A stretch of DNA of 64,000 nucleotides from a virus. Below, one piece after another: positions 1 through 64,000 of this stretch. The position numbers and the translations under genes are program-made. The notes below the pieces were generated by a model. That model saw only the letters and a list, made by a program, of their open reading frames with translations. It searched no databases and was not told the DNA's origin. Each line of letters opens with the position of its first letter. Position 1 is the first letter of the stretch. The stretch covers positions 1-64,000 of the IMG/VR virus record IMGVR_UViG_3300014050_000003; one strand, written 5' to 3'.

Positions 1-375
1 ATAACTGTTGTTAACAGTCAACCGCAAACCAAGAATGTCTCCCTTGGCACGTTTGCCCACTGGCTTCAATTCAGTCTTGAAGTCAGCGAAGTCATAGCTA
101 GCGTAGAAACGAGCGCCATCACGAACCACAAACTTTTTGGAGTTGTAGTTAGCGAGCATGCTGTTCTGCGCCAGCGACTCTTCGACCATCGTCACGAGGT
201 CTGCATTCTTCACCACACCATACTGCTCGGTGCAAACTCCGAGCGTCATGGGTTCGGGGGTATCACGGCGTACCATCCCGAAGTATCCTGTCCTCTTGCC
301 GTCAGTTGTGAGGAGTGGCTCTTGGTGTACATCAAAATCGTATACACTTTGAGCGGGTTTAGTTGTTCTAGCCAT
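1..375 (-). CDS. DUF932-like phage protein, 3' part outside window
   Basis: Reading left from ATG at 375, 125 codons stay open to the window edge, so only the N-terminal part is here. It begins MARTTKPAQS and contains TLGVCTEQYGVVKNADL, the pattern of DUF932 (phage/plasmid-like) proteins, whose function is unknown. Codons are clearly richer in G and C than in the genes to the right, suggesting high expression or a different origin. A promoter TTGTCA-16-TATGAT ends 6 nt before the ATG, which supports this start. Confidence 0.75.
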   Translation of the reverse strand, partial: MARTTKPAQSVYDFDVHQEPLLTTDGKRTGYFGMVRRDTPEPMTLGVCTEQYGVVKNADLVTMVEESLAQNSMLANYNSKKFVVRDGARFYASYDFADFKTELKPVGKRAKGDILGLRLTVNNSY

Positions 376-434
376 AAGATAATCATACCACACTTTTAAA
401 TTGTGACAAGAACTTTTTTCGTGTTACAAGATTC

Positions 435-555
435 TAATAATCAGGTACTTACCAATCCTATCAAAGTTTTTTGCAATATTCGTAAAGCCTTGACTATCAA
501 CGACTTGCGCGCGCGGGGGCCCCGCCCCCGTAAATATATAATAATCAAGTACTTA
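435..555. repeat. Direct repeats flanking a GC-rich insert
   Basis: Two 17-nt direct repeats with one mismatch, TAATAATCAGGTACTTA at 435-451 and TAATAATCAAGTACTTA at 539-555, flank 87 nt that include a very GC-rich palindrome. No gene is seen in 376-557. The layout could be a small inserted element or a duplicated regulatory site; no transposase is present. Confidence 0.5.
514..530. repeat. GC-only hairpin CGGGGGC-CCC-GCCCCCG
   Basis: A 7-bp perfect all-G/C stem with a 3-nt loop, preceded by an alternating GCGCGCG run, in an otherwise A+T-rich region. It lies downstream of the leftward gene ending at 558 and upstream of the promoter of the gene starting at 375. It may end transcription, but no T tract follows it. 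Confidence 0.55.
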
Positions 556-557
556 TG

Positions 558-1010
558 TCAAACCAAATTAAATTTAATATTATTCTTTCTGTATTCTCTT
601 ACTTTCCTCATAGCATATAAACTAGCATCAACTTCACATAATTTAGCTTTAGTTCCCATGTTATATTTACGAATTTTCTTAATACCATGATAGAACTTAC
701 CCTTTTTATATTGATAAATATGTCTTAATTCATGAGCAATTAATTCAATTAAGCTCTCTTCCCAAGTATATGTATTAACTTCTAGGTATCCTCTGAATCC
801 ACCACTCTTATATGGCTTAATATATTTATTATATGCTGGGACTCCTACATGCAGTCTCATGCTACTCCAAGCTCTGCCGTGCCAATTTAATTTAGTATTA
901 CCAATATCTATTTTTCTGATGTCTTTAAGGAATACGCCTTGAGGCATACACCATTTAATAATTTCTTTTAGTTTATCTGAACAATATGAGGTGGTATTAA
1001 TTAGCTTCAT
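558..1010 (-). CDS. Putative zinc metallopeptidase (HExxH)
   Basis: About 150 residues with the zinc-peptidase signature HELRHIYQ in the middle and a downstream CEVDAS segment that could supply a third ligand. It resembles short SprT-like or phage metalloprotease domains; substrate unknown. The frame continues to 1028, but a promoter TTGACT-16-TATTAT ends 6 nt before the ATG at 1010 (MKLINTTS), so I prefer that start. No signal peptide is seen, so a cytoplasmic location is likely. Confidence 0.65.
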   Translation of the reverse strand: MKLINTTSYCSDKLKEIIKWCMPQGVFLKDIRKIDIGNTKLNWHGRAWSSMRLHVGVPAYNKYIKPYKSGGFRGYLEVNTYTWEESLIELIAHELRHIYQYKKGKFYHGIKKIRKYNMGTKAKLCEVDASLYAMRKVREYRKNNIKFNLV

Positions 1011-1040
1011 AGGCCAATAATACTTCAAACTAAATTAAAG

Positions 1041-1118
1041 TCAATAGTGATTTAGATAAATATATAAGAAAGTAAAAATTATAATAATATAAGCTACTAT
1101 GGTATCTCCTGTTATCAT
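1041..1118 (-). CDS. 25-residue membrane peptide
   Basis: Short frame from ATG 1118 encoding MITGDTIVAY followed by an Ile/Phe/Leu-rich stretch that would span a membrane once. It sits between two small genes on the same strand. Its 3' end overlaps the -35 box of the gene starting at 1010. No close Shine-Dalgarno is seen. One of many tiny single-TM frames in this region; function unknown. Confidence 0.4.
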   Translation of the reverse strand: MITGDTIVAYIIIIFTFLYIYLNHY

Positions 1119-1139
1119 GTATTTATTATTAAGCAAGCA

Positions 1140-1298
1140 CTATTTCACATTTATCCATTTAGCTTTTATCTTATTAAAGGATAACCATTCCTTAATTTGA
1201 TTTAATGTAGAAAAATAATCTACTTCTCCAGAATCTATATTTTGTATTCTATATAATTTAGTTGCAACCATTTTAACTATTGAATATCTATTACTCAT
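1140..1298 (-). CDS. Small hypothetical protein (52 aa)
   Basis: Begins MSNRYSIVKMVATK and ends in NKIKAKWINVK. The last part matches the end of the protein at 2310-2564 (LNKIKAKWARV), so the two are probably distant paralogues. The start overlaps the stop of the previous gene by 8 nt, implying translational coupling. Function unknown. Confidence 0.6.
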   Translation of the reverse strand: MSNRYSIVKMVATKLYRIQNIDSGEVDYFSTLNQIKEWLSFNKIKAKWINVK

Positions 1299-1446
1299 TA
1301 ATCCACCTTAATAGATGATCTAGTTCATGAATTGCACTTTCTAATTCATCAACCGCACTTGGATTATTATCATGCTCAATCATAAGAGCTTTATATTCTG
1401 AAATCCTATCACTGATTTCTTTGGCAATTTGTTCACTCGACTTCAT
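1291..1446 (-). CDS. Small acidic hypothetical protein (51 aa)
   Basis: Begins MKSSEQIAKEISDR and is charged and likely helical, with no recognised domain. It overlaps its neighbours by 14 nt upstream and 8 nt downstream, typical of a compact phage operon. Function unknown. Confidence 0.6.
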   Translation of the reverse strand: MKSSEQIAKEISDRISEYKALMIEHDNNPSAVDELESAIHELDHLLRWINE

Positions 1447-1576
1447 TTTCATCTCTTTGCGTTAAGTGATAACCACAAGATTCTAAAGCCATCTCTAGTG
1501 CTTGTTCATAACTATTAGCTTCAATTAACTCCGTAGGTTCTTGCATATCTTCAGTTTGCCAAAGATTAAACTTCAT
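1433..1576 (-). CDS. Small hypothetical protein (47 aa)
   Basis: The frame is open further upstream, but that part overlaps the gene at 1566-1772. ATG 1576 (MKFNLWQTEDMQEP) or 1582 overlaps only the end of that gene and is the likely start. The protein resembles the upstream product in its EAxSxxEALEMAL pattern (here EANSYEQALEMAL), suggesting related small alpha/beta domains. Function unknown. Confidence 0.55.
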   Translation of the reverse strand: MKFNLWQTEDMQEPTELIEANSYEQALEMALESCGYHLTQRDENEVE

Positions 1577-1772
1577 CTTCATCCTCATCAGTTTCAATGT
1601 GAATAATATCAAAGTTATAATCCACTTCCTCGAAGTTGGCATCACAATCTTCTGCCCTGTTAAGAGCCATCTCCTCTGCTTCTCCTTGGCTCTCTGCCTC
1701 AACCTCGATTTCAGCTTCGGCAATTTGGTTTCGTTGAATTGTTATGGTGTATTTTTTTAAGGTGTCGCTCAT
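1566..1772 (-). CDS. Small acidic hypothetical protein (68 aa)
   Basis: Begins MSDTLKKYTITIQ with alternating beta-like residues, then a helix EAESQGEAEEMALNRA and an acidic tail ETDEDEDEV. Promoter TTGACA-16-TATATT ends 6 nt before ATG 1772. First gene of a four-gene overlapping run that continues to 1140. Function unknown. Confidence 0.7.
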   Translation of the reverse strand: MSDTLKKYTITIQRNQIAEAEIEVEAESQGEAEEMALNRAEDCDANFEEVDYNFDIIHIETDEDEDEV

Positions 1773-1778
1773 AATTTT

Positions 1779-1806
1779 AATATACTCCTTTTATATTTTT
1801 TGTCAA
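1779..1806 (-). promoter_or_regulatory. Sigma70-type promoter placed for a leaderless mRNA
   Basis: TTGACA (1801-1806, read on the minus strand), a 16-nt spacer, TATATT (1779-1784), then 6 nt to ATG 1772. The predicted transcription start is the A of the start codon. Confidence 0.7.
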
Positions 1807-2069
1807 ATTAAATTTTCAGCTACTTCTACTTGCCAATTATTAGTAATCCATTTAGTGATTTGATCTGTCCAGTAACCAGTCGTAATCTGCCACAAATCTC
1901 TCTCAATCCTAATCCTATCAAAGCTATAATAGATATATTGATTAACTAATTTGTTTGTGCCATAATTGCTATCAAGCACATCTATCTTTATGTTGGTTAA
2001 GGTTTTAGGAATAGATACTCTAATCTTTCCACCCACAGCATACTCGCCTATTTTGAATGTTTTGGTCAT
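1803..2069 (-). CDS. Hypothetical protein (88 aa)
   Basis: Begins MTKTFKIGEYAVGGK and looks mostly beta-stranded, ending with a short helix around WITNNWQVEVAENLI. No family recognised. Transcribed alone from a promoter directly abutting its start. Its last codons overlap the -35 box of the next gene. Confidence 0.65.
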   Translation of the reverse strand: MTKTFKIGEYAVGGKIRVSIPKTLTNIKIDVLDSNYGTNKLVNQYIYYSFDRIRIERDLWQITTGYWTDQITKWITNNWQVEVAENLI

Positions 2070-2075
2070 AAAATT

Positions 2076-2103
2076 AATATAACCTAAATTATTATTTAGT
2101 CAA
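2076..2103 (-). promoter_or_regulatory. Sigma70-type promoter placed for a leaderless mRNA
   Basis: TTGACT (2098-2103), 16-nt spacer, TATATT (2076-2081), 6 nt, ATG at 2069, all on the minus strand. Same geometry as the sites before 1772, 2564 and 4500. Confidence 0.7.
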
Positions 2104-2308
2104 TCTTATATTGTCCAGAAAGAAATGTACAATTAGCATTAATCACAGAAATAATAGGATGTCCCTCGTCTAAAGTATCACAGTTTTTATTAGAGAACTC
2201 AAGAGTTGATCTAAAGTATTCTCCATTATTATCATATACAGTAATATCACTATTTAATTGAGCATCATTCATTTGCTGAATTTTGTAATATAACTCAAGA
2301 TATGTCAT
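2096..2308 (-). CDS. Small conserved-type phage protein (70 aa)
   Basis: Begins MTYLELYYKIQQMNDAQL and continues with DITVYDNNGEYF. The order 'helix ending in a D/N-x-QL turn, then D-x-TVY and an acidic turn' is seen in small uncharacterised phage proteins. It starts 2 nt after the stop of the preceding gene. Function unknown. Confidence 0.6.
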   Translation of the reverse strand: MTYLELYYKIQQMNDAQLNSDITVYDNNGEYFRSTLEFSNKNCDTLDEGHPIISVINANCTFLSGQYKID

Positions 2309-2309
2309 A

Positions 2310-2564
2310 TTAAACCCTCGCCCATTTAGCTTTGATCTTATTTAGGTGGTCTTTTGCTTCTTTGAATGTATAAAAATACATATACTGCTCGGGCACACAC
2401 GTAGGATATACTTGTTTAGCAATCCATAACTTCTTATTAATTAACTTCTTATTATAATCGCCGCCAAATAAATAAGGATTCTTATTTACTATACGATCTA
2501 ATATATAACAAAAGTATGTGGGTTTATTTAAGAAATCTGAGATGTATTTTTCTGTTGATGTCAT
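2310..2564 (-). CDS. Hypothetical protein (84 aa)
   Basis: Begins MTSTEKYISDFLNKP, is rich in Tyr and Lys, and ends FKEAKDHLNKIKAKWARV, sharing its C-terminus with the product of 1140-1298. Promoter TTGACT-16-TATATT ends 6 nt before ATG 2564. Function unknown. Confidence 0.65.
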   Translation of the reverse strand: MTSTEKYISDFLNKPTYFCYILDRIVNKNPYLFGGDYNKKLINKKLWIAKQVYPTCVPEQYMYFYTFKEAKDHLNKIKAKWARV

Positions 2565-2589
2565 GTCTTTAATATAAACTAAATTATTA

Positions 2590-2712
2590 TTAAGTCAAAT
2601 AAATATAATAAAGAAAAGCTATCCATCCACTCAAAGCTATAATAGTAATAACCATAGCTTCTATAAAACATCTTAATTTGCTTTTGCTGGTAACAATAGG
2701 AATATCAGTCAT
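2590..2712 (-). CDS. 40-residue single-TM protein
   Basis: MTDIPIVTSKSKLR, then an amphipathic segment and one hydrophobic span rich in Ile, Ala and Leu. Promoter TTGACA-17-TAATAT ends 6 nt before ATG 2712, good support for a real gene. Likely an inner-membrane peptide; function unknown. Confidence 0.6.
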   Translation of the reverse strand: MTDIPIVTSKSKLRCFIEAMVITIIALSGWIAFLYYIYLT

Positions 2713-2750
2713 GTATTTATATTATTTAGATTATTATTTTTTGTCAATTC

Positions 2751-2823
2751 GGAATCGAAGGGACTTGAACCCTCACTCCCCGCCGTGACAGGGCGGTGCT
2801 TTAACCAATTAAGCTACGATTCC
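2751..2823 (-). tRNA. tRNA-Asp (GTC)
   Basis: 73-nt cloverleaf on the minus strand: acceptor GGAATCG/CGATTCC, anticodon arm CCGCC-CTGTCAC-GGCGG with anticodon GTC, and a T-loop TTCAAGT. No CCA is encoded. It reads GAT/GAC codons, which are abundant here. Confidence 0.93.
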
Positions 2824-3039
2824 TCAACGAGATCCTGGAAATCTACTTAACATTTGAACTCTACAACTTTCAGCTTCGAATCCTATCATATCTTTTATTG
2901 CTTTATAAGCTTTATGATTCATATTGCCAAAACCAACATCTGCACTATATTTATTTAAATCTACTACTATTTCTTTTGGAAGCACACCATCTAAGATTCC
3001 ATTAGGCTTATAAACTATATTATATATTCTGCAAGTCAT
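2824..3039 (-). CDS. Hypothetical protein (71 aa)
   Basis: Begins MTCRIYNIVYKPNG, with LPKEIVVDLNKY in the middle and a C-terminus ending SRFPGSR. The stop codon is directly followed by tRNA-Asp, so the two may share a transcript. No domain recognised. Confidence 0.55.
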   Translation of the reverse strand: MTCRIYNIVYKPNGILDGVLPKEIVVDLNKYSADVGFGNMNHKAYKAIKDMIGFEAESCRVQMLSRFPGSR

Positions 3040-3054
3040 AAAAAAATTATGGTT

Positions 3055-3230
3055 TCAGCGACACCAAAAAACGCTCGAAGGATATATGGTTGAGGATAAT
3101 CCCGCAATCCCCTCAACATCCAATCCTTGATTTCGTGCGGAAATCAACGTAGAAGGAACGGAAAAGATATACGGCGCCTCGCTCTTTTCCTTTGCACCCT
3201 CTCGCAACCGAGAGTTTGCCCTCTACTATT
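3055..3230. ncRNA. Candidate structured RNA, five hairpins in a row
   Basis: An island richer in G+C than its flanks contains consecutive perfect inverted repeats: AGCG/CGCT near 3058-3075, GTTGAGG/CCTCAAC near 3090-3117, TTGATTTC/GAAATCAA near 3127-3147, GGAAAAGA/TCTTTTCC near 3158-3190 and CTCTCG-CAAC-CGAGAG near 3209-3224. No convincing ORF is present. It lies between two leftward genes. The strand is uncertain and I recognise no known RNA family. Confidence 0.45.
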
Positions 3231-3236
3231 CTTATA

Positions 3237-3371
3237 TTAATCTTTTTTTATAATAAAGTCAATACCTTTTTCTAACTTGTCCAAAGTGGTTTCAAGAATG
3301 TTACTAGCGAAACAGATAAGATTATTGCAATCACCATAATTAAGATTTTTCTCCATTTGTTTTTCGCTCAT
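3237..3371 (-). CDS. Small hypothetical protein (44 aa)
   Basis: MSEKQMEKNLNYGD..., containing CNNLICFASN and ending in a Lys-rich IIKKD. A TATAAT sits 7 nt before ATG 3371, though its -35 is poor. Its stop adjoins the structured stretch at 3055-3230. Function unknown. Confidence 0.5.
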   Translation of the reverse strand: MSEKQMEKNLNYGDCNNLICFASNILETTLDKLEKGIDFIIKKD

Positions 3372-3419
3372 ACAACCTATTATACATCAAATACAATATT
3401 TTGTAGAACAAATTTTTTA

Positions 3420-3480
3420 AACAGCGGAAGTTTTTCGGTACTTCCAAACGATTTGCTTTAACGGAAGCAACAACCGATGA
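3420..3480. repeat. Two hairpins with a possible pseudoknot
   Basis: GGAAGT-(TTTTCGGT)-ACTTCC is followed by TTGCTT-(TAACGG)-AAGCAA. The CGGT of the first loop could pair with ACCG just after the second stem. The segment lies in the 3372-3499 intergenic space, downstream of the secreted-peptide gene, and may stabilise or end that transcript. Confidence 0.4.
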
Positions 3481-3499
3481 CCACCATCACCTCACCAAA

Positions 3500-3631
3500 T
3501 TACTTTTTATGCTTTTTCTTTTTTAAAGCACCACTATGAAAAAGTTTATTTTGTTTATTAGTATATTTACTTTTAGCATATACTGGAGTAATAATAAACA
3601 AACTTAACATTAAGATAAATATTTTCTTCAT
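3500..3631 (-). CDS. Secreted, highly basic small peptide
   Basis: 43 residues: a signal peptide MKKIFILMLSLFIITPVYA with an AxA-like cleavage site, then a 24-residue mature part with many Lys and a KKKKHKK tail. Predicted to be exported to the periplasm. No family recognised; it could bind envelope polyanions, but that is inference. Confidence 0.6.
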   Translation of the reverse strand: MKKIFILMLSLFIITPVYAKSKYTNKQNKLFHSGALKKKKHKK

Positions 3632-3640
3632 AGTGTTACC

Positions 3641-3991
3641 TTATGCTAATTGTTTCTCGATGTCAAGTTTCTTGGTCTTGCCCATCCAGCTTTGAGGCAT
3701 AATATTCTTTAGCCAATCTTGCATAGATGGAATAAATCCCAAGTCCTCTGCTACATGCTGTTCGCCAACCCAACGAGTAGGAATCTTTTTGCCATTGGAT
3801 AATGTAATGGTGTGACCAAATATCCTCTCACACATAAAAATGCCCTCTGCATGATGACGCAAAGCTCTATGTCTAAAATCTGCCATCATCATCTTTGATT
3901 CATCGAACCAATCATGAATCTTCTGATAATCTTCGGGCGTTCCACCCCACTTTTTTGACGAGGACAAGGAATGATGGTATGGATTAGCCAT
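3641..3991 (-). CDS. DUF6915-like conserved protein
   Basis: 116 residues starting MANPYHHSLSSSKKWGGT, with the signatures DFRHRALRHHAEGIF and VGEQHVAEDLGFIPS. These match a family of about 110-residue proteins found in bacteria and mobile elements (DUF6915, from memory). Many conserved His residues hint at metal binding. It overlaps the next gene by 1 nt, and that neighbour is its usual partner family. Confidence 0.75.
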   Translation of the reverse strand: MANPYHHSLSSSKKWGGTPEDYQKIHDWFDESKMMMADFRHRALRHHAEGIFMCERIFGHTITLSNGKKIPTRWVGEQHVAEDLGFIPSMQDWLKNIMPQSWMGKTKKLDIEKQLA

Positions 3992-4500
3992 TAGAAACTC
4001 TCCTCACTAGTCCGAACTTCTTGAATCCTCTCATTGTATTCAAGATCAACCTTGCGATTAAGAACATCAAAGTGAAATGTCCCATAGCTACCTTCGTTAA
4101 TCTCCCAACCCATGTGACTAGCAGATAACTTATCATAGCATATCTCTTCAACAATCGAACTAACCTTACCTTCTCCACCACCAACCTCAACAAACTTTTT
4201 CTGCTTGTCATCCCAATCATGCTGTTTGCCAAGATGAGAACCTTTAACTACTAAATCGGGGCAAGATAGTTCTTTACCCCTGTGATCTTCATAAGTAATA
4301 CTTTCAATCTGACCACTATCGCCACAACCATCAAAGGTCACTTCGATGCTGGCTACTCTGGTTTCTTGAAGCGTATCAAATAATAGTTTAGCATTATGCT
4401 TAAACTTATCTGCTCTTTTTAATTGATCTGCTCTGATTTCTGCCATGATGTTATCCATCTTGGGCAGTTCGACTTTTTTGGATTTAGATGTTTTGCTCAT
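3991..4500 (-). CDS. DUF6878-like conserved protein
   Basis: 169 residues. The core has VTFDGCGDSGQIE, typical of DUF6878, and a C-terminal GTFHFDV segment. It is often adjacent to DUF6915 genes, as here. Function unknown. Promoter TTGACA-16-TATATT ends 6 nt before ATG 4500. Confidence 0.75.
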   Translation of the reverse strand: MSKTSKSKKVELPKMDNIMAEIRADQLKRADKFKHNAKLLFDTLQETRVASIEVTFDGCGDSGQIESITYEDHRGKELSCPDLVVKGSHLGKQHDWDDKQKKFVEVGGGEGKVSSIVEEICYDKLSASHMGWEINEGSYGTFHFDVLNRKVDLEYNERIQEVRTSEESF

Positions 4501-4506
4501 ACATCT

Positions 4507-4534
4507 AATATAATCTAAACTTAAACTTTGTCAA
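4507..4534 (-). promoter_or_regulatory. Sigma70-type promoter placed for a leaderless mRNA
   Basis: TTGACA (4529-4534), 16-nt spacer, TATATT (4507-4512), 6 nt, ATG 4500. It drives the DUF6878/DUF6915 pair. Confidence 0.75.
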
Positions 4535-4602
4535 TCCCTGTTTAGAAAAATATTTAAAATATATACTACTAGAATAACTCCTAAGATATAATAATAATTC
4601 AT
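4531..4602 (-). CDS. 23-residue membrane peptide
   Basis: MNYYYILGVILVVYILNIFL followed by NRD. One hydrophobic span. A good Shine-Dalgarno AAGGAG lies about 9 nt upstream of ATG 4602, unlike most neighbours, which look leaderless. Its stop overlaps the -35 box of the next gene. Function unknown. Confidence 0.5.
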   Translation of the reverse strand: MNYYYILGVILVVYILNIFLNRD

Positions 4603-4609
4603 TATTTAA

Positions 4610-4792
4610 TTACTCCTTATTTGCAATTGCTCTTTTTGCATCTACTCTTTTGAGCATAGCTTCTAGACGCTCAACTTCTTCCTCATAGCCGTACTTTTGC
4701 CACTCTTTGAGATGTGAAATTTGATCAACAATAGCATCTTGAATTAATAACCAATCATCTTTAGTAAAATGTTTATCAGTATATTCGCTCAT
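4610..4792 (-). CDS. Small coiled-coil-like protein (60 aa)
   Basis: MSEYTDKHFTKDDWLLIQDA, then charged helices ending in KRAIANKE. Promoter TTGACA-16-TATAGT ends 6 nt before ATG 4792. Probably co-transcribed with the 23-residue membrane peptide. Function unknown. Confidence 0.65.
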   Translation of the reverse strand: MSEYTDKHFTKDDWLLIQDAIVDQISHLKEWQKYGYEEEVERLEAMLKRVDAKRAIANKE

Positions 4793-4808
4793 AGGTCTAC
4801 TATAACTT

Positions 4809-5045
4809 TTATTTAACTGATGTCAATTTATATTTATTTATAACTGCAAGATAGCTATTTCGTTTTTTAAGTTTATGCTTTCTATAACTCTTATATCTTT
4901 TCTTTATTTTAACTTTCTTATTTAGCCTATATTGAATAGGATTTAAATCATAAGATACATATTTAGCTCTTACAAATTTATAAATACCAAATAGCCCCGA
5001 ACCAAATGCTGAGAATACTAATGCTAAAGCTGTAAGATGATTCAT
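4809..5045 (-). CDS. Single-TM basic protein (78 aa)
   Basis: An N-terminal hydrophobic segment (about residues 4-23, ALALVFSAFGSGLFGIY) is followed by a very Lys/Arg/Tyr-rich cytoplasmic tail. By the positive-inside rule the tail would face the cytoplasm and could touch nucleic acid. Overlaps the upstream gene by 4 nt. Function unknown. Confidence 0.6.
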   Translation of the reverse strand: MNHLTALALVFSAFGSGLFGIYKFVRAKYVSYDLNPIQYRLNKKVKIKKRYKSYRKHKLKKRNSYLAVINKYKLTSVK

Positions 5046-5278
5046 TTATTTTCCTCCAATTTATTTAATATTTGCATTATAAGACCTTTATTTTCGTCTG
5101 TCAAGTTGCCACTATATTTATTTAAAATTGGTTGAATACTATTATTTCTAAATGCTTTAAGTATATACCAATCAAAAGGATAACTCATATTTTTACTATC
5201 CCATTCACTTTTACAACAATAATAAAGATAAGCTAACTCGTCCTCAGAGAGAGCTTTTATTTGGTTATTTGAGATCAT
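5042..5278 (-). CDS. Hypothetical protein (78 aa)
   Basis: MISNNQIKALSEDELAYLYY..., with a CC pair at residues 21-22 and helical character. The ATGA overlap with the downstream TM gene implies translational coupling. No family recognised. Confidence 0.6.
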   Translation of the reverse strand: MISNNQIKALSEDELAYLYYCCKSEWDSKNMSYPFDWYILKAFRNNSIQPILNKYSGNLTDENKGLIMQILNKLEENK

Positions 5279-5356
5279 TTATTTGGTAAATTGAGCCCAA
5301 TGTAATAAGGCCAATCCACTTAATAAATATATTGTTGTTGTTATTATTTCGGGCAT
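5279..5356 (-). CDS. 25-residue membrane peptide
   Basis: MPEIITTTIYLLSGLALLHW then AQFTK, one hydrophobic span. The stop directly abuts the start of the following gene. No clear promoter or ribosome site. Kept because of its position in a chain of coupled small genes. Confidence 0.4.
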   Translation of the reverse strand: MPEIITTTIYLLSGLALLHWAQFTK

Positions 5357-5463
5357 ATTTGTTAATCTGTGGTTTTTAACAGAAATGGAAGGGGTCTAAC
5401 ATTTCTATTAGGAGCACCACTAACCTTGGGATTCACGGTTTATTTATTATATAATTTATTTGA

Positions 5464-5856
5464 TTATTTGTCTACTAAAAATAAACTAGCAGCTCTTAAT
5501 CTATTTGTCTTGTCTGTGCTATCAAATGCTTGAGATTCATGAATAAGACTATTTATTAAAACATTATTCTTATATATTTCTAAAATTACAATATAAGCTC
5601 CTAAATTCATTTTATCAATACCAAATTGAATAGAAAAATATGGTCTATCTGGATTTTTATTATTTACAAGATATGAGATATCAGATGGAAATTCTTTTTT
5701 TATTGGCTCTTGCTCTACAACGATTGATCTTATTACAGCATTTGAGCAAGTTATATTTAAAGTATATTTATCTTTATTTGGTTGGCTAAAAGATATAACA
5801 GGAATAAGAAATAAAATAAATGATAGGATACTGGATTTGAACCAATATCCTACCAT
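5464..5856 (-). CDS. Secreted protein with signal peptide (130 aa)
   Basis: The N-terminus MVGYWFKSSILSFILFLIPV forms a signal peptide, probably cleaved near SFS/QPNKD. The mature part looks beta-rich and ends in RAASLFLVDK. The start codon region overlaps the T-arm-like hairpin at 5821-5855, so translation start and RNA structure are coupled. Possibly periplasmic or outer-membrane facing; family unknown. Confidence 0.6.
   Translation of the reverse strand: MVGYWFKSSILSFILFLIPVISFSQPNKDKYTLNITCSNAVIRSIVVEQEPIKKEFPSDISYLVNNKNPDRPYFSIQFGIDKMNLGAYIVILEIYKNNVLINSLIHESQAFDSTDKTNRLRAASLFLVDK
5821..5855 (-). other. tRNA acceptor/T-arm-like minihelix (copy 1)
   Basis: On the minus strand a 14-bp stem with wobble pairs closes on a 7-nt loop TTCAAAT, the T-loop consensus, with CCAG/TTGG at its base. 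It lies 5 nt past the stop of the 53-residue gene at 5861-6022. Similar elements occur at 9065-9100 and 59864-59896. It could be a terminator, a processing site or a tRNA remnant. Confidence 0.55.
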
Positions 5857-5860
5857 ATAA

Positions 5861-6022
5861 TTACTTAGCCGAGACAGAAACTACTGAACCACCAGTCTTG
5901 TTGGCAAATCGCTTACTAGCGATCTTTGCACCACGGAGCGTTGGATAGCTCTTAGGAGCAACAACAAGCTGACCAGTCGTAGCTTTGACTTGCCAAGTGT
6001 ATTGCGTTTGAGTTGTATTCAT
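5861..6022 (-). CDS. Duplicated 53-residue basic protein, copy A
   Basis: MNTTQTQYTWQVKATTGQ... followed by repeated RGAKIASKRFANKTGG elements, ending VSVSAK. The protein is identical to the product of 9106-9267. Its codons are richer in G/C than neighbours, suggesting high expression. Promoter TTGACA-17-TAATAT ends 6 nt before ATG 6022. Small and basic, so nucleic-acid binding is possible; no family recognised. Confidence 0.7.
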   Translation of the reverse strand: MNTTQTQYTWQVKATTGQLVVAPKSYPTLRGAKIASKRFANKTGGSVVSVSAK

Positions 6023-6061
6023 AAGTTAATATTAGTATATATTTTAGATAATGTCAATATA

Positions 6062-6253
6062 TTATTTGTTATTTTTAAATTTTTCTTCGCTTGGGGTTTC
6101 AGTAGCATCTTCTTTATTGTAGATAGTTCTCTTTGGGCGAACCTTTTTCATCTCTTTGCTTCTCTTGGTATTGCCCCAAGGATTCATTCCACTATTTTTG
6201 ATATTATTTACAATGTATTTGATCTCTTTTATTTCTTGTTTTGTAAGTGCCAT
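6062..6253 (-). CDS. Duplicated 63-residue basic protein, copy A
   Basis: MALTKQEIKEIKYIVNNIKN..., then SGMNPWGNTKRSKEM and a charged tail. About 90 percent or more identical to the product of 9307-9498. Promoter TTGACC-17-TATTAT lies 7 nt before ATG 6253. It and the 53-residue gene form a cassette present twice in this region. Function unknown. Confidence 0.7.
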   Translation of the reverse strand: MALTKQEIKEIKYIVNNIKNSGMNPWGNTKRSKEMKKVRPKRTIYNKEDATETPSEEKFKNNK

Positions 6254-6321
6254 ATTTAGAATAATACAAAGAATCTATTATTTGGTCAAGTTATTTCTAA
6301 ATACTTTAAAGTAATCTAAAA

Positions 6322-6744
6322 TTAAACAAAATAATCTAAAAAAGCCTTTGCCCCTTTGCCTAGTTTCCAGTTAAATAATTTGCTTATTTCTTGAAGCGAA
6401 GGAGTTTCTGGAAACTTATCTATATCTGGATACAATACATACTGATTAACTGCTAACATATCATAGGTATCATAGAACAACCCATATTCAGTATCACTCT
6501 CTCTATAACATATATATTTGGGGCTATATTTAATTGCTATGTATTTATTTTTGGTTTCTATTAAAGCTATATACTCATTTAAATAAACATCAATATTAGA
6601 TATATATGATATGGTTAATTTGTTTTTTAATTTAATATAAAGATCGTTGTCTGCTATTATCCAATCTCCTAATCTATACTTTGGATTTTTTATTGTATCA
6701 TAATAATGCTCTAATCTACTATCTAGATTATTTGATTTTTTCAT
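6322..6744 (-). CDS. Hypothetical protein (140 aa)
   Basis: Begins MKKSNNLDSRLEHYYDT, Tyr-rich and beta-like in the middle, ending in WKLGKGAKAFLDYFV. An AAGG directly precedes the ATG at very short spacing. No family recognised. Confidence 0.6.
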   Translation of the reverse strand: MKKSNNLDSRLEHYYDTIKNPKYRLGDWIIADNDLYIKLKNKLTISYISNIDVYLNEYIALIETKNKYIAIKYSPKYICYRESDTEYGLFYDTYDMLAVNQYVLYPDIDKFPETPSLQEISKLFNWKLGKGAKAFLDYFV

Positions 6745-6846
6745 CCTTATACATAGATTACATTAGAATACAGATAAAATAAAGATATATTTTTTAAATA
6801 TTATACTTGACTTATTTGGAAATAAATATATTATGGATAACCAATA

Positions 6847-7059
6847 CTATTTCTTATTTAACCATTTATCTCTATCTGCTCTTAGTTCATTTATTACATT
6901 TCCTAGAGTATTTTTAAATACTAAGAAAACATATACTAACCCTAAACATATAAGTAAAGTAGATAAAGACAACAACCCTAATATTAAGTAAAAAGGTCTA
7001 ATTGAAAACCCTTTTATATCAAATTCACTACCTAATAAAGACATAATCTTACTTTTCAC
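6847..7059 (-). CDS. Single-TM membrane protein (up to 70 aa)
   Basis: A long hydrophobic stretch (about residues 25-48, LILGLLSLSTLLICLGLVYV) and a charged C-terminus NELRADRDKWLNKK. The GTG at 7059 overlaps the previous gene; ATG 7044 (MSLLGSEF) is an alternative start. With the two upstream small TM genes it forms a three-gene membrane cluster that could include holin or spanin functions; this is inference from size and order only. Confidence 0.55.
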   Translation of the reverse strand: MKSKIMSLLGSEFDIKGFSIRPFYLILGLLSLSTLLICLGLVYVFLVFKNTLGNVINELRADRDKWLNKK

Positions 7060-7219
7060 CCCTCTTTTTAATATACCTCTTTATTTTATACACTTCAAGA
7101 AGAATATAGCTGTTAAGTAAGAATAGTGCCAAGAAACCATATAAAAATAATTTAAGATCAAGGCTAATATCTAGGTTTAGCCCCGAATAGACCATATCAT
7201 CATTAACTATAAGAAACAT
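7049..7219 (-). CDS. Single-TM membrane protein (56 aa)
   Basis: The frame is open to 7258, but the upstream part lies inside another gene. ATG 7219 (MFLIVNDDMVYSG) starts just after the stop of that gene and is preferred. One TM span (KLFLYGFLALFLLNSYILL) and a basic tail. Function unknown. Confidence 0.55.
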   Translation of the reverse strand: MFLIVNDDMVYSGLNLDISLDLKLFLYGFLALFLLNSYILLEVYKIKRYIKKRGEK

Positions 7220-7220
7220 A

Positions 7221-7307
7221 TTATTCTTTACCCAATAGATAAACAAACCATCCCACAAGGGATACAGCTAATAATGGCACAATCAAGCTCATAAAGCTCC
7301 AATTCAT
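7221..7307 (-). CDS. 28-residue membrane peptide
   Basis: [20 protein letters not shown] followed by FVYLLGKE; almost entirely hydrophobic. It overlaps the upstream gene by 4 nt and its stop is 1 nt from the next start, so it fits a coupled operon. Function unknown. Confidence 0.5.
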   Translation of the reverse strand: MNWSFMSLIVPLLAVSLVGWFVYLLGKE

Positions 7308-7591
7308 CCTATTTTAACGCCAATATCTTTTACAAAACGAATCGCTTCTTCTCTAACATACCATTCCCAAGGAGTTCCATTCCTATCAACAATTACGCAA
7401 TAATGTTCAGAGTTTGGAACACTACTAATCTTACCATAGAATTGAGTTCCATCTTCAATCTGGAACATAACTTCTTTACCTTCATTTCGTTCCATAACAA
7501 ACATTTTAGCATCTTCATTTACGCTAGTATCAACGCTTTTAGGATATTTAGCATCATAATCTAAAGGGTTTGCATTAACAAAATGGCTCAT
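7304..7591 (-). CDS. Hypothetical protein (95 aa)
   Basis: Begins [16 protein letters not shown] central beta-rich part ([18 protein letters not shown]) looks like a small barrel, followed by [13 protein letters not shown]. Overlaps the MazG-like gene by 4 nt. No family recognised. Confidence 0.6.
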
Positions 7592-7923
7592 CTATTATCT
7601 CCACTTCCTTTTATTTTACCTCTTTTTAACCTATCTGCAAGTTTATTTAAATTAGATTTTGCAACATCTTCAAGACCTACGCCAAGTTCATCAGCTATAT
7701 TAGCACAATACCAAAGAACATCGCCAAGTTCAGCATAAATGTCTGCTTTAGCTTCTTTGGTGAGTTTTCCATCATTATCTCGCATTATTTTCTTAACCTT
7801 ATTAGCAATCTCGCCAGCTTCGCCAACAAGCCCTAAAGTAGTATAGTATAAGCCTTGATTCTTAAACTTTCTTGGATAAAAAGCTGTTCTACTTGCGTTA
7901 CTCTGATAGTTATTAAATGTCAT
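7588..7923 (-). CDS. MazG-like nucleotide pyrophosphohydrolase
   Basis: 111 residues carrying the all-alpha NTP-PPase signatures [12 protein letters not shown] (ExxE metal site) and [12 protein letters not shown] (second acidic site). The family hydrolyses (d)NTPs to (d)NMPs and is common in phages for nucleotide-pool control. A role like MazZ of Z-genome phages cannot be judged from the sequence. It lies in a run of unknown small genes. Confidence 0.85.
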
Positions 7924-7925
7924 TT

Positions 7926-8057
7926 TTATATTTTCTTTAATATATCCTTTATATCTTTTTTTGTAAAGCCAAATTTTAATATTTTACTTAATACTGCTAT
8001 AAGATAATGTTTTTCTGTTTTCTTTAATTTTTTGGCTTTCTTTTTAAATTTAGCCAT
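7926..8057 (-). CDS. Small Lys-rich protein (43 aa)
   Basis: [20 protein letters not shown]..., ending [11 protein letters not shown]. Strongly basic and helical, likely RNA- or DNA-binding. It sits 2 nt upstream of the MazG-like start. No family recognised. Confidence 0.5.
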
Positions 8058-8077
8058 TTTAACCTCGACCAAGCCTT

Positions 8078-8269
8078 TTATTCCTCTGCGACTTCTTCTC
8101 TATATTCTTTAATTTCGGCAATTACATCATCTGGTGGCAAATTGCTAAAAATAATATCAACAAGCTCATCCAATGACATATCAAAATAAATATCATAGAT
8201 ATAGTTTTGCTCATCTTCCGAGCAAGTATCAAGGAAATCTTTAATGGTTTTAAAATTCTTTTTACTCAT
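8078..8269 (-). CDS. Small acidic protein (63 aa)
   Basis: The frame extends to 8314, but ATG 8269 (MSKKNFKTIKDFLD) overlaps the stop of the previous gene with AAGGAAG upstream and is preferred. Acidic and helical, ending EVAEE. Function unknown. Confidence 0.6.
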   Translation of the reverse strand: MSKKNFKTIKDFLDTCSEDEQNYIYDIYFDMSLDELVDIIFSNLPPDDVIAEIKEYREEVAEE

Positions 8270-8513
8270 AAACTTCTTCCTTTTCTTCAATATATTCAGA
8301 TAAATTACTATCAATCTGTTCTGAAATGCTTTGCTCTTCGCTTTCAGTATCTACCATCTCACAAGCCTCAATAAATTGTTTATTAGTAAATTCAATATCT
8401 TCATATTTTGCTTCAACTTCATCTTTAAGAATAATCAAAGCAAACAAAGGGTCATTAGGTTTTAGATAAGTTTTAAGCCACTTCTCTAGCTCTTTTCTTG
8501 TATAGATTTGCAT
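8262..8513 (-). CDS. Acidic hypothetical protein (83 aa)
   Basis: MQIYTRKELEKWLKTYL..., with a very acidic C-terminal half ending EEKEEVYE. Promoter TTGACC-17-TATTTT ends 6 nt before ATG 8513. Coupled to the next gene by an 8-nt overlap. No family recognised. Confidence 0.65.
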   Translation of the reverse strand: MQIYTRKELEKWLKTYLKPNDPLFALIILKDEVEAKYEDIEFTNKQFIEACEMVDTESEEQSISEQIDSNLSEYIEEKEEVYE

Positions 8514-8549
8514 AGTCTTAAAATAATTTAAATTTAAAATATGGTCAAG

Positions 8550-8774
8550 TCAATATTTAATATTTAAAATATCAGCTTGGGCATTAGGATTTTTACTGCC
8601 ATCTTGACTATCCATCATATTATATTTTGTAGAATAGTTTTGGCTATCTTCACACATAGCGTTAGGAATAGTATGATATGATGAGTTTGCACAACCAATA
8701 AAGAAAAATGTCATAAGAATCCAAGCCAACAGAATAACCATAAAAGCTATTATTTTAATTGGATTAAATGTCAT
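8550..8774 (-). CDS. Putative lipoprotein (74 aa)
   Basis: An N-terminal hydrophobic segment ends in FFFIGCANSS, where Cys 28 could be lipidated, although the residue before GC is atypical for a lipobox. The rest is polar, Asn/Asp/Ser-rich. Overlaps its upstream neighbour by 4 nt. Possible envelope role such as an outer spanin or exclusion lipoprotein; inference. Confidence 0.5.
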   Translation of the reverse strand: MTFNPIKIIAFMVILLAWILMTFFFIGCANSSYHTIPNAMCEDSQNYSTKYNMMDSQDGSKNPNAQADILNIKY

Positions 8775-9055
8775 TTTGTGGTATCTAATTCGTAAATAAA
8801 ATTTAAACCATCAGAATAAACTAATATATTTTTATCCCAAGACATAGCTTCTCTTTCAAAGCTGTTTAAACTATTAAAGTAATAAAAATTTTGTCCAGCT
8901 TGAGGATAATTTGATGATTGTCTTAAAATGACAGATTCTGTTATTACTTTATTTTCTTGAGTTTCAATAACATCTTTAACATTTAATCTTGCATTATCGC
9001 AAGGAGTAAAATTAAGATGCCAAATTATGAAAAAAATATCTAATGGAGTCCACAT
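8771..9055 (-). CDS. Hypothetical protein (94 aa)
   Basis: Begins MWTPLDIFFIIWHL, a short hydrophobic start, then a soluble domain ending NFIYELDTTK. The ATG is 10 nt past the minihelix at 9065-9100, in the same relative place as the secreted protein at 5464-5856, but the sequences are not alike. Coupled to the lipoprotein-like gene. Confidence 0.55.
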   Translation of the reverse strand: MWTPLDIFFIIWHLNFTPCDNARLNVKDVIETQENKVITESVILRQSSNYPQAGQNFYYFNSLNSFEREAMSWDKNILVYSDGLNFIYELDTTK

Positions 9056-9064
9056 AAAATTATA

Positions 9065-9100
9065 TGATAGGATAGTGGGTTTGAACCATCTATCCTACCA
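9065..9100 (-). other. tRNA acceptor/T-arm-like minihelix (copy 2)
   Basis: Minus strand: an 11-bp stem TGGTAGGATAG/CTATCCTATCA, one bulged A, TGG/CCA, and loop TTCAAAC. Same position after the 53-residue gene as copy 1. Outer stem and T-loop are conserved while the inner stem differs, which suggests the shape matters. Confidence 0.55.
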
Positions 9101-9105
9101 TTACA

Positions 9106-9267
9106 TTACTTGGCTGAAACCGAAACTACGGAACCACCAGTCTTGTTGGCAAATCGCTTACTAGCGATCTTTGCACCACGGAGAGTTGGGTAACTCTTGG
9201 GAGCAACAACAAGCTGACCAGTCGTAGCTTTGACTTGCCAAGTATATTGCGTTTGGGTTGTATTCAT
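9106..9267 (-). CDS. Duplicated 53-residue basic protein, copy B
   Basis: Encodes the same 53 residues as 5861-6022 with several silent base changes, so the protein sequence is under strong purifying selection. Promoter TTGACA-17-TAATAT ends 6 nt before ATG 9267. Unknown function; high expression is likely from the G/C-richer codons. Confidence 0.7.
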   Translation of the reverse strand: MNTTQTQYTWQVKATTGQLVVAPKSYPTLRGAKIASKRFANKTGGSVVSVSAK

Positions 9268-9306
9268 ATTGTTATATTAATATATATTTGAGATAATGTC
9301 AATATA

Positions 9307-9498
9307 TTATTTATTATTTTTAAACTTTTCTTCGCTAGGAGTTTCACCAGCATCTTCTTTGTTAAAGATAGTCCTTTTGGGACGAACCTTCTTCATCTCT
9401 TTGCTTCTTTTTGTGTTACCCCAAGGATTCATACCAGAATTTTTAATATTATTCACGATGAATCTAATTTCTTTTATTTCTTGTTTTGTTAGTGCCAT
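9307..9498 (-). CDS. Duplicated 63-residue basic protein, copy B
   Basis: The frame is open to 9540, but AAAGGAGACACT before ATG 9498 (MALTKQEIKEIRF) fixes the start. Differs from copy A at a handful of residues such as KY to RF and AT to AG. Function unknown. Confidence 0.7.
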   Translation of the reverse strand: MALTKQEIKEIRFIVNNIKNSGMNPWGNTKRSKEMKKVRPKRTIFNKEDAGETPSEEKFKNNK

Positions 9499-9508
9499 AG
9501 TGTCTCCT

Positions 9509-9577
9509 TTATACAAGTCTTTTAATAAAAGAGCAAACAAAAAGTATCAATGTTATACAAATTATTGCTCCTGCCAT
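9509..9577 (-). CDS. 22-residue membrane peptide (weak)
   Basis: MAGAIICITLILFVCSFIKR followed by LV, a single hydrophobic span, directly upstream of the 63-residue copy B gene. No ribosome site is visible. Included because similar micro-TM frames recur before small genes here. Confidence 0.3.
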   Translation of the reverse strand: MAGAIICITLILFVCSFIKRLV

Positions 9578-9615
9578 TCATATATAATACATCACTTTAA
9601 ATTGTTGAGCAAGAG

Positions 9616-9774
9616 TTATTTGCGTTTGTTTTTAGTTTTCTTTTGCTCTGCTTGCCACTTTTTAAATTGTTCTAAACGAACTTCAAGTCTACCAACAGAA
9701 AACCAATCTTCTGATTTGATGGCATCTTTAATAAAAGCCTCGATTTGCTCTACGGATTCGTATTTGCTGAACAT
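9616..9774 (-). CDS. Small hypothetical protein (52 aa)
   Basis: MFSKYESVEQIEAFIKDA..., then a helix RLEVRLEQFKKWQ and a Lys-rich tail. Resembles the 60-residue product of 4610-4792 in its RLExxLxx pattern. Promoter TTGACA-17-TAAATT ends 6 nt before ATG 9774. Function unknown. Confidence 0.6.
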   Translation of the reverse strand: MFSKYESVEQIEAFIKDAIKSEDWFSVGRLEVRLEQFKKWQAEQKKTKNKRK

Positions 9775-9805
9775 TATTTAAATTTAATTTAAATTGATTA
9801 TTTTG

Positions 9806-9949
9806 TCAATGCTTTTTGCACTTACACGAACCACAATTCTTATTACATTTAACTTTTTCTGGAACTATTCTTGTTTTACAACCAGCACAACCACACTCTA
9901 GCTTTATGCTACACAACCACTTAAACGCTTTTTTTAGTTTTTTTAGCAC
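9806..9949 (-). CDS. Cys-rich, metallothionein-like small protein
   Basis: A 47-residue frame from GTG 9949 with eight Cys spaced C-x5-C-x-C-x2-C, ten residues, then C-x3-C-x2-C-x-C-x2-H at the end. This density suggests binding of zinc or another metal. It overlaps the end of the Lys-rich gene at 9921-10154. The start is uncertain (TTG further in is possible) and no ribosome site is obvious. Confidence 0.5.
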   Translation of the reverse strand: MLKKLKKAFKWLCSIKLECGCAGCKTRIVPEKVKCNKNCGSCKCKKH

Positions 9950-10154
9950 TTTTCTTTTTAGCTTTCTTTTTCTTTTTTGGTTTCTCTACCCAAGCACCAG
10001 CAATTCCCTCTGCTTGGTCTAATTCAGATGTATATTCTTCACCAACAAAAGGTTCTACTTCATAAGAATTGTTATTTAATTTATCTTTGATAGCGTAGAA
10101 AGCATCTTCAATTTTCCATCTAATAGTCCAATAAATTTCTGATAGAAAATTCAT
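9921..10154 (-). CDS. Protein with histone-H1-like Lys-rich tail (77 aa)
   Basis: ATG 10154 (MNFLSEIYWTIRWK) has GGAG 7 nt upstream and overlaps the previous stop (ATGA). The N-terminal half is mixed; the C-terminal 18 residues are nearly all Lys/Ala/Ser, like bacterial H1-type tails. Possible nucleic-acid binding; inference. Confidence 0.6.
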   Translation of the reverse strand: MNFLSEIYWTIRWKIEDAFYAIKDKLNNNSYEVEPFVGEEYTSELDQAEGIAGAWVEKPKKKKKAKKKSAKKTKKSV

Positions 10155-10213
10155 ACACGAACTCCAAAAACTCCACCTAAAATAAAACAAACTGAAAGAA
10201 TTATAATTTCCAT
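10151..10213 (-). CDS. 20-residue membrane or leader peptide
   Basis: MEIIILSVCFILGGVFGVRV, stop overlapping the next ATG by 4 nt. Either a tiny membrane peptide or a coupled leader for the Lys-rich protein. Confidence 0.35.
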   Translation of the reverse strand: MEIIILSVCFILGGVFGVRV

Positions 10214-10232
10214 AATATTGTTATACTTGCTA

Positions 10233-10442
10233 TTACACCTTCTTTTTAGCCTTTTCCTTAATATTTTTATTATGGGCTAAAACATCATCTAAATATTTAT
10301 TAATCATATTACGGCAAGTCCTCTCTTTTTCGGGATCTTTACTATAATAGGATTTTTCAAGAGCAAGTAATTGATCTCGCCAATGATTTAAACTGGCGAT
10401 ATGCTCTGTTAAAAATTCAATTTTAGCTTTCTTTGGTGGCAT
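10233..10442 (-). CDS. Small basic helical protein (69 aa)
   Basis: MPPKKAKIEFLTEHIASL..., a helical hairpin-like sequence ending NIKEKAKKKV. Overlaps the upstream gene by 20 nt. No family recognised. Confidence 0.6.
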   Translation of the reverse strand: MPPKKAKIEFLTEHIASLNHWRDQLLALEKSYYSKDPEKERTCRNMINKYLDDVLAHNKNIKEKAKKKV

Positions 10443-10809
10443 TTCTTACTTCCTCTCTCCATTCTTCAACAAGTTTTTCTGAATCATAATAGTCGTAATT
10501 TTGATTAGTTCTTAATAGATAAAAGATTTTATCACTAGAATCAATTTTATCTACAATATTTTTATAACCTTCTTTTAAATGTTCTTTATCAACAAAATAA
10601 TGACTTTTCATATATGGTTTTACCATATTATCTTTACTAAAAATACTTTGAGTTAATAGATAACCATTCTTATCATCCTTTTGGCAAAGAATCACGCTTT
10701 TATATTTATCTTTAGCATACAAATCAGAAAATTCTTTTGATAATCCTAAATTAATAATGCAATTATGATGATAAACACCAAAAAAACTAATGGTATTATC
10801 AATAATCAT
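10423..10809 (-). CDS. Hypothetical protein (128 aa)
   Basis: Begins MIIDNTISFFGVYHHN, ends EEWREEVRNATKES. Tyr/Lys/Asp-rich soluble protein. The start is 1 nt from the preceding stop, so it probably shares the transcript of the 3D-domain gene. No family recognised. Confidence 0.55.
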   Translation of the reverse strand: MIIDNTISFFGVYHHNCIINLGLSKEFSDLYAKDKYKSVILCQKDDKNGYLLTQSIFSKDNMVKPYMKSHYFVDKEHLKEGYKNIVDKIDSSDKIFYLLRTNQNYDYYDSEKLVEEWREEVRNATKES

Positions 10810-10810
10810 T

Positions 10811-11284
10811 TTAATATACAGCTACTTTAACTATTTTAGGATTATTATTAACAAACCTCATAGCTTCTCTTTCGGTCATAAAGAAAATATCAATAACTGG
10901 ATATTTACCTTGACTAGCTTTTTTACGGATAACATCTGTGCCAGTATCGTGAGCTACTCTAAATCCAAGATTAGGAATATAAACTTTTGAGAAGTAAGGA
11001 ATAATTCTAGGGTCTACTGCAACACTTTTATTAGGTTTAAGAGTTGCACCAGTTGAGCTTTGACGCTTTCTGCTCCAACTATCTGTATCGCTACCTTTTG
11101 CCCAATAAGCAGTTAAGCGAACTTTGATTTCTTTTTTAGGAGTTAAATCTTTAATAAAAGATTCAATCATTTGATTCTTAATAGTATTAGGAATAATAGG
11201 TTTATGAGATGATGCTGTGATTTCGTTCTTGAAAAAAATCCAAGAAGCACACAACAACACGGCTATTCTACATAGTATTTTCAT
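10811..11284 (-). CDS. Secreted 3D-domain protein, probable cell-wall lytic enzyme
   Basis: A signal-peptide-like N-terminus (MKILCRIAVLLCASWIFF) precedes a 3D/double-psi barrel domain with VDPRIIPYFSKVYIP, HDTGTDV and IDIFF, the three Asp that name the family (MltA-type lytic transglycosylases and Rpf-like proteins). Likely acts on peptidoglycan in the periplasm during lysis or entry. Unlike most neighbours its promoter (TTGACA-17-TAATCT) is followed by a 21-nt leader with a GAGGAC ribosome site. Confidence 0.75.
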   Translation of the reverse strand: MKILCRIAVLLCASWIFFKNEITASSHKPIIPNTIKNQMIESFIKDLTPKKEIKVRLTAYWAKGSDTDSWSRKRQSSTGATLKPNKSVAVDPRIIPYFSKVYIPNLGFRVAHDTGTDVIRKKASQGKYPVIDIFFMTEREAMRFVNNNPKIVKVAVY

Positions 11285-11407
11285 AACTTGTCCTCGACTT
11301 ATTTAAGATTAATTTAAATTGATTAAAATGTCAAGCTAGATTAACTTCTTCTAGCGACTGGATATTTCCTTATGATTAATAGACTTCATAACAATATAGA
11401 TTACACT

Positions 11408-11430
11408 CATAGGGTGGTTTATGCCCTATG
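11408..11430 (-). terminator. Hairpin downstream of the 58-residue gene
   Basis: CATAGGG/CCCTATG, 7 bp with a 9-nt loop, 20 nt past the stop at 11450. No long T tract. A box AGTGTAAT (11400-11407, minus) lies immediately beyond, so a new transcript may begin there. In 11285-11449 I otherwise see only a 12-residue frame at 11351-11389. Confidence 0.4.
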
Positions 11431-11449
11431 AATGTATCCTATAATAGTA

Positions 11450-11626
11450 TTACTTGGTAAGAAGATCAGAAGCTCGGAGCTTACTGGTCAATTTACGCTT
11501 GTCAAAGGAACGCCAATGACGAGCGTGTTGATTAACCTTATCAAGAACCTTTGCTTCACTAATGGTAAATGTGCCATTAGTGTTGTCAGTCATCTTAACG
11601 AAGTATGTTTTAGGTCTGTTTGCCAT
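11450..11626 (-). CDS. Small basic protein, G/C-richer codons (58 aa)
   Basis: MANRPKTYFVKMTDNTNG..., then HARHWRSFDKRKLTSKLR. Basic, with codons like those of the duplicated 53-residue genes, suggesting strong expression. TTGACA-17-TATTAT lies 8 nt before ATG 11626. A hairpin follows. No family recognised. Confidence 0.65.
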   Translation of the reverse strand: MANRPKTYFVKMTDNTNGTFTISEAKVLDKVNQHARHWRSFDKRKLTSKLRASDLLTK

Positions 11627-11648
11627 AATGATTAATAATATATATATT

Positions 11649-12062
11649 TTAACTATTTGTCAAATTATATTTATCAAATCCACCCTTAATATTGCTATAA
11701 TAAACATTTTTAAAATTTAGCTGATGAATCATATCGGTGCATCCAGAACAAGGAGCAGAATGATCTAATAGATTATTTCGATTGATTCTAGTATTAACAA
11801 GAGTTAATTTAGAGCAATCTTCTTCACCAAGTTTAATAACTGCATTTAATTCAGCGTGAGTTCCAACAATATCACTAATCTTTTCTTTATTTTTATTTAC
11901 ATAATTGTATTTTAAATTCATTGGATGAGTTTTTAAAGAGTTCATTCCAATACTAATAATACGATTGCGGTCAAGAATAAAAGAAAAGTGACGGCATCTT
12001 AAATCTGCATTATGCTTATTGATTAAGGCATAAGTAACCTCAATAATTTTATTGAAGTTCAT
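11649..12062 (-). CDS. Cytidine/dCMP deaminase-like protein
   Basis: 137 residues with the zinc-site motifs HAELNAV (HAE) and APCSGCTDMI (PCxxC) of the cytidine deaminase fold. Probably converts dCMP or a related cytosine nucleotide to the uracil form. A second, more typical dCMP deaminase lies at 43386-43796, so this one may differ in substrate. Confidence 0.75.
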   Translation of the reverse strand: MNFNKIIEVTYALINKHNADLRCRHFSFILDRNRIISIGMNSLKTHPMNLKYNYVNKNKEKISDIVGTHAELNAVIKLGEEDCSKLTLVNTRINRNNLLDHSAPCSGCTDMIHQLNFKNVYYSNIKGGFDKYNLTNS

Positions 12063-12066
12063 TGTA

Positions 12067-12393
12067 TTAATCTTTTTTATCTAAATCTTGATATTGTTTT
12101 TCGACTTCTTCTGATTCTTTGTCTAATTGTTCTTGAAATTCTTTTAAATAACTATCAATCTTATCTAAATCTGGAGCTTTTTGACTATAAAAATTACTAA
12201 TATAATTTGTGTTAGTATTACCAAAAAGAATCCTGCAAATTAAATGGATGCCAAATCCTTGAAGTATAGATAGATGAATATTAAAAGTTGGCTCAAAAAG
12301 ATAATTCCAACTCAAAGTTATAATCGTGCCATAAACAATTCCGAAGAAAAGGTAAGTTGTAGCAAGATTAAGCCAATCAATTTTTTTATTCAT
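12067..12393 (-). CDS. Membrane protein with acidic coiled tail (108 aa)
   Basis: ATG 12393 (MNKKIDWLNLATTYL) has GGAGAG upstream and overlaps the previous stop. Two hydrophobic segments fill the first 70 residues, then a charged helical tail EEVEKQYQDLDKKD. Function unknown. Confidence 0.6.
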   Translation of the reverse strand: MNKKIDWLNLATTYLFFGIVYGTIITLSWNYLFEPTFNIHLSILQGFGIHLICRILFGNTNTNYISNFYSQKAPDLDKIDSYLKEFQEQLDKESEEVEKQYQDLDKKD

Positions 12394-12682
12394 ATCTCTC
12401 CAAGTATTTAGGAGTAAAATCACCTACATAAGCACCTTGGATATTAAATTCAAAATATTCAAACGCTTCAAAATAATCAATTTTAAATTCTCTAACGAGT
12501 TGTTTAATCATCTTCGACTTATCATAAACTGCAACTGGATTACCATTATCATTAGGAATAAAACCTATAAGGCAATTATCAAATCCATCTGCAAGAAGAA
12601 TTTTGTCTTTAAAATCTGGATAATTAATTTCAATGAATTGCGAGATTTCTTTTCTCGCCTTACTTATTTTTGCGATTGCCAT
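12386..12682 (-). CDS. Conserved-type phage protein (98 aa)
   Basis: Start ATG 12682 (MAIAKISKARKEI) with AAAGGA upstream is preferred over the longer frame. LADGFDNCLIGFI, PVAVYDKSKMI and EFNIQGAYVGDFTPKYLE resemble a small uncharacterised protein found in unrelated phages. Function unknown. Confidence 0.65.
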   Translation of the reverse strand: MAIAKISKARKEISQFIEINYPDFKDKILLADGFDNCLIGFIPNDNGNPVAVYDKSKMIKQLVREFKIDYFEAFEYFEFNIQGAYVGDFTPKYLERYE

Positions 12683-12739
12683 AATATAGGGTGTCCTTTT
12701 AAAGAAAGTTATACTCACATTTTAACTTAGACGCAAGCA

Positions 12740-12847
12740 TTATTTTTTAAATCTGTTATTAAAAGTTAAAAGTATAAAATAAAAAGGATAAAGTGCGTAG
12801 TATAAAATATTAAAAATAAATGTAGTAAAAAAATTTAAAACTTTCAT
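12740..12847 (-). CDS. 35-residue aromatic membrane peptide
   Basis: MKVLNFFTTFIFNILYYALY..., a Phe/Tyr/Leu-rich hydrophobic span ending NNRFKK. Its ATG overlaps the stop of the upstream 60-residue gene (ATGA), so it is probably translated by coupling. Confidence 0.45.
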   Translation of the reverse strand: MKVLNFFTTFIFNILYYALYPFYFILLTFNNRFKK

Positions 12848-13026
12848 TTTTTAATATATTTCTTGATTTTCTTTACAAGAGCTTCAACCTTATCAAGTTC
12901 TTGGCGTTTAATTCCAGATATATCTTTATTATGCTGATCGTGCCAAGCTACCAAAGCTGTAATATCATTTTCTAGTTCTTCGAGTTCTTTATTAACTCTG
13001 CCTACTATTGTTTTTTGATTTTCCAT
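12844..13026 (-). CDS. Coiled-coil-like protein (60 aa)
   Basis: MENQKTIVGRVNKELEELEN..., heptad-like helices and a Lys-rich end. The start is 3 nt after the preceding stop. Function unknown. Confidence 0.6.
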   Translation of the reverse strand: MENQKTIVGRVNKELEELENDITALVAWHDQHNKDISGIKRQELDKVEALVKKIKKYIKK

Positions 13027-13029
13027 AAA

Positions 13030-13212
13030 TTATCCCAAAAAGTTTTTAAGATATTCGTTCATTTCGTTTTCTTGTTCAATGATATATTTGAATTTGATAT
13101 AAAATTCATTTAATTTTAAAGCGATACTAGCTGGAATTGTAGAGTTATTATTTTCTTCATACCAAGAAACAAATTCCTTCATAGTGCGAAGTGCCTTGAC
13201 TTGTTCTTCCAT
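13030..13212 (-). CDS. Hypothetical protein (60 aa)
   Basis: MEEQVKALRTMKEFVSWYEE..., helical, ending NEYLKNFLG. Co-directional with tightly spaced neighbours. No family recognised. Confidence 0.6.
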   Translation of the reverse strand: MEEQVKALRTMKEFVSWYEENNNSTIPASIALKLNEFYIKFKYIIEQENEMNEYLKNFLG

Positions 13213-13233
13213 ACAAGAGATACTAACCTAGTT

Positions 13234-13443
13234 TTATTTTTTAATCAACTTTAATTTTGAATGATCTGCAAATAATTTTGGATTATCTTTATAAAGTTCT
13301 TCGAGACAATTTCTTGTAAATTCTCTTAAAAATTTTTCATCTTTAATAGCATCAACAATTTTTTTAGCCATTAAAGCAAAAGTCTTTTCTTCTTTCTCTA
13401 AACCTTTTTCTATTCGTGATTTTTCTACTTTTTTTCTGCCCAT
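13234..13443 (-). CDS. Basic helical protein (69 aa)
   Basis: MGRKKVEKSRIEKGLEKEEK..., a strongly charged N-terminus followed by FLREFTRNCLEELY. No family recognised. Confidence 0.6.
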   Translation of the reverse strand: MGRKKVEKSRIEKGLEKEEKTFALMAKKIVDAIKDEKFLREFTRNCLEELYKDNPKLFADHSKLKLIKK

Positions 13444-13458
13444 AATTCTAATTACACA

Positions 13459-13650
13459 TTAGAACTTAAATTCAAACTGCTCTGCCATGTATTTCGGATT
13501 GGTTTCATATTTTTCAGAATATAATTGACAAAGCTGAAAATCTGTTAAATTATTTAAATATCCGAGAATCCTATCTACAAGAGTTGCTGGATGTTCTTTT
13601 AAATATGCTTTCTTTAAATCTGATAGGATTTTTGATCTTGGATTATTCAT
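13459..13650 (-). CDS. Hypothetical protein (63 aa)
   Basis: MNNPRSKILSDLKKAYLK..., ending KYMAEQFEFKF. Overlaps the upstream gene by 8 nt. Function unknown. Confidence 0.6.
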   Translation of the reverse strand: MNNPRSKILSDLKKAYLKEHPATLVDRILGYLNNLTDFQLCQLYSEKYETNPKYMAEQFEFKF

Positions 13651-13852
13651 TTTCTTTCTCCAATAAAAATTCTGGAATCATATCTTCTTTTGCGTTCTTA
13701 TCTTCGATAACATCAATCCAATTACCAATGTTACCATACTTAACACCTTGCATTAAATCTTCATATAAACATTCGTAAGCTCGTTCAACCATTTCTTGAT
13801 TGTCCATATCTACAATATAATTTAAATCCAAACAAACTCGTCCCATTTTCAT
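13643..13852 (-). CDS. Acidic hypothetical protein (69 aa)
   Basis: MKMGRVCLDLNYIVDMDNQE..., containing VERAYECLYEDL and WIDVIEDK. Start and stop overlap neighbours by 4 and 8 nt. Function unknown. Confidence 0.6.
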   Translation of the reverse strand: MKMGRVCLDLNYIVDMDNQEMVERAYECLYEDLMQGVKYGNIGNWIDVIEDKNAKEDMIPEFLLEKENE

Positions 13853-14013
13853 TTTTGGTTTTTATACTCCTTTACAAATTCACTTGCTTCTTCAAGAATA
13901 TTAGTGAAGTGAATTGTCCTATAATCGTGAGGACAATCCTCGTCAGCTTGATCTACAAGTTCTGCAAGTAACTTAATTGCTTTTTCCATTTCTTTATTTT
14001 GCTTCTTTTTCAT
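13849..14013 (-). CDS. Small hypothetical protein (54 aa)
   Basis: MKKKQNKEMEKAIKLLAELV..., with DEDCPHDYRTIHF. It overlaps both neighbours (20 nt upstream, 4 nt downstream). Function unknown. Confidence 0.6.
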   Translation of the reverse strand: MKKKQNKEMEKAIKLLAELVDQADEDCPHDYRTIHFTNILEEASEFVKEYKNQK

Positions 14014-14224
14014 TTTTTGTCAAACCAAATCCCAACTTTGGCCTTTCATCTTCGCTAAATAATTCTATGATACGAATATTGTCTTTTAAATGCCAATCAG
14101 CATTTATTTTAATACATTTCTTTGCAGGGGAAATTTCTGTTACTTTTCCTTCTTGAATTGCATATTTATTGATAGGATAATTTAAATAAAGGATTTTGCG
14201 GTCAATTAAATCTTCTAGTTTCAT
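13994..14224 (-). CDS. Small beta-rich protein (76 aa)
   Basis: MKLEDLIDRKILYLNYPINK..., GKVTEISPAKKCIKINADWH. Resembles small KOW/SH3-like barrels but I cannot assign a family. First gene of a chain of overlapping small genes. Confidence 0.55.
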   Translation of the reverse strand: MKLEDLIDRKILYLNYPINKYAIQEGKVTEISPAKKCIKINADWHLKDNIRIIELFSEDERPKLGFGLTKNEKEAK

Positions 14225-14239
14225 CTTTTTATTATACCA

Positions 14240-14413
14240 TTAATTTAGATCATTAAAATAAATATCTATTTTTTCTACTAATTTATAATATTTATCAGTA
14301 GCATCGTGAGCTATTGAAACCTCATCTAGAAATTCTTTATTAGTCAATAAATCACCAAGAATACCCATAGCCAATTCAATTTCGCCGTCAGTAAAATAAG
14401 ATGATGCTTTCAT
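14240..14413 (-). CDS. Small acidic protein (57 aa)
   Basis: The longer frame overlaps the upstream gene; ATG 14413 (MKASSYFTDGEIELAM) begins just past that gene's stop and is preferred. It looks helical and acidic. Function unknown. Confidence 0.6.
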   Translation of the reverse strand: MKASSYFTDGEIELAMGILGDLLTNKEFLDEVSIAHDATDKYYKLVEKIDIYFNDLN

Positions 14414-14414
14414 A

Positions 14415-15092
14415 TTAAAAAGGTTTGAGAACATATCCCCAATAATCACTATCTGGCTTTTTCTGAATATCATCCCACATAATACAACGAGCAATATACG
14501 ATGGAACATTTAATCTTTGGCAATTTTCCATCCAATGTTGCTCCATAGCTTTATACTTTATAGCACCAGTTTTTGATTTTGTATATTTTAAATCTGGCAT
14601 ACCATAAAAACGCAGATGGTGAACATCACCGCACAAAACTCTGGCAAAAAGCGGGTCAATCATCTCAAAGCTAAAACTTACTTTAGCATAACTTAACCCA
14701 CGAATACGCTCCACAAGATTATCACGAACAGAAACATATCGGTTTCTCTTTGTAGGGCAAGAAAAATCTTTGGGATTCTGCCAGAAATCTTTTGAGAAAT
14801 CCCAAATATAATCTGTGCGTTCTTTTTGGCAACCAACACCAGAACGAGTAAGACGCTTTAAAAGTTCTTTACGATTATGCTTCCAATAAACAAAATCACG
14901 AATTGCAAGATAACCATTAATATTACCTTTCCAAGTGGTATGAACAGAGCAAAATGCAAAAAGCCAACGCCTAAAAACATCTTCATCAGTCTTGGGTCTT
15001 AAACTCTCCCAATACTGCTTGTAAGGTTCTACTTTGTGGCTATGAAGCTCGTTAAAGCTGGCGAAAAACTGATCTGGTTTAGTTGTATCCAT
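14415..15092 (-). CDS. Conserved-type phage protein, HhH-GPD-like features
   Basis: 225 residues. The segment IRGLSYAKVSFSFEMI followed by CGDVHHLRFYG recalls the helix-hairpin-helix and Asp region of HhH-GPD DNA glycosylases (GxxxxKAxxF...D-VHxxR), though the match is weak. A base-excision or DNA-lesion role is possible but unproven. Promoter TTGACT-16-TATATT ends 6 nt before ATG 15092. Confidence 0.55.
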   Translation of the reverse strand: MDTTKPDQFFASFNELHSHKVEPYKQYWESLRPKTDEDVFRRWLFAFCSVHTTWKGNINGYLAIRDFVYWKHNRKELLKRLTRSGVGCQKERTDYIWDFSKDFWQNPKDFSCPTKRNRYVSVRDNLVERIRGLSYAKVSFSFEMIDPLFARVLCGDVHHLRFYGMPDLKYTKSKTGAIKYKAMEQHWMENCQRLNVPSYIARCIMWDDIQKKPDSDYWGYVLKPF

Positions 15093-15098
15093 AGATCA

Positions 15099-15126
15099 AA
15101 TATAATTTAAATTTAATTTAAGTCAA
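15099..15126 (-). promoter_or_regulatory. Sigma70-type promoter placed for a leaderless mRNA
   Basis: TTGACT (15121-15126), 16-nt spacer, TATATT (15099-15104), 6 nt, ATG 15092 on the minus strand. Confidence 0.7.
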
Positions 15127-15779
15127 AGAAAATCTTTTTCTGTAACAGGATTAAATAATCCTTTTTGTATAGACCATTCCTCCCAAGTATTTATAATAGA
15201 AATAGCTTTGTTTATATTTTTTATCTTAAATAAATTATTTTTTTGAATTTGATTTAAATTTACTAATTGATTGTGTTTTTTCGTATTTATATCAATATAA
15301 TTGATATGTAATAACTTACATAAATCTTTTTCTAAGGAATCAAATTTAATAAATTTGACATTTTTTGGTATTTCATTATTTATTGTGCAAAAAGACTTTA
15401 TATTTCTTGTCCATCTTTTTTGACCTAATTTTAGTATAAATGATTCAAAATCATTTGAATAAGTTCCTTTAAAACGATGAAATTTATAAAGAGATTTAAC
15501 TCTATCCAATGGATTTCTTAAACAAATAATTATGTTTTTAATATTATTTATATTGGGTAATTCGTTTTCTTTTTTAGAAAAAAACTCAATTTCTTCTAGA
15601 GACAAATGAACAAAATTATCTTTTATTTGAATAAAATCTTGTTTATTAAAGAATTTAGGATGAGTTTTCTTTTGTGCTAAATATATTGGTTTCTCTAAAA
15701 TTGGAATTAATGAACTTTTTATACATTTACCAGCAGTTCTTGGTATATGTATAAATAAATAATCTTTATTATATAACAT
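15123..15779 (-). CDS. Sulfotransferase family protein
   Basis: 218 residues. The N-terminus has the PAPS-binding P-loop IHIPRTAGKCIKSSL, and IICLRNPLDRVKSLYKFHRF matches the 3'-phosphate-binding motif. Such enzymes move sulfate from PAPS to carbohydrates or other acceptors. Coupled to the 61-residue gene upstream (1-nt overlap). A second sulfotransferase lies at 30188-30994. Acceptor unknown. Confidence 0.8.
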   Translation of the reverse strand: MLYNKDYLFIHIPRTAGKCIKSSLIPILEKPIYLAQKKTHPKFFNKQDFIQIKDNFVHLSLEEIEFFSKKENELPNINNIKNIIICLRNPLDRVKSLYKFHRFKGTYSNDFESFILKLGQKRWTRNIKSFCTINNEIPKNVKFIKFDSLEKDLCKLLHINYIDINTKKHNQLVNLNQIQKNNLFKIKNINKAISIINTWEEWSIQKGLFNPVTEKDFL

Positions 15780-15964
15780 TATTTGCCGTCATTCTCCATC
15801 CAATTTCTTGCATGATAAGGACTTGGAAAAATTTTTACTATTTTTGCATCAATAAATTTTGCGTGAGGATAATTAAATTTTTGCGTTTCCTCATAAACTG
15901 CCCATTTATCAATAGGCTTACCAAACTCATCTTCAAGTTCTTTTATATATCTAATTACTTTCAT
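15779..15964 (-). CDS. Small hypothetical protein (61 aa)
   Basis: MKVIRYIKELEDEFGKPIDK..., with PSPYHARNWMENDGK at the end. Directly coupled to the sulfotransferase. Function unknown. Confidence 0.6.
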   Translation of the reverse strand: MKVIRYIKELEDEFGKPIDKWAVYEETQKFNYPHAKFIDAKIVKIFPSPYHARNWMENDGK

Positions 15965-16121
15965 ATTTATCTAAAAAATTATTTGCATCTTTTAATTTCT
16001 TGAAAGTTTTAAGTTTAATAGTTTTAACTACTGGAGTTTTATAAACTGAAAAAGATTGAATATAGTTTCCATCTTTATCTTTATTTTGTTCTATATAATA
16101 TGTATATTTGATATTATTCAT
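15951..16121 (-). CDS. Small Lys/Tyr-rich protein (56 aa)
   Basis: MNNIKYTYYIEQNKDKDG..., then FKKLKDANNFLDKYESN. Overlaps neighbours by 14 and 4 nt. Function unknown. Confidence 0.55.
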   Translation of the reverse strand: MNNIKYTYYIEQNKDKDGNYIQSFSVYKTPVVKTIKLKTFKKLKDANNFLDKYESN

Positions 16122-16396
16122 ACAATCACATTAATTTTTGCGTTAAGTTTATAAACTCTATCGCCTTGTTGTTCATCGGGGTCATTTAAAGTGTTACGCT
16201 TTTTATCGCTAAATCCAAATACTTTACCATCATCAAGATCAACAATATTATTTGAACCATTTTTAATTTTCATATAAATCGAATGATTACCTTTTTGCAC
16301 AGATTCGGGGTCAAAAAAAGAGAAAACATCTCCTTCTTTGAGCGAATTAAATTCTACCATAGCTTCTTTGTCTCTTGATGTTATTGTGTATTTCAT
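16118..16396 (-). CDS. Hypothetical protein (92 aa)
   Basis: MKYTITSRDKEAMVEFNSLK..., beta-rich with a KEGDVFSFFDPES turn and a hydrophobic end NAKINVIV. No family recognised. Confidence 0.6.
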   Translation of the reverse strand: MKYTITSRDKEAMVEFNSLKEGDVFSFFDPESVQKGNHSIYMKIKNGSNNIVDLDDGKVFGFSDKKRNTLNDPDEQQGDRVYKLNAKINVIV

Positions 16397-16399
16397 AAA

Positions 16400-16714
16400 T
16401 TAAAATGGTCTAAAGTTATACATCCTTTCAGCTATCTTACTTATATTTGATTTATTTGTCAAACTGAATCCGTATTTTTTCTTAAATTTTTCTAATAAAA
16501 TTTTATTGATAGTTTCTTTTCCAAAATGTCCAATCGTGCTTTCGTCAGTCAAAATATATTCGCCTTTTTTTAAATTAAATAAAGCCATTATTTCTTGGAC
16601 TTGATCTGCATACTTGTCTATTGCTTTTGTTTCAGCGAACTCAATAATTTCACCATCGTATGAAATTAATTTTCCTTTATTAAAATCGTATCTAGGTTTC
16701 ATCATTTGCTCCAT
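16400..16714 (-). CDS. Hypothetical protein (104 aa)
   Basis: MEQMMKPRYDFNKGKLIS..., with helical EIMALFNLKKGEYIL. MMKPR at codon 4 is an alternative start. No family recognised. Confidence 0.6.
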   Translation of the reverse strand: MEQMMKPRYDFNKGKLISYDGEIIEFAETKAIDKYADQVQEIMALFNLKKGEYILTDESTIGHFGKETINKILLEKFKKKYGFSLTNKSNISKIAERMYNFRPF

Positions 16715-16896
16715 TGAAACTCAAGAATCCAACCTAACCAATTAATCCCACATTCAATATAATATTTATTTTTATGTCCAAAAGGTTTGGGAATCCATCT
16801 AAATTTATACGAATTTAAAATATAAAGCCCCATATCTTTAACTCTCATACGATAATATACTTTGCTAATAAATATATCATTAGCTTTTAAATACAT
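16702..16896 (-). CDS. Trp/Tyr-rich small protein (64 aa)
   Basis: Start ATG 16896 (MYLKANDIFISKVY) follows the preceding stop by 1 nt; the longer frame overlaps it. Ends NWLGWILEFQWSK. Possibly membrane-peripheral. Function unknown. Confidence 0.55.
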   Translation of the reverse strand: MYLKANDIFISKVYYRMRVKDMGLYILNSYKFRWIPKPFGHKNKYYIECGINWLGWILEFQWSK

Positions 16897-16897
16897 T

Positions 16898-17053
16898 TTA
16901 AAATCTTTCTTCGTTGTCCTCTTGCTTTTTCTTTTCATCTTCTTCAAGAATTTTCCTTGTTAATTTATTAATATCAAACGCTAAATTATATAACGATTGA
17001 TCTATTTTTTCTAAAACTGCTTTAATTTGATATAGTGTTCTATCTGTATTCAT
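16898..17053 (-). CDS. Coiled-coil-like small protein (51 aa)
   Basis: ATG 17053 (MNTDRTLYQIKAVLE), just after the stop of the upstream gene, is preferred over the longer frame. One long charged helix ending EDNEERF. Function unknown. Confidence 0.55.
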   Translation of the reverse strand: MNTDRTLYQIKAVLEKIDQSLYNLAFDINKLTRKILEEDEKKKQEDNEERF

Positions 17054-17057
17054 TATT

Positions 17058-17732
17058 TTAATCCCATAAATCTTTAAAGTAAAGTCCAAGTAAAAGAAGT
17101 CCATTTCTTTGACGCTCATAGGCTTTATTTAGTTTAGTATAATCTGGTTTAATATCATTTTCTGCTTCAAATTCGACTAAATAATTGTCATTAGATTCTT
17201 TTGTTAAAAACATTTTATTATCTTTGATTGGGTCAAATCCTTTTGGATAAACTTCATAAAGTTCTTCTAAGCTAATTTTGGGATTTTCTTCATCAACAAT
17301 CATTTGAAGTGCGAAAATAATTTCATCTAAAACATATTCATATTCTTTTTGATCTAAAGAAATTCCTAGACCAGTTGTTTTATCTGTATAACAACCAAGA
17401 GTTTTATTAAATTCAAAAACATTTTCTTCTGCAACATACGGAACAATCTTATTATCAATAATTAAATGATGACGATTAGCAAGACTATGATAGTTTTTAC
17501 GAAGATGCTTGATTATTGGAAGCATAAACTTTGCTGTGGATTGTGGAAGATTCCAACAATCACTATCAGAATAACCACGAATTAATTTTTGAAAAGTATT
17601 TTTTACTTTCCATTTGCCATTTAGAATACTATGATACCAATAATTAGTCTCGCCAAGAAACCAATTTAAAATAGGATTCTTGTGAAATCTAAAACTTTGC
17701 ATTAATTCTTCTAAAGTTTGTCTTTCGCTCAT
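17058..17732 (-). CDS. Phage protein with C-terminal NGLLLLGLYFKDLWD motif
   Basis: 224 residues starting MSERQTLEELMQSF. The C-terminal AYERQRNGLLLLGLYF resembles conserved uncharacterised proteins of T4-like and other large phages. No catalytic motif seen. Overlaps the upstream gene by 4 nt. Confidence 0.6.
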   Translation of the reverse strand: MSERQTLEELMQSFRFHKNPILNWFLGETNYWYHSILNGKWKVKNTFQKLIRGYSDSDCWNLPQSTAKFMLPIIKHLRKNYHSLANRHHLIIDNKIVPYVAEENVFEFNKTLGCYTDKTTGLGISLDQKEYEYVLDEIIFALQMIVDEENPKISLEELYEVYPKGFDPIKDNKMFLTKESNDNYLVEFEAENDIKPDYTKLNKAYERQRNGLLLLGLYFKDLWD

Positions 17733-18076
17733 ATTTTATTTATTGTTTCCCTTACTGAATCTAACACTTCTTTAAGGTCTTGTAAAGAAAATGATGTAAT
17801 TCCACCATTAAAACTATAACCTTCTTTTTCTTTTTCGAAAGTAACCATAAGTCTAGTTTCTGGACAAGTATAAGTTGTTCCTCCCCAAGATGTTCCTTGG
17901 GCTTCTTTTCCGTAGAAATATGCAGTTGCTACTGGATTTTTACTATTAAGATTAGCCATACGAATAGTTACTGCATCACAAGGAAATTTATCCGTAGATG
18001 TTTTATTGATGATTTGTCCAGATGGAACAACTCCCTTAACTCTGCTATTCTTTTCCCAAAATATTCTATGCTTCAT
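17729..18076 (-). CDS. Hypothetical protein (115 aa)
   Basis: MKHRIFWEKNSRVKGVVPSG..., a beta-rich protein with SWGGTTYTCPETRLMVTF. Overlaps its neighbours by 4 nt each. Function unknown. Confidence 0.6.
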   Translation of the reverse strand: MKHRIFWEKNSRVKGVVPSGQIINKTSTDKFPCDAVTIRMANLNSKNPVATAYFYGKEAQGTSWGGTTYTCPETRLMVTFEKEKEGYSFNGGITSFSLQDLKEVLDSVRETINKI

Positions 18077-18405
18077 AGACCATCCTCCTTACATTTTTCT
18101 TCGTAATCTTTTACAAATTTATATTCTTCCCAACGCCCAGCATTAGCAAGAACATTACTTGTTAAAAGAACACGATGTTCTCCTTCTTTTTTAATATCTT
18201 TTTCTAAATATGTCAAGAGAATAACTCCAAGACCAAAATCATCATAATCTTGAATCTTTAATTCTACTCCTTCTTTTTCTTCTTGATCTAAAACGCTTTC
18301 TACTGCTCTTGTGCAAGCCTCATTATACCAATCAGTTTTATCTATTGTTTTTGTATCAATATCAACCTTTGCAAGCCAATTATGTCCAGTAACATAAACA
18401 TTCAT
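18073..18405 (-). CDS. Hypothetical protein (110 aa)
   Basis: MNVYVTGHNWLAKVDID..., with acidic DYDDFGLGVILLTYLEKD. Overlaps its neighbours by 4 nt each. Function unknown. Confidence 0.6.
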   Translation of the reverse strand: MNVYVTGHNWLAKVDIDTKTIDKTDWYNEACTRAVESVLDQEEKEGVELKIQDYDDFGLGVILLTYLEKDIKKEGEHRVLLTSNVLANAGRWEEYKFVKDYEEKCKEDGL

Positions 18406-18650
18406 TCTTCATCCTCATCTTCAAAATCATAAACCGCCTCATTTTCCTCTGGTGATCTAAACCAAAGATATGTGTTATCATTTCTTTGTTGAGATTCTAT
18501 AAGTTCTAGATTGCAATTTTTTAATCTTTCTTTTACAATATCTATGAAACGATTACTTACTTTAATAAACAGACTTTCATCGCCAGCAATCCATTCATAG
18601 GATTCGCCAAACTCCTCTGCAATCATTTTAATTTTAGGGTGCAAATTCAT
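18402..18650 (-). CDS. Acidic hypothetical protein (82 aa)
   Basis: MNLHPKIKMIAEEFGESYEW..., ending EAVYDFEDEDEE. Its ATG overlaps the upstream stop by 1 nt. Function unknown. Confidence 0.6.
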   Translation of the reverse strand: MNLHPKIKMIAEEFGESYEWIAGDESLFIKVSNRFIDIVKERLKNCNLELIESQQRNDNTYLWFRSPEENEAVYDFEDEDEE

Positions 18651-18844
18651 TATACATCATCCAAGTTAATTTTTTCTGGCTCACCTTCTTGGCAAAGAAG
18701 CTGACCTTTTAAGTGCATTAAAGTTTCAATAACAGAATCTAAATCATATTCAGAAGTATCGCTAGTATCAAAATCAACACTTTCTTGAATATTCAAAATA
18801 TCTTCTATTACCAAATCAATTTTGTCAGTTATTTTCTTGTTCAT
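18650..18844 (-). CDS. Acidic small protein (64 aa)
   Basis: MNKKITDKIDLVIEDILNIQ..., Asp/Glu-rich, with DTSDTSEYDLDSVIETL. Overlaps the upstream gene by 20 nt. Function unknown. Confidence 0.6.
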   Translation of the reverse strand: MNKKITDKIDLVIEDILNIQESVDFDTSDTSEYDLDSVIETLMHLKGQLLCQEGEPEKINLDDV

Positions 18845-19034
18845 TTAGTGTCATCTCCATTTTTAGATTATCCAATTCTTTCTCACCAATATCAAGCAAA
18901 AAAGCAGAAGGATGAATATGTAAATTCATATCAAGATGAGGAATATAACAATAAAACATTTTGATTTTACTATTATAGTATTTAACTTCTGAAATTGTGC
19001 CGTATTTTTTACTTTTAATTTTAACGCTTTTCAA
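18825..19034 (-). CDS. Small hypothetical protein (69 aa)
   Basis: MKSVKIKSKKYGTISEVKYY..., beta-rich; ends MTLNEQENN. Overlaps the end of the RuvB-like gene by 14 nt, so it is probably co-translated with it. Confidence 0.6.
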   Translation of the reverse strand: MKSVKIKSKKYGTISEVKYYNSKIKMFYCYIPHLDMNLHIHPSAFLLDIGEKELDNLKMEMTLNEQENN

Positions 19035-19956
19035 GATGCTCCTTATGATAATCGTGACCTTTCTTTGTCAAGGCACGACCAGTTGGACGAACCTCAATAA
19101 GATTATTTCTCATTAAATACATTTCAACATTTTTCTGCAACATATCTTTGGTAAGATTAGTTTTAGCTGAAAGATTAGTTAATCTAACTTCACCACATTC
19201 TTTAAGAATTTTAATTACATTAAGTTCGATTTCTGTAAGGCCAAGTGGATAGATAGATAATTTGCCTTTGATCTCGCTCCATCCTTCGCTAGTTAGTTTA
19301 TTGGAATTTTTAGATGCCAAATAAGACGAGATTTGATTTGCCATAGATTGAGCTTGTCTAGCATTACCACGACAAACACTAGCAATTTCATCAATAATGT
19401 TTGCTTCAATAAACTTATTTTTAGATTTTAAATTATTCTGAATGATATTACCAAGATTAACATAAGAATAATCTTCCATATCAATTCTATAAAGTCTATC
19501 AAGAAGTGCGTGAAATAACTTCTGGACTTCTGTGGTGCAAAAAATAAAAGAGTTCTGATTGAATCTGAAAGTATAAGTTCCATCTTCAAAAGTAAATTCA
19601 TTTTGATTATTAGTATTAGGATTTAAAATAGTGAGAAGTGCCATCGTAACATCTCTAGGCAATTCACTTGCTTCATCAAAAATAATTGTGGTATCTTTGT
19701 CATAAACAAATGGAAGCATTACTTGATTAAAGAAACTCTTAACATTTTTAATTGTAGAACAATTAACGATAACATTCCTCTGACGATTCATAATCTTCGC
19801 TGTCTCTTGAGCGATCATAGTTTTACCGCATCCTCTAGGAGCAACGAAAAGAAGATGAGGCATAATCTTTGTTTGACTATATCCTTCTAAAAGAAAGTTT
19901 AACTTTGCTTTGGTTTTTTCTTGTCCAACGATTTCTGAATAATTTTCTTTCGTCAT
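19021..19956 (-). CDS. RuvB-like AAA+ ATPase
   Basis: 311 residues. Walker A PRGCGKT (residues 40-46), Walker B IIFDEAS (91-97), a sensor region TILNPNT, sensor-2 GNARQAQS, and a C-terminal winged-helix segment (LTEIELNVIKIL... RPTGRALTKKG) as in Holliday-junction motor RuvB. No RuvA is in the window; an endonuclease VII resolvase lies at 27522-27872. Promoter TTGCGT-17-TATAAA ends 6 nt before ATG 19956. Likely recombination or replication. Confidence 0.8.
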   Translation of the reverse strand: MTKENYSEIVGQEKTKAKLNFLLEGYSQTKIMPHLLFVAPRGCGKTMIAQETAKIMNRQRNVIVNCSTIKNVKSFFNQVMLPFVYDKDTTIIFDEASELPRDVTMALLTILNPNTNNQNEFTFEDGTYTFRFNQNSFIFCTTEVQKLFHALLDRLYRIDMEDYSYVNLGNIIQNNLKSKNKFIEANIIDEIASVCRGNARQAQSMANQISSYLASKNSNKLTSEGWSEIKGKLSIYPLGLTEIELNVIKILKECGEVRLTNLSAKTNLTKDMLQKNVEMYLMRNNLIEVRPTGRALTKKGHDYHKEHLEKR

Positions 19957-20000
19957 GTAAACTTTATATAGTGGTTTTAAATTCTACGCAAGAAGTTTTT

Positions 20001-20213
20001 TTAAACTACTTGGAAGTCAATGGGTTGCTCTAAACTATTATAGGTTTTAGTATTGACTTCCTTTTCAATTCCTTTTATATTTAAATTGTCGAGGAATTTC
20101 TTTGATACGATAACTACTGCATCTTGCTTCAATACTTTATTAAGTTCACTTAATGGAACCATTGAAAAACAAAACGAACCTTTTTTACGACCACGATTAG
20201 ATTTCATCTTCAT
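20001..20213 (-). CDS. Hypothetical protein (70 aa)
   Basis: MKMKSNRGRKKGSFCFSMV..., a basic start then SELNKVLKQDAVVIVSKKFL. Overlaps the previous gene by 17 nt. Function unknown. Confidence 0.55.
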   Translation of the reverse strand: MKMKSNRGRKKGSFCFSMVPLSELNKVLKQDAVVIVSKKFLDNLNIKGIEKEVNTKTYNSLEQPIDFQVV

Positions 20214-20394
20214 CTCCTTCTTCTATATGTGCATTTCTCATAGCGTTTAATAAATCAAATTTCAATGATTCTAAAACGCCAATAACTTGATAAGCTGTCA
20301 TATCACTTTCTTGAGCATACCTTAATATATCTTTATATAAAGTATCTCTCAACTGATTTCCAGCTTTACAATTAAAATTATCTTCTTCGTTCAT
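20197..20394 (-). CDS. Acidic small protein (65 aa)
   Basis: MNEEDNFNCKAGNQLRDTLY..., ending EEGDEDEI; helical. Overlaps the upstream gene by 4 nt. Function unknown. Confidence 0.55.
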   Translation of the reverse strand: MNEEDNFNCKAGNQLRDTLYKDILRYAQESDMTAYQVIGVLESLKFDLLNAMRNAHIEEGDEDEI

Positions 20395-20633
20395 AAACTA
20401 AACTTGCTTACTTTAATTCCAAATCCAAAAATAATCAAGCTAAATATTTTTCCGTATTCATATGATTCAAATGATATGTCTGTCCTTAAATTGAATTTAA
20501 ATCCAAACCATTTAACATCATAATTTTTAATATAACCTAGAGCGATGGTTGGTAAAGATACTTTAATTGTATAATTATTTCCTTTACCAAACCATCTCTC
20601 CTTCCACCATAAAATGTGGAAACCTAGCTTCAT
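20391..20633 (-). CDS. Aromatic-rich hypothetical protein (80 aa)
   Basis: MKLGFHILWWKERWFGKGNN..., beta-strand pattern with many Trp/Phe/Tyr and a C-terminal IIFGFGIKVSKFSL. Its ATG overlaps the rIIB-like stop by 1 nt. Function unknown. Confidence 0.55.
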   Translation of the reverse strand: MKLGFHILWWKERWFGKGNNYTIKVSLPTIALGYIKNYDVKWFGFKFNLRTDISFESYEYGKIFSLIIFGFGIKVSKFSL

Positions 20634-21550
20634 TATCCCTTAATGAACCTTCCAGTTTTAGGGTCACGCTTATTGTGATAATTAGCTTTAAGTGTGCCAT
20701 CATTTCCCCAACTAGGAATATCATCTTCCTCATCTTCATCATCATATTCATCATCGGGGTCTACATCATACATTTCTTCCATAGCTTCTCTAGCCTCTGG
20801 ACGATATGGATGAATAAAGTTTCCGTAAGCAATATCATAAAGTTCTTTGTCAAGAGCTTTGCGATATAGTGCAACAACTTCTAGTTTAGATGCACGAAGT
20901 TTCTGACATTCACAATCTGTTGGAACAGATACAACATCAGCAGGGTTAATCTTAACTATTACAAGATTACTGCCACCATTGAAACTTTTTGCATATTCTT
21001 CTGAGCCAGCATGATAACCAGCAGAACAACCAATATCTGCGTCATCGCAAACTTGATTCCTTGCCATCTCACGGACTTGGCCGATAGCAAAATTATGTTT
21101 GCCACTATACCAATCAGTAAAATCATTTCTAACGCTCTTGTATGCAAGGAAATCGCCATCTGGTGTGAGAGGCATTTTCTTATGCTCCAAGAATTTATAG
21201 AGTTCATTAACTGCTCTGCGAGAAGGATTTGCCATTAGCTTATCAAGAAACTTAACAAGAGGCTCATAAGGCAAACCATTCTTAATAAAGTTCAAAATTC
21301 TATCTACAACGATATTATGAATTTCCTCGCCAGCATAAGTTACAAGACCATCACGAACCTCAATCTTGCCGTGAGAGAATCGTGCAATAGCTTTGCTCTT
21401 GTCGAGAATGTCTGGAAGATCGTTGAACCTTCCTTCTCTAATTGCGATGATAGCGTCATTCCAAACTGGATTTTCGCTAGTAATAGTCTTAGGTTCATCG
21501 TTAAGAACGATGGTAAGACTACGATCTGTTAATATATATGGTATCTTCAT
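20633..21550 (-). CDS. rIIB-like protein
   Basis: 305 residues. DGDFLAYKSVRNDFTDWYSG, GYHAGSEEYAKSF and VVSVPTDCECQKLRA match T4 rIIB-type proteins. The C-terminus has an acidic linker (DPDDEYDDEDEED) and a Lys/Arg tail NKRDPKTGRFIKG. Lies directly after rIIA, as in other large phages. T4 rII proteins are membrane-associated and protect against RexAB exclusion; here the role is inferred. Confidence 0.85.
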   Translation of the reverse strand: MKIPYILTDRSLTIVLNDEPKTITSENPVWNDAIIAIREGRFNDLPDILDKSKAIARFSHGKIEVRDGLVTYAGEEIHNIVVDRILNFIKNGLPYEPLVKFLDKLMANPSRRAVNELYKFLEHKKMPLTPDGDFLAYKSVRNDFTDWYSGKHNFAIGQVREMARNQVCDDADIGCSAGYHAGSEEYAKSFNGGSNLVIVKINPADVVSVPTDCECQKLRASKLEVVALYRKALDKELYDIAYGNFIHPYRPEAREAMEEMYDVDPDDEYDDEDEEDDIPSWGNDGTLKANYHNKRDPKTGRFIKG

Positions 21551-21571
21551 TTGTGTATTGTTACTCCTTTT

Positions 21572-23770
21572 TTAGTTTTTGTCAATAAGATTTATGTAAT
21601 TTACAATCTTTGTCATTTCTTTCTTTTCATTGTAATGCCACGCATAAGTATGAGGGACAAATACATCTAGAATTTCGTATCTGGTTTGAATATTCTTTAA
21701 AAGAACATCCAAATCGTAACTTGGATTGACCTTATCGAATTTAATTTCAATTTCAGCCAATTTTAAAAATTCAAGGACTTCGCCAACTTTCTTGAAGTTC
21801 GATTTTGCATAGAACATAACCGCACTTAAATATTGAGCAAACTCTGAATTTTCATTCTTAATCAATTCGTGCAAACCTTTCTTTTGAATTTCTTGCACAA
21901 GATCAGCAAAATTCTCATCTTTATTATTGTGTTCATCCCAATGCGTCTTGTCTGTGATTTGCTGTGATAGTTTAGAATACTCCTTGCGGATTCCATCCTC
22001 AAGATGTTTCCAGAGGTTTGTAAGATTTTTATTTTTATTAATAATCTTTTTCTTGGATTCAAAAGTTTTAGATTTGATTCCATAAATATCTGGAAGTTTC
22101 TGACCAGTAAGTTCTTCATACTTATCAAGAATATCTTTGAAAGTTCCATTCCTAAATTCGTGTTCTTTTCCTTGTGCTTGGAAGTTATTAATCTCTACAT
22201 AGATAGCAGTATCATTAGCAAGATCAATAGTCATAGTTTCCCAATTAGAAGATTTTGTTCCCCAATTTCTAGCGTCTTTACGATTAAATCTAAAAATTTG
22301 AGAGGAATGTTTTGGATTCTTATTCGCTACAACACTATTTCCAGAATTAATTTTCTGAATAGTAATCTTCTCGTAATCAGAAAGATTCAAATAATTTTCA
22401 TTAATAAGACCAAGTTCCTTGTCAAAGGTATCTTTAGTTGCTTGATCTGCAAATGTAAATACATAAGCACCATCAATTTGATCTCCTAGTTCATTCCATA
22501 GAGTAGCAAGACGATGAGTTACTCCCATAGCTGAACCAGTATCATTAACTAGAATCTTGTGCGTCTTTTCGCAGAGAATCCTTTTTTGTTCATTCTCTGA
22601 ATTTAATTTTGAGCTTCTGCGAGACTTCTGGTAAAACTTTGAAGTCAATTTACCATTCTCTAGCATCTTTGCAATCTTATCATTGAAATCAATATGATTA
22701 TCACTAATAGTTTTATTGTTCCAATTTACTTTGTTGCTTAAAGCATTACGAACAATATAACCTAAACTACCATAAGTTCCAAAGACTTCATTATAAAGAG
22801 CTTTTACATCATAGATGTTCGTAGCATCTTTAAATTGTTGAGAGATACATTCTGCCATCTCTTTCTTAATCTTACGAAACTTTTCTCTGATAGCTTTCCT
22901 AGTCTTTTCGGTATATTCTAGATTCTCACGGCTTGCAGTAATATCAAGTTCGCCAAGATCAAACTCAACTTCAAATCCTTGAGAACAAATACTTTGTTCA
23001 TCAGAATCTTCTTTGAATTGCACATCGCTAGTATCAATAGGATAACCAACTCCCATAATAGCAACAGATTCAGAACCATATTGAGAATTTCTATAATAAG
23101 CCCAACCATTACCTTGAAATACTGGTGTGCGATCATAGATTTCAGACAAATCTTCTTTTCTTGCACCTTTGATAACTGGCTTGTTCTTAAAATACTTAAA
23201 CAAGTTTTTAGCAGTATATAAGAAGGTTTCAGTATCTTCTTCTTTAATTGGAACAGAAATTAATACGCCAGTAGGCTCAGAAGATTTTTCTTCCTTGAGC
23301 TTAACAATCTTACCAATTTTAGTTTCATCAATAAAAGCGTTGTAAGTAGTTTTCTTACCATCGTGATAAGAAATCAAAACAAAGTTATCACCATAGCTGA
23401 ATGGTGCAAACTTACCAATCCCATAATATCCAATAGCAGAATTACTATTGCGTTTGGTAGACTCACCATAATAACAATAAAGATTCTTAATATCATCAGC
23501 AGAAAGACCATTACCAAAATCTCTGATAGTTAAAGTAGGGTCTAGCTTGGTAGGAAGTTTAACTTCGATAGGACGCTTGCTTTTCGCTTCGATGTTAGCG
23601 TCTTGTGCATTACAAGAAATTTCACGCAAAACTGCGAGAGGCTTGTTAGAATACAACTGATTACGAAGGATGTTAAAGATATAAGGAAGTCCAGATTGCT
23701 TGATTCCAAAACTTACGGACTCAAAACTATCAGACTCGACTACATTGATTGGTTGTTCGATTAATTTCAT
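21572..23770 (-). CDS. rIIA-like protein with GHKL ATPase domain
   Basis: 732 residues. The N-terminal GHKL ATP-binding fold shows EISCNAQDAN (N-box), DFGNGLS (G1) and YYGIGKFAPFSYGD (G2). The length fits T4 rIIA (about 725). Adjacent to the rIIB-like gene. Promoter TTGACT-17-TAAATT ends 6 nt before ATG 23770. Likely membrane-associated and acting with rIIB in superinfection or prophage-exclusion defence; role by homology only. Confidence 0.88.
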   Translation of the reverse strand: MKLIEQPINVVESDSFESVSFGIKQSGLPYIFNILRNQLYSNKPLAVLREISCNAQDANIEAKSKRPIEVKLPTKLDPTLTIRDFGNGLSADDIKNLYCYYGESTKRNSNSAIGYYGIGKFAPFSYGDNFVLISYHDGKKTTYNAFIDETKIGKIVKLKEEKSSEPTGVLISVPIKEEDTETFLYTAKNLFKYFKNKPVIKGARKEDLSEIYDRTPVFQGNGWAYYRNSQYGSESVAIMGVGYPIDTSDVQFKEDSDEQSICSQGFEVEFDLGELDITASRENLEYTEKTRKAIREKFRKIKKEMAECISQQFKDATNIYDVKALYNEVFGTYGSLGYIVRNALSNKVNWNNKTISDNHIDFNDKIAKMLENGKLTSKFYQKSRRSSKLNSENEQKRILCEKTHKILVNDTGSAMGVTHRLATLWNELGDQIDGAYVFTFADQATKDTFDKELGLINENYLNLSDYEKITIQKINSGNSVVANKNPKHSSQIFRFNRKDARNWGTKSSNWETMTIDLANDTAIYVEINNFQAQGKEHEFRNGTFKDILDKYEELTGQKLPDIYGIKSKTFESKKKIINKNKNLTNLWKHLEDGIRKEYSKLSQQITDKTHWDEHNNKDENFADLVQEIQKKGLHELIKNENSEFAQYLSAVMFYAKSNFKKVGEVLEFLKLAEIEIKFDKVNPSYDLDVLLKNIQTRYEILDVFVPHTYAWHYNEKKEMTKIVNYINLIDKN

Positions 23771-23813
23771 ATATTGAATTTAAATTAAATTTAAAATGAA
23801 GTCAAATAATATT

Positions 23814-24926
23814 TTATTCGTAGCTATCTCGGTCAATGTTAATGACATAAGGAAATCTTGGCACTTCATCTGGCGTATAATTAAAGAATTTAATGGTAGC
23901 TTTCTTGCCCACTAATTCATTTCTTTGTTTATAAAGTTCTTTAAGATAACCAAAATCACCTTTGATGTTGCTCTTAAAGTATTTGCCTTTAGCATTTGTA
24001 AATTCCATATAACCAGCAGTTCCTTTGCGGTTGCCTTCGCCTTCTTTAACTCCTTTAATTACAAATTCAGCATCCATAAACTCTTTTCTTTTAAGAAGAA
24101 ATTTACTACGCTTATTTTCGTAAGGTCTATTTAGTCTAATCATTTGACCTTCATATCCGTGTTCTACATACATTTCGTATGATTGAGTAAGTTCTTCTTC
24201 ATTACTAATTTTTAAAGTTGTAACAACAACAATACTGCTATATTTTCTTTTAGATAGAGCATTTGAAACTGCTTCGTATCTCTCGTAAAATAAATCTTTT
24301 TCATTTAACAAACCAATTTTAGGTGCATCATAAACCCAATACTGAATACTATCAGCACTTTCCTCTAGCTCTGCATCAGTAGGTTTAGTTCTTTTTACAA
24401 GAGAACAAATCTTATTAAAATCATTAGCAAACTTATCACAATATAGCTCACCATCAAGAATTGCATTAGGATAATCTTTAAAGAATAAATCGAGATTCTG
24501 GCGAATGTGTGGTGCAGAAATAATCTTCTTGCCATTTCTGCTAAACATTCCATCTTTTGTTACAATACAACGAATACCATCAAGTTTGGGTTGGCTATAA
24601 ACTGGATAAGCAATTTCGTGATCTTCATACTTTTGTGCGAGCATTGGCTCAAAATATTGTTTCTTATTAATATCTTTTATATCTTCAAAATAACCAGATT
24701 CAAGTTTTTGCTTACGCTTTGCTTCTGCTTCTTTTAATGCTTGCTCACTTGCAGAGGTAGCATTTGCACGACCAGTATTTTTAGCTTTGCAATCTGTCCA
24801 TTCATTAGTAATCTTTTCGCCATCTGTTTGACCAGAAATTGTGCGGTATTGATTTCTTTTAACTTCAATAGTCCATTCTTGGACTTTGCCAGTTTTAGTC
24901 TTTTTATAAATTGTAGGTAACTTCAT
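23814..24926 (-). CDS. ATP-dependent DNA ligase
   Basis: 370 residues. The N-terminal WGR-like part is followed by the adenylation domain: motif I QPKLDGIRC with Lys 114 as the adenylated residue, ILDGELYC (motif III), EGQMIRL (motif IV) and KFLLKRKEF (motif V), then an OB fold ending RFPYVINIDRDSYE. Seals nicks during replication and recombination. Single gene; TTGACA and TATAAA lie upstream. Confidence 0.92.
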   Translation of the reverse strand: MKLPTIYKKTKTGKVQEWTIEVKRNQYRTISGQTDGEKITNEWTDCKAKNTGRANATSASEQALKEAEAKRKQKLESGYFEDIKDINKKQYFEPMLAQKYEDHEIAYPVYSQPKLDGIRCIVTKDGMFSRNGKKIISAPHIRQNLDLFFKDYPNAILDGELYCDKFANDFNKICSLVKRTKPTDAELEESADSIQYWVYDAPKIGLLNEKDLFYERYEAVSNALSKRKYSSIVVVTTLKISNEEELTQSYEMYVEHGYEGQMIRLNRPYENKRSKFLLKRKEFMDAEFVIKGVKEGEGNRKGTAGYMEFTNAKGKYFKSNIKGDFGYLKELYKQRNELVGKKATIKFFNYTPDEVPRFPYVINIDRDSYE

Positions 24927-24957
24927 AGTCTCAGTTTATACTGGACTAGCCAACTTG

Positions 24958-25149
24958 TCAAATTTTGTTTTTTTTTGATTTAGAAGGAGTTGCAACTTTT
25001 AACAAACTCCAAGTCCCATCTTTATTATCGTGCCAATCAATCGTATCACCGATTTTCCATCCCATTTTTTTCATTAAAGAATTTGGTAATTCAATGTATT
25101 GATAACCATTTTCTTCTTTTACTTCAATTTTAATAGGTTTTTTCTTCAT
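24958..25149 (-). CDS. AbrB/SpoVT-like DNA-binding protein
   Basis: 63 residues with the swapped-hairpin pattern YIELPNSLMKKMGWKIGDTI followed by DGTWSLLKV. These small proteins bind DNA as dimers, often as antitoxins or regulators. No toxin gene is visible next to it; the upstream neighbour is an HNH endonuclease (4-nt overlap). Confidence 0.75.
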   Translation of the reverse strand: MKKKPIKIEVKEENGYQYIELPNSLMKKMGWKIGDTIDWHDNKDGTWSLLKVATPSKSKKNKI

Positions 25150-25814
25150 TTTAAATTTGTAATAGATTCTAAGTTATCAAATAAACTTAATTTTCTAGCT
25201 CTTTCTTGAGGAGTATCGTTCAAAAGACGAAATTCTTCTAAGTTTAATTCTCTTATTTTATCATTGTATGCTTGACCTGCTTCATCTTCTGATTGAAAAT
25301 GACCTAAAGTTAATTGTATTGATTTAGAATTATTATACAAAGGATGATTTTTGGGAATAACTACTCTTGTTCTCCAAACTTTTCCACTTTTAAATTTTAT
25401 AAGTTTTTCGCAAAAACTAACTCCTATATACTTTGATGAAGTTTTTTTATTTTTTACATATTTTAATTTTCTTCTATATCCTCTATTGTTTTCTAAACTA
25501 ACTCCTCTTAAATTATTAATGTTATTATTTAATGGGTCAAAATCTATATGGTCTATTTCTTCTGGTAAATATCTATGCTTATGATAAAATAATATATTAT
25601 GCAATAATAATCGAATTACTCTGCCATTACGACTATAATTTATTTGATAATATTTATTTTTACCAGTTAATTGAAGAATATATGTGTGACCAGTATTTCT
25701 TCTAGCAACTGATTGTTTTTCTAAATCTACTATAAGTTCTTCATCCATTAAATCTGCGGTAGGCCAAAGTGCTGTTAAACGCCTAAACTTACATTCTTTT
25801 TTATTTTTTTTCAT
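25146..25814 (-). CDS. HNH endonuclease with AP2-like domain
   Basis: 222 residues. The HNH core IDHIDFDPLNNNINNLRGVS sits near the middle, followed by an AP2-type DNA-binding segment (SSKYIGVSF ... EAGQAYNDKIREL). This pair is typical of free-standing phage homing endonucleases. It overlaps both neighbours by 4 nt, so if mobile it has been fully integrated into the operon. Confidence 0.85.
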   Translation of the reverse strand: MKKNKKECKFRRLTALWPTADLMDEELIVDLEKQSVARRNTGHTYILQLTGKNKYYQINYSRNGRVIRLLLHNILFYHKHRYLPEEIDHIDFDPLNNNINNLRGVSLENNRGYRRKLKYVKNKKTSSKYIGVSFCEKLIKFKSGKVWRTRVVIPKNHPLYNNSKSIQLTLGHFQSEDEAGQAYNDKIRELNLEEFRLLNDTPQERARKLSLFDNLESITNLK

Positions 25815-26458
25815 CTTGGAGTTAAAATTTTTACAACTTTTCTAATACCTTTCCATTGTAACCAATTTAACAATCTTATAATAAGATTAATACTTTTATG
25901 AAGTTTCCATTCAATAAGATTCATAGTCTTAACATAATATTTAAAATAAAAACTATAAACTGGACAACGCATTTTTCTTTCGTGTTTTTCTAATTCTACT
26001 TGTAATTTAATATCAGCTTCTATTCTGTCTTTAGATGAATGACGATCAACTGGAGTAATAAGTGACATTTCTTCTACTAAACCTTTGACTACAACACACT
26101 TCCAATCTGGAAAAAGATCATTATCAAAAATATGTTTTCCTCTAATATAGCAACCAAAAATAATTGTTCCAGTAAAATCATCTCTCAAGACTTCTTCTTC
26201 GCTATCTTTTACCCATTTATTTTTATTAAAAAATTCACTAAACTTCGTGCCATCTTTTACATAATCTGGATTATCCTCCCAATGACCAGATTCTTTTAAC
26301 TCAAATAATTTATAATCACGAATAATATAAGTAACCATTGTATTTGGTTCTAAATCTTTTGTTTGAAATTCCTCTTTCTTAAAATCAATATTAAGGGCTT
26401 TTAACTCGTCATTAAGAGGTAAATCTTGTTCGACTTTAATATAATTAAACATTCCCAT
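25811..26458 (-). CDS. Hypothetical protein (213-215 aa)
   Basis: Begins MGMFNYIKVEQDLPLN (ATG 26458, or 26452). Contains TGTIIFGCYIRGKH and a C-terminal basic helix WLQWKGIRKVVKILTPR. No family recognised. A promoter-like TTGACA lies upstream. Confidence 0.6.
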   Translation of the reverse strand: MGMFNYIKVEQDLPLNDELKALNIDFKKEEFQTKDLEPNTMVTYIIRDYKLFELKESGHWEDNPDYVKDGTKFSEFFNKNKWVKDSEEEVLRDDFTGTIIFGCYIRGKHIFDNDLFPDWKCVVVKGLVEEMSLITPVDRHSSKDRIEADIKLQVELEKHERKMRCPVYSFYFKYYVKTMNLIEWKLHKSINLIIRLLNWLQWKGIRKVVKILTPR

Positions 26459-26489
26459 ATACTATATACTATATATTATATAAATTTTG

Positions 26490-27437
26490 TCAATTTAAAA
26501 TTTCTCTAGAAATCATATAATCTTCTATATCCTTGACAACGCTATTATCTTTTATGTAGATTTTATTATTATCGTAACCAATAAAAGATTTATTAAAATT
26601 ATATTTTTTAAGTATTTCATGCCTTTCTACATATTTTCTATATTCAATATTTCCGTGCCAATAAACTAAAATTTGTTGATTTATAAATGATAATTTACAA
26701 TTTTCAAATTGTTGATAATATTTCCATAAATTTTCTGCGTATTCATCAGAATAAGTAATATTAATTTTTTTATATAGTTTTACATCTTCCTCGTTAAATA
26801 ATTGGCTTGCAGAATGAGCTATAACTTTATCTCCTCCACCAATTAAATTAATATCCCATAATTGATTTATTTTATTAAAAAATTTTTTATTAATTGCCCA
26901 AGCAAATCCACAATGCCCTTTAGTGCCTATGTATGGATTAGGCGATTCTATATTTAATAATTGAAAAGGTAATTTTTTATTTAAAATACTATTTGCATAT
27001 CCAACATAGAATTTTTCTATTTTTTGTTTTTTTAAATTCAAAGATTGTTCAAACATTAATGCAAAATCAAACATTTGAACTAAATCAAAAACATTTAAAC
27101 TATCTATTGTTTTCTCTACCCAATCATTTTGTCTAAAAATAATATCTGCATCTAGCCAGCAAAGATATTTCCAATCTTGGGGCAATTCGTTTTTAATCGC
27201 TAAATTTATTAGATTTTCTTTTATCCATATCTTTTGATTGTAATAATATTTTTTATGTTTAAAAATTTTACTTGAAAAATCTGGCAAAGAATTTATATTA
27301 TCTACAATTCCTTCGACTAAAACAATTTTTAAATTTTTAATGTCTTTATATTTATTTAAAAATATATTTAAACCTTCAATTCTTTTTTTATTGTTGAAAA
27401 AATTATAATATGGTATAACTGCATATAATATATCCAT
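26490..27437 (-). CDS. Glycosyltransferase-like protein (GT-A, DxD)
   Basis: ATG 27437 (MDILYAVIPYYNFF) is preferred over 27449. CWLDADIIFRQNDW holds a DxD metal site; the C-terminal ILVYWHGNIEYRKYVERHEI also occurs, with changes, in the product of 32593-33597, so the two are paralogues. Probably transfers a sugar to a glycan; substrate unknown. Confidence 0.75.
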   Translation of the reverse strand: MDILYAVIPYYNFFNNKKRIEGLNIFLNKYKDIKNLKIVLVEGIVDNINSLPDFSSKIFKHKKYYYNQKIWIKENLINLAIKNELPQDWKYLCWLDADIIFRQNDWVEKTIDSLNVFDLVQMFDFALMFEQSLNLKKQKIEKFYVGYANSILNKKLPFQLLNIESPNPYIGTKGHCGFAWAINKKFFNKINQLWDINLIGGGDKVIAHSASQLFNEEDVKLYKKINITYSDEYAENLWKYYQQFENCKLSFINQQILVYWHGNIEYRKYVERHEILKKYNFNKSFIGYDNNKIYIKDNSVVKDIEDYMISREILN

Positions 27438-27442
27438 ATATA

Positions 27443-27532
27443 TTACCAATGATGAATTGCATTTATAATAAGCACAATATTAGCTATTACGCCTAAAATA
27501 ACCACAAACATTTCATATACTTTATGATTCAT
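27443..27532 (-). CDS. 29-residue membrane peptide
   Basis: MNHKVYEMFVVILGVIANIV followed by LIINAIHHW, one hydrophobic span. It overlaps the endonuclease VII gene by 11 nt and ends 5 nt before the glycosyltransferase ATG, suggesting coupling. Function unknown. Confidence 0.5.
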   Translation of the reverse strand: MNHKVYEMFVVILGVIANIVLIINAIHHW

Positions 27533-27872
27533 AAAATTTCTCCAAATATTTTAAAGCATTTTTTACTCCTTGTAAAGAATCATTTAATCTTCCTATACCT
27601 AAATTACAATTTTGGCATAACCAGCCACGAAAAGTATCAGTAATATGACAATGATCTAATATTAATTTTTTATCTGTTCTTCCACAACAATCACAAGGAG
27701 TTCCTATTTGTGGTCTTTCTTTTTTTCTAAATTTACTAGCAGTTCTTTTCTTTTGATAACTTTTTTCACATTCTATACATTCTGGTCTACGATAATTAAT
27801 TCCTTTACCTTTTGAATGAAGCCTAAAATCTGTAATAGGTTTTGAAACTTTACATTTTACGCAAACTTTCAT
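27522..27872 (-). CDS. Recombination endonuclease VII
   Basis: 116 residues. An N-terminal zinc ribbon (CVKCKVSKPITDF and CIECEKSY) plus the endonuclease VII signature PCDCCGR and LDHCHITDTFRGWLCQNCN with the catalytic His. T4 gp49-type enzymes cut Holliday junctions and branched DNA and clear packaging. Coupled to the UvdE-like gene (4-nt overlap). Confidence 0.9.
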   Translation of the reverse strand: MKVCVKCKVSKPITDFRLHSKGKGINYRRPECIECEKSYQKKRTASKFRKKERPQIGTPCDCCGRTDKKLILDHCHITDTFRGWLCQNCNLGIGRLNDSLQGVKNALKYLEKFYES

Positions 27873-28765
27873 AATTTAGCAAAAGATTGCTCTTTCATTT
27901 TTAATTCAAAATCAACATCTACATTATGTCCGTATGTTTCTGGCAAACGAGTTGCATAATCGGCGTGTTTTCTAGGATTTTTGTGACCATCAATACTTTC
28001 AGAATAATGAAATAATGGAATATGATTACCCCAAGTAATTCGTGCAAGATGAAATGCTTGTTCCTCTGATAGATCATCTGGATGACATTTGTGATGAAGA
28101 TAATCAAAAGTAATAGGAATATTAGATACAGAATGAAAATACTTCATAAGTTTCTTGACTGACCAGCAAGTATCTTTATCGTCATTTTCTATAACTAATC
28201 TAGACTTAACATCATCTGATAGTCTTTGAAAGTTACTCATAAACTTTTTTACTACATCATTTAGATTGCTTTTGGAATTATGTATGTGCATATTCATAGG
28301 TGCATCATAGTTAAGTGGACAACCAATCTGCGTCATAAACCAACCATAGTGATTTAATTCTTTGATTGTTTTATCTACCGCATTGTCATTATCACTAGCA
28401 AGAACATTAAATTCAGAGGGATGGCAAGAAACTCTTGCGTTCTTGGATTGAATTAGATTCTTGATATTATTAAATTGGTTTAATATTCTCTCATAGTCTG
28501 GCAAATCTTGTAATGATACATTTGCCTTGTCATAAGTAATAAGAGGAAATAGATCAGAAGAAATTCTGTAAGTGTGATTATGGTCTGCACAATACTTTAT
28601 ATATTGATATGTAACAATCATATTGTTAAGGATTCTAGAAGATAGAGCAGATATAGCTTCTTTTCTATCCATAGACGAGAAACGAGCATAAGTCATAGTA
28701 TTGAACTTGATAGGGTTATCTTGTTCAGCAAGACTTAAAACAATACAACAAACTCCTTTTCTCAT
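27869..28765 (-). CDS. UV-damage endonuclease (UvdE/UVDE)
   Basis: 298 residues: SLAEQDNPIKFNTMTYARF, RISSDLFPLI, VSCHPSEFNVL, MNMHIHN, VIENDDK and FDYLHHKCHPDD match the TIM-barrel UVDE family with its metal-binding His/Glu residues. It nicks 5' of UV photoproducts to start repair. Promoter TTGACA-17-TATACT ends 6 nt before ATG 28765. Confidence 0.9.
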   Translation of the reverse strand: MRKGVCCIVLSLAEQDNPIKFNTMTYARFSSMDRKEAISALSSRILNNMIVTYQYIKYCADHNHTYRISSDLFPLITYDKANVSLQDLPDYERILNQFNNIKNLIQSKNARVSCHPSEFNVLASDNDNAVDKTIKELNHYGWFMTQIGCPLNYDAPMNMHIHNSKSNLNDVVKKFMSNFQRLSDDVKSRLVIENDDKDTCWSVKKLMKYFHSVSNIPITFDYLHHKCHPDDLSEEQAFHLARITWGNHIPLFHYSESIDGHKNPRKHADYATRLPETYGHNVDVDFELKMKEQSFAKL

Positions 28766-28771
28766 ACTATG

Positions 28772-28800
28772 AGTATATTACTCTTTGTCAAATCTGTCAA
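28772..28800 (-). promoter_or_regulatory. Sigma70-type promoter placed for a leaderless mRNA
   Basis: TTGACA (28795-28800), 17-nt spacer, TATACT (28772-28777), 6 nt, ATG 28765. A second TTGACA lies inside the spacer but at the wrong distance. Confidence 0.7.
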
Positions 28801-28810
28801 TATTTATATA

Positions 28811-28975
28811 TTATTTGTAAATATATGTTGATGAGTTATTTTGTTTTTTTAATTCTTTTTTAATCAACGACTTTTGCTTATCTTCTGACCATTTTATACT
28901 ATCAAAGTTTTGTTTAAACCTATCAGAGAAACAATTTCTTGGTTTATCACCTTTGCCAGCACCTTTATTTGGCAT
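28811..28975 (-). CDS. Small basic phage protein (54 aa)
   Basis: MPNKGAGKGDKPRNCFSDRF..., a short basic protein of a type (GKGDKPR near the N-terminus, then a helix with W) seen in other phages; function unknown. Its upstream region holds two more copies of its start segment (28964-29069). Confidence 0.6.
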   Translation of the reverse strand: MPNKGAGKGDKPRNCFSDRFKQNFDSIKWSEDKQKSLIKKELKKQNNSSTYIYK

Positions 28976-29069
28976 TTTTTCGTTCACAAATTGATTCCTT
29001 TATTTGGCATTTTTCTGTTAGCAAATTCATTTATTTGGCATTTTTTCATTAGCAAATTAACTTTTAAAA
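28964..29069 (-). repeat. Three tandem copies of a start-codon region
   Basis: Units of 31-35 nt with consensus AATTTGCTAA...GAAAAATG followed by CCAAATAAA. ATGs lie at 28975 (true gene), 29010 (frame MPNKGINL then stop) and 29041 (MPNK then stop). Tandem duplication of the translation start of the 54-residue gene, leaving two mini-ORFs. Confidence 0.7.
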
Positions 29070-29353
29070 GTTTTTACGATTTCATTTACATGATCTTTAA
29101 TATTATTGTAAATATTTATTTCTTTTTGATTAGCTTTTCTTTCTATTTTTGATAAGTCATTAAACTTGTATTCTTTTAACTGATGATGTTTGAAATGATA
29201 TATGGGTTTATTTGACAAAAAATCATTCGTAAATCTGATATATCTAAATGGTAAATCTTCTCCTTGAATCTTATAAAGGGTTCCGAGAGTAGGCTGTTCT
29301 TTTTCTTCTTGTAAAATTCCATCAATGAAATTTAATATTTTAATCCAATTCAT
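29057..29353 (-). CDS. Hypothetical protein (98 aa)
   Basis: MNWIKILNFIDGILQEEKEQ..., then YIRFTNDFLSNKPIYHF and a Lys/Glu-rich end. Its stop lies at the edge of the tandem repeats. No family recognised. Confidence 0.55.
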   Translation of the reverse strand: MNWIKILNFIDGILQEEKEQPTLGTLYKIQGEDLPFRYIRFTNDFLSNKPIYHFKHHQLKEYKFNDLSKIERKANQKEINIYNNIKDHVNEIVKTFKS

Positions 29354-29357
29354 ATAA

Positions 29358-29534
29358 TTATTTTTTCTTTCTATGTTTTACTGGTTTCCAAATTTTACCT
29401 TTTTCATCTAATTCAACGCTCCATAGCATAACTTTATTGTAAATTTTAAATCCATAACCATTACAATAATTCATAGTTGTTTTACTTATAAAATCGCCTA
29501 TTGTATATAAAATATAAGAAAGTATATATTTCAT
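29358..29534 (-). CDS. Small basic protein (58 aa)
   Basis: MKYILSYILYTIGDFISKTT..., ending KPVKHRKKK. Promoter TTGACA-16-TATAAT ends 6 nt before ATG 29534. Function unknown. Confidence 0.6.
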   Translation of the reverse strand: MKYILSYILYTIGDFISKTTMNYCNGYGFKIYNKVMLWSVELDEKGKIWKPVKHRKKK

Positions 29535-29540
29535 AATATG

Positions 29541-29568
29541 ATTATATTATAAATATAAATATTGTCAA
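29541..29568 (-). promoter_or_regulatory. Sigma70-type promoter placed for a leaderless mRNA
   Basis: TTGACA (29563-29568), 16-nt spacer, TATAAT (29541-29546), 6 nt, ATG 29534: both boxes match the sigma70 consensus exactly. Confidence 0.8.
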
Positions 29569-29580
29569 GTTTTATAAAAT

Positions 29581-30198
29581 TTATTTTTTACATATAAAGA
29601 AATCGTGAAATGTCATAATTTCATTTGATAAATAAATTTCAGCAAAATACTCTTTAAATAAATTAAAAGCGTCAACTCTTCCATATGTTCTATAATGATC
29701 TCTATATTCTATAGTTTTACGTTTTTCATGTACTTTTTTAATTTTTTCCTCAGACCAAATTTCTGTCTTATCACCATCTATAGGAATACTTATAAAAACT
29801 AAGCCATCTTTTTTAACAATTCTATGTATTTCTTCCAAAGCTTTTCTATCGTCTGGAATATGTTCTAGTACATGAGAACATACAATTATGTCAAAAAAAT
29901 TATCTTTAAAAGAATCCATATCATTTATATCAGTTTTTGAAACATATTCTTTATCTGCATATTTATCTACGCAATGATAAACTTTGCTGCATTTTTTAAT
30001 AAAATTACTTATTGATTTTTCTGGAGCAAAATGTAATATATATTTATTATTCAAAATATTTGTTTCAATAAAATATTTAAATAAATTTCTATGTCTTTTA
30101 CATGAATAACAATTTTTGCATTTAACATCTTCTTTTCCACCTTTGCCGTAAGCTAAAATAAGTTCCCCTCCACATATATTACAAATATTATTTTTCAT
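29581..30198 (-). CDS. Zinc-ribbon SAM-dependent methyltransferase
   Basis: 205 residues. An N-terminal CNICGGE and CKNCYSCKRHR form a zinc ribbon; the class I methyltransferase part has DIIVCSHVLEHIPDD and KDGLVFISIP. Such fusions are common in polysaccharide clusters. Paralogue of 30991-31626. Last gene of a five-gene operon; it overlaps the sulfotransferase by 11 nt. Confidence 0.82.
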   Translation of the reverse strand: MKNNICNICGGELILAYGKGGKEDVKCKNCYSCKRHRNLFKYFIETNILNNKYILHFAPEKSISNFIKKCSKVYHCVDKYADKEYVSKTDINDMDSFKDNFFDIIVCSHVLEHIPDDRKALEEIHRIVKKDGLVFISIPIDGDKTEIWSEEKIKKVHEKRKTIEYRDHYRTYGRVDAFNLFKEYFAEIYLSNEIMTFHDFFICKK

Positions 30199-30994
30199 TT
30201 TTCAAAAAATTTAAAGTCTCTACATCATTAGATATTTCTGCGGCTTTTTTAAATTGTAAATAATTAATAATTTTATCTTCTAATTTATAAATATTAATTT
30301 TTTTATGACGGCCTATTCTTCCATCTTGTTTTTTAAGATTTATAATTGTATTAGGATCTAGTTCGAGAAAATTAAAAATTTTATTAAAACATTCATTAAA
30401 ATTTTCAGTAAGTTCTTCGTATGTTATGTGAAGGCATGGTAAATTATATTTTTTAATATTTGAAAGTATTTTTTTATCAATTTTTTCTGTATTAATTTTA
30501 TATTTAATAAATTCATTATAATCAATGTTTATAGGATTTAATTTAAAAATATTATTAGATTCTTTATGATTATGTGAAGAATTTACACATCCAATTTTTA
30601 AAGCTGTTTTTAAAGATATAAATCTTAATAATTTATTATTTCTAGTTAAAAATATAATTCTGGCATTTTTTTCATAAAGAAATTTAAAATAATCGGGTAT
30701 TTCTACAAAACTAGAAGGATGTGCTCTAAATCCAAAAATTTTTTGAAATGTTTTTTTTCTTGAAAGTATAGAATATGCTAATTTAATAATAAGATTGCCT
30801 TTTTTTCCACTACGAAATTGTAATCGTTTTTTAGCGTCATTATATTCGTTAGTTTTACCAAAACTTGAATATTTTTCTAAACTAGATAATGAGAAAAATA
30901 AAATATTTTTTTGTCTTGAAAGTGCAGTTGATAAAAGAGTAGATCCAGATCTATGTTGAGCAATAACAATGAAAAAATTGAAAGGAATTTTCAT
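30188..30994 (-). CDS. Sulfotransferase-like protein
   Basis: 268 residues. The PAPS P-loop appears as IAQHRSGSTLLSTALSR, with IIFLTRNNKLLRFISLKTA as the later phosphate-binding segment, resembling Stf0/carbohydrate sulfotransferases. Sits between two paralogous methyltransferases with 4- and 11-nt overlaps, which suggests sulfation and methylation of one product. Substrate unknown. Confidence 0.78.
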   Translation of the reverse strand: MKIPFNFFIVIAQHRSGSTLLSTALSRQKNILFFSLSSLEKYSSFGKTNEYNDAKKRLQFRSGKKGNLIIKLAYSILSRKKTFQKIFGFRAHPSSFVEIPDYFKFLYEKNARIIFLTRNNKLLRFISLKTALKIGCVNSSHNHKESNNIFKLNPINIDYNEFIKYKINTEKIDKKILSNIKKYNLPCLHITYEELTENFNECFNKIFNFLELDPNTIINLKKQDGRIGRHKKINIYKLEDKIINYLQFKKAAEISNDVETLNFLKNEK

Positions 30995-31626
30995 TTTTTA
31001 CATATAAAAAAATCATTAGATGTCATTTTTTGATTATTTGAAAATGATATTTCATTAAAATATTTTTTTAATAAATTAATCAAATCTATTTGTCCGTAAG
31101 TTCTGTAATGTCCTTCATATTTGCCAGTAAGCCCCCAAGTATTATCTTTTTTTTGTTTATTTATATCTTCTTCTGTCCAAATATAAGTAAATAAAGACTT
31201 TTCTTGTAAAGGAACTGATATAAAAGCTAAACCATCGGGTTTTAAAACTCTTTTAATTTCTGAAATAGCTTTAATATCATCTAAAATATGCTCCAGTACA
31301 TGAAAACATATAATTATATCAAAAGTATTATCGCTAAATATAGTTAAATCAGTTATATCATCTTTTGATACGAATGTTCTATTTGGATCTTTATCTATAG
31401 AATAATATCTTTTGCTTTCATTTTTTATTAATTTAAATAAACATTTACTTGGAGCAATATCTAAAATAGTTTTATCATTTAATAAATTTTTATTTAATAT
31501 AAATTTTATAAAATTTCTATGTCTTTCTAATGATTTGCATTCTGGACATTTTCTATTTGGAATTTTTCTATGTGAAAGAAATATACCGCTATATCCACAT
31601 ATATCACAAATTAGGTAATCTTTCAT
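30991..31626 (-). CDS. Zinc-ribbon SAM-dependent methyltransferase (paralogue)
   Basis: 211 residues. CDICGYSGIF and CPECKSLERHR form the zinc ribbon; DIIICFHVLEHILDDI and KPDGLAFISVP are class I methyltransferase motifs; both paralogues end in a DFFICKK tail. Overlaps neighbours by 4 nt each side. Duplicated within the operon, so the two may act on different positions. Confidence 0.82.
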   Translation of the reverse strand: MKDYLICDICGYSGIFLSHRKIPNRKCPECKSLERHRNFIKFILNKNLLNDKTILDIAPSKCLFKLIKNESKRYYSIDKDPNRTFVSKDDITDLTIFSDNTFDIIICFHVLEHILDDIKAISEIKRVLKPDGLAFISVPLQEKSLFTYIWTEEDINKQKKDNTWGLTGKYEGHYRTYGQIDLINLLKKYFNEISFSNNQKMTSNDFFICKK

Positions 31627-32603
31627 ATTCTATGTTTTTTAATTCGCATATCAGATACGCAACTACATTTTTCAAGTCTACAAATTATTGGTTCTTTAAA
31701 AAGTTTTATTCTTAAATTTGGATTTTTTAATAAATTTCCAAAAGCGATATCTTTTACTCCACAATGAGCAGCTCTTATATCTCCATCCCATTTTACAGAT
31801 ATAGCATCTATTCCTGCATAACATTTATATTTAAAAAACTTATTCAATTCTTGTGATTGTAATTTTTGTCCTAAAAATTTTTCTTTTGTACCATCTTCGT
31901 ACACAATATATGCATTTCTGCTTTGATAATTTGGATTAATTTTATTTAAACTTATATTATTATGGTAAACATTATTTTTAATCCATTCCATTTGTTCTGA
32001 AGTGTATGAATCATAATAATTTTGTTTTCTGTTATCATCTTTTGATTCTTTATCATGTCTAAATATTAATCCTTTAAATTCCATTATAGGAACATTATTT
32101 TCTTTAAAAAAATTAATTGCTTCATGTGCGCGTTCCCAATATTTTGGGTCCATTAATATTCCAATTTTTACTATAGATTGTTTTTCTATACCAAGTTTAA
32201 CAATTTCTAATACATGTTTAAAATTGGCGTATCTTGGGTGAACGCTAAGATTTGTCATATTTATTTTGCTTAAATTTTTTTCCCAAAAATCCATTTTTGC
32301 ACTTCCATTTGTATCTAAACCTATATAAAAATTATTTTCTTTAAAAAAGTCAATAAGATCATCTATGCCTTCATATATTGTAGGTTCTCCTCCAGTAAGA
32401 CCTACGAATCTTTTTTGATATTGCATTATTTCTGGATTATCTAATAATAAATTTTTAAAAAAATTAATATAAGTTTGAATAGATATTAATGGTGTGGATC
32501 CACTATTTAATTTTGGCGGACAATAAACGCATTGATAGTTGCATTTATTTAATATAGTAAATTGTATATTAAATTCATCATTTTCTATTGCTTTAATCTT
32601 CAT
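31623..32603 (-). CDS. Radical SAM protein with SPASM-like C-terminus
   Basis: 326 residues. CNYQCVYCPP holds the Cx3Cx2C 4Fe-4S site, LTGGEPTIY the SAM motif; the C-terminal Cys (CYAGIDAISVKWDGD, AAHCG, CRLEKCSC) look like an auxiliary cluster region. It could modify a sugar, lipid or peptide; no precursor peptide is obvious nearby. Overlaps neighbours by 4 and 11 nt. Confidence 0.85.
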   Translation of the reverse strand: MKIKAIENDEFNIQFTILNKCNYQCVYCPPKLNSGSTPLISIQTYINFFKNLLLDNPEIMQYQKRFVGLTGGEPTIYEGIDDLIDFFKENNFYIGLDTNGSAKMDFWEKNLSKINMTNLSVHPRYANFKHVLEIVKLGIEKQSIVKIGILMDPKYWERAHEAINFFKENNVPIMEFKGLIFRHDKESKDDNRKQNYYDSYTSEQMEWIKNNVYHNNISLNKINPNYQSRNAYIVYEDGTKEKFLGQKLQSQELNKFFKYKCYAGIDAISVKWDGDIRAAHCGVKDIAFGNLLKNPNLRIKLFKEPIICRLEKCSCVSDMRIKKHRI

Positions 32604-33597
32604 TGTTTTTAATAATTTTTGGAACTAAACATGTTTGTAACCTATATGATATAGAAAATATATGATTATTTTCATTTTCTATTTTTTGTTCGTTTTCTTT
32701 TCTAGAATAAAAATATTCTTTTATAAGTGGTTCTAATCTTTTCCCATGTTGAGTAAATTTAAGAACTCCATAATTATCATATTCGATGTCATTGTCTGGA
32801 TTATAATTTTCATTAATTAAAATATTGTGCCTTTCGTTATACTGCCTATTTTCCATGCTTCCATGCCAATAATGAATTATTAATCCATTTACATAATTGA
32901 ATTTAACTCCTTCAAATTTTTTTTGATATGATAACCATTTATTCTTACTTGAAGTTGTTATTTTTTTATTAAACACATTTTCATAAGTTTCATCTTTCAA
33001 TATACAAAAATTAGATATCATTGAATCTGCTCCACCAATAATTTCTATATCATTTATTTTTTCAATTTTATTATAAAATAATTTATTTATTGCCCAAATT
33101 TGGCCAGTAGATGCACCAAATTTATTACGATTATTAAAATTAATTGCATTATACATTACGCTTTTATTAGACATGCATAGCATGCCATCTTTTCTAGCTA
33201 TCATTTGTAATTCATTATTTGAATTTAAATGTATAATTTCTGACCAAGGTTGTACTATATCGTATACTTTTAATTTTTCAATAGTTTCTTCGACCCACGA
33301 TGGATTTAAAAAATAAATATCTCTATCTGACCAAGCTATATATTCAGCTTCGTTTGGAAGATGTTTTATTGCAAGATTAATTAAATTTTCCTTAACCCAT
33401 AAAATATTATTAAGTTTAAATTTTAAATGTTTATATATTATATTAGAATAATCAGATAGTTCTTCATTATATATTCCTTCGCATAAAATAATTTTAAGAT
33501 TATCTCTTTTTGAATAATTTTGTATAAATAAATCTAAGTTTTTTTTGGCAAAAATTGATTTAGTAAAATCAAAATATGGCAATATTAAATATAACAT
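32593..33597 (-). CDS. Glycosyltransferase-like protein, paralogue of 26490-27437
   Basis: 334 residues. AWSDRDIYFLNPSWVEE takes the place of the DxD motif, and IIHYWHGSMENRQYNERHNI matches the paralogue. Probable GT-A fold. First gene of the sulfo/methyl/radical-SAM operon; TTGACT-16-TATAAT is followed by a 16-nt leader, unlike the leaderless genes around it. Confidence 0.7.
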   Translation of the reverse strand: MLYLILPYFDFTKSIFAKKNLDLFIQNYSKRDNLKIILCEGIYNEELSDYSNIIYKHLKFKLNNILWVKENLINLAIKHLPNEAEYIAWSDRDIYFLNPSWVEETIEKLKVYDIVQPWSEIIHLNSNNELQMIARKDGMLCMSNKSVMYNAINFNNRNKFGASTGQIWAINKLFYNKIEKINDIEIIGGADSMISNFCILKDETYENVFNKKITTSSKNKWLSYQKKFEGVKFNYVNGLIIHYWHGSMENRQYNERHNILINENYNPDNDIEYDNYGVLKFTQHGKRLEPLIKEYFYSRKENEQKIENENNHIFSISYRLQTCLVPKIIKNNED

Positions 33598-33637
33598 ATA
33601 TCTTCTATATTAAATTATAATATAGATATTATTAAAG

Positions 33638-33865
33638 TCAATCAAAAATACTTTTATTTTTTTCTGGTATAAACTGAACTAATGCTTGATCACCATATAT
33701 TTGAAAAGAATACATTTTATATTTTTTATGTATTAACATATCTTTAAGTTGATTCATATACTGACTTTCCATATAAACTACAATCGTTTCGCCATCATGA
33801 ATATCAACGCCATATTCTTCTGCAAATTCAGAACAAATTGCTAGAGCTTCGTTTTGATCGCTCAT
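33638..33865 (-). CDS. Hypothetical protein (75 aa)
   Basis: MSDQNEALAICSEFAEEYGV..., small alpha/beta protein. Box CGTGTAAT lies 7 nt before the ATG, the motif seen before several late-type genes, and tRNA-Ser lies just upstream. Function unknown. Confidence 0.55.
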   Translation of the reverse strand: MSDQNEALAICSEFAEEYGVDIHDGETIVVYMESQYMNQLKDMLIHKKYKMYSFQIYGDQALVQFIPEKNKSIFD

Positions 33866-33872
33866 ATAATTA

Positions 33873-33880
33873 ATTACACG
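33873..33880 (-). promoter_or_regulatory. GTGTAAT box
   Basis: CGTGTAAT followed by 7 nt and ATG 33865. Member of the box family also found before 35046, 47252, 47606, 56157, 56947 (minus) and 60423. Confidence 0.5.
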
Positions 33881-33885
33881 ATAAT

Positions 33886-33972
33886 CGGGGCGAGTAGGAT
33901 TCGAACCTACGAATGTATTTCTACATCGGCAGTTTAGTAAACTGCTGTTTTAAACCGCTCAACCATCGCCCC
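33886..33972 (-). tRNA. tRNA-Ser (ACT)
   Basis: 87-nt type II tRNA: acceptor GGGGCGA/TCGCCCC, G73, D-stem GTT/AAC, anticodon arm GCAGT-TTACTAA-ACTGC, long variable arm ATGTA/TACAT and T-loop TTCGAAT. The central anticodon is ACT, reading AGT. Bacterial AGY-reading tRNA-Ser normally carries GCT, so A34 is unusual. No CCA encoded. Confidence 0.9.
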
Positions 33973-33975
33973 CAT

Positions 33976-34047
33976 CTCCCAAACTAGGATTTGAACCTAG
34001 AACACCCTCGTTAACAGCGAGGCGCTCTACCATTGAGCTATTTGGGA
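33976..34047 (-). tRNA. tRNA-Asn (GTT)
   Basis: 72-nt cloverleaf on the minus strand: acceptor TCCCAAA/TTTGGGA, G73, anticodon arm CCTCG-CTGTTAA-CGAGG with anticodon GTT, T-loop TTCAAAT. Three nucleotides separate it from tRNA-Ser. It reads the very common AAT codon. Confidence 0.93.
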
Positions 34048-34052
34048 ATAAA

Positions 34053-34229
34053 TCAAATTATTTTAAAAACTTTAAGCATTATTATGCCAGACATAATAAT
34101 ACCAACAAATCCAGTAATTGTTCTAATAAGTTCCATTTTATGGTTATGCTTGTCTACCCATATCTCAAACTTATCTCTGAGTTTACCAGCTTTTTCTAAT
34201 TTCTTGAGTTTCTTTTTACTTATTTTCAT
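34053..34229 (-). CDS. Small membrane protein (58 aa)
   Basis: MKISKKKLKKLEKAGKLRDK..., a basic N-terminus and one C-terminal TM span GFVGIIMSGIIMLKVF. Its stop is a few nt from tRNA-Asn. ATGA overlap with the upstream gene. Function unknown. Confidence 0.55.
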   Translation of the reverse strand: MKISKKKLKKLEKAGKLRDKFEIWVDKHNHKMELIRTITGFVGIIMSGIIMLKVFKII

Positions 34230-34390
34230 TTTTTTGAAATATAAAAATTATTTTTACCTTTTGGACATAATTTAATTATATATTCTTTTGCGGATTTATA
34301 ACCTTCTTTTGTTAAAGGAAATACTCCATGAAGAAAATTATCATTTTTAGAATGAATAGCGTAATATTTTTGTTTTTTAGTTTTAGGCAT
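34226..34390 (-). CDS. Small basic protein (54 aa)
   Basis: MPKTKKQKYYAIHSKNDNFL..., containing KEGYKSAKEYIIKLCPKG. The pattern resembles small caulimovirus/RNase H1 N-terminal-like (viroplasmin) modules (YYAI...G...W-less), but the match is partial. Function unknown. Confidence 0.5.
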   Translation of the reverse strand: MPKTKKQKYYAIHSKNDNFLHGVFPLTKEGYKSAKEYIIKLCPKGKNNFYISKK

Positions 34391-34556
34391 TTTTTTGTCT
34401 TTCATATTCTTGTATTAAATCTCTTAATAATTTAAGATGATGTACATCCCAACTATCTCCTGTGTCAGTTTTTTCTTTGTTTAAAAGGTCATAATATACG
34501 TTTTTTTCTATTATTTGATTCAATAGTGTTAGTATTTTATCATATAAATTATTCAT
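34383..34556 (-). CDS. Small acidic helical protein (57 aa)
   Basis: MNNLYDKILTLLNQIIEKNV..., with SWDVHHLKLLRDLIQEYE. Promoter TTGACT-17-TATAAT ends 6 nt before ATG 34556 and overlaps the divergent tmRNA promoter. Function unknown. Confidence 0.6.
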   Translation of the reverse strand: MNNLYDKILTLLNQIIEKNVYYDLLNKEKTDTGDSWDVHHLKLLRDLIQEYERQKNA

Positions 34557-34562
34557 TAATAT

Positions 34563-34591
34563 ATTATATTAGAATATTTGCAAAAAGTCAA
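34563..34591 (-). promoter_or_regulatory. Leaderless-type promoter overlapping the tmRNA promoter
   Basis: TTGACT (34586-34591), 17-nt spacer, TATAAT (34563-34568), 6 nt, ATG 34556. It shares 14 nt with the rightward promoter at 34578-34605, so the two could compete. Confidence 0.7.
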
Positions 34592-34605
34592 AAATCGTGT
34601 ATAAT
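34578..34605 (+). promoter_or_regulatory. Sigma70-type promoter of the tmRNA
   Basis: TTGCAA, 16-nt spacer, TATAAT (34600-34605) preceded by TG. The predicted start is near 34612, about 15 nt before the mature tmRNA 5' end. Confidence 0.75.
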
Positions 34606-34626
34606 CTTATATAGTTCTTTTACATT

Positions 34627-35014
34627 GGGCCCGAATTGGTTTCGATTTTATAGATCGAAATTAAAATGCAAGTGGAGGTTGAATCGAGGACTCCTTAAAA
34701 AGTTTCAATTATATTAACTGCCAAAACAGCTAAATATAAAGGTCATATCTCTGCTAGAGTTTCTCTAGTCGAGGAGACCGCTTCTGTAGCTTAAGTTCTA
34801 CAGCGTGACTACCTTGACACATCTATTGGATAGTTGCGTAATTAGATGTCTTATTATTAATAGTTTTTTTATTCTATTAATATTAAGTATTAAAAATAAA
34901 ATCGCTAAGTATGTTTGTTCTTTATCTATATGAAGCTAAAAACAAAAAGAACTAAACTTGTAGTATTTTAATTTAAATCTTTAAAAGACCGCAGTTCAAC
35001 TCTGCGCGGGTCCA
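34627..35014 (+). ncRNA. ssrA: tmRNA (ssrA), tag EETASVA
   Basis: 5' GGGCCCG pairs with 3' CGGGTCC, giving the G3-U70 wobble that identifies tRNA-Ala, and A73 at 35014. The T arm is CGCAG-TTCAACT-CTGCG. Conserved D-arm mimic GGTTTCGA and ATGCAAGTGGAGG match tmRNA. After TAGTC (34766-34770) the resume codon GAG 34771 opens GAG GAG ACC GCT TCT GTA GCT TAA, a tag EETASVA (plus Ala from the charged tRNA). About 388 nt, no encoded CCA. It would rescue stalled ribosomes using host SmpB. Confidence 0.92.
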
Positions 35015-35029
35015 AGTTTATTAAAAATA

Positions 35030-35037
35030 AGTGTAAT
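35030..35037 (+). promoter_or_regulatory. AGTGTAAT box
   Basis: AGTGTAAT followed by 8 nt and ATG 35046, directly downstream of the tmRNA. Candidate late-promoter element. Confidence 0.5.
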
Positions 35038-35045
35038 ATATCAAT

Positions 35046-35387
35046 ATGCAAACAATTAATGTAAAAATAATAATAAATTCAATTCCTAAAACAATTCAAT
35101 CCGAGAATACTCGTCCTTGCCCAAGAGTTAATTGTTTTAAATATCCGCAAATTCCAGTTGATTTAAATAAAAAAGGTGAATATTATTTTAATTATGAAGT
35201 AAAAACTAAAAAGGGCGAGAGATGTGGTATAGATATATTTAGTTGGACAAATAATGATGTACAAATAATAAGCAATCCAAGATTACCAATAGAACAGCAA
35301 CCAGCTGGAGATAATTTAGATCAAATAAAAAGGACTATAAATATATTAAAACCTGGAGATTATAGTTTTATAATAGATATTACATAA
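35046..35387 (+). CDS. Hypothetical protein (113 aa)
   Basis: MQTINVKIIINSIPKTIQSE..., beta-strand-rich with CPRVNCFKYPQIPVD in the middle, resembling a small immunoglobulin-like or structural domain. It has the late-type AGTGTAAT box and is on the opposite strand to its neighbours. May be a virion component; inference. Confidence 0.55.
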   Translation: MQTINVKIIINSIPKTIQSENTRPCPRVNCFKYPQIPVDLNKKGEYYFNYEVKTKKGERCGIDIFSWTNNDVQIISNPRLPIEQQPAGDNLDQIKRTINILKPGDYSFIIDIT

Positions 35388-35408
35388 ATTATTATTTATT
35401 AATAATTT
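35386..35408. terminator. Bidirectional hairpin between convergent genes
   Basis: AAATTATTA-TTTAT-TAATAATTT, a 9-bp A/T stem between the stops at 35387 (+) and 35392 (-). The stem overlaps both gene ends. Confidence 0.5.
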
Positions 35409-36156
35409 CTTCTAATAAGGCGATTAATTTATTTTGTTTTGATAATTCTCCAGCGATATTATGTTTATCAATATTAAATGGATAGTAAATAATATTTTTA
35501 AATTTTTTAATTCTTTTTATTCTTGCTTGTTCTTTTATATTTTTAGAATGAACAATATAAATTTCTAACTTATAATTTTTATCGTATTTATAATTAGATA
35601 CAATTGTTTCAATATCTTTATATTCTTTTTTCAAATTTAATAATAATTCTAAAGACTTTTCATATGTTATTCCTCTTTGTTGTGCATAAAAAATTTTATC
35701 AATTCCATATCTTTTAACCATATTTAAAATAATTCTTTTACTTATATATGTAATTGGATTAAATACTATAACTTTGATTTTATTAACATTCTGTAGTGAA
35801 TTCATATTCAAGCTATGGGCTATTGCCCCAAATCCACCCATACTAGTTCCAATAAAAAAAATTTCTTTATATTGATGAAAATTTATTAATTGTTCTAATT
35901 TAGAACATGTTTCTTTTATATTAGAAGAATATTTAGGAATACCATTAATATAATGGCTGCCTTGAATGTCACAAAAAAATAAACTGCTAAAATTAAATTT
36001 GTTTTTAGGGCCAAATGTTTTATAAAAATCAAATTTTATAAAAGAAGTAGCTCCAGTAAATATTACTGCTAATTTATTGGTTTTTTCATTTTTAAAAAAA
36101 AGATAACTTTCTTTTGTGCTATTTTTTAAAAAATAAGTTTCATCATAATCTTGCAT
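35392..36156 (-). CDS. Alpha/beta-hydrolase-like protein
   Basis: 254 residues. The nucleophile elbow FFIGTSMGGFGAIAHSL (GxSxG-like, GTSMG) and a C-terminal YPFNIDKHNIAG with a candidate His indicate an esterase/lipase fold. The neighbourhood of glycan enzymes suggests deacylation of a sugar, but this is not shown. Convergent with 35046-35387. Confidence 0.7.
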   Translation of the reverse strand: MQDYDETYFLKNSTKESYLFFKNEKTNKLAVIFTGATSFIKFDFYKTFGPKNKFNFSSLFFCDIQGSHYINGIPKYSSNIKETCSKLEQLINFHQYKEIFFIGTSMGGFGAIAHSLNMNSLQNVNKIKVIVFNPITYISKRIILNMVKRYGIDKIFYAQQRGITYEKSLELLLNLKKEYKDIETIVSNYKYDKNYKLEIYIVHSKNIKEQARIKRIKKFKNIIYYPFNIDKHNIAGELSKQNKLIALLEEIINK

Positions 36157-36170
36157 AATTTTGCATAATT

Positions 36171-37163
36171 TTAAATGATATTTTTGTTTCCAGAAAAAAT
36201 AATTTCAACATATTCATCAATATTATTACTAATATAAGATTTTATAAAAGATTGCATTGCTTTTAAAGTATTAAATTTATATAGATTATTATTTTGAAAT
36301 AATTTGTATGTATTTATTTGTTCAAGAATATCACATTTATTTATAATTAATTTTGTAACACCAGATATTTTTATAGCATCAATTAATTTATTTAAATTAA
36401 GCCAATTAACAATTCTACGTCTTCCAGTAGTTGACCCAAATTCTTTTCCAATTTCTATTACCATATTCAATACTTCATCATTCCATAAGCTTTCTGGAAA
36501 TAAAGGATCTACGCCACTTTTTGTATCATAAATTTTAGCTACTCCAATTATATCTCTTATTTTTTTAGGACTAAAACCTAAAGAGCAAGCATTATAAGGT
36601 AAAGTTTCGCTACTTGTTACATATGGATAATCTCCATAATTTATATCTAACCAAAAACTCTGCGCACCTTCACAAAGAATATTCCCTTTAAGTTCTCCAT
36701 CCCAAATATATTTTTTATCAATATAATCTTTTGCTAATTTTCCAATTCGTAGCATTTTGTCTGCATATGCTGGAGCAATTCCTTGTCCAGTTGTGCCAAG
36801 TTTTGGTTTTAAGAATTTAAGATCATACTGAATATGTCTTTCAGTAATGATATGAGCTTTAGGACTAACTTTAATTAAAGAAGTGTCGAAGCCTTCTTTT
36901 TGTAAATATTCTATTTCATCAAAAAATTTATCAATATTGATAACGCAATTTGGACCGATAATACTAAGTTTATCTTGAAAAACTCCACAAGGAATAATAT
37001 GAGTTTTATATTTTTTATCATTAAGATAAACTGTATGACCTGCGTTTGGACCGCCATTCCAACGACAAACAATATCATAATTTTTAGCAATAGCATTACT
37101 TATCTTGCCTTTGCCTTCATCTCCCCAAGCTAAACCGAAAATAATATCAACTGCTTTGACCAT
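36171..37163 (-). CDS. Adenylosuccinate synthetase (PurA-like)
   Basis: 330 residues from ATG 37163 (MVKAVDIIFGLAWGD), which overlaps the upstream SEC-C gene. The GTP-binding loop WGDEGKGK (residues 13-20) keeps the catalytic Asp 15, and NGGPNAGHT, KLGTTGQGIAP and SSETLPYNAC follow. Bacterial PurA is about 430 residues; this is nearer the short archaeal/phage form. It joins Asp to IMP (or possibly a deoxynucleotide). The retained Asp argues against classical PurZ of 2-aminoadenine phages. Confidence 0.88.
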   Translation of the reverse strand: MVKAVDIIFGLAWGDEGKGKISNAIAKNYDIVCRWNGGPNAGHTVYLNDKKYKTHIIPCGVFQDKLSIIGPNCVINIDKFFDEIEYLQKEGFDTSLIKVSPKAHIITERHIQYDLKFLKPKLGTTGQGIAPAYADKMLRIGKLAKDYIDKKYIWDGELKGNILCEGAQSFWLDINYGDYPYVTSSETLPYNACSLGFSPKKIRDIIGVAKIYDTKSGVDPLFPESLWNDEVLNMVIEIGKEFGSTTGRRRIVNWLNLNKLIDAIKISGVTKLIINKCDILEQINTYKLFQNNNLYKFNTLKAMQSFIKSYISNNIDEYVEIIFSGNKNII

Positions 37164-37404
37164 TTTGTTTTTTAGCAATTTCTTCTAAATAATTAACAAG
37201 CATTTTTTTACAAAAATCATATCCTTCCTTACCACAACAATGCTTAAATTTCTTTCCTTCCAAGGCGCATAAATCATTTCTGCCCATTTTAGGCGCTACT
37301 CTATGAATTGGTGCTCCACCATAAGCTCTAATATATGGAGTATCTACATGACTAAAATCAATTTTTTGATTAGATGAGCTAGAGCTATTATTTTCTGTTT
37401 CCAT
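37147..37404 (-). CDS. SEC-C zinc-motif protein (85 aa)
   Basis: METENNSSSSSNQKIDFS, then MGRNDLCALEGKKFKHCCG, the SEC-C zinc-binding motif (CxnCC-type as in the SecA C-terminus). Probably an adaptor or nucleic-acid/protein binding module. Overlaps the PurA-like gene by 17 nt. Confidence 0.75.
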   Translation of the reverse strand: METENNSSSSSNQKIDFSHVDTPYIRAYGGAPIHRVAPKMGRNDLCALEGKKFKHCCGKEGYDFCKKMLVNYLEEIAKKQNGQSS

Positions 37405-37405
37405 T

Positions 37406-37618
37406 TTATGGATACTCTACTGATGGAGATCTTAAATCAAAGATAGAAACTTTTTCAGTTTCTCCAGACAATCTTTTTACAATTACATTGGCTTCATCAA
37501 TAACAGAATCTACCTGTCCATAATAATAATCATTCTTTACATAATCTTTAATTATTACCATTTTTCTTCCAATAATCTTTTTTAAGATATTTAGTTTTAT
37601 GTTATTTTTAATACTCAT
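37406..37618 (-). CDS. Hypothetical protein (70 aa)
   Basis: MSIKNNIKLNILKKIIGRKM..., beta-rich, KNDYYYGQVDSVIDEAN, ending RSPSVEYP; resembles a small SH3-like barrel. TTGACG-17-TAATAT lies 7 nt before ATG 37618. Confidence 0.55.
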   Translation of the reverse strand: MSIKNNIKLNILKKIIGRKMVIIKDYVKNDYYYGQVDSVIDEANVIVKRLSGETEKVSIFDLRSPSVEYP

Positions 37619-37642
37619 TATATTAATATATTACTTTATATT

Positions 37643-38335
37643 TTATATTTCGTCAATATCATTTATTTGTATTAATTTAATTTTATTATTTTTATTAATT
37701 AAAATATAAGATGCTTGTTTTTCACAAAAACTTCCAGTATTAATGTATTTTTCGGTTTGTTCTGGTAAATGAGTATGACCACAAATTATAGTATTATAAC
37801 CATTCATATCAATATATTTGATAGCGTTTTGTTTGATATCGGAGCTTTTTTCAACAAAATCATTTGTATGATGTTTAAATATTCTAAAAAAATCATCTGC
37901 AAATGGAGTATAATGTCTAACAAAATAATATGCTTTTATAATAAAATTAGTAATCCACTTATATTTTGTGAAATAAATATCAAAAATATCGCCATGAACT
38001 ACTAATATTTTTTTATCTTTTAATTCTATGATATGTTCGTCCTTACAATTAAATCCAAGAAGAATACTCATAAACTCTGCTTTAAGAAAACAATGATTGC
38101 CAATCAAATAAATTATTTTAGATTTTTTAGAAAGCTTGCGTAATTTAGACAATACTTTCCAATGAGTTTTATTTAGTCTGTGTAAATTGTGGTGGTCAAA
38201 AAGATCCCCAGCAATTATAATAGTTTTCGCTTTGTTTTGTTTTAAAACTTTTAATAATAATTCAGCTTTACAATCTTTATCTCCAAGATGAATATCTGAT
38301 ATTATTAAATATTTATTTTGTTTCCTGTGAGCCAT
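37643..38335 (-). CDS. Calcineurin-like metallophosphoesterase
   Basis: 230 residues: SDIHLGDKDCK, AGDLFDHHN, GNHCF, VVHGDIFD and CGHTHLPE give the full two-metal phosphoesterase motif set. It resembles UDP-2,3-diacylglucosamine pyrophosphatase-type enzymes; substrate could be a nucleotide or lipid. Overlaps the upstream gene by 23 nt. Confidence 0.82.
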   Translation of the reverse strand: MAHRKQNKYLIISDIHLGDKDCKAELLLKVLKQNKAKTIIIAGDLFDHHNLHRLNKTHWKVLSKLRKLSKKSKIIYLIGNHCFLKAEFMSILLGFNCKDEHIIELKDKKILVVHGDIFDIYFTKYKWITNFIIKAYYFVRHYTPFADDFFRIFKHHTNDFVEKSSDIKQNAIKYIDMNGYNTIICGHTHLPEQTEKYINTGSFCEKQASYILINKNNKIKLIQINDIDEI

Positions 38336-38744
38336 TATTTTTAGTTCTTAAATAGTTAATTACAACTAACAAATTTAAAATATCTTTTTCTTTAATGTTT
38401 TTAGGATCGCAAAAATCAGTTGTAGTCTTAAATTCGTGACAATAAAAATTTATTGTCTCAGCTATTTTTGATGCTAAAGAATAAGATATTTCTATATTTT
38501 GACTAACATTAGATAATGGTTTAAATAAAGCCCAAATTTGATTTTTTTTATTTATAAGTGATGATCTGACGATATCATTTTTTTCTAATTCTTGTAAAGC
38601 AAGTAAAACCATCGCTTTTTCTTCTTCTGGTTCTTTACCTGTTATTCCTAATAAATCTCTATATTTAGAAAGTTCAAATATAGAATTATTTTCGAAATAA
38701 TTTAATAATAACACTACATATTCTACAATAGTTTTATTTTCCAT
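38313..38744 (-). CDS. Hypothetical protein (143 aa)
   Basis: ATG 38744 (MENKTIVEYVVLLLN) overlaps the end of the GMP-reductase-like gene and is preferred over TTG 38750. Two helical parts; the C-terminus KDILNLLVVINYLRTKNN. No family recognised. Confidence 0.55.
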   Translation of the reverse strand: MENKTIVEYVVLLLNYFENNSIFELSKYRDLLGITGKEPEEEKAMVLLALQELEKNDIVRSSLINKKNQIWALFKPLSNVSQNIEISYSLASKIAETINFYCHEFKTTTDFCDPKNIKEKDILNLLVVINYLRTKNNGSQETK

Positions 38745-39840
38745 GAGCAAAACTTTCGTACATATTATTTGCTGTTGTTCTGACGGCTATTATTTTACCT
38801 GTCCATAATCCACCACGCATCTCTTCTATAGTTCTAAAACCAAGATAACTCATAGTACTTCTAAGTCCATTAGCAAAATCATAAACTACATCTTCTATTG
38901 ATTTATCTTGAATAAGAGGAATCATTGTTTTATCTCCTTCTACAAAAAGATTTTTCTTACTACCATCGTATAGTTCATAATCCTCTACTACATCTTTACT
39001 TGCCATTCCTCTGTATACTGCAAATAATTTACCATCTTTTTCTACAATATTTTCTTCATCAACAACATCACTCAATCCAGCAAATATTCTTCCGCAAATT
39101 ACTCCATCTGCTCCACTTGCAATAGCTTTAGCTAAATCTCTTGGATTTCTAATTCCACCATCTGCAAGAATACTTGGTCTATTTTCTTCTTTAGGATTTT
39201 CTTGTCTAAAATGATCCAAATTAGATAATTGATAATTTCTAATTGCAGTCCAAGCATAAGATAATCCAGTAACACTTGGACAACCAATTCCAGTTTTAAT
39301 TTGAGTTAAACACATACTTCCTGGACCAATCAAATGTCTAAATCCGTCAGCTTTCAAATTCGCTAATCTATAAACGCTTGCTTTGGTAAGTGTATTTCCA
39401 ACAATAATATCTTGTTTATATTGAGACTGCTTATACCATATTAAGAAATCTTCGACACTTTTAGCCAAACCATTAGCAGTATCTAAAAAGAATATATCTG
39501 TATATTTAGATAGTCCTTGAATCCTTTCTAAGGCATCTTTTAAACCAATAGCACATATTGATCTTCCACTTTCATCTTTAATTTTTTTAGCTTTAAGCGA
39601 TTGTTCCTCAACAGGCATGAACCTATGAAGAACTCCAGCACAACCAATTTTATTAGCCTTGATACACGACTTAACAGAAGAAACTGTATCCATCGGTGAT
39701 AATACTATCGGAATATCAATATAGTTGTTTTTAGAAATTTTCGTTCTTGTACTTACTTCTTTTCTTGAAACTATATCTGAAAAATTAGGTAAAAGTGAAA
39801 TATCATCATATCCGATAGCTTCTTTAAAAATTACTTGCAT
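38734..39840 (-). CDS. GMP reductase-like protein (IMPDH/GMPR family)
   Basis: 368 residues. FFLDTANG (IMPDH has D-x-AHG at this site), GPGSMCLTQIKTGIGCP with the catalytic Cys, DGGIRNPRDLAKAIASGAD and NGLRSTMSYLG point to GMP reductase. The segment after RGMASKD lacks the long IMPDH flap and there are no CBS domains. It would convert GMP to IMP with NADPH, feeding the PurA-like enzyme 1.6 kb away. Promoter TTGACT-17-TATTAT ends 6 nt before ATG 39840. Confidence 0.8.
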   Translation of the reverse strand: MQVIFKEAIGYDDISLLPNFSDIVSRKEVSTRTKISKNNYIDIPIVLSPMDTVSSVKSCIKANKIGCAGVLHRFMPVEEQSLKAKKIKDESGRSICAIGLKDALERIQGLSKYTDIFFLDTANGLAKSVEDFLIWYKQSQYKQDIIVGNTLTKASVYRLANLKADGFRHLIGPGSMCLTQIKTGIGCPSVTGLSYAWTAIRNYQLSNLDHFRQENPKEENRPSILADGGIRNPRDLAKAIASGADGVICGRIFAGLSDVVDEENIVEKDGKLFAVYRGMASKDVVEDYELYDGSKKNLFVEGDKTMIPLIQDKSIEDVVYDFANGLRSTMSYLGFRTIEEMRGGLWTGKIIAVRTTANNMYESFAHGK

Positions 39841-39846
39841 TGTAAA

Positions 39847-39875
39847 ATAATAATATAAATATATTAATTAGTCAA
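39847..39875 (-). promoter_or_regulatory. Sigma70-type promoter placed for a leaderless mRNA
   Basis: TTGACT (39870-39875), 17-nt spacer, TATTAT (39847-39852), 6 nt, ATG 39840. Confidence 0.7.
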
Positions 39876-40655
39876 GATATTTTTACCATATTCTAAAAGA
39901 GCATTTTTACTTCTCATTCCATGAACAATAGCGGGATTTATAATAAATTTTTCCATAGTCATATAAGATACCCATTCCCATGTTTTATCTTTTGGTAAAA
40001 TTCCACTAAAATTAGTTGTCCAATCAGAAGCCCAATAGTTAAAATATTTTTCTGCAAATCTATTTCTTATATCCTTACTTGACATGTGAGATATATATCC
40101 TATTGATACTTCTTCTGGAACAGTATGATTTTTAAGTTTTAAATAATTATGAGATTTAAAAGCTAAATCAAAAGCTTGGTTTGCGAAATCTTTTTTGCAA
40201 ATCCAAAAACCACCATTTGTGTTTCTTATTTCGTTAGATACAACTCCTAATTCTTGAAAATATTTAACTAGATCTTGATTTTTTATACCCCACCAATCCT
40301 GTCTTTGAGTTTTAATTGAATTTACTGGACTTTCTAGAAATGAATGCCAAGGATCTCCATTTAAAATTTCTTCTATACCTATATCTGGCTTTCTAACAAA
40401 AAAATGATCTGCATCAATAAAAACAAATATATCATAGTCTAATTTTGCTATTTCTTTTAAGTAATGAAATTTAAAAAATTGTAATTGATCTAATTGTATT
40501 GTGTCGATTAAATTATGATTTTTAGCATATTTTAATTCTCTATCAGAAAAAATATGAAAATCTTCTGTCATACCTACATCTTTAAATGATTTTAACAAAG
40601 ATTGTAATATATAAGAATATTGCCCCCAAGCTATTGACCAATAACATATCTTCAT
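39864..40655 (-). CDS. GT-A glycosyltransferase (DxD)
   Basis: 263 residues. IFVFIDADHFFVRKP contains the DxD metal-binding motif and NTNGGFWICKKDFA the acceptor-side pattern of GT6/GT8-like enzymes. Last gene in a run of glycosyltransferases, 4-nt overlap upstream. Substrate unknown. Confidence 0.75.
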   Translation of the reverse strand: MKICYWSIAWGQYSYILQSLLKSFKDVGMTEDFHIFSDRELKYAKNHNLIDTIQLDQLQFFKFHYLKEIAKLDYDIFVFIDADHFFVRKPDIGIEEILNGDPWHSFLESPVNSIKTQRQDWWGIKNQDLVKYFQELGVVSNEIRNTNGGFWICKKDFANQAFDLAFKSHNYLKLKNHTVPEEVSIGYISHMSSKDIRNRFAEKYFNYWASDWTTNFSGILPKDKTWEWVSYMTMEKFIINPAIVHGMRSKNALLEYGKNILTN

Positions 40656-41695
40656 ATCATTTTTAAAAATGCAAAATTTTTATTTTGATGTAAATTAAAT
40701 TGACCTACTAAAACTTTATTTTTTTCAAAAAGTTTTTTACTTGTTCTAAAATAAGAAGTCATTTGCCGATCTTTATTAAGAATAATAAGAATATCATCTT
40801 TAATTTTCCAAAAACTTTCGTTTTCATTGCAGCTTTTTATGGAAAAATCTTCATTTAAAATAAAATTTTCACAAAATAAAGTACATTTTTTTAAATTATT
40901 TAATTCAAAAAATTTAAATTTTTTGCCTATTATATATTCTCTTATAAAATCTGAATTAATTAAATTTTTATAATTTTCATCTTTTAAATAATGAATATGG
41001 TAGTATTTCCCTCCATTTAAAGAAAATTGATCAATAAGATTTGCAAAATGAATAAATTTACATGGAATAACAGGAATTTTATTTATAAATGCCATAAGGC
41101 TCAATCCATGATCGCTGGGTACATTTTCATTTATTAAAGATGTTAAAATATCTATATTTTCTAATATTTTTTTAAAAAACCCATGACTTTGAATACTACA
41201 TTCCCATTCATGAACCCAATAAGTAGGAATAAATTCTAAATTATTTGATTGTTTTTCAATAATAATGTTATTATTTAATAATACTTCTTTAATTTTTGGA
41301 TGAAAATCGTGCAATTCTCCGCAAGTAAGATGCATTGGTATATTGTAATCATAAATTGAATCTAATCTATCCACTAATCCACTTATATCAGTAGATGAAT
41401 CATCGTCTACTTGGATATGCCATCTAGTAGAATTGCTAATATAAGTTGAATTATTAACATAAAATGAATATATTTTTTCTCCTATAGTGTCTTTTTCAAA
41501 ATAAAAAAAATTTACTGGATAAGGAAATTTTATATTCTCGAATGCTTTCTTGTCTCTTTCGCATACAAGAGCATTTAAAATAATTTTTTTATTTTTTATA
41601 TTCAAAAGGCCATATTTTAAAAAATTTTGAAAAGCTTTTATATATTTATCTTTAGATAAAGAAAACATGCAGGTAATCATTAAATCATATTTCAT
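40652..41695 (-). CDS. Glycosyltransferase-like protein
   Basis: ATG 41695 (MKYDLMITCMFSLSK) is preferred; the frame is open to 41707. RWHIQVDDDSSTD has a DDD metal site; later HEWECSIQSHGFF and PSDHGLSLMAF. Probable GT-A fold. Overlaps its neighbours by 4-11 nt. Confidence 0.65.
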   Translation of the reverse strand: MKYDLMITCMFSLSKDKYIKAFQNFLKYGLLNIKNKKIILNALVCERDKKAFENIKFPYPVNFFYFEKDTIGEKIYSFYVNNSTYISNSTRWHIQVDDDSSTDISGLVDRLDSIYDYNIPMHLTCGELHDFHPKIKEVLLNNNIIIEKQSNNLEFIPTYWVHEWECSIQSHGFFKKILENIDILTSLINENVPSDHGLSLMAFINKIPVIPCKFIHFANLIDQFSLNGGKYYHIHYLKDENYKNLINSDFIREYIIGKKFKFFELNNLKKCTLFCENFILNEDFSIKSCNENESFWKIKDDILIILNKDRQMTSYFRTSKKLFEKNKVLVGQFNLHQNKNFAFLKMI

Positions 41696-42707
41696 TAAAA
41701 ATATCAATCCATTCTTTTAAATGTTTTTCTTTATTGCACCAAATTTCTTTACATATTTGATGAGCTTTTAAACCCATTTGTTTTCTAAGCATGAAATTTT
41801 TTTCAAGTTCTTGTGCTTGATATTTACATTCTTCATAAGAATTCCAAAGAAATCCAGTTTCTTTATCTATTATTTGATTAGGAAAATTATATTTGTTAGG
41901 TGCAATAATTGGTAATCCATTCAAAGCTGCTTCTATAATTGCTCTACTTTGATTTTCTATAAACATTTGATGACTATTATAAACATAAACATCTAATGAA
42001 TTTAAAAAATTAGATGTAATTTCTTGATTTGGTTTCAAAAGATCCCATTTAGAATCGAATTTATACCATAAAAATCTTGTTTTAAAATTATCAGAAATGC
42101 CCATTACCCTATATTTTGGATTTTTTAAATCTAAATTATGATAAAATAAAGGGAAATCATCTGAAAATTTTAAATTATCTGGTCTGCTATGTTTGCCTAT
42201 GGTAAAAATATTTTTAAATTTTCTTTCATAATAACAATATGAATTTGCATCAAAATAGTTTGGAATAATAAATTCTTTTGAGTTTTCTGTAAATTCATTT
42301 TTCATTTTTTCTTTATGAAATTTACTTGTATACAAGTAAGCATCTATCATTTTATTTTTTAAAGCTTCTTCTTCGTGTTCTGTATGCCACATCATATCAT
42401 TCGACCATATAAATTTTAATCCAGAATTTTTAATTTGGTCAAGTCTCCATTTTTCGGAAAATAATCTAAAATTACAAAAAGATAAGGCAATCCCATTAAG
42501 TTTTTTAGGAAGTGATTTATATGTCTCTATATCTATATTGTTGTCTAATAAAAAATCAATATTATGTTTTTCTAAAACTCTAAAGTCATCATTTGGAATA
42601 CATGTAACTTTAAAATCTTTAATACTACCAAAAAGTTTTAATAAATCTTTTAATCTTGTATCTGCTCCGCCAAGTTCAGATATCCATTGAAATATATAAA
42701 TATTCAT
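41685..42707 (-). CDS. GT4-type glycosyltransferase
   Basis: 340 residues. WISELGGADTRLKDLLKLF near the N-terminus and the GT-B donor-binding region QSRAIIEAALNGLPIIAPN followed by ETGFLWNS near the C-terminus. Likely uses a nucleotide sugar. Overlaps the 97-residue gene upstream by 1 nt. Confidence 0.75.
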   Translation of the reverse strand: MNIYIFQWISELGGADTRLKDLLKLFGSIKDFKVTCIPNDDFRVLEKHNIDFLLDNNIDIETYKSLPKKLNGIALSFCNFRLFSEKWRLDQIKNSGLKFIWSNDMMWHTEHEEEALKNKMIDAYLYTSKFHKEKMKNEFTENSKEFIIPNYFDANSYCYYERKFKNIFTIGKHSRPDNLKFSDDFPLFYHNLDLKNPKYRVMGISDNFKTRFLWYKFDSKWDLLKPNQEITSNFLNSLDVYVYNSHQMFIENQSRAIIEAALNGLPIIAPNKYNFPNQIIDKETGFLWNSYEECKYQAQELEKNFMLRKQMGLKAHQICKEIWCNKEKHLKEWIDIFNEI

Positions 42708-43000
42708 TAAACATCAAATAAGAGATTATTTTCATGAAAAAATGAAATTTTATTAGCTTGCAAAGCGTTTTTTAATTCAAAAATAACTTCTGGATTAACT
42801 TTTTCATTTAATGTTTTATAAAAAAATAAAGCTTTATCTTCATTTTCTTTTCTTTTACACGAGCATCCATGATAAGCTGCATCTAAATAGTCTTTAATTA
42901 TTGCAAGATTTGAGTCTTTAAAAATTATTTCTTCATTATTATGAAGAACATCGTAAAATACTCTTAATGATGGGATTATTATATCTTTTTTATCTTCCAT
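42707..43000 (-). CDS. Hypothetical protein (97 aa)
   Basis: MEDKKDIIIPSLRVFYDVLH..., with AAYHGCSCKRKENEDKAL. A small helical protein, coupled to the glycosyltransferase. The phrase HGCSC(K/R)R also occurs in uncharacterised large-phage proteins (from memory). Function unknown. Confidence 0.55.
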   Translation of the reverse strand: MEDKKDIIIPSLRVFYDVLHNNEEIIFKDSNLAIIKDYLDAAYHGCSCKRKENEDKALFFYKTLNEKVNPEVIFELKNALQANKISFFHENNLLFDV

Positions 43001-43343
43001 AAATATATTTGTCTAGGATAAGATATACTACAATTGAAATCATATAATATAAAGCAAAAAATATAATATTAGAAAATAATATACATGAAAATAAAGTAAT
43101 CCAAAAATTTAAACAATATGGGCAAGTAACTAATTTTGTCAAAAAGTTAGGATTTTTTATGGTTAAAAATGTTATATAATTGATGTCTGGATTAATTTTT
43201 TTATAGTCTAAATATTTATCTATTCTAAAAAATTTACTTAATTTAAATAATTTGAAATATTCAACAATAGCTTCTGTTTTAAACCATACTAATAGTATAA
43301 AATTTATTAGACAAATTTGATTTATAAAGTCCTTGACTTCCAT
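42990..43343 (-). CDS. DUF1360-like membrane protein
   Basis: 117 residues with hydrophobic segments and the signature TKLVTCPYCLNFWITL typical of DUF1360 phage/bacterial proteins. Probably inner membrane. Overlaps the next gene by 11 nt. Function unknown. Confidence 0.6.
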   Translation of the reverse strand: MEVKDFINQICLINFILLVWFKTEAIVEYFKLFKLSKFFRIDKYLDYKKINPDINYITFLTIKNPNFLTKLVTCPYCLNFWITLFSCILFSNIIFFALYYMISIVVYLILDKYIYGR

Positions 43344-43385
43344 ATATATTTATTATATTATATAAACACAGAATATTCTATATTA

Positions 43386-43796
43386 ATGAACGATAAATTT
43401 ATATTAATGGCTAAAAAAATTGCCAGTGAAATATCTAATTTCTCTGAAGATCCATATGCAAAAGTTGGTTCTGTAGTCTTAAATAAAGATGGTAGAATAT
43501 TATCTGTTGGGTATAATGGTCTAGCACCAAAAAAGAATGTAAGTGGCAAATTTTGGTTAGATAGAGATCATAGAAGAAACTTTATGATACATGCAGAAAT
43601 GAATGCTTTATCTTGTATTTCAAGATACGACAATCCATATAGTATATATATAAATCTTTCACCATGTACGTATTGTGCTAATTTAATAGCTTCTTATGGT
43701 TTAAAAGAAGTATATTATACTGAAGAATATTCTTATGGAACTAAAGCTAAAGAAGTTTTTGAATTTTATAATATAAAATACAGGAGAATAAATTAA
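43386..43796 (+). CDS. dCMP deaminase
   Basis: 136 residues from ATG 43386 (MNDKFILMAKKIASEIS); the open frame upstream is non-coding. HAEMNALSCI and LSPCTYCANLI are the zinc site (HAE, PCxxC) of deoxycytidylate deaminase; VGSVVLNKDGRILSVGYNGL is the substrate side. It makes dUMP for dTMP synthesis. First gene of a rightward operon; its stop overlaps the dNMP kinase start. Confidence 0.88.
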   Translation: MNDKFILMAKKIASEISNFSEDPYAKVGSVVLNKDGRILSVGYNGLAPKKNVSGKFWLDRDHRRNFMIHAEMNALSCISRYDNPYSIYINLSPCTYCANLIASYGLKEVYYTEEYSYGTKAKEVFEFYNIKYRRIN

Positions 43797-44377
43797 TGAA
43801 AATCATTGGAATTTCTGGCGTAGCAACTTCTGGTAAAGATACTTTATGCAATCTTATATCTAGATATTTAGCTCAAAAAAATATAGAAACAAAAAGGGTT
43901 GCTTTAGCCGATAAATTAAAAGAAGACTTAAAAGATTTTTTAATTGAAAAATTTAATGTAGATATTACAAAACCTACTATAGAAGAAAAAACTTTAGTAA
44001 GACCAATATTAGTATCTTATGGTAAGGTTAAGCGTAACTTAACTAAAGGCACTTACTGGACTAATAAAATTAATTCAGATATAGATGATTTATTGAATAA
44101 TAATATATTGCCAATAATTACTGATATAAGATATATGGAATATCCAGAAGATGAATTTTCATGGCTTAAGAAAAAAAGTGGAGTGCTAATTCATATATCT
44201 AGATTAGATTCTAATGATAAATTAATTCCACCAGCTAATTCTGAGGAGAAAGAAAATGATAAAATGATAAAAGAGAATGCAGATTTATCTTGTACTTGGA
44301 AAACTCAAGAAGATTTGGACTCTCTATATTATGAACATATTAAATTTTTGGAGAAAATATATGAAACAATTAAATGA
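43796..44377 (+). CDS. Deoxynucleoside monophosphate kinase
   Basis: 193 residues. The P-loop GVATSGKDTLCNLISRYL and a later PIITDIRYMEYPEDE and DADLSCTW-like region resemble T4 gene 1-type dNMP kinases. It phosphorylates dNMPs to dNDPs. Sits between dCMP deaminase and a sigma-like factor. Confidence 0.8.
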   Translation: MKIIGISGVATSGKDTLCNLISRYLAQKNIETKRVALADKLKEDLKDFLIEKFNVDITKPTIEEKTLVRPILVSYGKVKRNLTKGTYWTNKINSDIDDLLNNNILPIITDIRYMEYPEDEFSWLKKKSGVLIHISRLDSNDKLIPPANSEEKENDKMIKENADLSCTWKTQEDLDSLYYEHIKFLEKIYETIK

Positions 44378-44975
44378 ACTTGAATACTTAACTGATGCTC
44401 AACTTATAGAAAATGTAAAATGCAATAATTGCAGTGATTCTATGAAAGAGCTAGAAGATAGACATAGCGGTATTTGTTATACTATGATTAAAAAATATTA
44501 TAACAGTATGTCTTCTATTGGTGTTGATCCTGTAGAAATAGCTAAAGAAAAAGATTATGTAATATACAAATCTGCTCTTAATTTTGATATTTCAAAAAAT
44601 ATAAAATTTTCTACTTGGTTAGGTAATCAAATGCGATTTCATTGTCTAAATTGTATGAATAAAAACAATAGTACTATTTCAATGGAAAATGAATCTATTA
44701 AAAATATTATGGAAAAAAATCAAATGCTTTATTCTAGCTCTGTTTTGAATAAAGATAATTGCGAATATATTTTTAATTTATTAGATCAATTAAAAGATAA
44801 AAGAATTATTGAAATTTTTAAAATGCGTTATTTTTCAGATAAAAAAACTGTATCTTGGAGTAAAATTGGAAAGAAACTTAAAATTAGTACCCAGACGGTA
44901 ATTAATTTGCATAATAAAACATTAAAGTTTCTTAAAAATAAATTAGAAAGTAATAGTTTTCAAGATACTATCTAA
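44361..44975 (+). CDS. Sigma-70-like factor (probable late sigma)
   Basis: 204 residues from ATG 44361, which has GGAGAAAATAT upstream. Region 2-like FDISKNIKFSTWLGNQMRFH resembles the core-binding and -10-binding helices, and the C-terminal WSKIGKKLKISTQTVINLHN is a region-4 helix-turn-helix. It resembles small phage sigma factors such as T4 gp55 in size. It may recognise the GTGTAAT boxes; that link is inference. Confidence 0.72.
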   Translation: MKQLNELEYLTDAQLIENVKCNNCSDSMKELEDRHSGICYTMIKKYYNSMSSIGVDPVEIAKEKDYVIYKSALNFDISKNIKFSTWLGNQMRFHCLNCMNKNNSTISMENESIKNIMEKNQMLYSSSVLNKDNCEYIFNLLDQLKDKRIIEIFKMRYFSDKKTVSWSKIGKKLKISTQTVINLHNKTLKFLKNKLESNSFQDTI

Positions 44976-44988
44976 TAAGGAGAAACAA

Positions 44989-45297
44989 ATGAGCGAACAA
45001 AATAATGATTGGGCAAAGAGAGATATCGGAGCCCTTTGGAAAAGAGAAGGTAAGAATCAAAAATATCTTTCTGGATATTTTAAAGATGAACTTGGTGAGC
45101 AAGTAGAAATTGTAATTTTTGCTAATAAATTCAAAAAAGACAATCCAAAAGCTCCAGATTATAGAGTTTATCTATCTAAATCTGATAATAAACCAGCAGC
45201 TAAAACTTCTGCACCTGTAAAAAATGCAGTTCAAAAAGTTCCAGTTAAAGCAGTTGCTAAAGTAGCTGTTGAAGAGGAATCAGAAGATTTGTTGTGA
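44989..45297 (+). CDS. DUF736/ssDNA-binding-like protein
   Basis: 102 residues. IGALWKREGKNQKYLSGYF, QVEIVIFANKF and PDYRVYLSKS follow the DUF736 pattern (small OB-like). A Pro/Ala/Lys/Val-rich linker leads to an acidic EEESEDLL tail, as in single-strand binding proteins. Strong AAGGAG 6 nt before the ATG. Single-strand binding is possible. Confidence 0.6.
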   Translation: MSEQNNDWAKRDIGALWKREGKNQKYLSGYFKDELGEQVEIVIFANKFKKDNPKAPDYRVYLSKSDNKPAAKTSAPVKNAVQKVPVKAVAKVAVEEESEDLL

Positions 45298-46388
45298 AGC
45301 TTTGTTTACATGTTCCAGTAAATCAAGTTAGTTTTGGACAGCTATCTACATTATTGCTTAGAGAAATATACAATTCTAATAAATTAGACACAAGTATCTT
45401 TCTTATAGGCAATAGTGTAGACTTAGCTTCTCAAAAAGATTTAGATCAAAATTTCTTAAATTGGTTGCAAGATCAAATAAAAGATACATTATCTACTCAT
45501 ACTAGAAATACTGATACATTTAAACTTTGGCATCTTAATGGTTCATTAGAGAGTATATCTAATAATCAAACTTTATTATCTTTTTATGAGTTAGACCAAC
45601 CAACTAAAGAAGAATTAAATATTGCAAGAAATCAAAAAAATACTATCTTTACATCTACATATACAAACAATATATTTAAAGAGCATGGATGTAAAAATAC
45701 TCATTTTATTCCTCTTCCATTTGATAAATACAATTTTAAAGTAACTAATAAAACTTATCATACTGATGATAGAATAGTTTTCAATCTTTGTGGTAAATTA
45801 GAAAAAAGAAAACATCATAAGAAAATTATTAGAGCTTGGTTGAAGAAATATGGAAATAACTCTAAATATTTTTTACAATGTTCTATTTATAATCCATTTT
45901 TAAAACCAGAAGATCAACAAAAATTAATATACGATATTTTAGAAGGTAAAAATTATTTTAATATATCATTTTTAGGAATGATGCAAAAAAATGAAGTATA
46001 TAATGACTATCTTAATAGTGCAGATATTATTATTGGAATGAGTGGTGGAGAAGGTTGGGGATTACCAGAGTTTCAATCTGTAGCTATGGGTAAACATGGA
46101 GTTATTTTAAATGCTCATGCCTATAAAGATTGGGCTGATAAAGATAATTCCACAATGGTTGAACCTTCTGGTAAAATTGAAGCATATGATAATATGTTCT
46201 TTCAAAAGGGTTCTATATTTAATCAAGGAAATATATATGATTTTAATGAAGATGACTTTATATCAGCTTGTGAACAAGCTTGTGAAAAAGTAAGATTAAA
46301 TAAAGTAAATAAAAATGGTTTAAAATTACAAGAAAAATTTACTACAGAAAAATTTTTAGAAGATATTCTTAATGTAATTAAAAAATAA
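45294..46388 (+). CDS. GT4-type glycosyltransferase
   Basis: 364 residues from GTG 45294, overlapping the previous stop. GKLEKRKHHKKIIRAW and IIGMSGGEGWGLPEFQSVAM are GT-B/GT4 donor-site motifs. Separate from the other glycosyltransferases and in the replication operon. Acceptor unknown. Confidence 0.8.
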   Translation: MKLCLHVPVNQVSFGQLSTLLLREIYNSNKLDTSIFLIGNSVDLASQKDLDQNFLNWLQDQIKDTLSTHTRNTDTFKLWHLNGSLESISNNQTLLSFYELDQPTKEELNIARNQKNTIFTSTYTNNIFKEHGCKNTHFIPLPFDKYNFKVTNKTYHTDDRIVFNLCGKLEKRKHHKKIIRAWLKKYGNNSKYFLQCSIYNPFLKPEDQQKLIYDILEGKNYFNISFLGMMQKNEVYNDYLNSADIIIGMSGGEGWGLPEFQSVAMGKHGVILNAHAYKDWADKDNSTMVEPSGKIEAYDNMFFQKGSIFNQGNIYDFNEDDFISACEQACEKVRLNKVNKNGLKLQEKFTTEKFLEDILNVIKK

Positions 46389-46389
46389 T

Positions 46390-46740
46390 ATGCCAGAATA
46401 TTTATACGAGCATCCTAAAACTGGTAAAATTATCAGTATAGTTCAAAGTATTCATGAAAAGCATGAATATATTGATGATAAGAATATAAAATGGAATAGA
46501 GTATTTACTGCTCCAGAGTTAAACACAGAAGGTACATTAAAAGCTGATTGCACTCCTCAACAATTTAGCGAATATACTGGAAAAAGAAAAGGTACAATTG
46601 GTGATTTATTTGATCGCAGTGCTGAATTATCAGAAAAAAGAAAAAAGATTATTGGAAAAGACCCTTTAAAGGAAAAATATTTTCAAAATTGGAGTAAAAA
46701 ACGTAAAGGTAAAAAACATCCATTATCTGGTCAAGATTAA
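46390..46740 (+). CDS. Conserved-type phage protein (116 aa)
   Basis: MPEYLYEHPKTGKIISIVQS and EYIDDKNIKWNRVFTAPEL resemble FmdB-like regulatory or T4-like phage proteins, but the usual zinc Cys are missing. Basic C-terminus SKKRKGKKHPLSGQD. Convergent with the next gene; the stops overlap. Confidence 0.6.
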   Translation: MPEYLYEHPKTGKIISIVQSIHEKHEYIDDKNIKWNRVFTAPELNTEGTLKADCTPQQFSEYTGKRKGTIGDLFDRSAELSEKRKKIIGKDPLKEKYFQNWSKKRKGKKHPLSGQD

Positions 46741-46747
46741 AACCAGA
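46726..46747. terminator. Hairpin spanning two convergent stop codons
   Basis: TCTGGT...ACCAGA, a 6-bp stem with a 10-nt loop that holds both overlapping stops (46740 on plus, 46737 on minus). No T tract; possible two-way terminator. Confidence 0.35.
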
Positions 46748-47252
46748 CTTCGTTGTGTATTATTCTTAATACTTTAATCCAATCTTGTAGATGTTCTGAT
46801 ACTTGTATCTTATCTGAATTTTCAAAACCATTTTTTGCTATATTATAATAAATTTTTTCAGATGGATAAGCTCTCCTAGCTTTATTTAAATTCTTATAAA
46901 AGAAACCTAAAAATACTAAAAGTGATTTAGCTGTATCTTCATCATGTTTAAATTCTAATATAGATTTTTTAATTATAGGTTCTCCAATTAAATCATAAAA
47001 TTTTAAACCAACTGCTTCTGAAACGTATTCTTTTTCTTCAAATGAATATTTTAAATCTTTACTATATTTTATAATTGTAATTTCTGCAAATACTGGAAAA
47101 CTTATATCAACAATTCCATCTACAGATTCTTCTGAAATTTTATTTAATATTTCTGGCAAACATTGTGGATCTTGAATAAGTAAGAAAGTCTTTTCTGCTG
47201 ACAATCCTAATTTCTTTGCGAAAAAATCAATATCTCTATCAGATACAATCAC
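46737..47252 (-). CDS. Hypothetical protein (171 aa)
   Basis: Starts at GTG 47252 (IVSDRDIDFFAKKLG). A TGTAAT box lies 7 nt before the start. Helical C-terminus with DWIKVLRIIHNEVWF. No family recognised. Confidence 0.6.
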   Translation of the reverse strand: MIVSDRDIDFFAKKLGLSAEKTFLLIQDPQCLPEILNKISEESVDGIVDISFPVFAEITIIKYSKDLKYSFEEKEYVSEAVGLKFYDLIGEPIIKKSILEFKHDEDTAKSLLVFLGFFYKNLNKARRAYPSEKIYYNIAKNGFENSDKIQVSEHLQDWIKVLRIIHNEVWF

Positions 47253-47276
47253 ATTAACTATTACAGTTAATTTAAC

Positions 47277-47606
47277 TTATTTTCTATTTAAATGATTTTG
47301 AATAATATCAAAATTACGATCTAATTTAGCTTCAATCCTATCGAAATAGGCTTCAAATGATTCTTTAGTAACATAAGTTGTACTAATTTTTAATGCCAAA
47401 TCTGATATTTCTTGTTGATGTTTTCTGCTTTCAACTTCCATTTCTTTTCTTAAAGTAATAAAATCACTAAAGGTTTTATCATTAATTTCTTTCATTAAAT
47501 TCTCTTGTTTATCAAAAAGAGAAAATAATCTAGTAAATAGCCATCCTCCAAGGAAAGAGGCTCCTCCCATAACTAAGTTAAATATCATTGAAATATCTAA
47601 ATTCAC
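47277..47606 (-). CDS. Membrane-anchored coiled-coil protein (109 aa)
   Basis: GTG start at 47606. One N-terminal TM span (MIFNLVMGGASFLGGWLF) then heptad-rich helices to the end. Box GTGTAAA 7 nt upstream, as for late-type genes. Resembles phage membrane proteins with coiled-coil tails; function unknown. Confidence 0.6.
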   Translation of the reverse strand: MNLDISMIFNLVMGGASFLGGWLFTRLFSLFDKQENLMKEINDKTFSDFITLRKEMEVESRKHQQEISDLALKISTTYVTKESFEAYFDRIEAKLDRNFDIIQNHLNRK

Positions 47607-47613
47607 ATAGATA

Positions 47614-47621
47614 TTTACACA
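47614..47621 (-). promoter_or_regulatory. TGTGTAAA box
   Basis: TGTGTAAA followed by 7 nt and GTG 47606. Variant of the AGTGTAAT family. Confidence 0.45.
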
Positions 47622-47635
47622 TTATTTAATAAATA

Positions 47636-48700
47636 TTATAGCTTTAAATCACCAAAATCTTCGTCTTCTATATCAGTCTTTCTTGCACCAACTTTATAAC
47701 TAGAAATCTCTGTTTCTTGAGGTGCGACTTGGACTTTACTACTATCTAGATAACTATCTAACCATCCAGAAATAGGATTATCTTTTTGATTAAATATCTT
47801 TTTATAGCCAAGACTTCTGAGCCTAGAATCACATAACCATTTAGAATATCCATCTAAAACTTCAGCATTTAAACCTAATAAACTACCTTTACTAAATAGA
47901 TATTTAGACCATTCGCTTTCATTTTTTGCAGCTTGCTCATAAAAAGCGTATATTTTATCTTCACTTTTTTTAACTATATTAGTGAAACCTTCTTTGTCTT
48001 CATCTCTTAAAATTTTAAGTAAATTTTGGCTTACTGCAAAATGCAAAGCCTCATCTCTTTGAATAAATTTTATGATCTTAGAATTACCTTCCATCTTTCC
48101 ACGATATCCAAAATAGAAAGAACAGGCAAAAGAAACGTAAAACACAAGACCTTCCATTACATTAATAGAAAGAATAGCATCAAAAATCTTTTGTTTAGGA
48201 TCTTTCTTTTCATCATCACCAAGAATTTTATCAAAATTATTTCTAATTAATTCTGCACGGCTTGTAATTTCTTTATCTTCCATAATACTATCAAAAAATT
48301 TAGTTGCATCTGGATATACGTTATTTAAAAGATAAGAGTAAGAATAACTATGAATACCCTCAAATTGTGCCCAAGTATTCATACAAATTTCAAGTTCTGG
48401 ATTAGTAACATAATCTTTAAGACTATGAATACTTCTAGAAAGCATACTATCTCCAAGAGTTTGAAATCTAAGATTGCTATCAAAAACAAATCTTTCTGTA
48501 TCTGTTAAATTTTTATAATCACTACGATCTTTTCCTAAAGCTATTTCATGAGGCCACCAAAAATTTTCATTTTGTTTTTTAAACAATTCAAAAAATATAG
48601 GATATTTAAACCGATCATATCTTTGAAGATTCAAATCTTCTCCAAGAAATAATGGTTGTTTAGTAGTATCTATATTTTTAAAATTTAAAACTGTTTTCAT
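47636..48700 (-). CDS. nrdB: Ribonucleotide reductase class Ia beta subunit
   Basis: 354 residues of the ferritin-like R2 fold. SIMEDKEITSRAELIRN and QRDEALHFAVSQNLL carry the carboxylate and His iron ligands; IHSYSYSYLL and FYVSFACSF surround the diiron/tyrosyl site. With NrdA it makes dNDPs. Its start overlaps the NrdA stop by 4 nt. Confidence 0.93.
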   Translation of the reverse strand: MKTVLNFKNIDTTKQPLFLGEDLNLQRYDRFKYPIFFELFKKQNENFWWPHEIALGKDRSDYKNLTDTERFVFDSNLRFQTLGDSMLSRSIHSLKDYVTNPELEICMNTWAQFEGIHSYSYSYLLNNVYPDATKFFDSIMEDKEITSRAELIRNNFDKILGDDEKKDPKQKIFDAILSINVMEGLVFYVSFACSFYFGYRGKMEGNSKIIKFIQRDEALHFAVSQNLLKILRDEDKEGFTNIVKKSEDKIYAFYEQAAKNESEWSKYLFSKGSLLGLNAEVLDGYSKWLCDSRLRSLGYKKIFNQKDNPISGWLDSYLDSSKVQVAPQETEISSYKVGARKTDIEDEDFGDLKL

Positions 48701-50949
48701 AATTTACATGCTCCACTTGAACAATCTCTATCTTCTTTTTGATTAAGAGACTGCTCTTTATCTCCATCGTCTGTATTATTGTAATAAAGACTAATTAATC
48801 CAAGGCTATATGCGTACATAATTTCTTTCATTACTTTAGCGTCTGGTAATATATTATTTTCATAATGACTATAGTTATAGTATACATTAGTTGATATAGC
48901 CATGTCAATATATTTTTGAATAACTGCATTAATTTTTAACAATCCAGTATTATCTTTAAGATCATAAGCTAATTCATAATTATCATCATATTTTCCAATT
49001 CCTGGAACCATAACTGGAAGTTTACCCATTTTACTAGTTTTATAAGTAATAAGACTACGAATAGGCTCAACTCCATTTGTTGAGCATTGAATAACTGAAC
49101 TACTTTCACAAGGCATACAAGAAGATAATGTAGAATGTCTTAATCCAAATTCTTTAATATCTTTCCTTAATTTTTCCCAATCAAGTGATAATTTTCTTTT
49201 AACTAACTCATCTACTTTATCTTTATATGTATCAATCGGAAGTATACCTTTAGAGTATTTAGTTTTATCAAATTTTTCACATTTGCCTTTTTCTTTAGCT
49301 AATTCAAGGCTACTTTTTAATAGATAGTATTGAAAATGTTCCATCCATTCATCAACAACAGATAATGACTTATCTGAACTGTATTTTAATTCATTTTTAG
49401 CGAGAAAAGCCGCAAGATTAGTTATACCAACTCCAAGACTTCTACGCTTTTTTGCAAAATTTTCAGCAGCAATATTAAAGTAATCTTGCAGATCTATGAT
49501 TTCATCAAGAAATCTTACGATAAGATCGCAGGTCTTTTCAAGATCTTGCCAGCTCTTTATTTCTAACATATTTACTGCCGAAAGTATACACATTCCAATC
49601 TCCCCATTTTTATCATGATAATCATTCAATGGAATAGTTGGATGAATAACTTCAGTGCAAAGATTACTCATTGTAACTTTATCTAACCAAGCTCCATGAT
49701 TATTTGCATGATCAACATTTAATATATAAATACGACCAGTTTCAACTCTCTCTTTAACTATTAGAGAAAATAGTTTACGAGCAGATATTTTCTTTTTAAT
49801 TTTTAATTTTTTAGATTCACACTCTTTATAAATTTTATCAAAATCTTTTGTTCCCCATGCTTCATAAAGTTCTGGAACTTCTGCATTATTGAATAAAGTG
49901 ATATCTTCATCTTTTAAAACTCTATCATAAAACAACTTACTCATTCCAACAGTATAATCTAATTTACGAACACGATTGTCATCTGTGCCAGCATTATTTT
50001 TTAATACTACAATATCTTCAATTTCATAATGCCACCATTGAATATTACAAGTTGCACTTCCACCTCTTAATCCGTTTTGTTGCCATGCTTTGACACTACT
50101 TTCATAAATTTTTAAGAATGGAATTAAACCTGTATGAACAACTTCACCATTTTTAATTGGTGAACCTATAGCTCTAATTTTACTAACATCAATACCAATA
50201 CCGCATCTATTAGCAGTAGCCATACTAACAGCCGTAGCACTAGCAGTAATACTTTCTCTAGTATCATCTACTCCAATTAAACAACAACTAGCATAATTTT
50301 TACTAGAAGTCCTAACTCCTGCCATTACTGGTGTTGGAAGATTAATTTTATGTTTACTAATAGCATCATAAAATTTTCTTACATAAGATAGTCTTGTTTC
50401 TATTGGATAGCGTGCAAAAGCATATGCTGCAATTAAAATATAAGCAAATTGTGGAGTTTCATAAATTTTACCATTAGTTCTATTTTTTATCAAATATTTA
50501 TCGCAAAGTTGTTTGATTCCAGCGTATGTAAAAATATAATCTCTATCATGGTCAATAAATTCACCAATTTTATTAATTTCATCTTCGGAATAATGATTTA
50601 ATATAGATTCATCATAAATTTTATTTTTTATACTTTCTTTTAGAAATTCTAATAATCTTGGAGCATGTTTACCTTTCCAGACATCTTTTCTTAATTGATA
50701 ATTCAAAAGTCTAGCAGCAACAAATTGATAGTTTGGTTTATCAAAAGAAATTAAGTTAGCTGCACTTTCAATCAACAGATTGTGTATTTCTTTTGTTGTT
50801 ATACCATCTGTAATATTTATTTTAGCATTGATTTCGATATCTGTAAGACTTACTCCTGAGTATCCATCTATTGCCCAATTGATTACTTTGTTAATTTTTT
50901 CTATGTTAAATTTTTCTGTAGTATTATTTCTTTTTTTTACATGTATCAT
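48697..50949 (-). CDS. nrdA: Ribonucleotide reductase class Ia alpha subunit
   Basis: 750 residues. An N-terminal ATP-cone (IHVKKRNNTTEKFNIEKI...) is followed by the catalytic barrel with SCCLIGVDDTRESI, NRCGIGIDVSKI, LCTEVIHPT (active-site Cys) and SSVIQCSTNGVEPI. The C-terminus DCSSGACKL holds the redox Cys pair. AAAGGATTTTATAA precedes ATG 50949. Confidence 0.95.
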   Translation of the reverse strand: MIHVKKRNNTTEKFNIEKINKVINWAIDGYSGVSLTDIEINAKINITDGITTKEIHNLLIESAANLISFDKPNYQFVAARLLNYQLRKDVWKGKHAPRLLEFLKESIKNKIYDESILNHYSEDEINKIGEFIDHDRDYIFTYAGIKQLCDKYLIKNRTNGKIYETPQFAYILIAAYAFARYPIETRLSYVRKFYDAISKHKINLPTPVMAGVRTSSKNYASCCLIGVDDTRESITASATAVSMATANRCGIGIDVSKIRAIGSPIKNGEVVHTGLIPFLKIYESSVKAWQQNGLRGGSATCNIQWWHYEIEDIVVLKNNAGTDDNRVRKLDYTVGMSKLFYDRVLKDEDITLFNNAEVPELYEAWGTKDFDKIYKECESKKLKIKKKISARKLFSLIVKERVETGRIYILNVDHANNHGAWLDKVTMSNLCTEVIHPTIPLNDYHDKNGEIGMCILSAVNMLEIKSWQDLEKTCDLIVRFLDEIIDLQDYFNIAAENFAKKRRSLGVGITNLAAFLAKNELKYSSDKSLSVVDEWMEHFQYYLLKSSLELAKEKGKCEKFDKTKYSKGILPIDTYKDKVDELVKRKLSLDWEKLRKDIKEFGLRHSTLSSCMPCESSSVIQCSTNGVEPIRSLITYKTSKMGKLPVMVPGIGKYDDNYELAYDLKDNTGLLKINAVIQKYIDMAISTNVYYNYSHYENNILPDAKVMKEIMYAYSLGLISLYYNNTDDGDKEQSLNQKEDRDCSSGACKL

Positions 50950-51467
50950 TTATAAAATCCTTTTATTAGAGATGTAAGTAATGTTACAGTATTTTTAACT
51001 TTTAAAAAAGAAAAAAAATAAAAGTTATCAACATTAAATATAAAACTTTAAATTAAGTGTACTGATTTAATATCTTATAAAAAATAATAACTTTTCTTTG
51101 ATATCCTAATAGGCTTTACCTCGCAAAGATATATTTTGCAAGGTTGTTTATAGATCTTCGCCAACTTTTCTTTTGACTCCTTTTTCTTTAGCGTTTCTTC
51201 CAAAGAATGGCTACGGCATTTATAGGAACGCGGTTGGTTATTCCTGTGCATTTTGCCGTACCTTACACCTACATTTCGTTGTAAGCTTTTTAAACAAACA
51301 ACATTTTAATGGTCGTCAGCCTATGGGACGTTGCCATCGCAAAGCTAAGATACTAGAGGATTTATTTGACTATCCACAAAACTGCTTTATTAGGAAGCTA
51401 TGTAATGATATATAATATATTTTTATTATTGATTTGTCAAATAAAAAGTGTAATTTTATACAATAAT
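50950..51467. other. 518-nt gap upstream of nrdA with candidate structured RNA
   Basis: Between the divergent nrdA and head-protein genes. 51110-51420 is richer in G+C and has nested inverted repeats: CCTcGCAAA/TTTGCaAGG near 51119-51143, TACGGCA/TGCCGTA (about 51214 and 51257) enclosing AGGAA/TTCCT, and CGTC/GACG near 51315-51332. Frames of 57 codons (minus) and 81 codons (plus, TTG start) exist but match nothing I know. It may be a structured RNA or an nrdA leader. Confidence 0.4.
51447..51454 (+). promoter_or_regulatory. AGTGTAAT box
   Basis: AGTGTAAT 13 nt before ATG 51468. A leaderless-type pair TTGTCA-17-TATACA ending 5 nt before the ATG overlaps it, so either could be used. Confidence 0.4.
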
Positions 51468-52457
51468 ATGGAAATTGATTTTACAAGCGATATTCAAGCA
51501 GCAAAAAAAGGTAAAGCACCTTTAAATAAACCTTTTAGATTACCTTCTGGAAGTAAAAAGAAATTTGGTGTTTATGTAAAAAACGATAAAGGTAATACTG
51601 TAATGGTAAAATTTGGTGATCCAAATATGTCTATTAAAAGAGATAATCCAGCTAGACGTAAAGCTTATAGAGCAAGACATGGTTGCAGTAATCCAGGTCC
51701 AAAATGGAAAGCTAATTACTGGAGTTGCAAAATGTGGAGTAAAAAACCAGTTAGTAAAATTACTGGAAGTGAAGAAGAAATTACTTTAGAAGCAGATATT
51801 CAAGCTAAAAATAAAGGTCTTTGGTATAATATTCAACAAAAGAAAAAAAGAATGGGTAAAAATTATCGTCCAGCAAAACCAGGATCACCAGATCGTCCAA
51901 CACAAGAAGCTCTTAAAAAAGCTCAAGCTGAAGAATACGAATGGGATGGTGAAACAGAATTTGATCAAGCCGAACTTTTAAAACTTGATCCATCTCTTGC
52001 TCAAGTTCCAGAAATGCCAGAATCTCCAGAAGAAGAACTACAAGAATATAAAGATGATTTTTATGGTATGATTGTTGGCTCTATTAATTCTATACAAGTT
52101 CATGCTCAAAATATTTTAAATAAATTAGAAGATCCAATCGTAAAAGAAAATCTTACAGAACCATTCCTACAACAAATGGCAGCTCTTGCTGAAGATTATA
52201 TGATTACGATTCATAATTTTGTAATGTTTAATAAAGAAGATGAAAGTATAGCTTCAACAATGTTTAAAGTTGGAGATAAAGTTCAAAACATTAATCCAGC
52301 TTGCATGCATTATGGTAGCGAAGGAATTGTAAAAGAAATTAGAGAACTTCCAGAAAATATGGGATATGCAGTAATTTATGAATGCACAAATAATGGTCCA
52401 ACTTGGAAAATGGGCGATGTGATTGGCAAAACTGAAATTCAATTAAGAAAAATATAA
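51468..52457 (+). CDS. Head-associated phage structural protein
   Basis: 329 residues from ATG 51468 (MEIDFTSDIQAAKKGKA). FGVYVKNDKGNTVMVKFGDP, IKRDNPARRKAYRARHGC and PGPKWKANYWSCKMW form a signature recurring in large-phage head-maturation/capsid-associated proteins. The C-terminus ends in a small separate domain (KVGDKVQNINPACMHYGSEG to the end). A second copy of a DIQAxxKG motif lies near residue 107. Confidence 0.65.
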   Translation: MEIDFTSDIQAAKKGKAPLNKPFRLPSGSKKKFGVYVKNDKGNTVMVKFGDPNMSIKRDNPARRKAYRARHGCSNPGPKWKANYWSCKMWSKKPVSKITGSEEEITLEADIQAKNKGLWYNIQQKKKRMGKNYRPAKPGSPDRPTQEALKKAQAEEYEWDGETEFDQAELLKLDPSLAQVPEMPESPEEELQEYKDDFYGMIVGSINSIQVHAQNILNKLEDPIVKENLTEPFLQQMAALAEDYMITIHNFVMFNKEDESIASTMFKVGDKVQNINPACMHYGSEGIVKEIRELPENMGYAVIYECTNNGPTWKMGDVIGKTEIQLRKI

Positions 52458-52461
52458 TTTT

Positions 52462-52842
52462 ATGGCAAATGAAGGGCTTATCTTTCCAAAACTTAATGAA
52501 AGACAAAAAGATCTTTATCTTAAAATAATTACTAATTTACAAACTTATGGTTATTTTGATAGAGGGATTGGATCAAATGGAATTCAATATTTAAGTGCAG
52601 AACAAAATCCTTTTAAAAAACAAAATCTTGAATGTGAATATTGCGTATTCTATTATTTAGAAGGCGATAAACCAAGATGTGAATTGATTCAAGGAGATAT
52701 AGATAACGAAGGATGGTGCAAATTTTGGATAATTTCTGATGAAGATATCAAAAAAGAATCTCAAGCAGCTTTTAAAGTTTTAAATAAAAAGAATAAAATT
52801 ATTGAAATTACATACAGATTGGATGATAAACAAACTAAATAA
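52462..52842 (+). CDS. Small structural-type protein with four Cys (126 aa)
   Basis: MANEGLIFPKLNERQKDL..., CEYCVFYYLEGDKPRCELI and EGWCKFW give C-x2-C...C...C, similar to phage proteins described as high-potential iron-sulfur-like. Follows the head protein by 4 nt. Zinc or Fe-S binding possible. Confidence 0.6.
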   Translation: MANEGLIFPKLNERQKDLYLKIITNLQTYGYFDRGIGSNGIQYLSAEQNPFKKQNLECEYCVFYYLEGDKPRCELIQGDIDNEGWCKFWIISDEDIKKESQAAFKVLNKKNKIIEITYRLDDKQTK

Positions 52843-53353
52843 ATTTTGGAATTGGAAATCGAAAACATTATTAGTTGGGCTCGTATTAATCGTATCTTGG
52901 ATCGCTTGTTTAAAAATTGGTTTTGAACTTAAAAAATATAGCAATATAACAAATCTTCCAAATTCCTGTTTTGTAGATGCAATGATTTATGCTTCTCAAT
53001 GCAATCTTCTTTTAACTACAAATACTGAAATATGGAATAGTGTTTATGGTTTTACTTTTCATTATAAGGATGATAAAGAAAATATGCTTGGTCATGCTAT
53101 CTGTGTTTTTGAGTATAAGAATAATTTATGGGTATATGATCCTAATTGGGGTACATCGCCAATATGTCAAACTGGAGATAAAAAACAATATAGAGAAAAA
53201 ATAAGATTGTATATTAATGAACATTACCCTATAATAGTAATAGAGGATTTTATGCTAAATGATTGGACATATGTTCAAAAAATAAAGAAAAATAAAATGA
53301 ACAAATCTTATCAAGAGGTGTCTATACATTTAGATGAATACAAAAAGGAGTAA
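52823..53353 (+). CDS. Membrane-anchored cysteine-peptidase-like protein
   Basis: 176 residues from ATG 52823 (overlaps the previous stop). One TM span (LLVGLVLIVSWIACLKIGF), then NSCFVDAMIYASQC, LGHAICVFEYKNN and VYDPNWG: a Cys...His...Asp order as in papain-like/transglutaminase-like peptidases. It lies 6 nt upstream of the PEP-CTERM gene and faces the envelope, so it might process that protein. Both fold and link are inference. Confidence 0.55.
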   Translation: MINKLNKFWNWKSKTLLVGLVLIVSWIACLKIGFELKKYSNITNLPNSCFVDAMIYASQCNLLLTTNTEIWNSVYGFTFHYKDDKENMLGHAICVFEYKNNLWVYDPNWGTSPICQTGDKKQYREKIRLYINEHYPIIVIEDFMLNDWTYVQKIKKNKMNKSYQEVSIHLDEYKKE

Positions 53354-53359
53354 GGAATT

Positions 53360-55294
53360 ATGAAAATAAACCTATTAAAAAGGTTATTAAAAAATACAAC
53401 CGCAAGTTTAGTTGCGGTTTTTTTATGCTCAAATGCCAAAGCTGCAACATTATATTGGGATACTAATGGTACAACTTCTGGAGTTGGTGGTACTGGAAAT
53501 TGGACCACTACAGGAACAACATGGTCTACAGATCCTAATGGAACAACTACAACCGTATCTGGAGGGTGGACAAGTGCGGGAACAGGACCAACTAATATAG
53601 CCGTATTCCAAGGAACAGCTGGTCAAGTTACTTTAAGTAGCAGTACTGTATACGCAAATAATGTTCAAGTAAATTCTTCTGGTTATACTTTTTGGAATAG
53701 CGGAACAACATCTTCTCAAAATAGATATATCAGAAGCACAAATGGTATTACTTTGGGTGCAGGAGTAAATTTAAACTGGGGATCAGCTGGTGCAGTTTTG
53801 GGACTAACTGGTCCTATAAATGGTGGGACAGGTTCACTATTAACTATTGTTGGTAGTACGGATGCTTCTACTGGTGTTAATTCAAAAATTGGGCTTTCTT
53901 CTAACGCTATAGCAACAGTTATCAATGTACCTATGACTGTAGCTACTACAGGTACAGGATATGCAGTAGTATCTGTAACTGATTCTTCTACTACAAATAG
54001 AATTAACGGAAATATTACCATTAATAATGGATCAAGACTTATTCTTGGCACAGGATCATCTACTAGCAGAGCATTAATTGTTTCTGGTGATATTACATCA
54101 TCTGCAGATGGCGCACTATCTATTAATGAGAGTGGTAATACTGGTCTTGTAGAATTAAGAGGAAGCAATACTATAACTGGAGATATTAATGTATATGGCC
54201 AATTAGGATATGCTAATAAAAATGCATTTGGTACAGCGAGATTAATTCTTAACCAAGGTGCAACTTTAGGTCAAAGCCAAACTATTGGTGATAATAGTGA
54301 TGCAGCAAGAATGATTAATAATAATATTCTACTAAATGGAGATGTTACTATTGGCGGATTAAGTTGGGCAAATATTCTTGGTGGTAATATAGATTTAAAT
54401 AATGCTACTAGATCTATTAAAGTAGACAACTCTACTACTATTTATGGAGGATTTGTTAATAGCACTACAGGTTTAATATTTACAAATAGTTCAAGTTCTG
54501 TAGGAGGTAGAACAATGGCATTTAATGGCGCTAGTGCATATTCTGGTAATACATATTTTAATTCTAGTGGAACAGGTTGGAATATTAGCGTTAATAATAC
54601 TAATGGATCTGCTTTTGGAACTGGAAATGTTTATGTATATAAAGGAACTTCTCTAAGCGCAAATAATACAGGCACAACATTAAATGGAAATGGAATTATT
54701 GCTGGAACAATTGGTGGAGATGCTATTGTAAGTCCAGGAAATAGTCCAGGATTATTAACTGTAGGAGCAGTAGATCCAAGTGGAGGAATGAGCTTTGCAT
54801 TTGAAATTACTAGTAATTTATTACATAATGGTACATCATATAATAATGATGTATTGAAAATAACAAATAGTCAACCATTTACTGTAGCATTAACATCTGC
54901 AAATGTTGTTAATCTATATCTAAATTCAAATGCATATAATTTAATGTATAATAATTTACTCAATAGTTTAAATTCTACATTTCAAGCTGGATTTTTTAAT
55001 GCTAATGATTTTAATACTGATATAGCAAATGCAACTTATAATATGTATTTTCAAAGTGGCTTTGGAACATTAACATTCAATGGTTTAACATACGAAACAT
55101 ATAATGAGTTTTTAACAAGAACAGGCTCTCAAGACGTTTCTTATTCTATAAATACAAGTCAAACTACATTGACTGACTCTACTCTTGGATATATTTCAAC
55201 TGTTAATATAATACCAGAACCTTCTCCGTTTAGTCTTTTAGCATTTGGTTCCGCAGCTTTATTAGTAGCTAGGAGATTGAGAAGAAATGGATAA
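53360..55294 (+). CDS. PEP-CTERM surface protein with beta-strand repeats
   Basis: 644 residues. Signal peptide MKINLLKRLLKNTTASLVAV... cleaved near AKA/ATLYW; then TLYWDTNGTTSGVGGTGNW and glycine/threonine/asparagine-rich repeats as in autotransporter-associated beta-strand proteins. The C-terminus IIPEPSPFSLLAFGSAALL then VARRLRRNG is a full PEP-CTERM sorting signal (PEP, TM, Arg cluster). Strong AAGGAG. Exosortase would come from the host. G/C-richer than neighbours: likely acquired from a host such as Verrucomicrobiota. Confidence 0.85.
   Translation: MKINLLKRLLKNTTASLVAVFLCSNAKAATLYWDTNGTTSGVGGTGNWTTTGTTWSTDPNGTTTTVSGGWTSAGTGPTNIAVFQGTAGQVTLSSSTVYANNVQVNSSGYTFWNSGTTSSQNRYIRSTNGITLGAGVNLNWGSAGAVLGLTGPINGGTGSLLTIVGSTDASTGVNSKIGLSSNAIATVINVPMTVATTGTGYAVVSVTDSSTTNRINGNITINNGSRLILGTGSSTSRALIVSGDITSSADGALSINESGNTGLVELRGSNTITGDINVYGQLGYANKNAFGTARLILNQGATLGQSQTIGDNSDAARMINNNILLNGDVTIGGLSWANILGGNIDLNNATRSIKVDNSTTIYGGFVNSTTGLIFTNSSSSVGGRTMAFNGASAYSGNTYFNSSGTGWNISVNNTNGSAFGTGNVYVYKGTSLSANNTGTTLNGNGIIAGTIGGDAIVSPGNSPGLLTVGAVDPSGGMSFAFEITSNLLHNGTSYNNDVLKITNSQPFTVALTSANVVNLYLNSNAYNLMYNNLLNSLNSTFQAGFFNANDFNTDIANATYNMYFQSGFGTLTFNGLTYETYNEFLTRTGSQDVSYSINTSQTTLTDSTLGYISTVNIIPEPSPFSLLAFGSAALLVARRLRRNG
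53398..53424 (+). terminator. Intrinsic-terminator-like hairpin inside the PEP-CTERM signal peptide
   Basis: AACCGCAA-GTTTAG-TTGCGGTT followed by T tract (seven Ts in total), in codons 13-22. A textbook Rho-independent shape within coding sequence; it could attenuate transcription when translation lags. Confidence 0.65.
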
Positions 55295-55526
55295 TAGATT
55301 GAAAACTTTATTAAAAGAAAATTATTATACTCCGACTTCAGAACAAACAGAAAAATTTATAAATAATTTTCATCAATATAGAGCTAAAAAGAAAGCTGAA
55401 GAAAAAACATATTATTCTTTAGGATTAATAATTTTATTAATTATTACTTTATTAGGATCAATCGCTATAAAAGAAACAACAAATAAATTAGATATTCAAA
55501 CTTCTGCAGGAGAAGTTAAAAAATGA
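55287..55526 (+). CDS. Single-TM protein (79 aa)
   Basis: MDNRLKTLLKENYYTPTSEQ..., a helical N-terminal half, TM span GLIILLIITLLGSIAI and a short polar tail. Starts 8 nt inside the PEP-CTERM gene end, implying coupling. Function unknown; possibly a helper for the surface protein. Confidence 0.55.
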   Translation: MDNRLKTLLKENYYTPTSEQTEKFINNFHQYRAKKKAEEKTYYSLGLIILLIITLLGSIAIKETTNKLDIQTSAGEVKK

Positions 55527-55855
55527 AAAAGATATTATTAATTATATTAGCAGCAATAGCTTTAACTACTTATTGTTATACAGAAAATCAAATTAAGGTA
55601 AGTATTAAAAGAAATAATAAGGGCGAAATTTTATTAAATATAACTGGGCATACTTCTCCAATTATTATAGAAATGGATGGAAAATTTACTACATTTAATG
55701 TTGGGGATAAAGAATTAAATCTTGATGAGGCTATAAGCGTTGAAGTTCCATCGCTTGATACATCAAGTGGAGTTGAAAAATCTAATACTGATGCTCAATC
55801 TCCTGTACCACCAGTTAATATGAATGCTTATCCAGAAGCGGCTACTCCATTTTAA
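55523..55855 (+). CDS. Secreted protein (110 aa)
   Basis: A signal-like N-terminus MKKILLIILAAIALTTYC precedes beta-rich GEILLNITGHTSPIIIEMDG and a Pro-rich C-terminus. Exported; no family recognised. Overlaps the 79-residue gene by 4 nt. Confidence 0.55.
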   Translation: MKKILLIILAAIALTTYCYTENQIKVSIKRNNKGEILLNITGHTSPIIIEMDGKFTTFNVGDKELNLDEAISVEVPSLDTSSGVEKSNTDAQSPVPPVNMNAYPEAATPF

Positions 55856-55875
55856 TATGGTGTAAGCTTTATGTT

Positions 55876-56142
55876 ATGTTATCTAAGATTAAAAATTGGT
55901 GGAAAGATTTAAAATATTACGATAAAGTTTTCTTTATTACATTTATTCCAGCTATGCTTTTTACTCTTTGGGGTATGAGCGATCTTTATATTAATTATTT
56001 TGATGAATTAACAAAGCAAGATCATATGCAGTTTTTTTTAAGAATATTTTTTCCTATATCATTAGCGACTTTAATAACAGTATTAGAACGCAATAAAAGA
56101 CAAAAGTTAATAAAAGATATTAAAAACTATCTCAGCGAATAG
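55876..56142 (+). CDS. Two-TM protein (88 aa)
   Basis: MLSKIKNWWKDLKYYDKVFF..., hydrophobic segments around FITFIPAMLFTLWGM and FFPISLATLITVL with charged ends. A GTGTAA-like box lies 9 nt before the ATG. Small size and topology would suit a holin-like or host-envelope role; unproven. Confidence 0.55.
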   Translation: MLSKIKNWWKDLKYYDKVFFITFIPAMLFTLWGMSDLYINYFDELTKQDHMQFFLRIFFPISLATLITVLERNKRQKLIKDIKNYLSE

Positions 56143-56148
56143 TGTAAT
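56141..56148 (+). promoter_or_regulatory. AGTGTAAT box
   Basis: AGTGTAAT followed by 8 nt and ATG 56157. Same geometry as before 35046 and 56947 (minus). Confidence 0.55.
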
Positions 56149-56156
56149 TTGATTAT

Positions 56157-56870
56157 ATGAGTTTAATTATAAATTCAACTTTCATAGTTAAAAAATCTAA
56201 AATTAAAAATGGTTTAACTCAACAAACTGCTGGTGATAGCGCTTATCAAATCAAAACAGATTTTCCAAGCAGCGCAGATGGTCTTTATTGGATTAAAAAT
56301 AATAATATAAATGGAGCAAACCCATTTCAAATTTATGCTGATATGACAACTGATGGTGGAGGATGGACATTAATAATGTTAAATAATTATAGTTCTGGAT
56401 GGACTTATGAAAATACAATTTTAAGAAATGAATCTAATCCACCAGCTTCTCCAGATGATAGACCAAGACAAGGCGAAGGATCAGATGGTTCAGATAATTA
56501 TAGTATAATAAGTTATGCAGATTATATTAAAAAATCTTCTAGCGGATTTCAATATATGATTGATGCATATCAAAGAGGACATTGGGGAGGAATTTGGACA
56601 GCAAATGATAATTATAGTTTCATAGCAACAAATAATACTCAAACAAATATAACTTTAAATACAAAATTTGACAATTGGGAGTATTCTCAAGGCGGAGGCA
56701 TCGATCAAAGAATGCCTTGGTATGTAAATTCTCAAGCTTTTATTACTACAGATGACGAGGGGCATACATATTGGTGGGGAACACTAATACCTGCAGGAGG
56801 ATGGTCTCCAACCCCATGGATTGAAAATTTAATGCCACATCCTGGAATTATTTGGTATTGGGTTAGATAA
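56157..56870 (+). CDS. Fibrinogen-like-domain protein, possible adhesin
   Basis: 237 residues. SSADGLYWIKNNNINGANPF, QIYADMTTDGGGWTLIM match the start of fibrinogen C-terminal (FReD) domains (GxYWI...PFxxYCDMxTDGGGWTLI). The rest is Trp/Gly-rich. Such domains bind glycans. Position next to the tail fibre suggests a receptor-binding virion protein; inference. Confidence 0.65.
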   Translation: MSLIINSTFIVKKSKIKNGLTQQTAGDSAYQIKTDFPSSADGLYWIKNNNINGANPFQIYADMTTDGGGWTLIMLNNYSSGWTYENTILRNESNPPASPDDRPRQGEGSDGSDNYSIISYADYIKKSSSGFQYMIDAYQRGHWGGIWTANDNYSFIATNNTQTNITLNTKFDNWEYSQGGGIDQRMPWYVNSQAFITTDDEGHTYWWGTLIPAGGWSPTPWIENLMPHPGIIWYWVR

Positions 56871-56872
56871 TT

Positions 56873-56947
56873 TTATTTTAATCTTTCAATAAGATAAAAT
56901 ACATATATAAAAACAGCAAAACAAATTAATATAGAAGAAAAGGTCAT
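56873..56947 (-). CDS. 24-residue membrane peptide
   Basis: MTFSSILICFAVFIYVFYLI followed by ERLK. The AGTGTAAT box on the minus strand lies exactly 8 nt before ATG 56947, which supports this as a real late-type gene despite its size. Opposite in direction to the tail-fibre genes. Confidence 0.5.
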   Translation of the reverse strand: MTFSSILICFAVFIYVFYLIERLK

Positions 56948-56955
56948 TTGAAAGT

Positions 56956-56963
56956 ATTACACT
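56956..56963 (-). promoter_or_regulatory. AGTGTAAT box, leftward
   Basis: Reads ATTACACT on plus. 8 nt from ATG 56947. Forms a divergent pair with the box at 57000-57007. Confidence 0.5.
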
Positions 56964-56999
56964 TTTAATATTATTTAATTTTTTTATTAAATAAAAATA

Positions 57000-57007
57000 A
57001 GTGTAAT
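57000..57007 (+). promoter_or_regulatory. AGTGTAAT box, rightward
   Basis: AGTGTAAT with 11 nt to ATG 57019, followed by A/T-only sequence and no Shine-Dalgarno. Presumed promoter of the tail-fibre gene. Confidence 0.5.
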
Positions 57008-57018
57008 AATATAATAAT

Positions 57019-59850
57019 ATGTCATTAGAATTAACGACAGCGACAGATCAGCAGTTATCAGGAATAAGGCAAACTCTAAAAACGGTAAGTTTAATTGGAG
57101 ACGAGAGCATTAGTGGAGTTAAAATTTTTGAAGGTGATGGCGTAAGTGATGGCGATCCGATTAAATCAAAAATATTAATAAATCCTATTGGATTATATAA
57201 TTTTGATTTTCCTACAACATATAATGTACCAACAATTAGTGGTTATCCATTATTAGATTTAAGAGGAGGATATGGGAATAGTAATGCTTATATACAAATA
57301 TTTGATGGAGTAATATATGCTTATTCTCCAGATTATTTAAAAATAGAAGGCGCACCAGTCGCAATAAATGATCAAAGTATATATGGAGTAGGAATAGGAA
57401 CAGATAATCCAAGTGAAAAATTACATGTAGTTGGTAATATAAAAGCTTCTAATAATATTTATGCTAATAATTTAGTTTATATTACTGGAAATCAAACAAT
57501 AGATGGTCAAAAAACTTTTAATTCTTTAATATATTTTTCTGGCGGAGCAAATATTAATATGCTTAGCGGAGCAGATGGGCGCGGAGGTTCAATTGATCTT
57601 TCAAATAATAATGCAGCAAATTTTTCAATTCAAACAGGAAATTTACCAACCCAAAACGATGGTTCAATTTATAATAAAATAAATGACTCATTATATCTTA
57701 GAAAAAATTCAGTTTGGGAAAAAGTAATAACAAATAAAGATAATCCTATTTATGCTACTGGGGATCAAAATATTAGTGGTTTAAAAACTTTTAATTCTGA
57801 ATTTTTTACATCAATGTGGGATGATGATGAAGTTATCTTATCAAATCCAGCTGTTCAAATTAAAAATAGTTTAAAAATAGCATCATATGATACTAGTAAT
57901 TATTTTGATCAACCAAAAATAATTTTGAGTGATGCTGGACTACTAAAATCTACTGGCCCTAAAGCAGGTTTAGAATATAGATCAATAACTCTTGGAGTAA
58001 ACATAATAGATGATTTAAATGGTGCAGATATTAGAAAAATATATTCTGGACAAAATGCTCCAATAGTAAGTCTAAATGCTGGTCCAGCAAGTTACTCTGC
58101 AAGAGATGGAATTTTAATATCAAATAATAAAAGTGCAACCTTTAACAATCAAAATGATTATATTTTATTTATTGATACTGATACGGGATCTAATACATAT
58201 GGTGGAGTTAAAATAGGAGGACTAGATAATTCTAATATTAGAAAAAATGTAACAAATCCAATAGCTCCTGGTTTTCTATTAGATGTAAACGGAAATATTA
58301 AAGCAAATAATTTAATTTATAATACTGGCGATCAAACTATAAGTGGAGTTAAAACTTTTAATAGCGGATTAAGTACAACATATATTTCTGGAGTATCAGG
58401 AAGTAGTTTAAATATATTAGGATGCTCTGATTCAATATCAGCACAAACTTTACGCAATATAAATATAACAGCGGGTTCAGGAACATCTACGATAGATGCA
58501 GGAGATATAATTTTAATAGGTGGCAATTTAAGTGGATTTGCGCCAAGTATATTAAAAACTGGCGCAAGTATTACTATTGGCGGCGCAAAGACTTCTTCAT
58601 ATACTGCAGATATAACTATAAAACCTTCAATTGATCAGAATGGGGCTGCTGGAAATATTGTTATTCAAGCAGGAGCAACTCCAACTTACAATGGTAAAAT
58701 TAATATGTTTGGTGATATAAATATTAATGGCACAAATGATATGGGGTCACCATTATCATCAAAAAATATAAACATATACAGAAGAGGCGATCTTCTTGGC
58801 TTTCCATCTCAAAGACTTGCTATTTCAATAGATAATAATAATGTTAATTTTCAAAATGAAATGGGACTACAAGTAAGTGGCGTACAAGTAACTCCAAGTC
58901 TTTATGTTCGTACAATTGGAGATCAAAGTATTAGTGGAGCAAAAACATTCTTTTCTGGATTAAATATAGCCAATGGCACTTTAAATTTAAATAATTCATA
59001 TTTATCTGGCGAAAATATTAAACCATCTACTGGAATATCTTTATACAATAGATCAACGACAGCAAGAAATATTTTAACTCAAGTAGATAGTGAAGGAAGA
59101 AGTTTGGCTTTCCAGCCTAATTTAGCAACAAATAGAATAATTAATTTCCAATCAAGATCTAATTCTACTTCAAGTACAAATGCGGGTTTTGGTATCAATT
59201 TAGCTACAAGCGGCATATTAGCTCGACCAGTTTATATGAAAGTCGGAGATGTATTAGGATCATTACCAAGGATTGGGTTTCAACACACGGGAGGATTAAA
59301 TGAAGCAGGAGTTACCAATAATGTTGATCAAAATATTTTTAGAGGCACAGGAGGACTTGGTGGATTTTTCTTTCAAGCAAGATTTGGAATAAGTGAAAAT
59401 AATATAAGTACAAGTGGTCGAGGATTTTTTGGATTATGGGATAAACAAACCGTACTTGTAACAAATTCTACATTTGATCCATATTCCTCTAATCGTCAAA
59501 ATCTTATTGGAGTAGGATTTAATAGCGGAGACTCAAATTTAAGTTTTATTCATTCAGATTCTACTTCTCCAGGTACAGATAATGTTAATAGAAAAAAAAT
59601 ATCATTAGGATCAAATTTCCCAATTAGAAGTGGAAATGTATATGAATTAAGTATATATGGATTGCCAGATAAATCTTATGTAGATATGAATATTTCTATA
59701 TTAAGAAGCGGAATATCAACAGGATACAGAGCAACCACAGCTCTTCCTGCCGCAGATTATGCATTAGCTCCAAATTTTTCAGTAAATGGACCAATTGCAT
59801 CAGGAAATATTGCTTTTGATTTATCTAATTTTTATATAGACACTCAATAA
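57019..59850 (+). CDS. Tail fibre with repeated GDQxISGxKTF units
   Basis: 943 residues. Five spaced units (IGDESISGVKIFEG, TGNQTIDGQKTFNS, TGDQNISGLKTFNS, TGDQTISGVKTFNS, IGDQSISGAKTFFS) are a known phage tail-fibre repeat. Between them, Gly/Ser/Asn-rich beta sequences fit a trimeric fibre. IGTDNPSEKLHVVGNIKA is also typical. It presumably binds the host surface. The C-terminus ends NFYIDTQ. Confidence 0.82.
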   Translation: MSLELTTATDQQLSGIRQTLKTVSLIGDESISGVKIFEGDGVSDGDPIKSKILINPIGLYNFDFPTTYNVPTISGYPLLDLRGGYGNSNAYIQIFDGVIYAYSPDYLKIEGAPVAINDQSIYGVGIGTDNPSEKLHVVGNIKASNNIYANNLVYITGNQTIDGQKTFNSLIYFSGGANINMLSGADGRGGSIDLSNNNAANFSIQTGNLPTQNDGSIYNKINDSLYLRKNSVWEKVITNKDNPIYATGDQNISGLKTFNSEFFTSMWDDDEVILSNPAVQIKNSLKIASYDTSNYFDQPKIILSDAGLLKSTGPKAGLEYRSITLGVNIIDDLNGADIRKIYSGQNAPIVSLNAGPASYSARDGILISNNKSATFNNQNDYILFIDTDTGSNTYGGVKIGGLDNSNIRKNVTNPIAPGFLLDVNGNIKANNLIYNTGDQTISGVKTFNSGLSTTYISGVSGSSLNILGCSDSISAQTLRNINITAGSGTSTIDAGDIILIGGNLSGFAPSILKTGASITIGGAKTSSYTADITIKPSIDQNGAAGNIVIQAGATPTYNGKINMFGDININGTNDMGSPLSSKNINIYRRGDLLGFPSQRLAISIDNNNVNFQNEMGLQVSGVQVTPSLYVRTIGDQSISGAKTFFSGLNIANGTLNLNNSYLSGENIKPSTGISLYNRSTTARNILTQVDSEGRSLAFQPNLATNRIINFQSRSNSTSSTNAGFGINLATSGILARPVYMKVGDVLGSLPRIGFQHTGGLNEAGVTNNVDQNIFRGTGGLGGFFFQARFGISENNISTSGRGFFGLWDKQTVLVTNSTFDPYSSNRQNLIGVGFNSGDSNLSFIHSDSTSPGTDNVNRKKISLGSNFPIRSGNVYELSIYGLPDKSYVDMNISILRSGISTGYRATTALPAADYALAPNFSVNGPIASGNIAFDLSNFYIDTQ

Positions 59851-59863
59851 TTTTTAAATTAAT

Positions 59864-59896
59864 TCTTAGCGCCAAGGATTGAACTTGACGCTAAGA
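59864..59896 (-). other. tRNA acceptor/T-arm-like minihelix (copy 3)
   Basis: On minus: CTTAGCG-TCAAG-TTCAATC-CTTGG-CGCTAAG. A 7-bp acceptor-like stem, a 5-bp T-stem with one wobble and a 7-nt T-loop TTCAATC. It lies 7 nt past the Hsp20 stop and 14 nt past the tail-fibre stop. Sequence differs from the other two copies but the shape is the same. Confidence 0.6.
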
Positions 59897-59902
59897 TTAC
59901 TA

Positions 59903-60259
59903 TTAGTCTATTTTAATTTTATTTTGTAGTTTTTTATTTTCTTTACCAAAAGTAATTGTGAGCAAACCATCTTCATGTTTTGCTTTTACTTCTGAAAGAT
60001 CTACTTTTCTAGGCAAGTAAAAGGATTTTTGGTATTTTACTTTGCCTTCTTTTCTAGTAGCGTTAATATTTAGATATTCTTGATTTGTAGTAATATCAAT
60101 ATTTTCTTTTTTAAATCCTGCAAGAGGAATTTCAAGAGAATATTGATCATTTTCTAATACAAAATCAGAATATTCCTTGTCCCAACCAAATATAGAATCA
60201 TTAAATATATTTTCAAATACATCTAATGGTCTATGTCCATTTCTTAGTGTTAATAGCAT
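59903..60259 (-). CDS. Hsp20 small heat-shock protein
   Basis: 118 residues: the alpha-crystallin domain with YSLEIPLAGFKKENIDI, YQKSFYLPRKVDLSEV and HEDGLLTITFGKEN. Such holdases keep proteins soluble; common in cyanophages and large phages. AAGGAG/GGAGG sequences lie about 10 nt before the ATG. A T-arm-like hairpin follows. Confidence 0.88.
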   Translation of the reverse strand: MLLTLRNGHRPLDVFENIFNDSIFGWDKEYSDFVLENDQYSLEIPLAGFKKENIDITTNQEYLNINATRKEGKVKYQKSFYLPRKVDLSEVKAKHEDGLLTITFGKENKKLQNKIKID

Positions 60260-60407
60260 ATTTAATATGCCTCCTTTCTCCTTTTAATATTAATGCAGTT
60301 TTTATGCCAACTTTTTATAGAGTAAAGTATTATGTATAGAGTCAAAATGACACAATGTGAATTATTTAAATTGTCAAAATGTCACATTTCTAGTTATATT
60401 TATTTTA

Positions 60408-60415
60408 TGTGTAAT
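60408..60415 (+). promoter_or_regulatory. TGTGTAAT box
   Basis: TGTGTAAT followed by 7 nt and ATG 60423. It supports that start over the longer open frame from 60357. Confidence 0.5.
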
Positions 60416-60422
60416 AGCTAAT

Positions 60423-61166
60423 ATGCCAATACCCCAAAAAAAAGATAACGAATCACAAAATGATTATATGGGACGCTGTATGCATAAATTAAAAGACGAA
60501 AAACGTCCTCAAGATCAAAAAGTCGCAATTTGTTTAAATACTTATCGTAATCCTAAGAAAAAAGCTAAAGCAGAAATTGAGATAGACTTTACAGAAGATA
60601 TTAAAAACATGAATAAACCGCAAGAAATAATACCAACAGAAGCACCAAAAGTTGAAGCTAAAGTAGAAGAAGTAGCCAACACGGCAGTAACCGCACCAGC
60701 TCCAGAAGTTAAAATTCAAGAAAATACAGCTTCTTGTGGTAAACCAAATTGTGGATCGGTTCAAAAAGTAGAAGAAGTTAGAGCTGAAAATGATGGTAAA
60801 GGCGAATTAATTCAAACAACTCTTCTTCAAATGCAACATCAATATAAAATTTTACATTGGCAAACTACTTCATTTTCTCAACATAAAAGTTTTGATGAAA
60901 TTGTAAGTAGCTTGAGCGAAAATATTGATGAATTTATTGAAACTTACATGGGTAAATATGGTAGAGTAATTGCTGCTAATACTTTTAATATTACTCTCGC
61001 TAATTATAAAGATGCAGATTTCATGACTCTTACAAATAATTATATTACATTTTTAATTGGATTAAATGATATGCTAGATAAAGCTCAAGATTCAGATTTA
61101 TTAAATATAAGAGATGAGATTTTAGGATCTTTAAATCAATTAAAGTATTTATTTAGTTTAGTTTAA
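60423..61166 (+). CDS. Head-associated protein with DUF5856-like domain
   Basis: 247 residues from ATG 60423 (MPIPQKKDNESQNDYMGR). The N-terminal GRCMHKLKDE and QDQKVAICLNTY resemble phage head-protein N-termini. A linker with EIEIDFTEDIKNMN, echoing 51468-52457, leads to a C-terminal LQMQHQYKILHWQTTSFSQH and GKYGRVIAANT domain like DUF5856. Convergent with the glycosyltransferase at 61163. Confidence 0.6.
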   Translation: MPIPQKKDNESQNDYMGRCMHKLKDEKRPQDQKVAICLNTYRNPKKKAKAEIEIDFTEDIKNMNKPQEIIPTEAPKVEAKVEEVANTAVTAPAPEVKIQENTASCGKPNCGSVQKVEEVRAENDGKGELIQTTLLQMQHQYKILHWQTTSFSQHKSFDEIVSSLSENIDEFIETYMGKYGRVIAANTFNITLANYKDADFMTLTNNYITFLIGLNDMLDKAQDSDLLNIRDEILGSLNQLKYLFSLV

Positions 61167-62119
61167 TCTTTAAGAACTATATCTTTACAGTCGTACATCC
61201 AATGAGGTTGATTACCTTCAACAAAATCAACTTCTATTTCCTCAAGAGCATCAACACCATATATTAATTGCTTATCAATTACTGGACTGTAAATTTTTGC
61301 AACAGGCGATAAACAAGCTGCCCACCAACTAAATGATGAATTAGCGCGAAATATACTTCTTGCAAAATATAGTTTTAAAAAATCATCTAACCAATCAAAT
61401 CCTATTTTATCTAAAAAATCAGACCCTCTTGGATAACTCCATCCAGCTCTTATAGTTTTTGGTCTATCTTTATGCCAAGCCCCAGTATAATCATCTGAAA
61501 CCCATTCAATTTTGTCTTTATCAAAATCAAATTTTTTAAAAGCTCTAAAATATGAATCTTTAGAAATAACAGAGTACCCTTGATGATTCTTTTTATTATA
61601 TGACGGATTAGATATATCATCTCGTCTTAAATGAGCTATATCATAAGATCCTTGTCGATCTTCATTTCTTTTATATATATCTAACGATTTTATTTCATCA
61701 CTAAATTCAAATATTTGTTTTATTTCTTTTAAAGACATTGGATAAAATATCTTTGGATTATAAGCACAAACGTTATCAATAAACATATGATCTGAAGTGA
61801 CTTTATATGGTTCATCTTTTGGCATTCTATCATCGACTATAATTCTTTGCATTTTTGGAGAAAATTGTTTAAGAGCGTAAGTTCTAAAATGAATATTATC
61901 TAAAACTTTTTGAGTTTGATTTAATCTTAATCTTAAAATATCATCTTCAATTATTTTATGATATTGATTTTTAAATAATTTAGTACCTTCCCAATCGCTA
62001 GGTAAATAAAATTCGTGACCATTTATTTTTTGATAATAATATCCATATATATATTGATGTACTCTATTACCAAATCTTCCATTCCAATGGCATAAAACCA
62101 ATAACTTTTTATCAAGCAT
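61163..62119 (-). CDS. Glycosyltransferase, fucosyltransferase-like
   Basis: 318 residues. HWNGRFGNRVHQYIYGYYYQ at the start, IAHLRRDD in the middle and FRANSSFSWWAACLSP near the C-terminus follow the GT11/GT23-like fucosyltransferase pattern. TTGATA-17-TATAAT ends 5 nt before ATG 62119. Likely acts on a surface glycan. Confidence 0.75.
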   Translation of the reverse strand: MLDKKLLVLCHWNGRFGNRVHQYIYGYYYQKINGHEFYLPSDWEGTKLFKNQYHKIIEDDILRLRLNQTQKVLDNIHFRTYALKQFSPKMQRIIVDDRMPKDEPYKVTSDHMFIDNVCAYNPKIFYPMSLKEIKQIFEFSDEIKSLDIYKRNEDRQGSYDIAHLRRDDISNPSYNKKNHQGYSVISKDSYFRAFKKFDFDKDKIEWVSDDYTGAWHKDRPKTIRAGWSYPRGSDFLDKIGFDWLDDFLKLYFARSIFRANSSFSWWAACLSPVAKIYSPVIDKQLIYGVDALEEIEVDFVEGNQPHWMYDCKDIVLKD

Positions 62120-62159
62120 AGTAAATTATATTATATAAAAATATAAATATCAATAAAAA

Positions 62160-63626
62160 TTAAATTTGCCAAGGATAAAAAGAACTGGAATTAAAAAAGT
62201 TTTGACATCCTCCGCCAGCTATTCTAAATCTACTAAAATCTATTTTATATGTAAATATCCAAGGCCCTATTTTAGGAAGAATTAAAGGATTTTGTAATAG
62301 TCCTCCAGTGGGATCAATAAAATATTGATAATTAACATCCCATGGCCCAGTTCCAATATCATAAGCAGGATAAAGATAATTATTATTCGCTATACCATCT
62401 CCTGCGTCAACCTTAAAACTTCCATCAGGATTTCGCCAAATATTATTTATCAAAAAAGCATTTGGATGATTTACATCAGGTACACAAGGATCGTATAGTG
62501 AAGCTGTCCCACTGCCAACACATCCTACTCTAGGTAAAGTAAATGGAGCAGAATAATAATTAGTAAAAGTATAATTTTGAGGATATTCACCATCACAAAA
62601 TTCTGATCTTGCGCTTGGATTAAAATCTAATGGTACTGGGCAATTTAAAGAGCATTCCGTACCAAAATCACCCCCCATTTTTTGATTCATTTTATATGTT
62701 TGTACGCCAGTAAGTACCCCGCTCCAAGGAACATCAATTAATAAACCATTAACCACGGCTACATCATATTCAATATAATCTTTATACATTGCGACAAAAG
62801 CTCCAACAAAAGCTTTGCCAAATGGATGAGTTGGAAAAGAGTATTGACTAATGCTACATTGAGCAGCTCCTAGCCATGCTACTCCATTTCCAGGACCATA
62901 AATAGCATCATTATACGCAAGCTCTGGTAATACAAGCCCAGCTTGCTCTTCAAAAGAGCTATATTGAGTATTGAATGTTGGATCAAACATTAAAATTTCT
63001 ACATTTTCTATTACCCTTGTTAAATTTCCAGCCGCTTTTTGAATAGCACTTTTAAGATATGGAGGCAATAATGATACCGTTTGGTTTCCTTCGCAACTGC
63101 AATTTGGTTGAAGATTGTCCCACCATTTTGACCAAGTATTATATGTTTTAGCGATTCTATTTCCCATATCGAAACTCACGCCAACAGCATAATTTTCATT
63201 CTTTTTTGATTCTGGAGCAGGGATTCTATTCGCACAAGATCGCGCCCACGGACTATCTACAATAATTACTGCGTCTTTATAATTATAAGGCCCAAGCTCA
63301 TTACTTCCTCTTGTTAAATTATATAATGTATTGCTTTGTATTTTAATATTAGATGGAAATTGTAAAAAACTATTTGCGTCTCCAATAGGATTATTAGCAT
63401 TATTATATCTAGTACTTTTATTTGTATAATCATTATATATATGCCATTTATATTCATTAGCGTTAGCTTTTGTAGCACTTAATCCATTCGTAACAACGCT
63501 ACCATATGGATAAGCAAAAACCCAAAATAATAATGGTATACCATCGCCCCAATAAGTTATATAATTCCAATCAAAACCAGTTAAATTTCCTGGTGAATTA
63601 TTATCTTTAGGGAAAAAATTAATCAT
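62160..63626 (-). CDS. Large uncharacterised protein, probable virion component
   Basis: 488 residues starting MINFFPKDNNSPGNLTGFD. Gly/Asn/Pro/Trp-rich and beta-like, with Cys pairs (PNCSCEG, GTECSLNCP, GSGTASLYDPCVPD). No signal peptide and no family recognised. Its style and neighbours (fibre, adhesin) suggest a tail or decoration protein; inference. Confidence 0.55.
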   Translation of the reverse strand: MINFFPKDNNSPGNLTGFDWNYITYWGDGIPLLFWVFAYPYGSVVTNGLSATKANANEYKWHIYNDYTNKSTRYNNANNPIGDANSFLQFPSNIKIQSNTLYNLTRGSNELGPYNYKDAVIIVDSPWARSCANRIPAPESKKNENYAVGVSFDMGNRIAKTYNTWSKWWDNLQPNCSCEGNQTVSLLPPYLKSAIQKAAGNLTRVIENVEILMFDPTFNTQYSSFEEQAGLVLPELAYNDAIYGPGNGVAWLGAAQCSISQYSFPTHPFGKAFVGAFVAMYKDYIEYDVAVVNGLLIDVPWSGVLTGVQTYKMNQKMGGDFGTECSLNCPVPLDFNPSARSEFCDGEYPQNYTFTNYYSAPFTLPRVGCVGSGTASLYDPCVPDVNHPNAFLINNIWRNPDGSFKVDAGDGIANNNYLYPAYDIGTGPWDVNYQYFIDPTGGLLQNPLILPKIGPWIFTYKIDFSRFRIAGGGCQNFFNSSSFYPWQI

Positions 63627-63668
63627 AATATATTATATATTAATACAGCAATTAGTTATAATATAAGA

Positions 63669-64000
63669 ATGTTACACTATAAAATATCTTCATTTTGCTC
63701 GTTCTTTAAAGCTGAAAAATATATAAAAGGATATATAGAAGATGTATTAGATCAATCAATATTTAAAGATATTGAATTTGTATTTTTAAATTGTAATTCT
63801 CCAGAAAATGAAGAGCAATATATATTACCATTAACTAAAAAATTTAATAATATTAAATATCATAGATTAGATAAAGACCCTGGATTATTCCAAGGTTGGA
63901 ATTATGCTATAAAAAATTTATGTTCAGCGAATTTAATAAGCAATTGGAATGCGGACGACAGAAAATCTAATAATAGTTTCGAAATATTATATAAACAATT
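63669..64000 (+). CDS. GT2-like glycosyltransferase, 3' end outside window
   Basis: Open from ATG 63669 (MLHYKISSFCSFFKAEKY) to the edge. GYIEDVLDQSIFKDIEFVFL and NLISNWNADDRKSNN (DD metal site) are the usual GT2 N-terminal elements. TATAAT lies 6 nt before the ATG. Truncated by the window end. Confidence 0.65.
   Translation, partial: MLHYKISSFCSFFKAEKYIKGYIEDVLDQSIFKDIEFVFLNCNSPENEEQYILPLTKKFNNIKYHRLDKDPGLFQGWNYAIKNLCSANLISNWNADDRKSNNSFEILYKQ

Follow-up and report, generated by a model that had tools for sequence, protein, structure and literature searches.

The window, which corresponds to bases 1-64,000 of a linear virus record of 121,058 bp, harbours on its plus strand a gene (53360..55294) that codes for a 644-residue protein in a single open frame. 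Three parts can be distinguished in this protein, namely a predicted Sec signal peptide (residues 1-28; 53360..53443, +), a body rich in β-strands (residues 29-617; 53444..55210, +) and a PEP-CTERM tail (residues 618-642; 55211..55285, +). The signal peptide, MKINLLKRLLKNTTASLVAVFLCSNAKA, precedes the sequence ATLYWD and has an n-region of charge +4, a hydrophobic core and an AKA site; it was called from these sequence features, by reading and with a simple hydropathy/charge script, not with a trained predictor. The last 27 residues, IPEPSPFSLLAFGSAALLVARRLRRNG, comprise the PEP motif (55214-55222, +), then a hydrophobic helix (approximately 55229-55270, +) and a basic cluster, RRLRR, at the extreme C-terminus (55271-55285, +). 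The AlphaFold2 model of the body has strands up to approximately residue 430, with low confidence (pLDDT 53), and nothing in the PDB matched it at E≤0.001. Pfam and PHROG revealed no enzymatic or binding domain in the body, the protein has no PHROG match, and no Pfam family for the C-terminal translocator β-barrel of classical autotransporters was found in it or in the other cargo proteins scanned.

Immediately upstream, a gene (52802..53353, +) codes for a membrane-tethered, putative transglutaminase-like cysteine peptidase, as suggested by Cys, His and Asp residues invariant in 15 phages (PNSCF..GH..YDxNxGT) and by a weak fold match of its model (pLDDT 75) to vasohibins (E 0.017). Downstream are three conserved neighbours coding for a 79-residue protein with one transmembrane segment (55287..55526, +), an exported-looking protein of 110 residues also found in relatives (55523..55855, +) and an 88-residue protein with two transmembrane segments (55876..56142, +). 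They are followed by a putative receptor-binding gene (56157..56870, +), whose product is fibrinogen-like with a score under the Pfam cut-off and whose position is occupied by different variable genes in relatives, and by a gene for a putative tail-fibre or baseplate protein of 943 residues (57019..59850, +), with BppL_N repeats above the cut-off and PHROG matches. An earlier note on this DNA had located the PEP-CTERM gene between head and tail-fibre modules, which is not clear from its surroundings. It is flanked by genes for ribonucleotide reductase (RNR) and unassigned genes on one side and by receptor-binding genes on the other, beyond which terminase and portal-like genes are found in relatives. 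From reading of the sequence, the remainder of the record contains long tail-module genes, including a 1945-residue tape-measure-like open reading frame (ORF), and replication-like genes.

Two further features of the record are of note. A tmRNA gene is present beside tRNAs at positions 34627-35014 of the window (Rfam RF00023, 108.9 bits). By eye, many glycosyltransferase-, methyltransferase- and sugar-metabolism-like ORFs are found at positions 26490-42707 of the window and 64001-74700 of the record, which suggests glycan modification of the surface or of DNA.

Conservation and composition of the gene

Five other viral contigs (L001-L005) hold orthologues at the same genomic place, with 89-96% identity. 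They keep the body, the PEP motif and, where covered by the contig, the signal peptide; the L005 contig begins inside the gene. The whole tail, with its succession of PEP, helix and basic cluster, is kept in three of the five (L001, L004 and L005), and the first tail is altered in L002 and L003. The presence in the gene of the elements that the earlier note had described is confirmed. Where the contigs cover them, the neighbours also match those of the window, with the putative cysteine peptidase upstream and the genes for the 79-, 110- and 88-residue proteins, variable fibre genes and an Hsp20 gene downstream. Genes for TerL and PhoH are found near the locus in relatives. The body of the protein is under purifying selection, with pairwise dN/dS values between 0.06 and 0.16, mostly approximately 0.08.

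The GC content of the gene is 33%. Its GC3 is 0.115 and its GC at fourfold sites 0.072, against means of 0.155 and 0.106 for 28 other genes of the window. These phage-like values indicate that the raised GC stems from amino-acid content and do not point to a recent capture from a host of approximately 50-60% GC; the case for capture that the earlier note had made from base composition is not supported. Homology of cargo bodies to cellular PEP-CTERM proteins might suggest that the gene is a neutral passenger or belongs to host DNA joined to the contig as a chimera. Nevertheless, chimerism or host contamination was ruled out by six contigs, derived from several samples, that share the gene and its synteny, and the low dN/dS, the phage-like GC3 and the overlap with a conserved phage gene also make this explanation hardly credible.

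That overlap involves the ATG of the gene for the 79-residue protein and the end of the PEP-CTERM gene (AAATGGATAA). As it may contribute to fixing the terminal RNG, these residues were not counted as independent evidence; it explains neither the PEP motif nor the hydrophobic stretch.

Profile searches gave mixed results. All 24 positions of the TIGR02595 model align with residues 618-642, with a score of 10.3 bits by hmmscan (cut-off 16) and of 17.0 bits, above the cut-off, for the same tail in a frame scan of the whole record. PF07589, which also aligns with the tail, scored 15.1 bits (cut-off 20.7). Of the two profiles that the earlier note had proposed as a check, TIGR02595 was therefore matched in one type of scan and not in the other, and TIGR02601 gave no match in the NCBIfam scan. 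Taken alone, the HMM evidence for the 644-residue protein is borderline, and it is the comparative evidence that settles its predicted PEP-CTERM assignment.

The variable cargo slot in related phages

To read the locus in further phages, we anchored on the gene for the 88-residue neighbour and searched with the second of the PEP proteins of L002. The comparison set comprised 28 related phage records, all of them fragments, for a total of 1.73 Mb. TIGR02595 was matched above the cut-off in 16 of these records, and all 22 matches found in the 1.73 Mb fall inside a single slot, which has the putative peptidase gene as its upstream border and adjoins conserved membrane-protein genes and receptor-binding genes. 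As a control in the same search, a chance match above the cut-off was obtained in 2 of 14 genomes, all of a size well beyond that of a phage record. The slot is empty with its flanking genes present in six records (L015, L038, L039, L040, L042 and L043), and it lies outside the contig coverage in six others (L029, L033, L034, L035, L037 and L041). The peptidase gene is conserved in phages with occupied or empty slots alike.

Occupied slots contain one to four PEP-CTERM genes, with approximately ten kinds of body. In addition to the 644-residue type, the occupants include LIDFG-domain proteins (L002, L012, L013 and L014), a 280-residue type (L003), a 239-244-residue type (L013 and L014, and in fused form L012), GH16 glycosidases (L012 and L013), a 314-residue type (L013), types with PATR repeats, which are known from autotransporter passengers (L012, L025, L030 and L031), and their homologues (L027 and L028), and a 542-residue type (L027). 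Proteins with unrelated bodies at the same place pass the TIGR02595 cut-off with the same tail (18.8 bits for L002b and 19.0 bits for L003b), and the PEP motif persists even where the bodies are unrelated. On these comparative grounds, the locus is a variable one with multiple cassettes, and the gene of the window is among its occupants. Together with the orthologues and the dN/dS values, the shared tail of unrelated bodies and the confinement of TIGR02595 matches to the slot uphold the earlier proposal of a phage-encoded PEP-CTERM surface protein. The phage group that carries the slot is probably a freshwater one.

The slot of L028 also contains, adjoining a PEP-CTERM gene, a gene for a prepilin-type N-methylation protein (2569-3228; PF07963 just above the cut-off), which may represent another class of exported surface protein. 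In L001, a membrane protein of the variable region (11049-11942) looks HTTM- or vitamin-K-carboxylase-like by eye.

The cassettes have signal-peptide starts and PEP tails in common, with unrelated bodies between them. The window protein and that of L030 are 76% identical across their first 29 residues, with largely different bodies, and the 67% identity between the L001 and L002b proteins is confined to their last 27 residues. A near-identical ATGAAAAAACTAATAAC start occurs in several cassettes, and a repeat around CCAGAACCATCAGCT is common to the L027 tails. L027 also contains a 52-residue remnant in which a signal-peptide start is fused to a PEP tail. In L012b and L013a (L012 2532-4913 and L013 7953-9500), two units form one ORF, the first PEP tail directly joining the second signal peptide; this topology is consistent with a tail helix running out-to-in and a signal helix running in-to-out. 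We infer that the shared starts and tails, the remnant and the fused units are products of recombination at the shared ends, such that bodies and tails would be swapped between common signal-peptide and PEP-tail coding sequences.

The tails are not uniform. In L002, L003, L012 and L027, one cargo gene each, never the last unit, has a PEP motif followed by a non-transmembrane sequence in place of the hydrophobic helix (L002 11849-11959, L003 11849-11959, L012 2424-2525 and L027 6077-6202). A search of cellular genomes for this alternative tail (alignment A6) gave a single weak match, whose frame contains a stop. With the hydrophobic tail lost in these proteins, exosortase sorting is not possible for every cargo protein. 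In addition, some cargo tails are degenerate, with PEM in L013c.

Tail fibres, exosortases and probable hosts

Homology links some cargo bodies with domains of the neighbouring fibres, which are devoid of signal peptides and PEP tails. This holds for the GH16 glycosidase (34% identity over 287 residues, E 5e-33), the 314-residue type of L013 (35%, E 1e-15) and the LIDFG protein (28%, E 1e-8). Fibres and exported proteins with a surface tag thus have modules in common, among which GH16 is directed at polysaccharide. Within the same phage group, fibres that degrade or bind polysaccharides (L002 13622-15892 and L015 7902-9932) carry such GH16- or LIDFG-type domains behind a conserved fibre N-terminus and, unlike the cargo, lack both signal peptide and PEP tail. 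It might be argued from these common domains, and from the position of the slot next to variable fibre genes, that the cargo proteins are adhesins or fibres of the virion and that their tail is a leftover. We regard this as very improbable, since fibre proteins have conserved N-termini of their own and neither of the two export elements. The window protein for its part lacks the virion assembly features of tail fibres and has a signal peptide and a PEP tail instead.

An exosortase gene, which the earlier note had suggested looking for, was not found with PF09721 in any of the 28 phage records, all fragments and including that of the window. In cells, the best match of the LIDFG protein (41% identity) is in a Chthoniobacter metagenome-assembled genome (MAG), in which three exosortases and 29 PEP-CTERM matches were found. 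A genome scan with alignment A1 revealed no relative. A search restricted to the class of that MAG found matches to the body of the 644-residue protein in 11 of 236 genomes, the two best with 52% identity over residues 19-375 and 42% over residues 177-643, PEP tail included. Both of these sit on contigs with ordinary cellular genes and come from a single small-genome family of Verrucomicrobiota; of 21 genomes of this family, six match at E≤1e-15. All four matching genomes tested have an exosortase. The best match of the L030 body (51%) is in the same family (G172), and no cellular relative of the L014a body was found at E≤1e-6 in the 236 genomes. These similarities point to this verrucomicrobial family as host or donor, and the gene relatives make small-genome Verrucomicrobiota the most likely hosts. 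The strong difference in GC content between probable hosts (approximately 50-63%) and phages (approximately 28%) counts against a verrucomicrobial host.

The presence of exosortases in the likely hosts also bears on whether the tail might be only a membrane anchor or stop-transfer sequence, in which case the protein would remain at the periplasmic side of the inner membrane with no exosortase involved. The tail does look like an ordinary hydrophobic helix followed by basic residues, it scores poorly against the HMMs, and some cargo tails are degenerate. Nevertheless, a mere anchor would not need the PEP motif that is kept across unrelated bodies, and taken with the exosortases of the likely hosts this makes an anchor-only role unlikely.

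Proposed role and comparison with known systems

We consider it probable that the slot provides tailed phages of exosortase-bearing hosts with interchangeable genes for exported PEP-CTERM cargo, and that host sorting of this cargo alters the cell surface. In this scheme, cargo proteins would be exported by Sec during infection, and the host exosortase would recognise the PEP motif and sort them to the outer surface or the exopolysaccharide (EPS) layer, where they would modify the surface of the infected cell. The phages thus appear to borrow a surface-protein pathway of their host, and 're-dressing the infected cell', as the earlier note had it, fits best as the role of the PEP-CTERM protein, judging from the sequences. 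As to its most likely purpose, the cargo may cover or enzymatically remove the polysaccharide receptor of the phage's own fibres, which would prevent superinfection and re-adsorption of the progeny. Given the modules common to fibres and exported proteins, the polysaccharide recognised by the fibres would, on the simplest reading, be masked or degraded by the exported copies, or bound by them in competition. We propose this purpose tentatively; that no receptor-binding or enzymatic domain was recognised in the body of the 644-residue protein itself speaks against it. More speculative still is the fuller scheme, in which dedicated, recombining exosortase-substrate cassettes exchange modules with the phage's own fibres and dress the cell, through the host exosortase, in a manner matched to the receptor specificity of the phage, so that the receptor would be masked or destroyed.

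The same sorting might serve aggregation or a stronger EPS matrix, so that the infected cell would be shielded or infected cells would stay together with susceptible ones. Cellular PEP-CTERM proteins act in this way in floc-forming bacteria, and floc formation by Zoogloea is reported to require them (PMC9012009); moreover, the β-strand-rich cargo bodies resemble matrix or adhesin proteins. GH16 enzymes would rather cut polysaccharide, however, and modules are common to cargo and fibres, so that we deem this purpose rather doubtful.

No report of a phage-encoded PEP-CTERM protein was found in the open-access papers searched, and no relatives of the window or L030 proteins were found in INPHARED (50,697 phage records). 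To our knowledge, the slot would be the first case of phages using the PEP-CTERM/exosortase pathway. If this is true, phage takeover extends to the surface-sorting system of EPS-forming bacteria. The locus would give a testable route to the function of exosortase-displayed proteins, as well as a sequence marker by which to recognise phages of exosortase hosts that are difficult to culture, probably Verrucomicrobiota.

The cellular PEP-CTERM/exosortase (EpsH) system is a known one (Haft et al. 2006, PMC1569441), to which the slot would add a phage surface-modification locus using the exosortase signal. The two have in common the signal peptide, the PEP motif, the hydrophobic helix, the basic cluster and the diversity of the bodies. 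The cellular system is abundant in Verrucomicrobiota, whose genomes hold homologous bodies as well as exosortases. In contrast with cellular PEP-CTERM genes, which mostly form single-gene operons, those of the phages are multi-gene cassettes at one locus, in records without a detected exosortase. Proteins that exclude superinfection by acting at the cell surface are also known from phages, one example being the lipoprotein Llp of T5. By analogy, the cargo would likewise consist of phage-encoded exported proteins, with a proposed action at the receptor or close to it. Superinfection-exclusion proteins such as Llp rely on lipoprotein or membrane anchoring, whereas the cargo described here carries a PEP-CTERM tag, and its part in exclusion is proposed from sequence.
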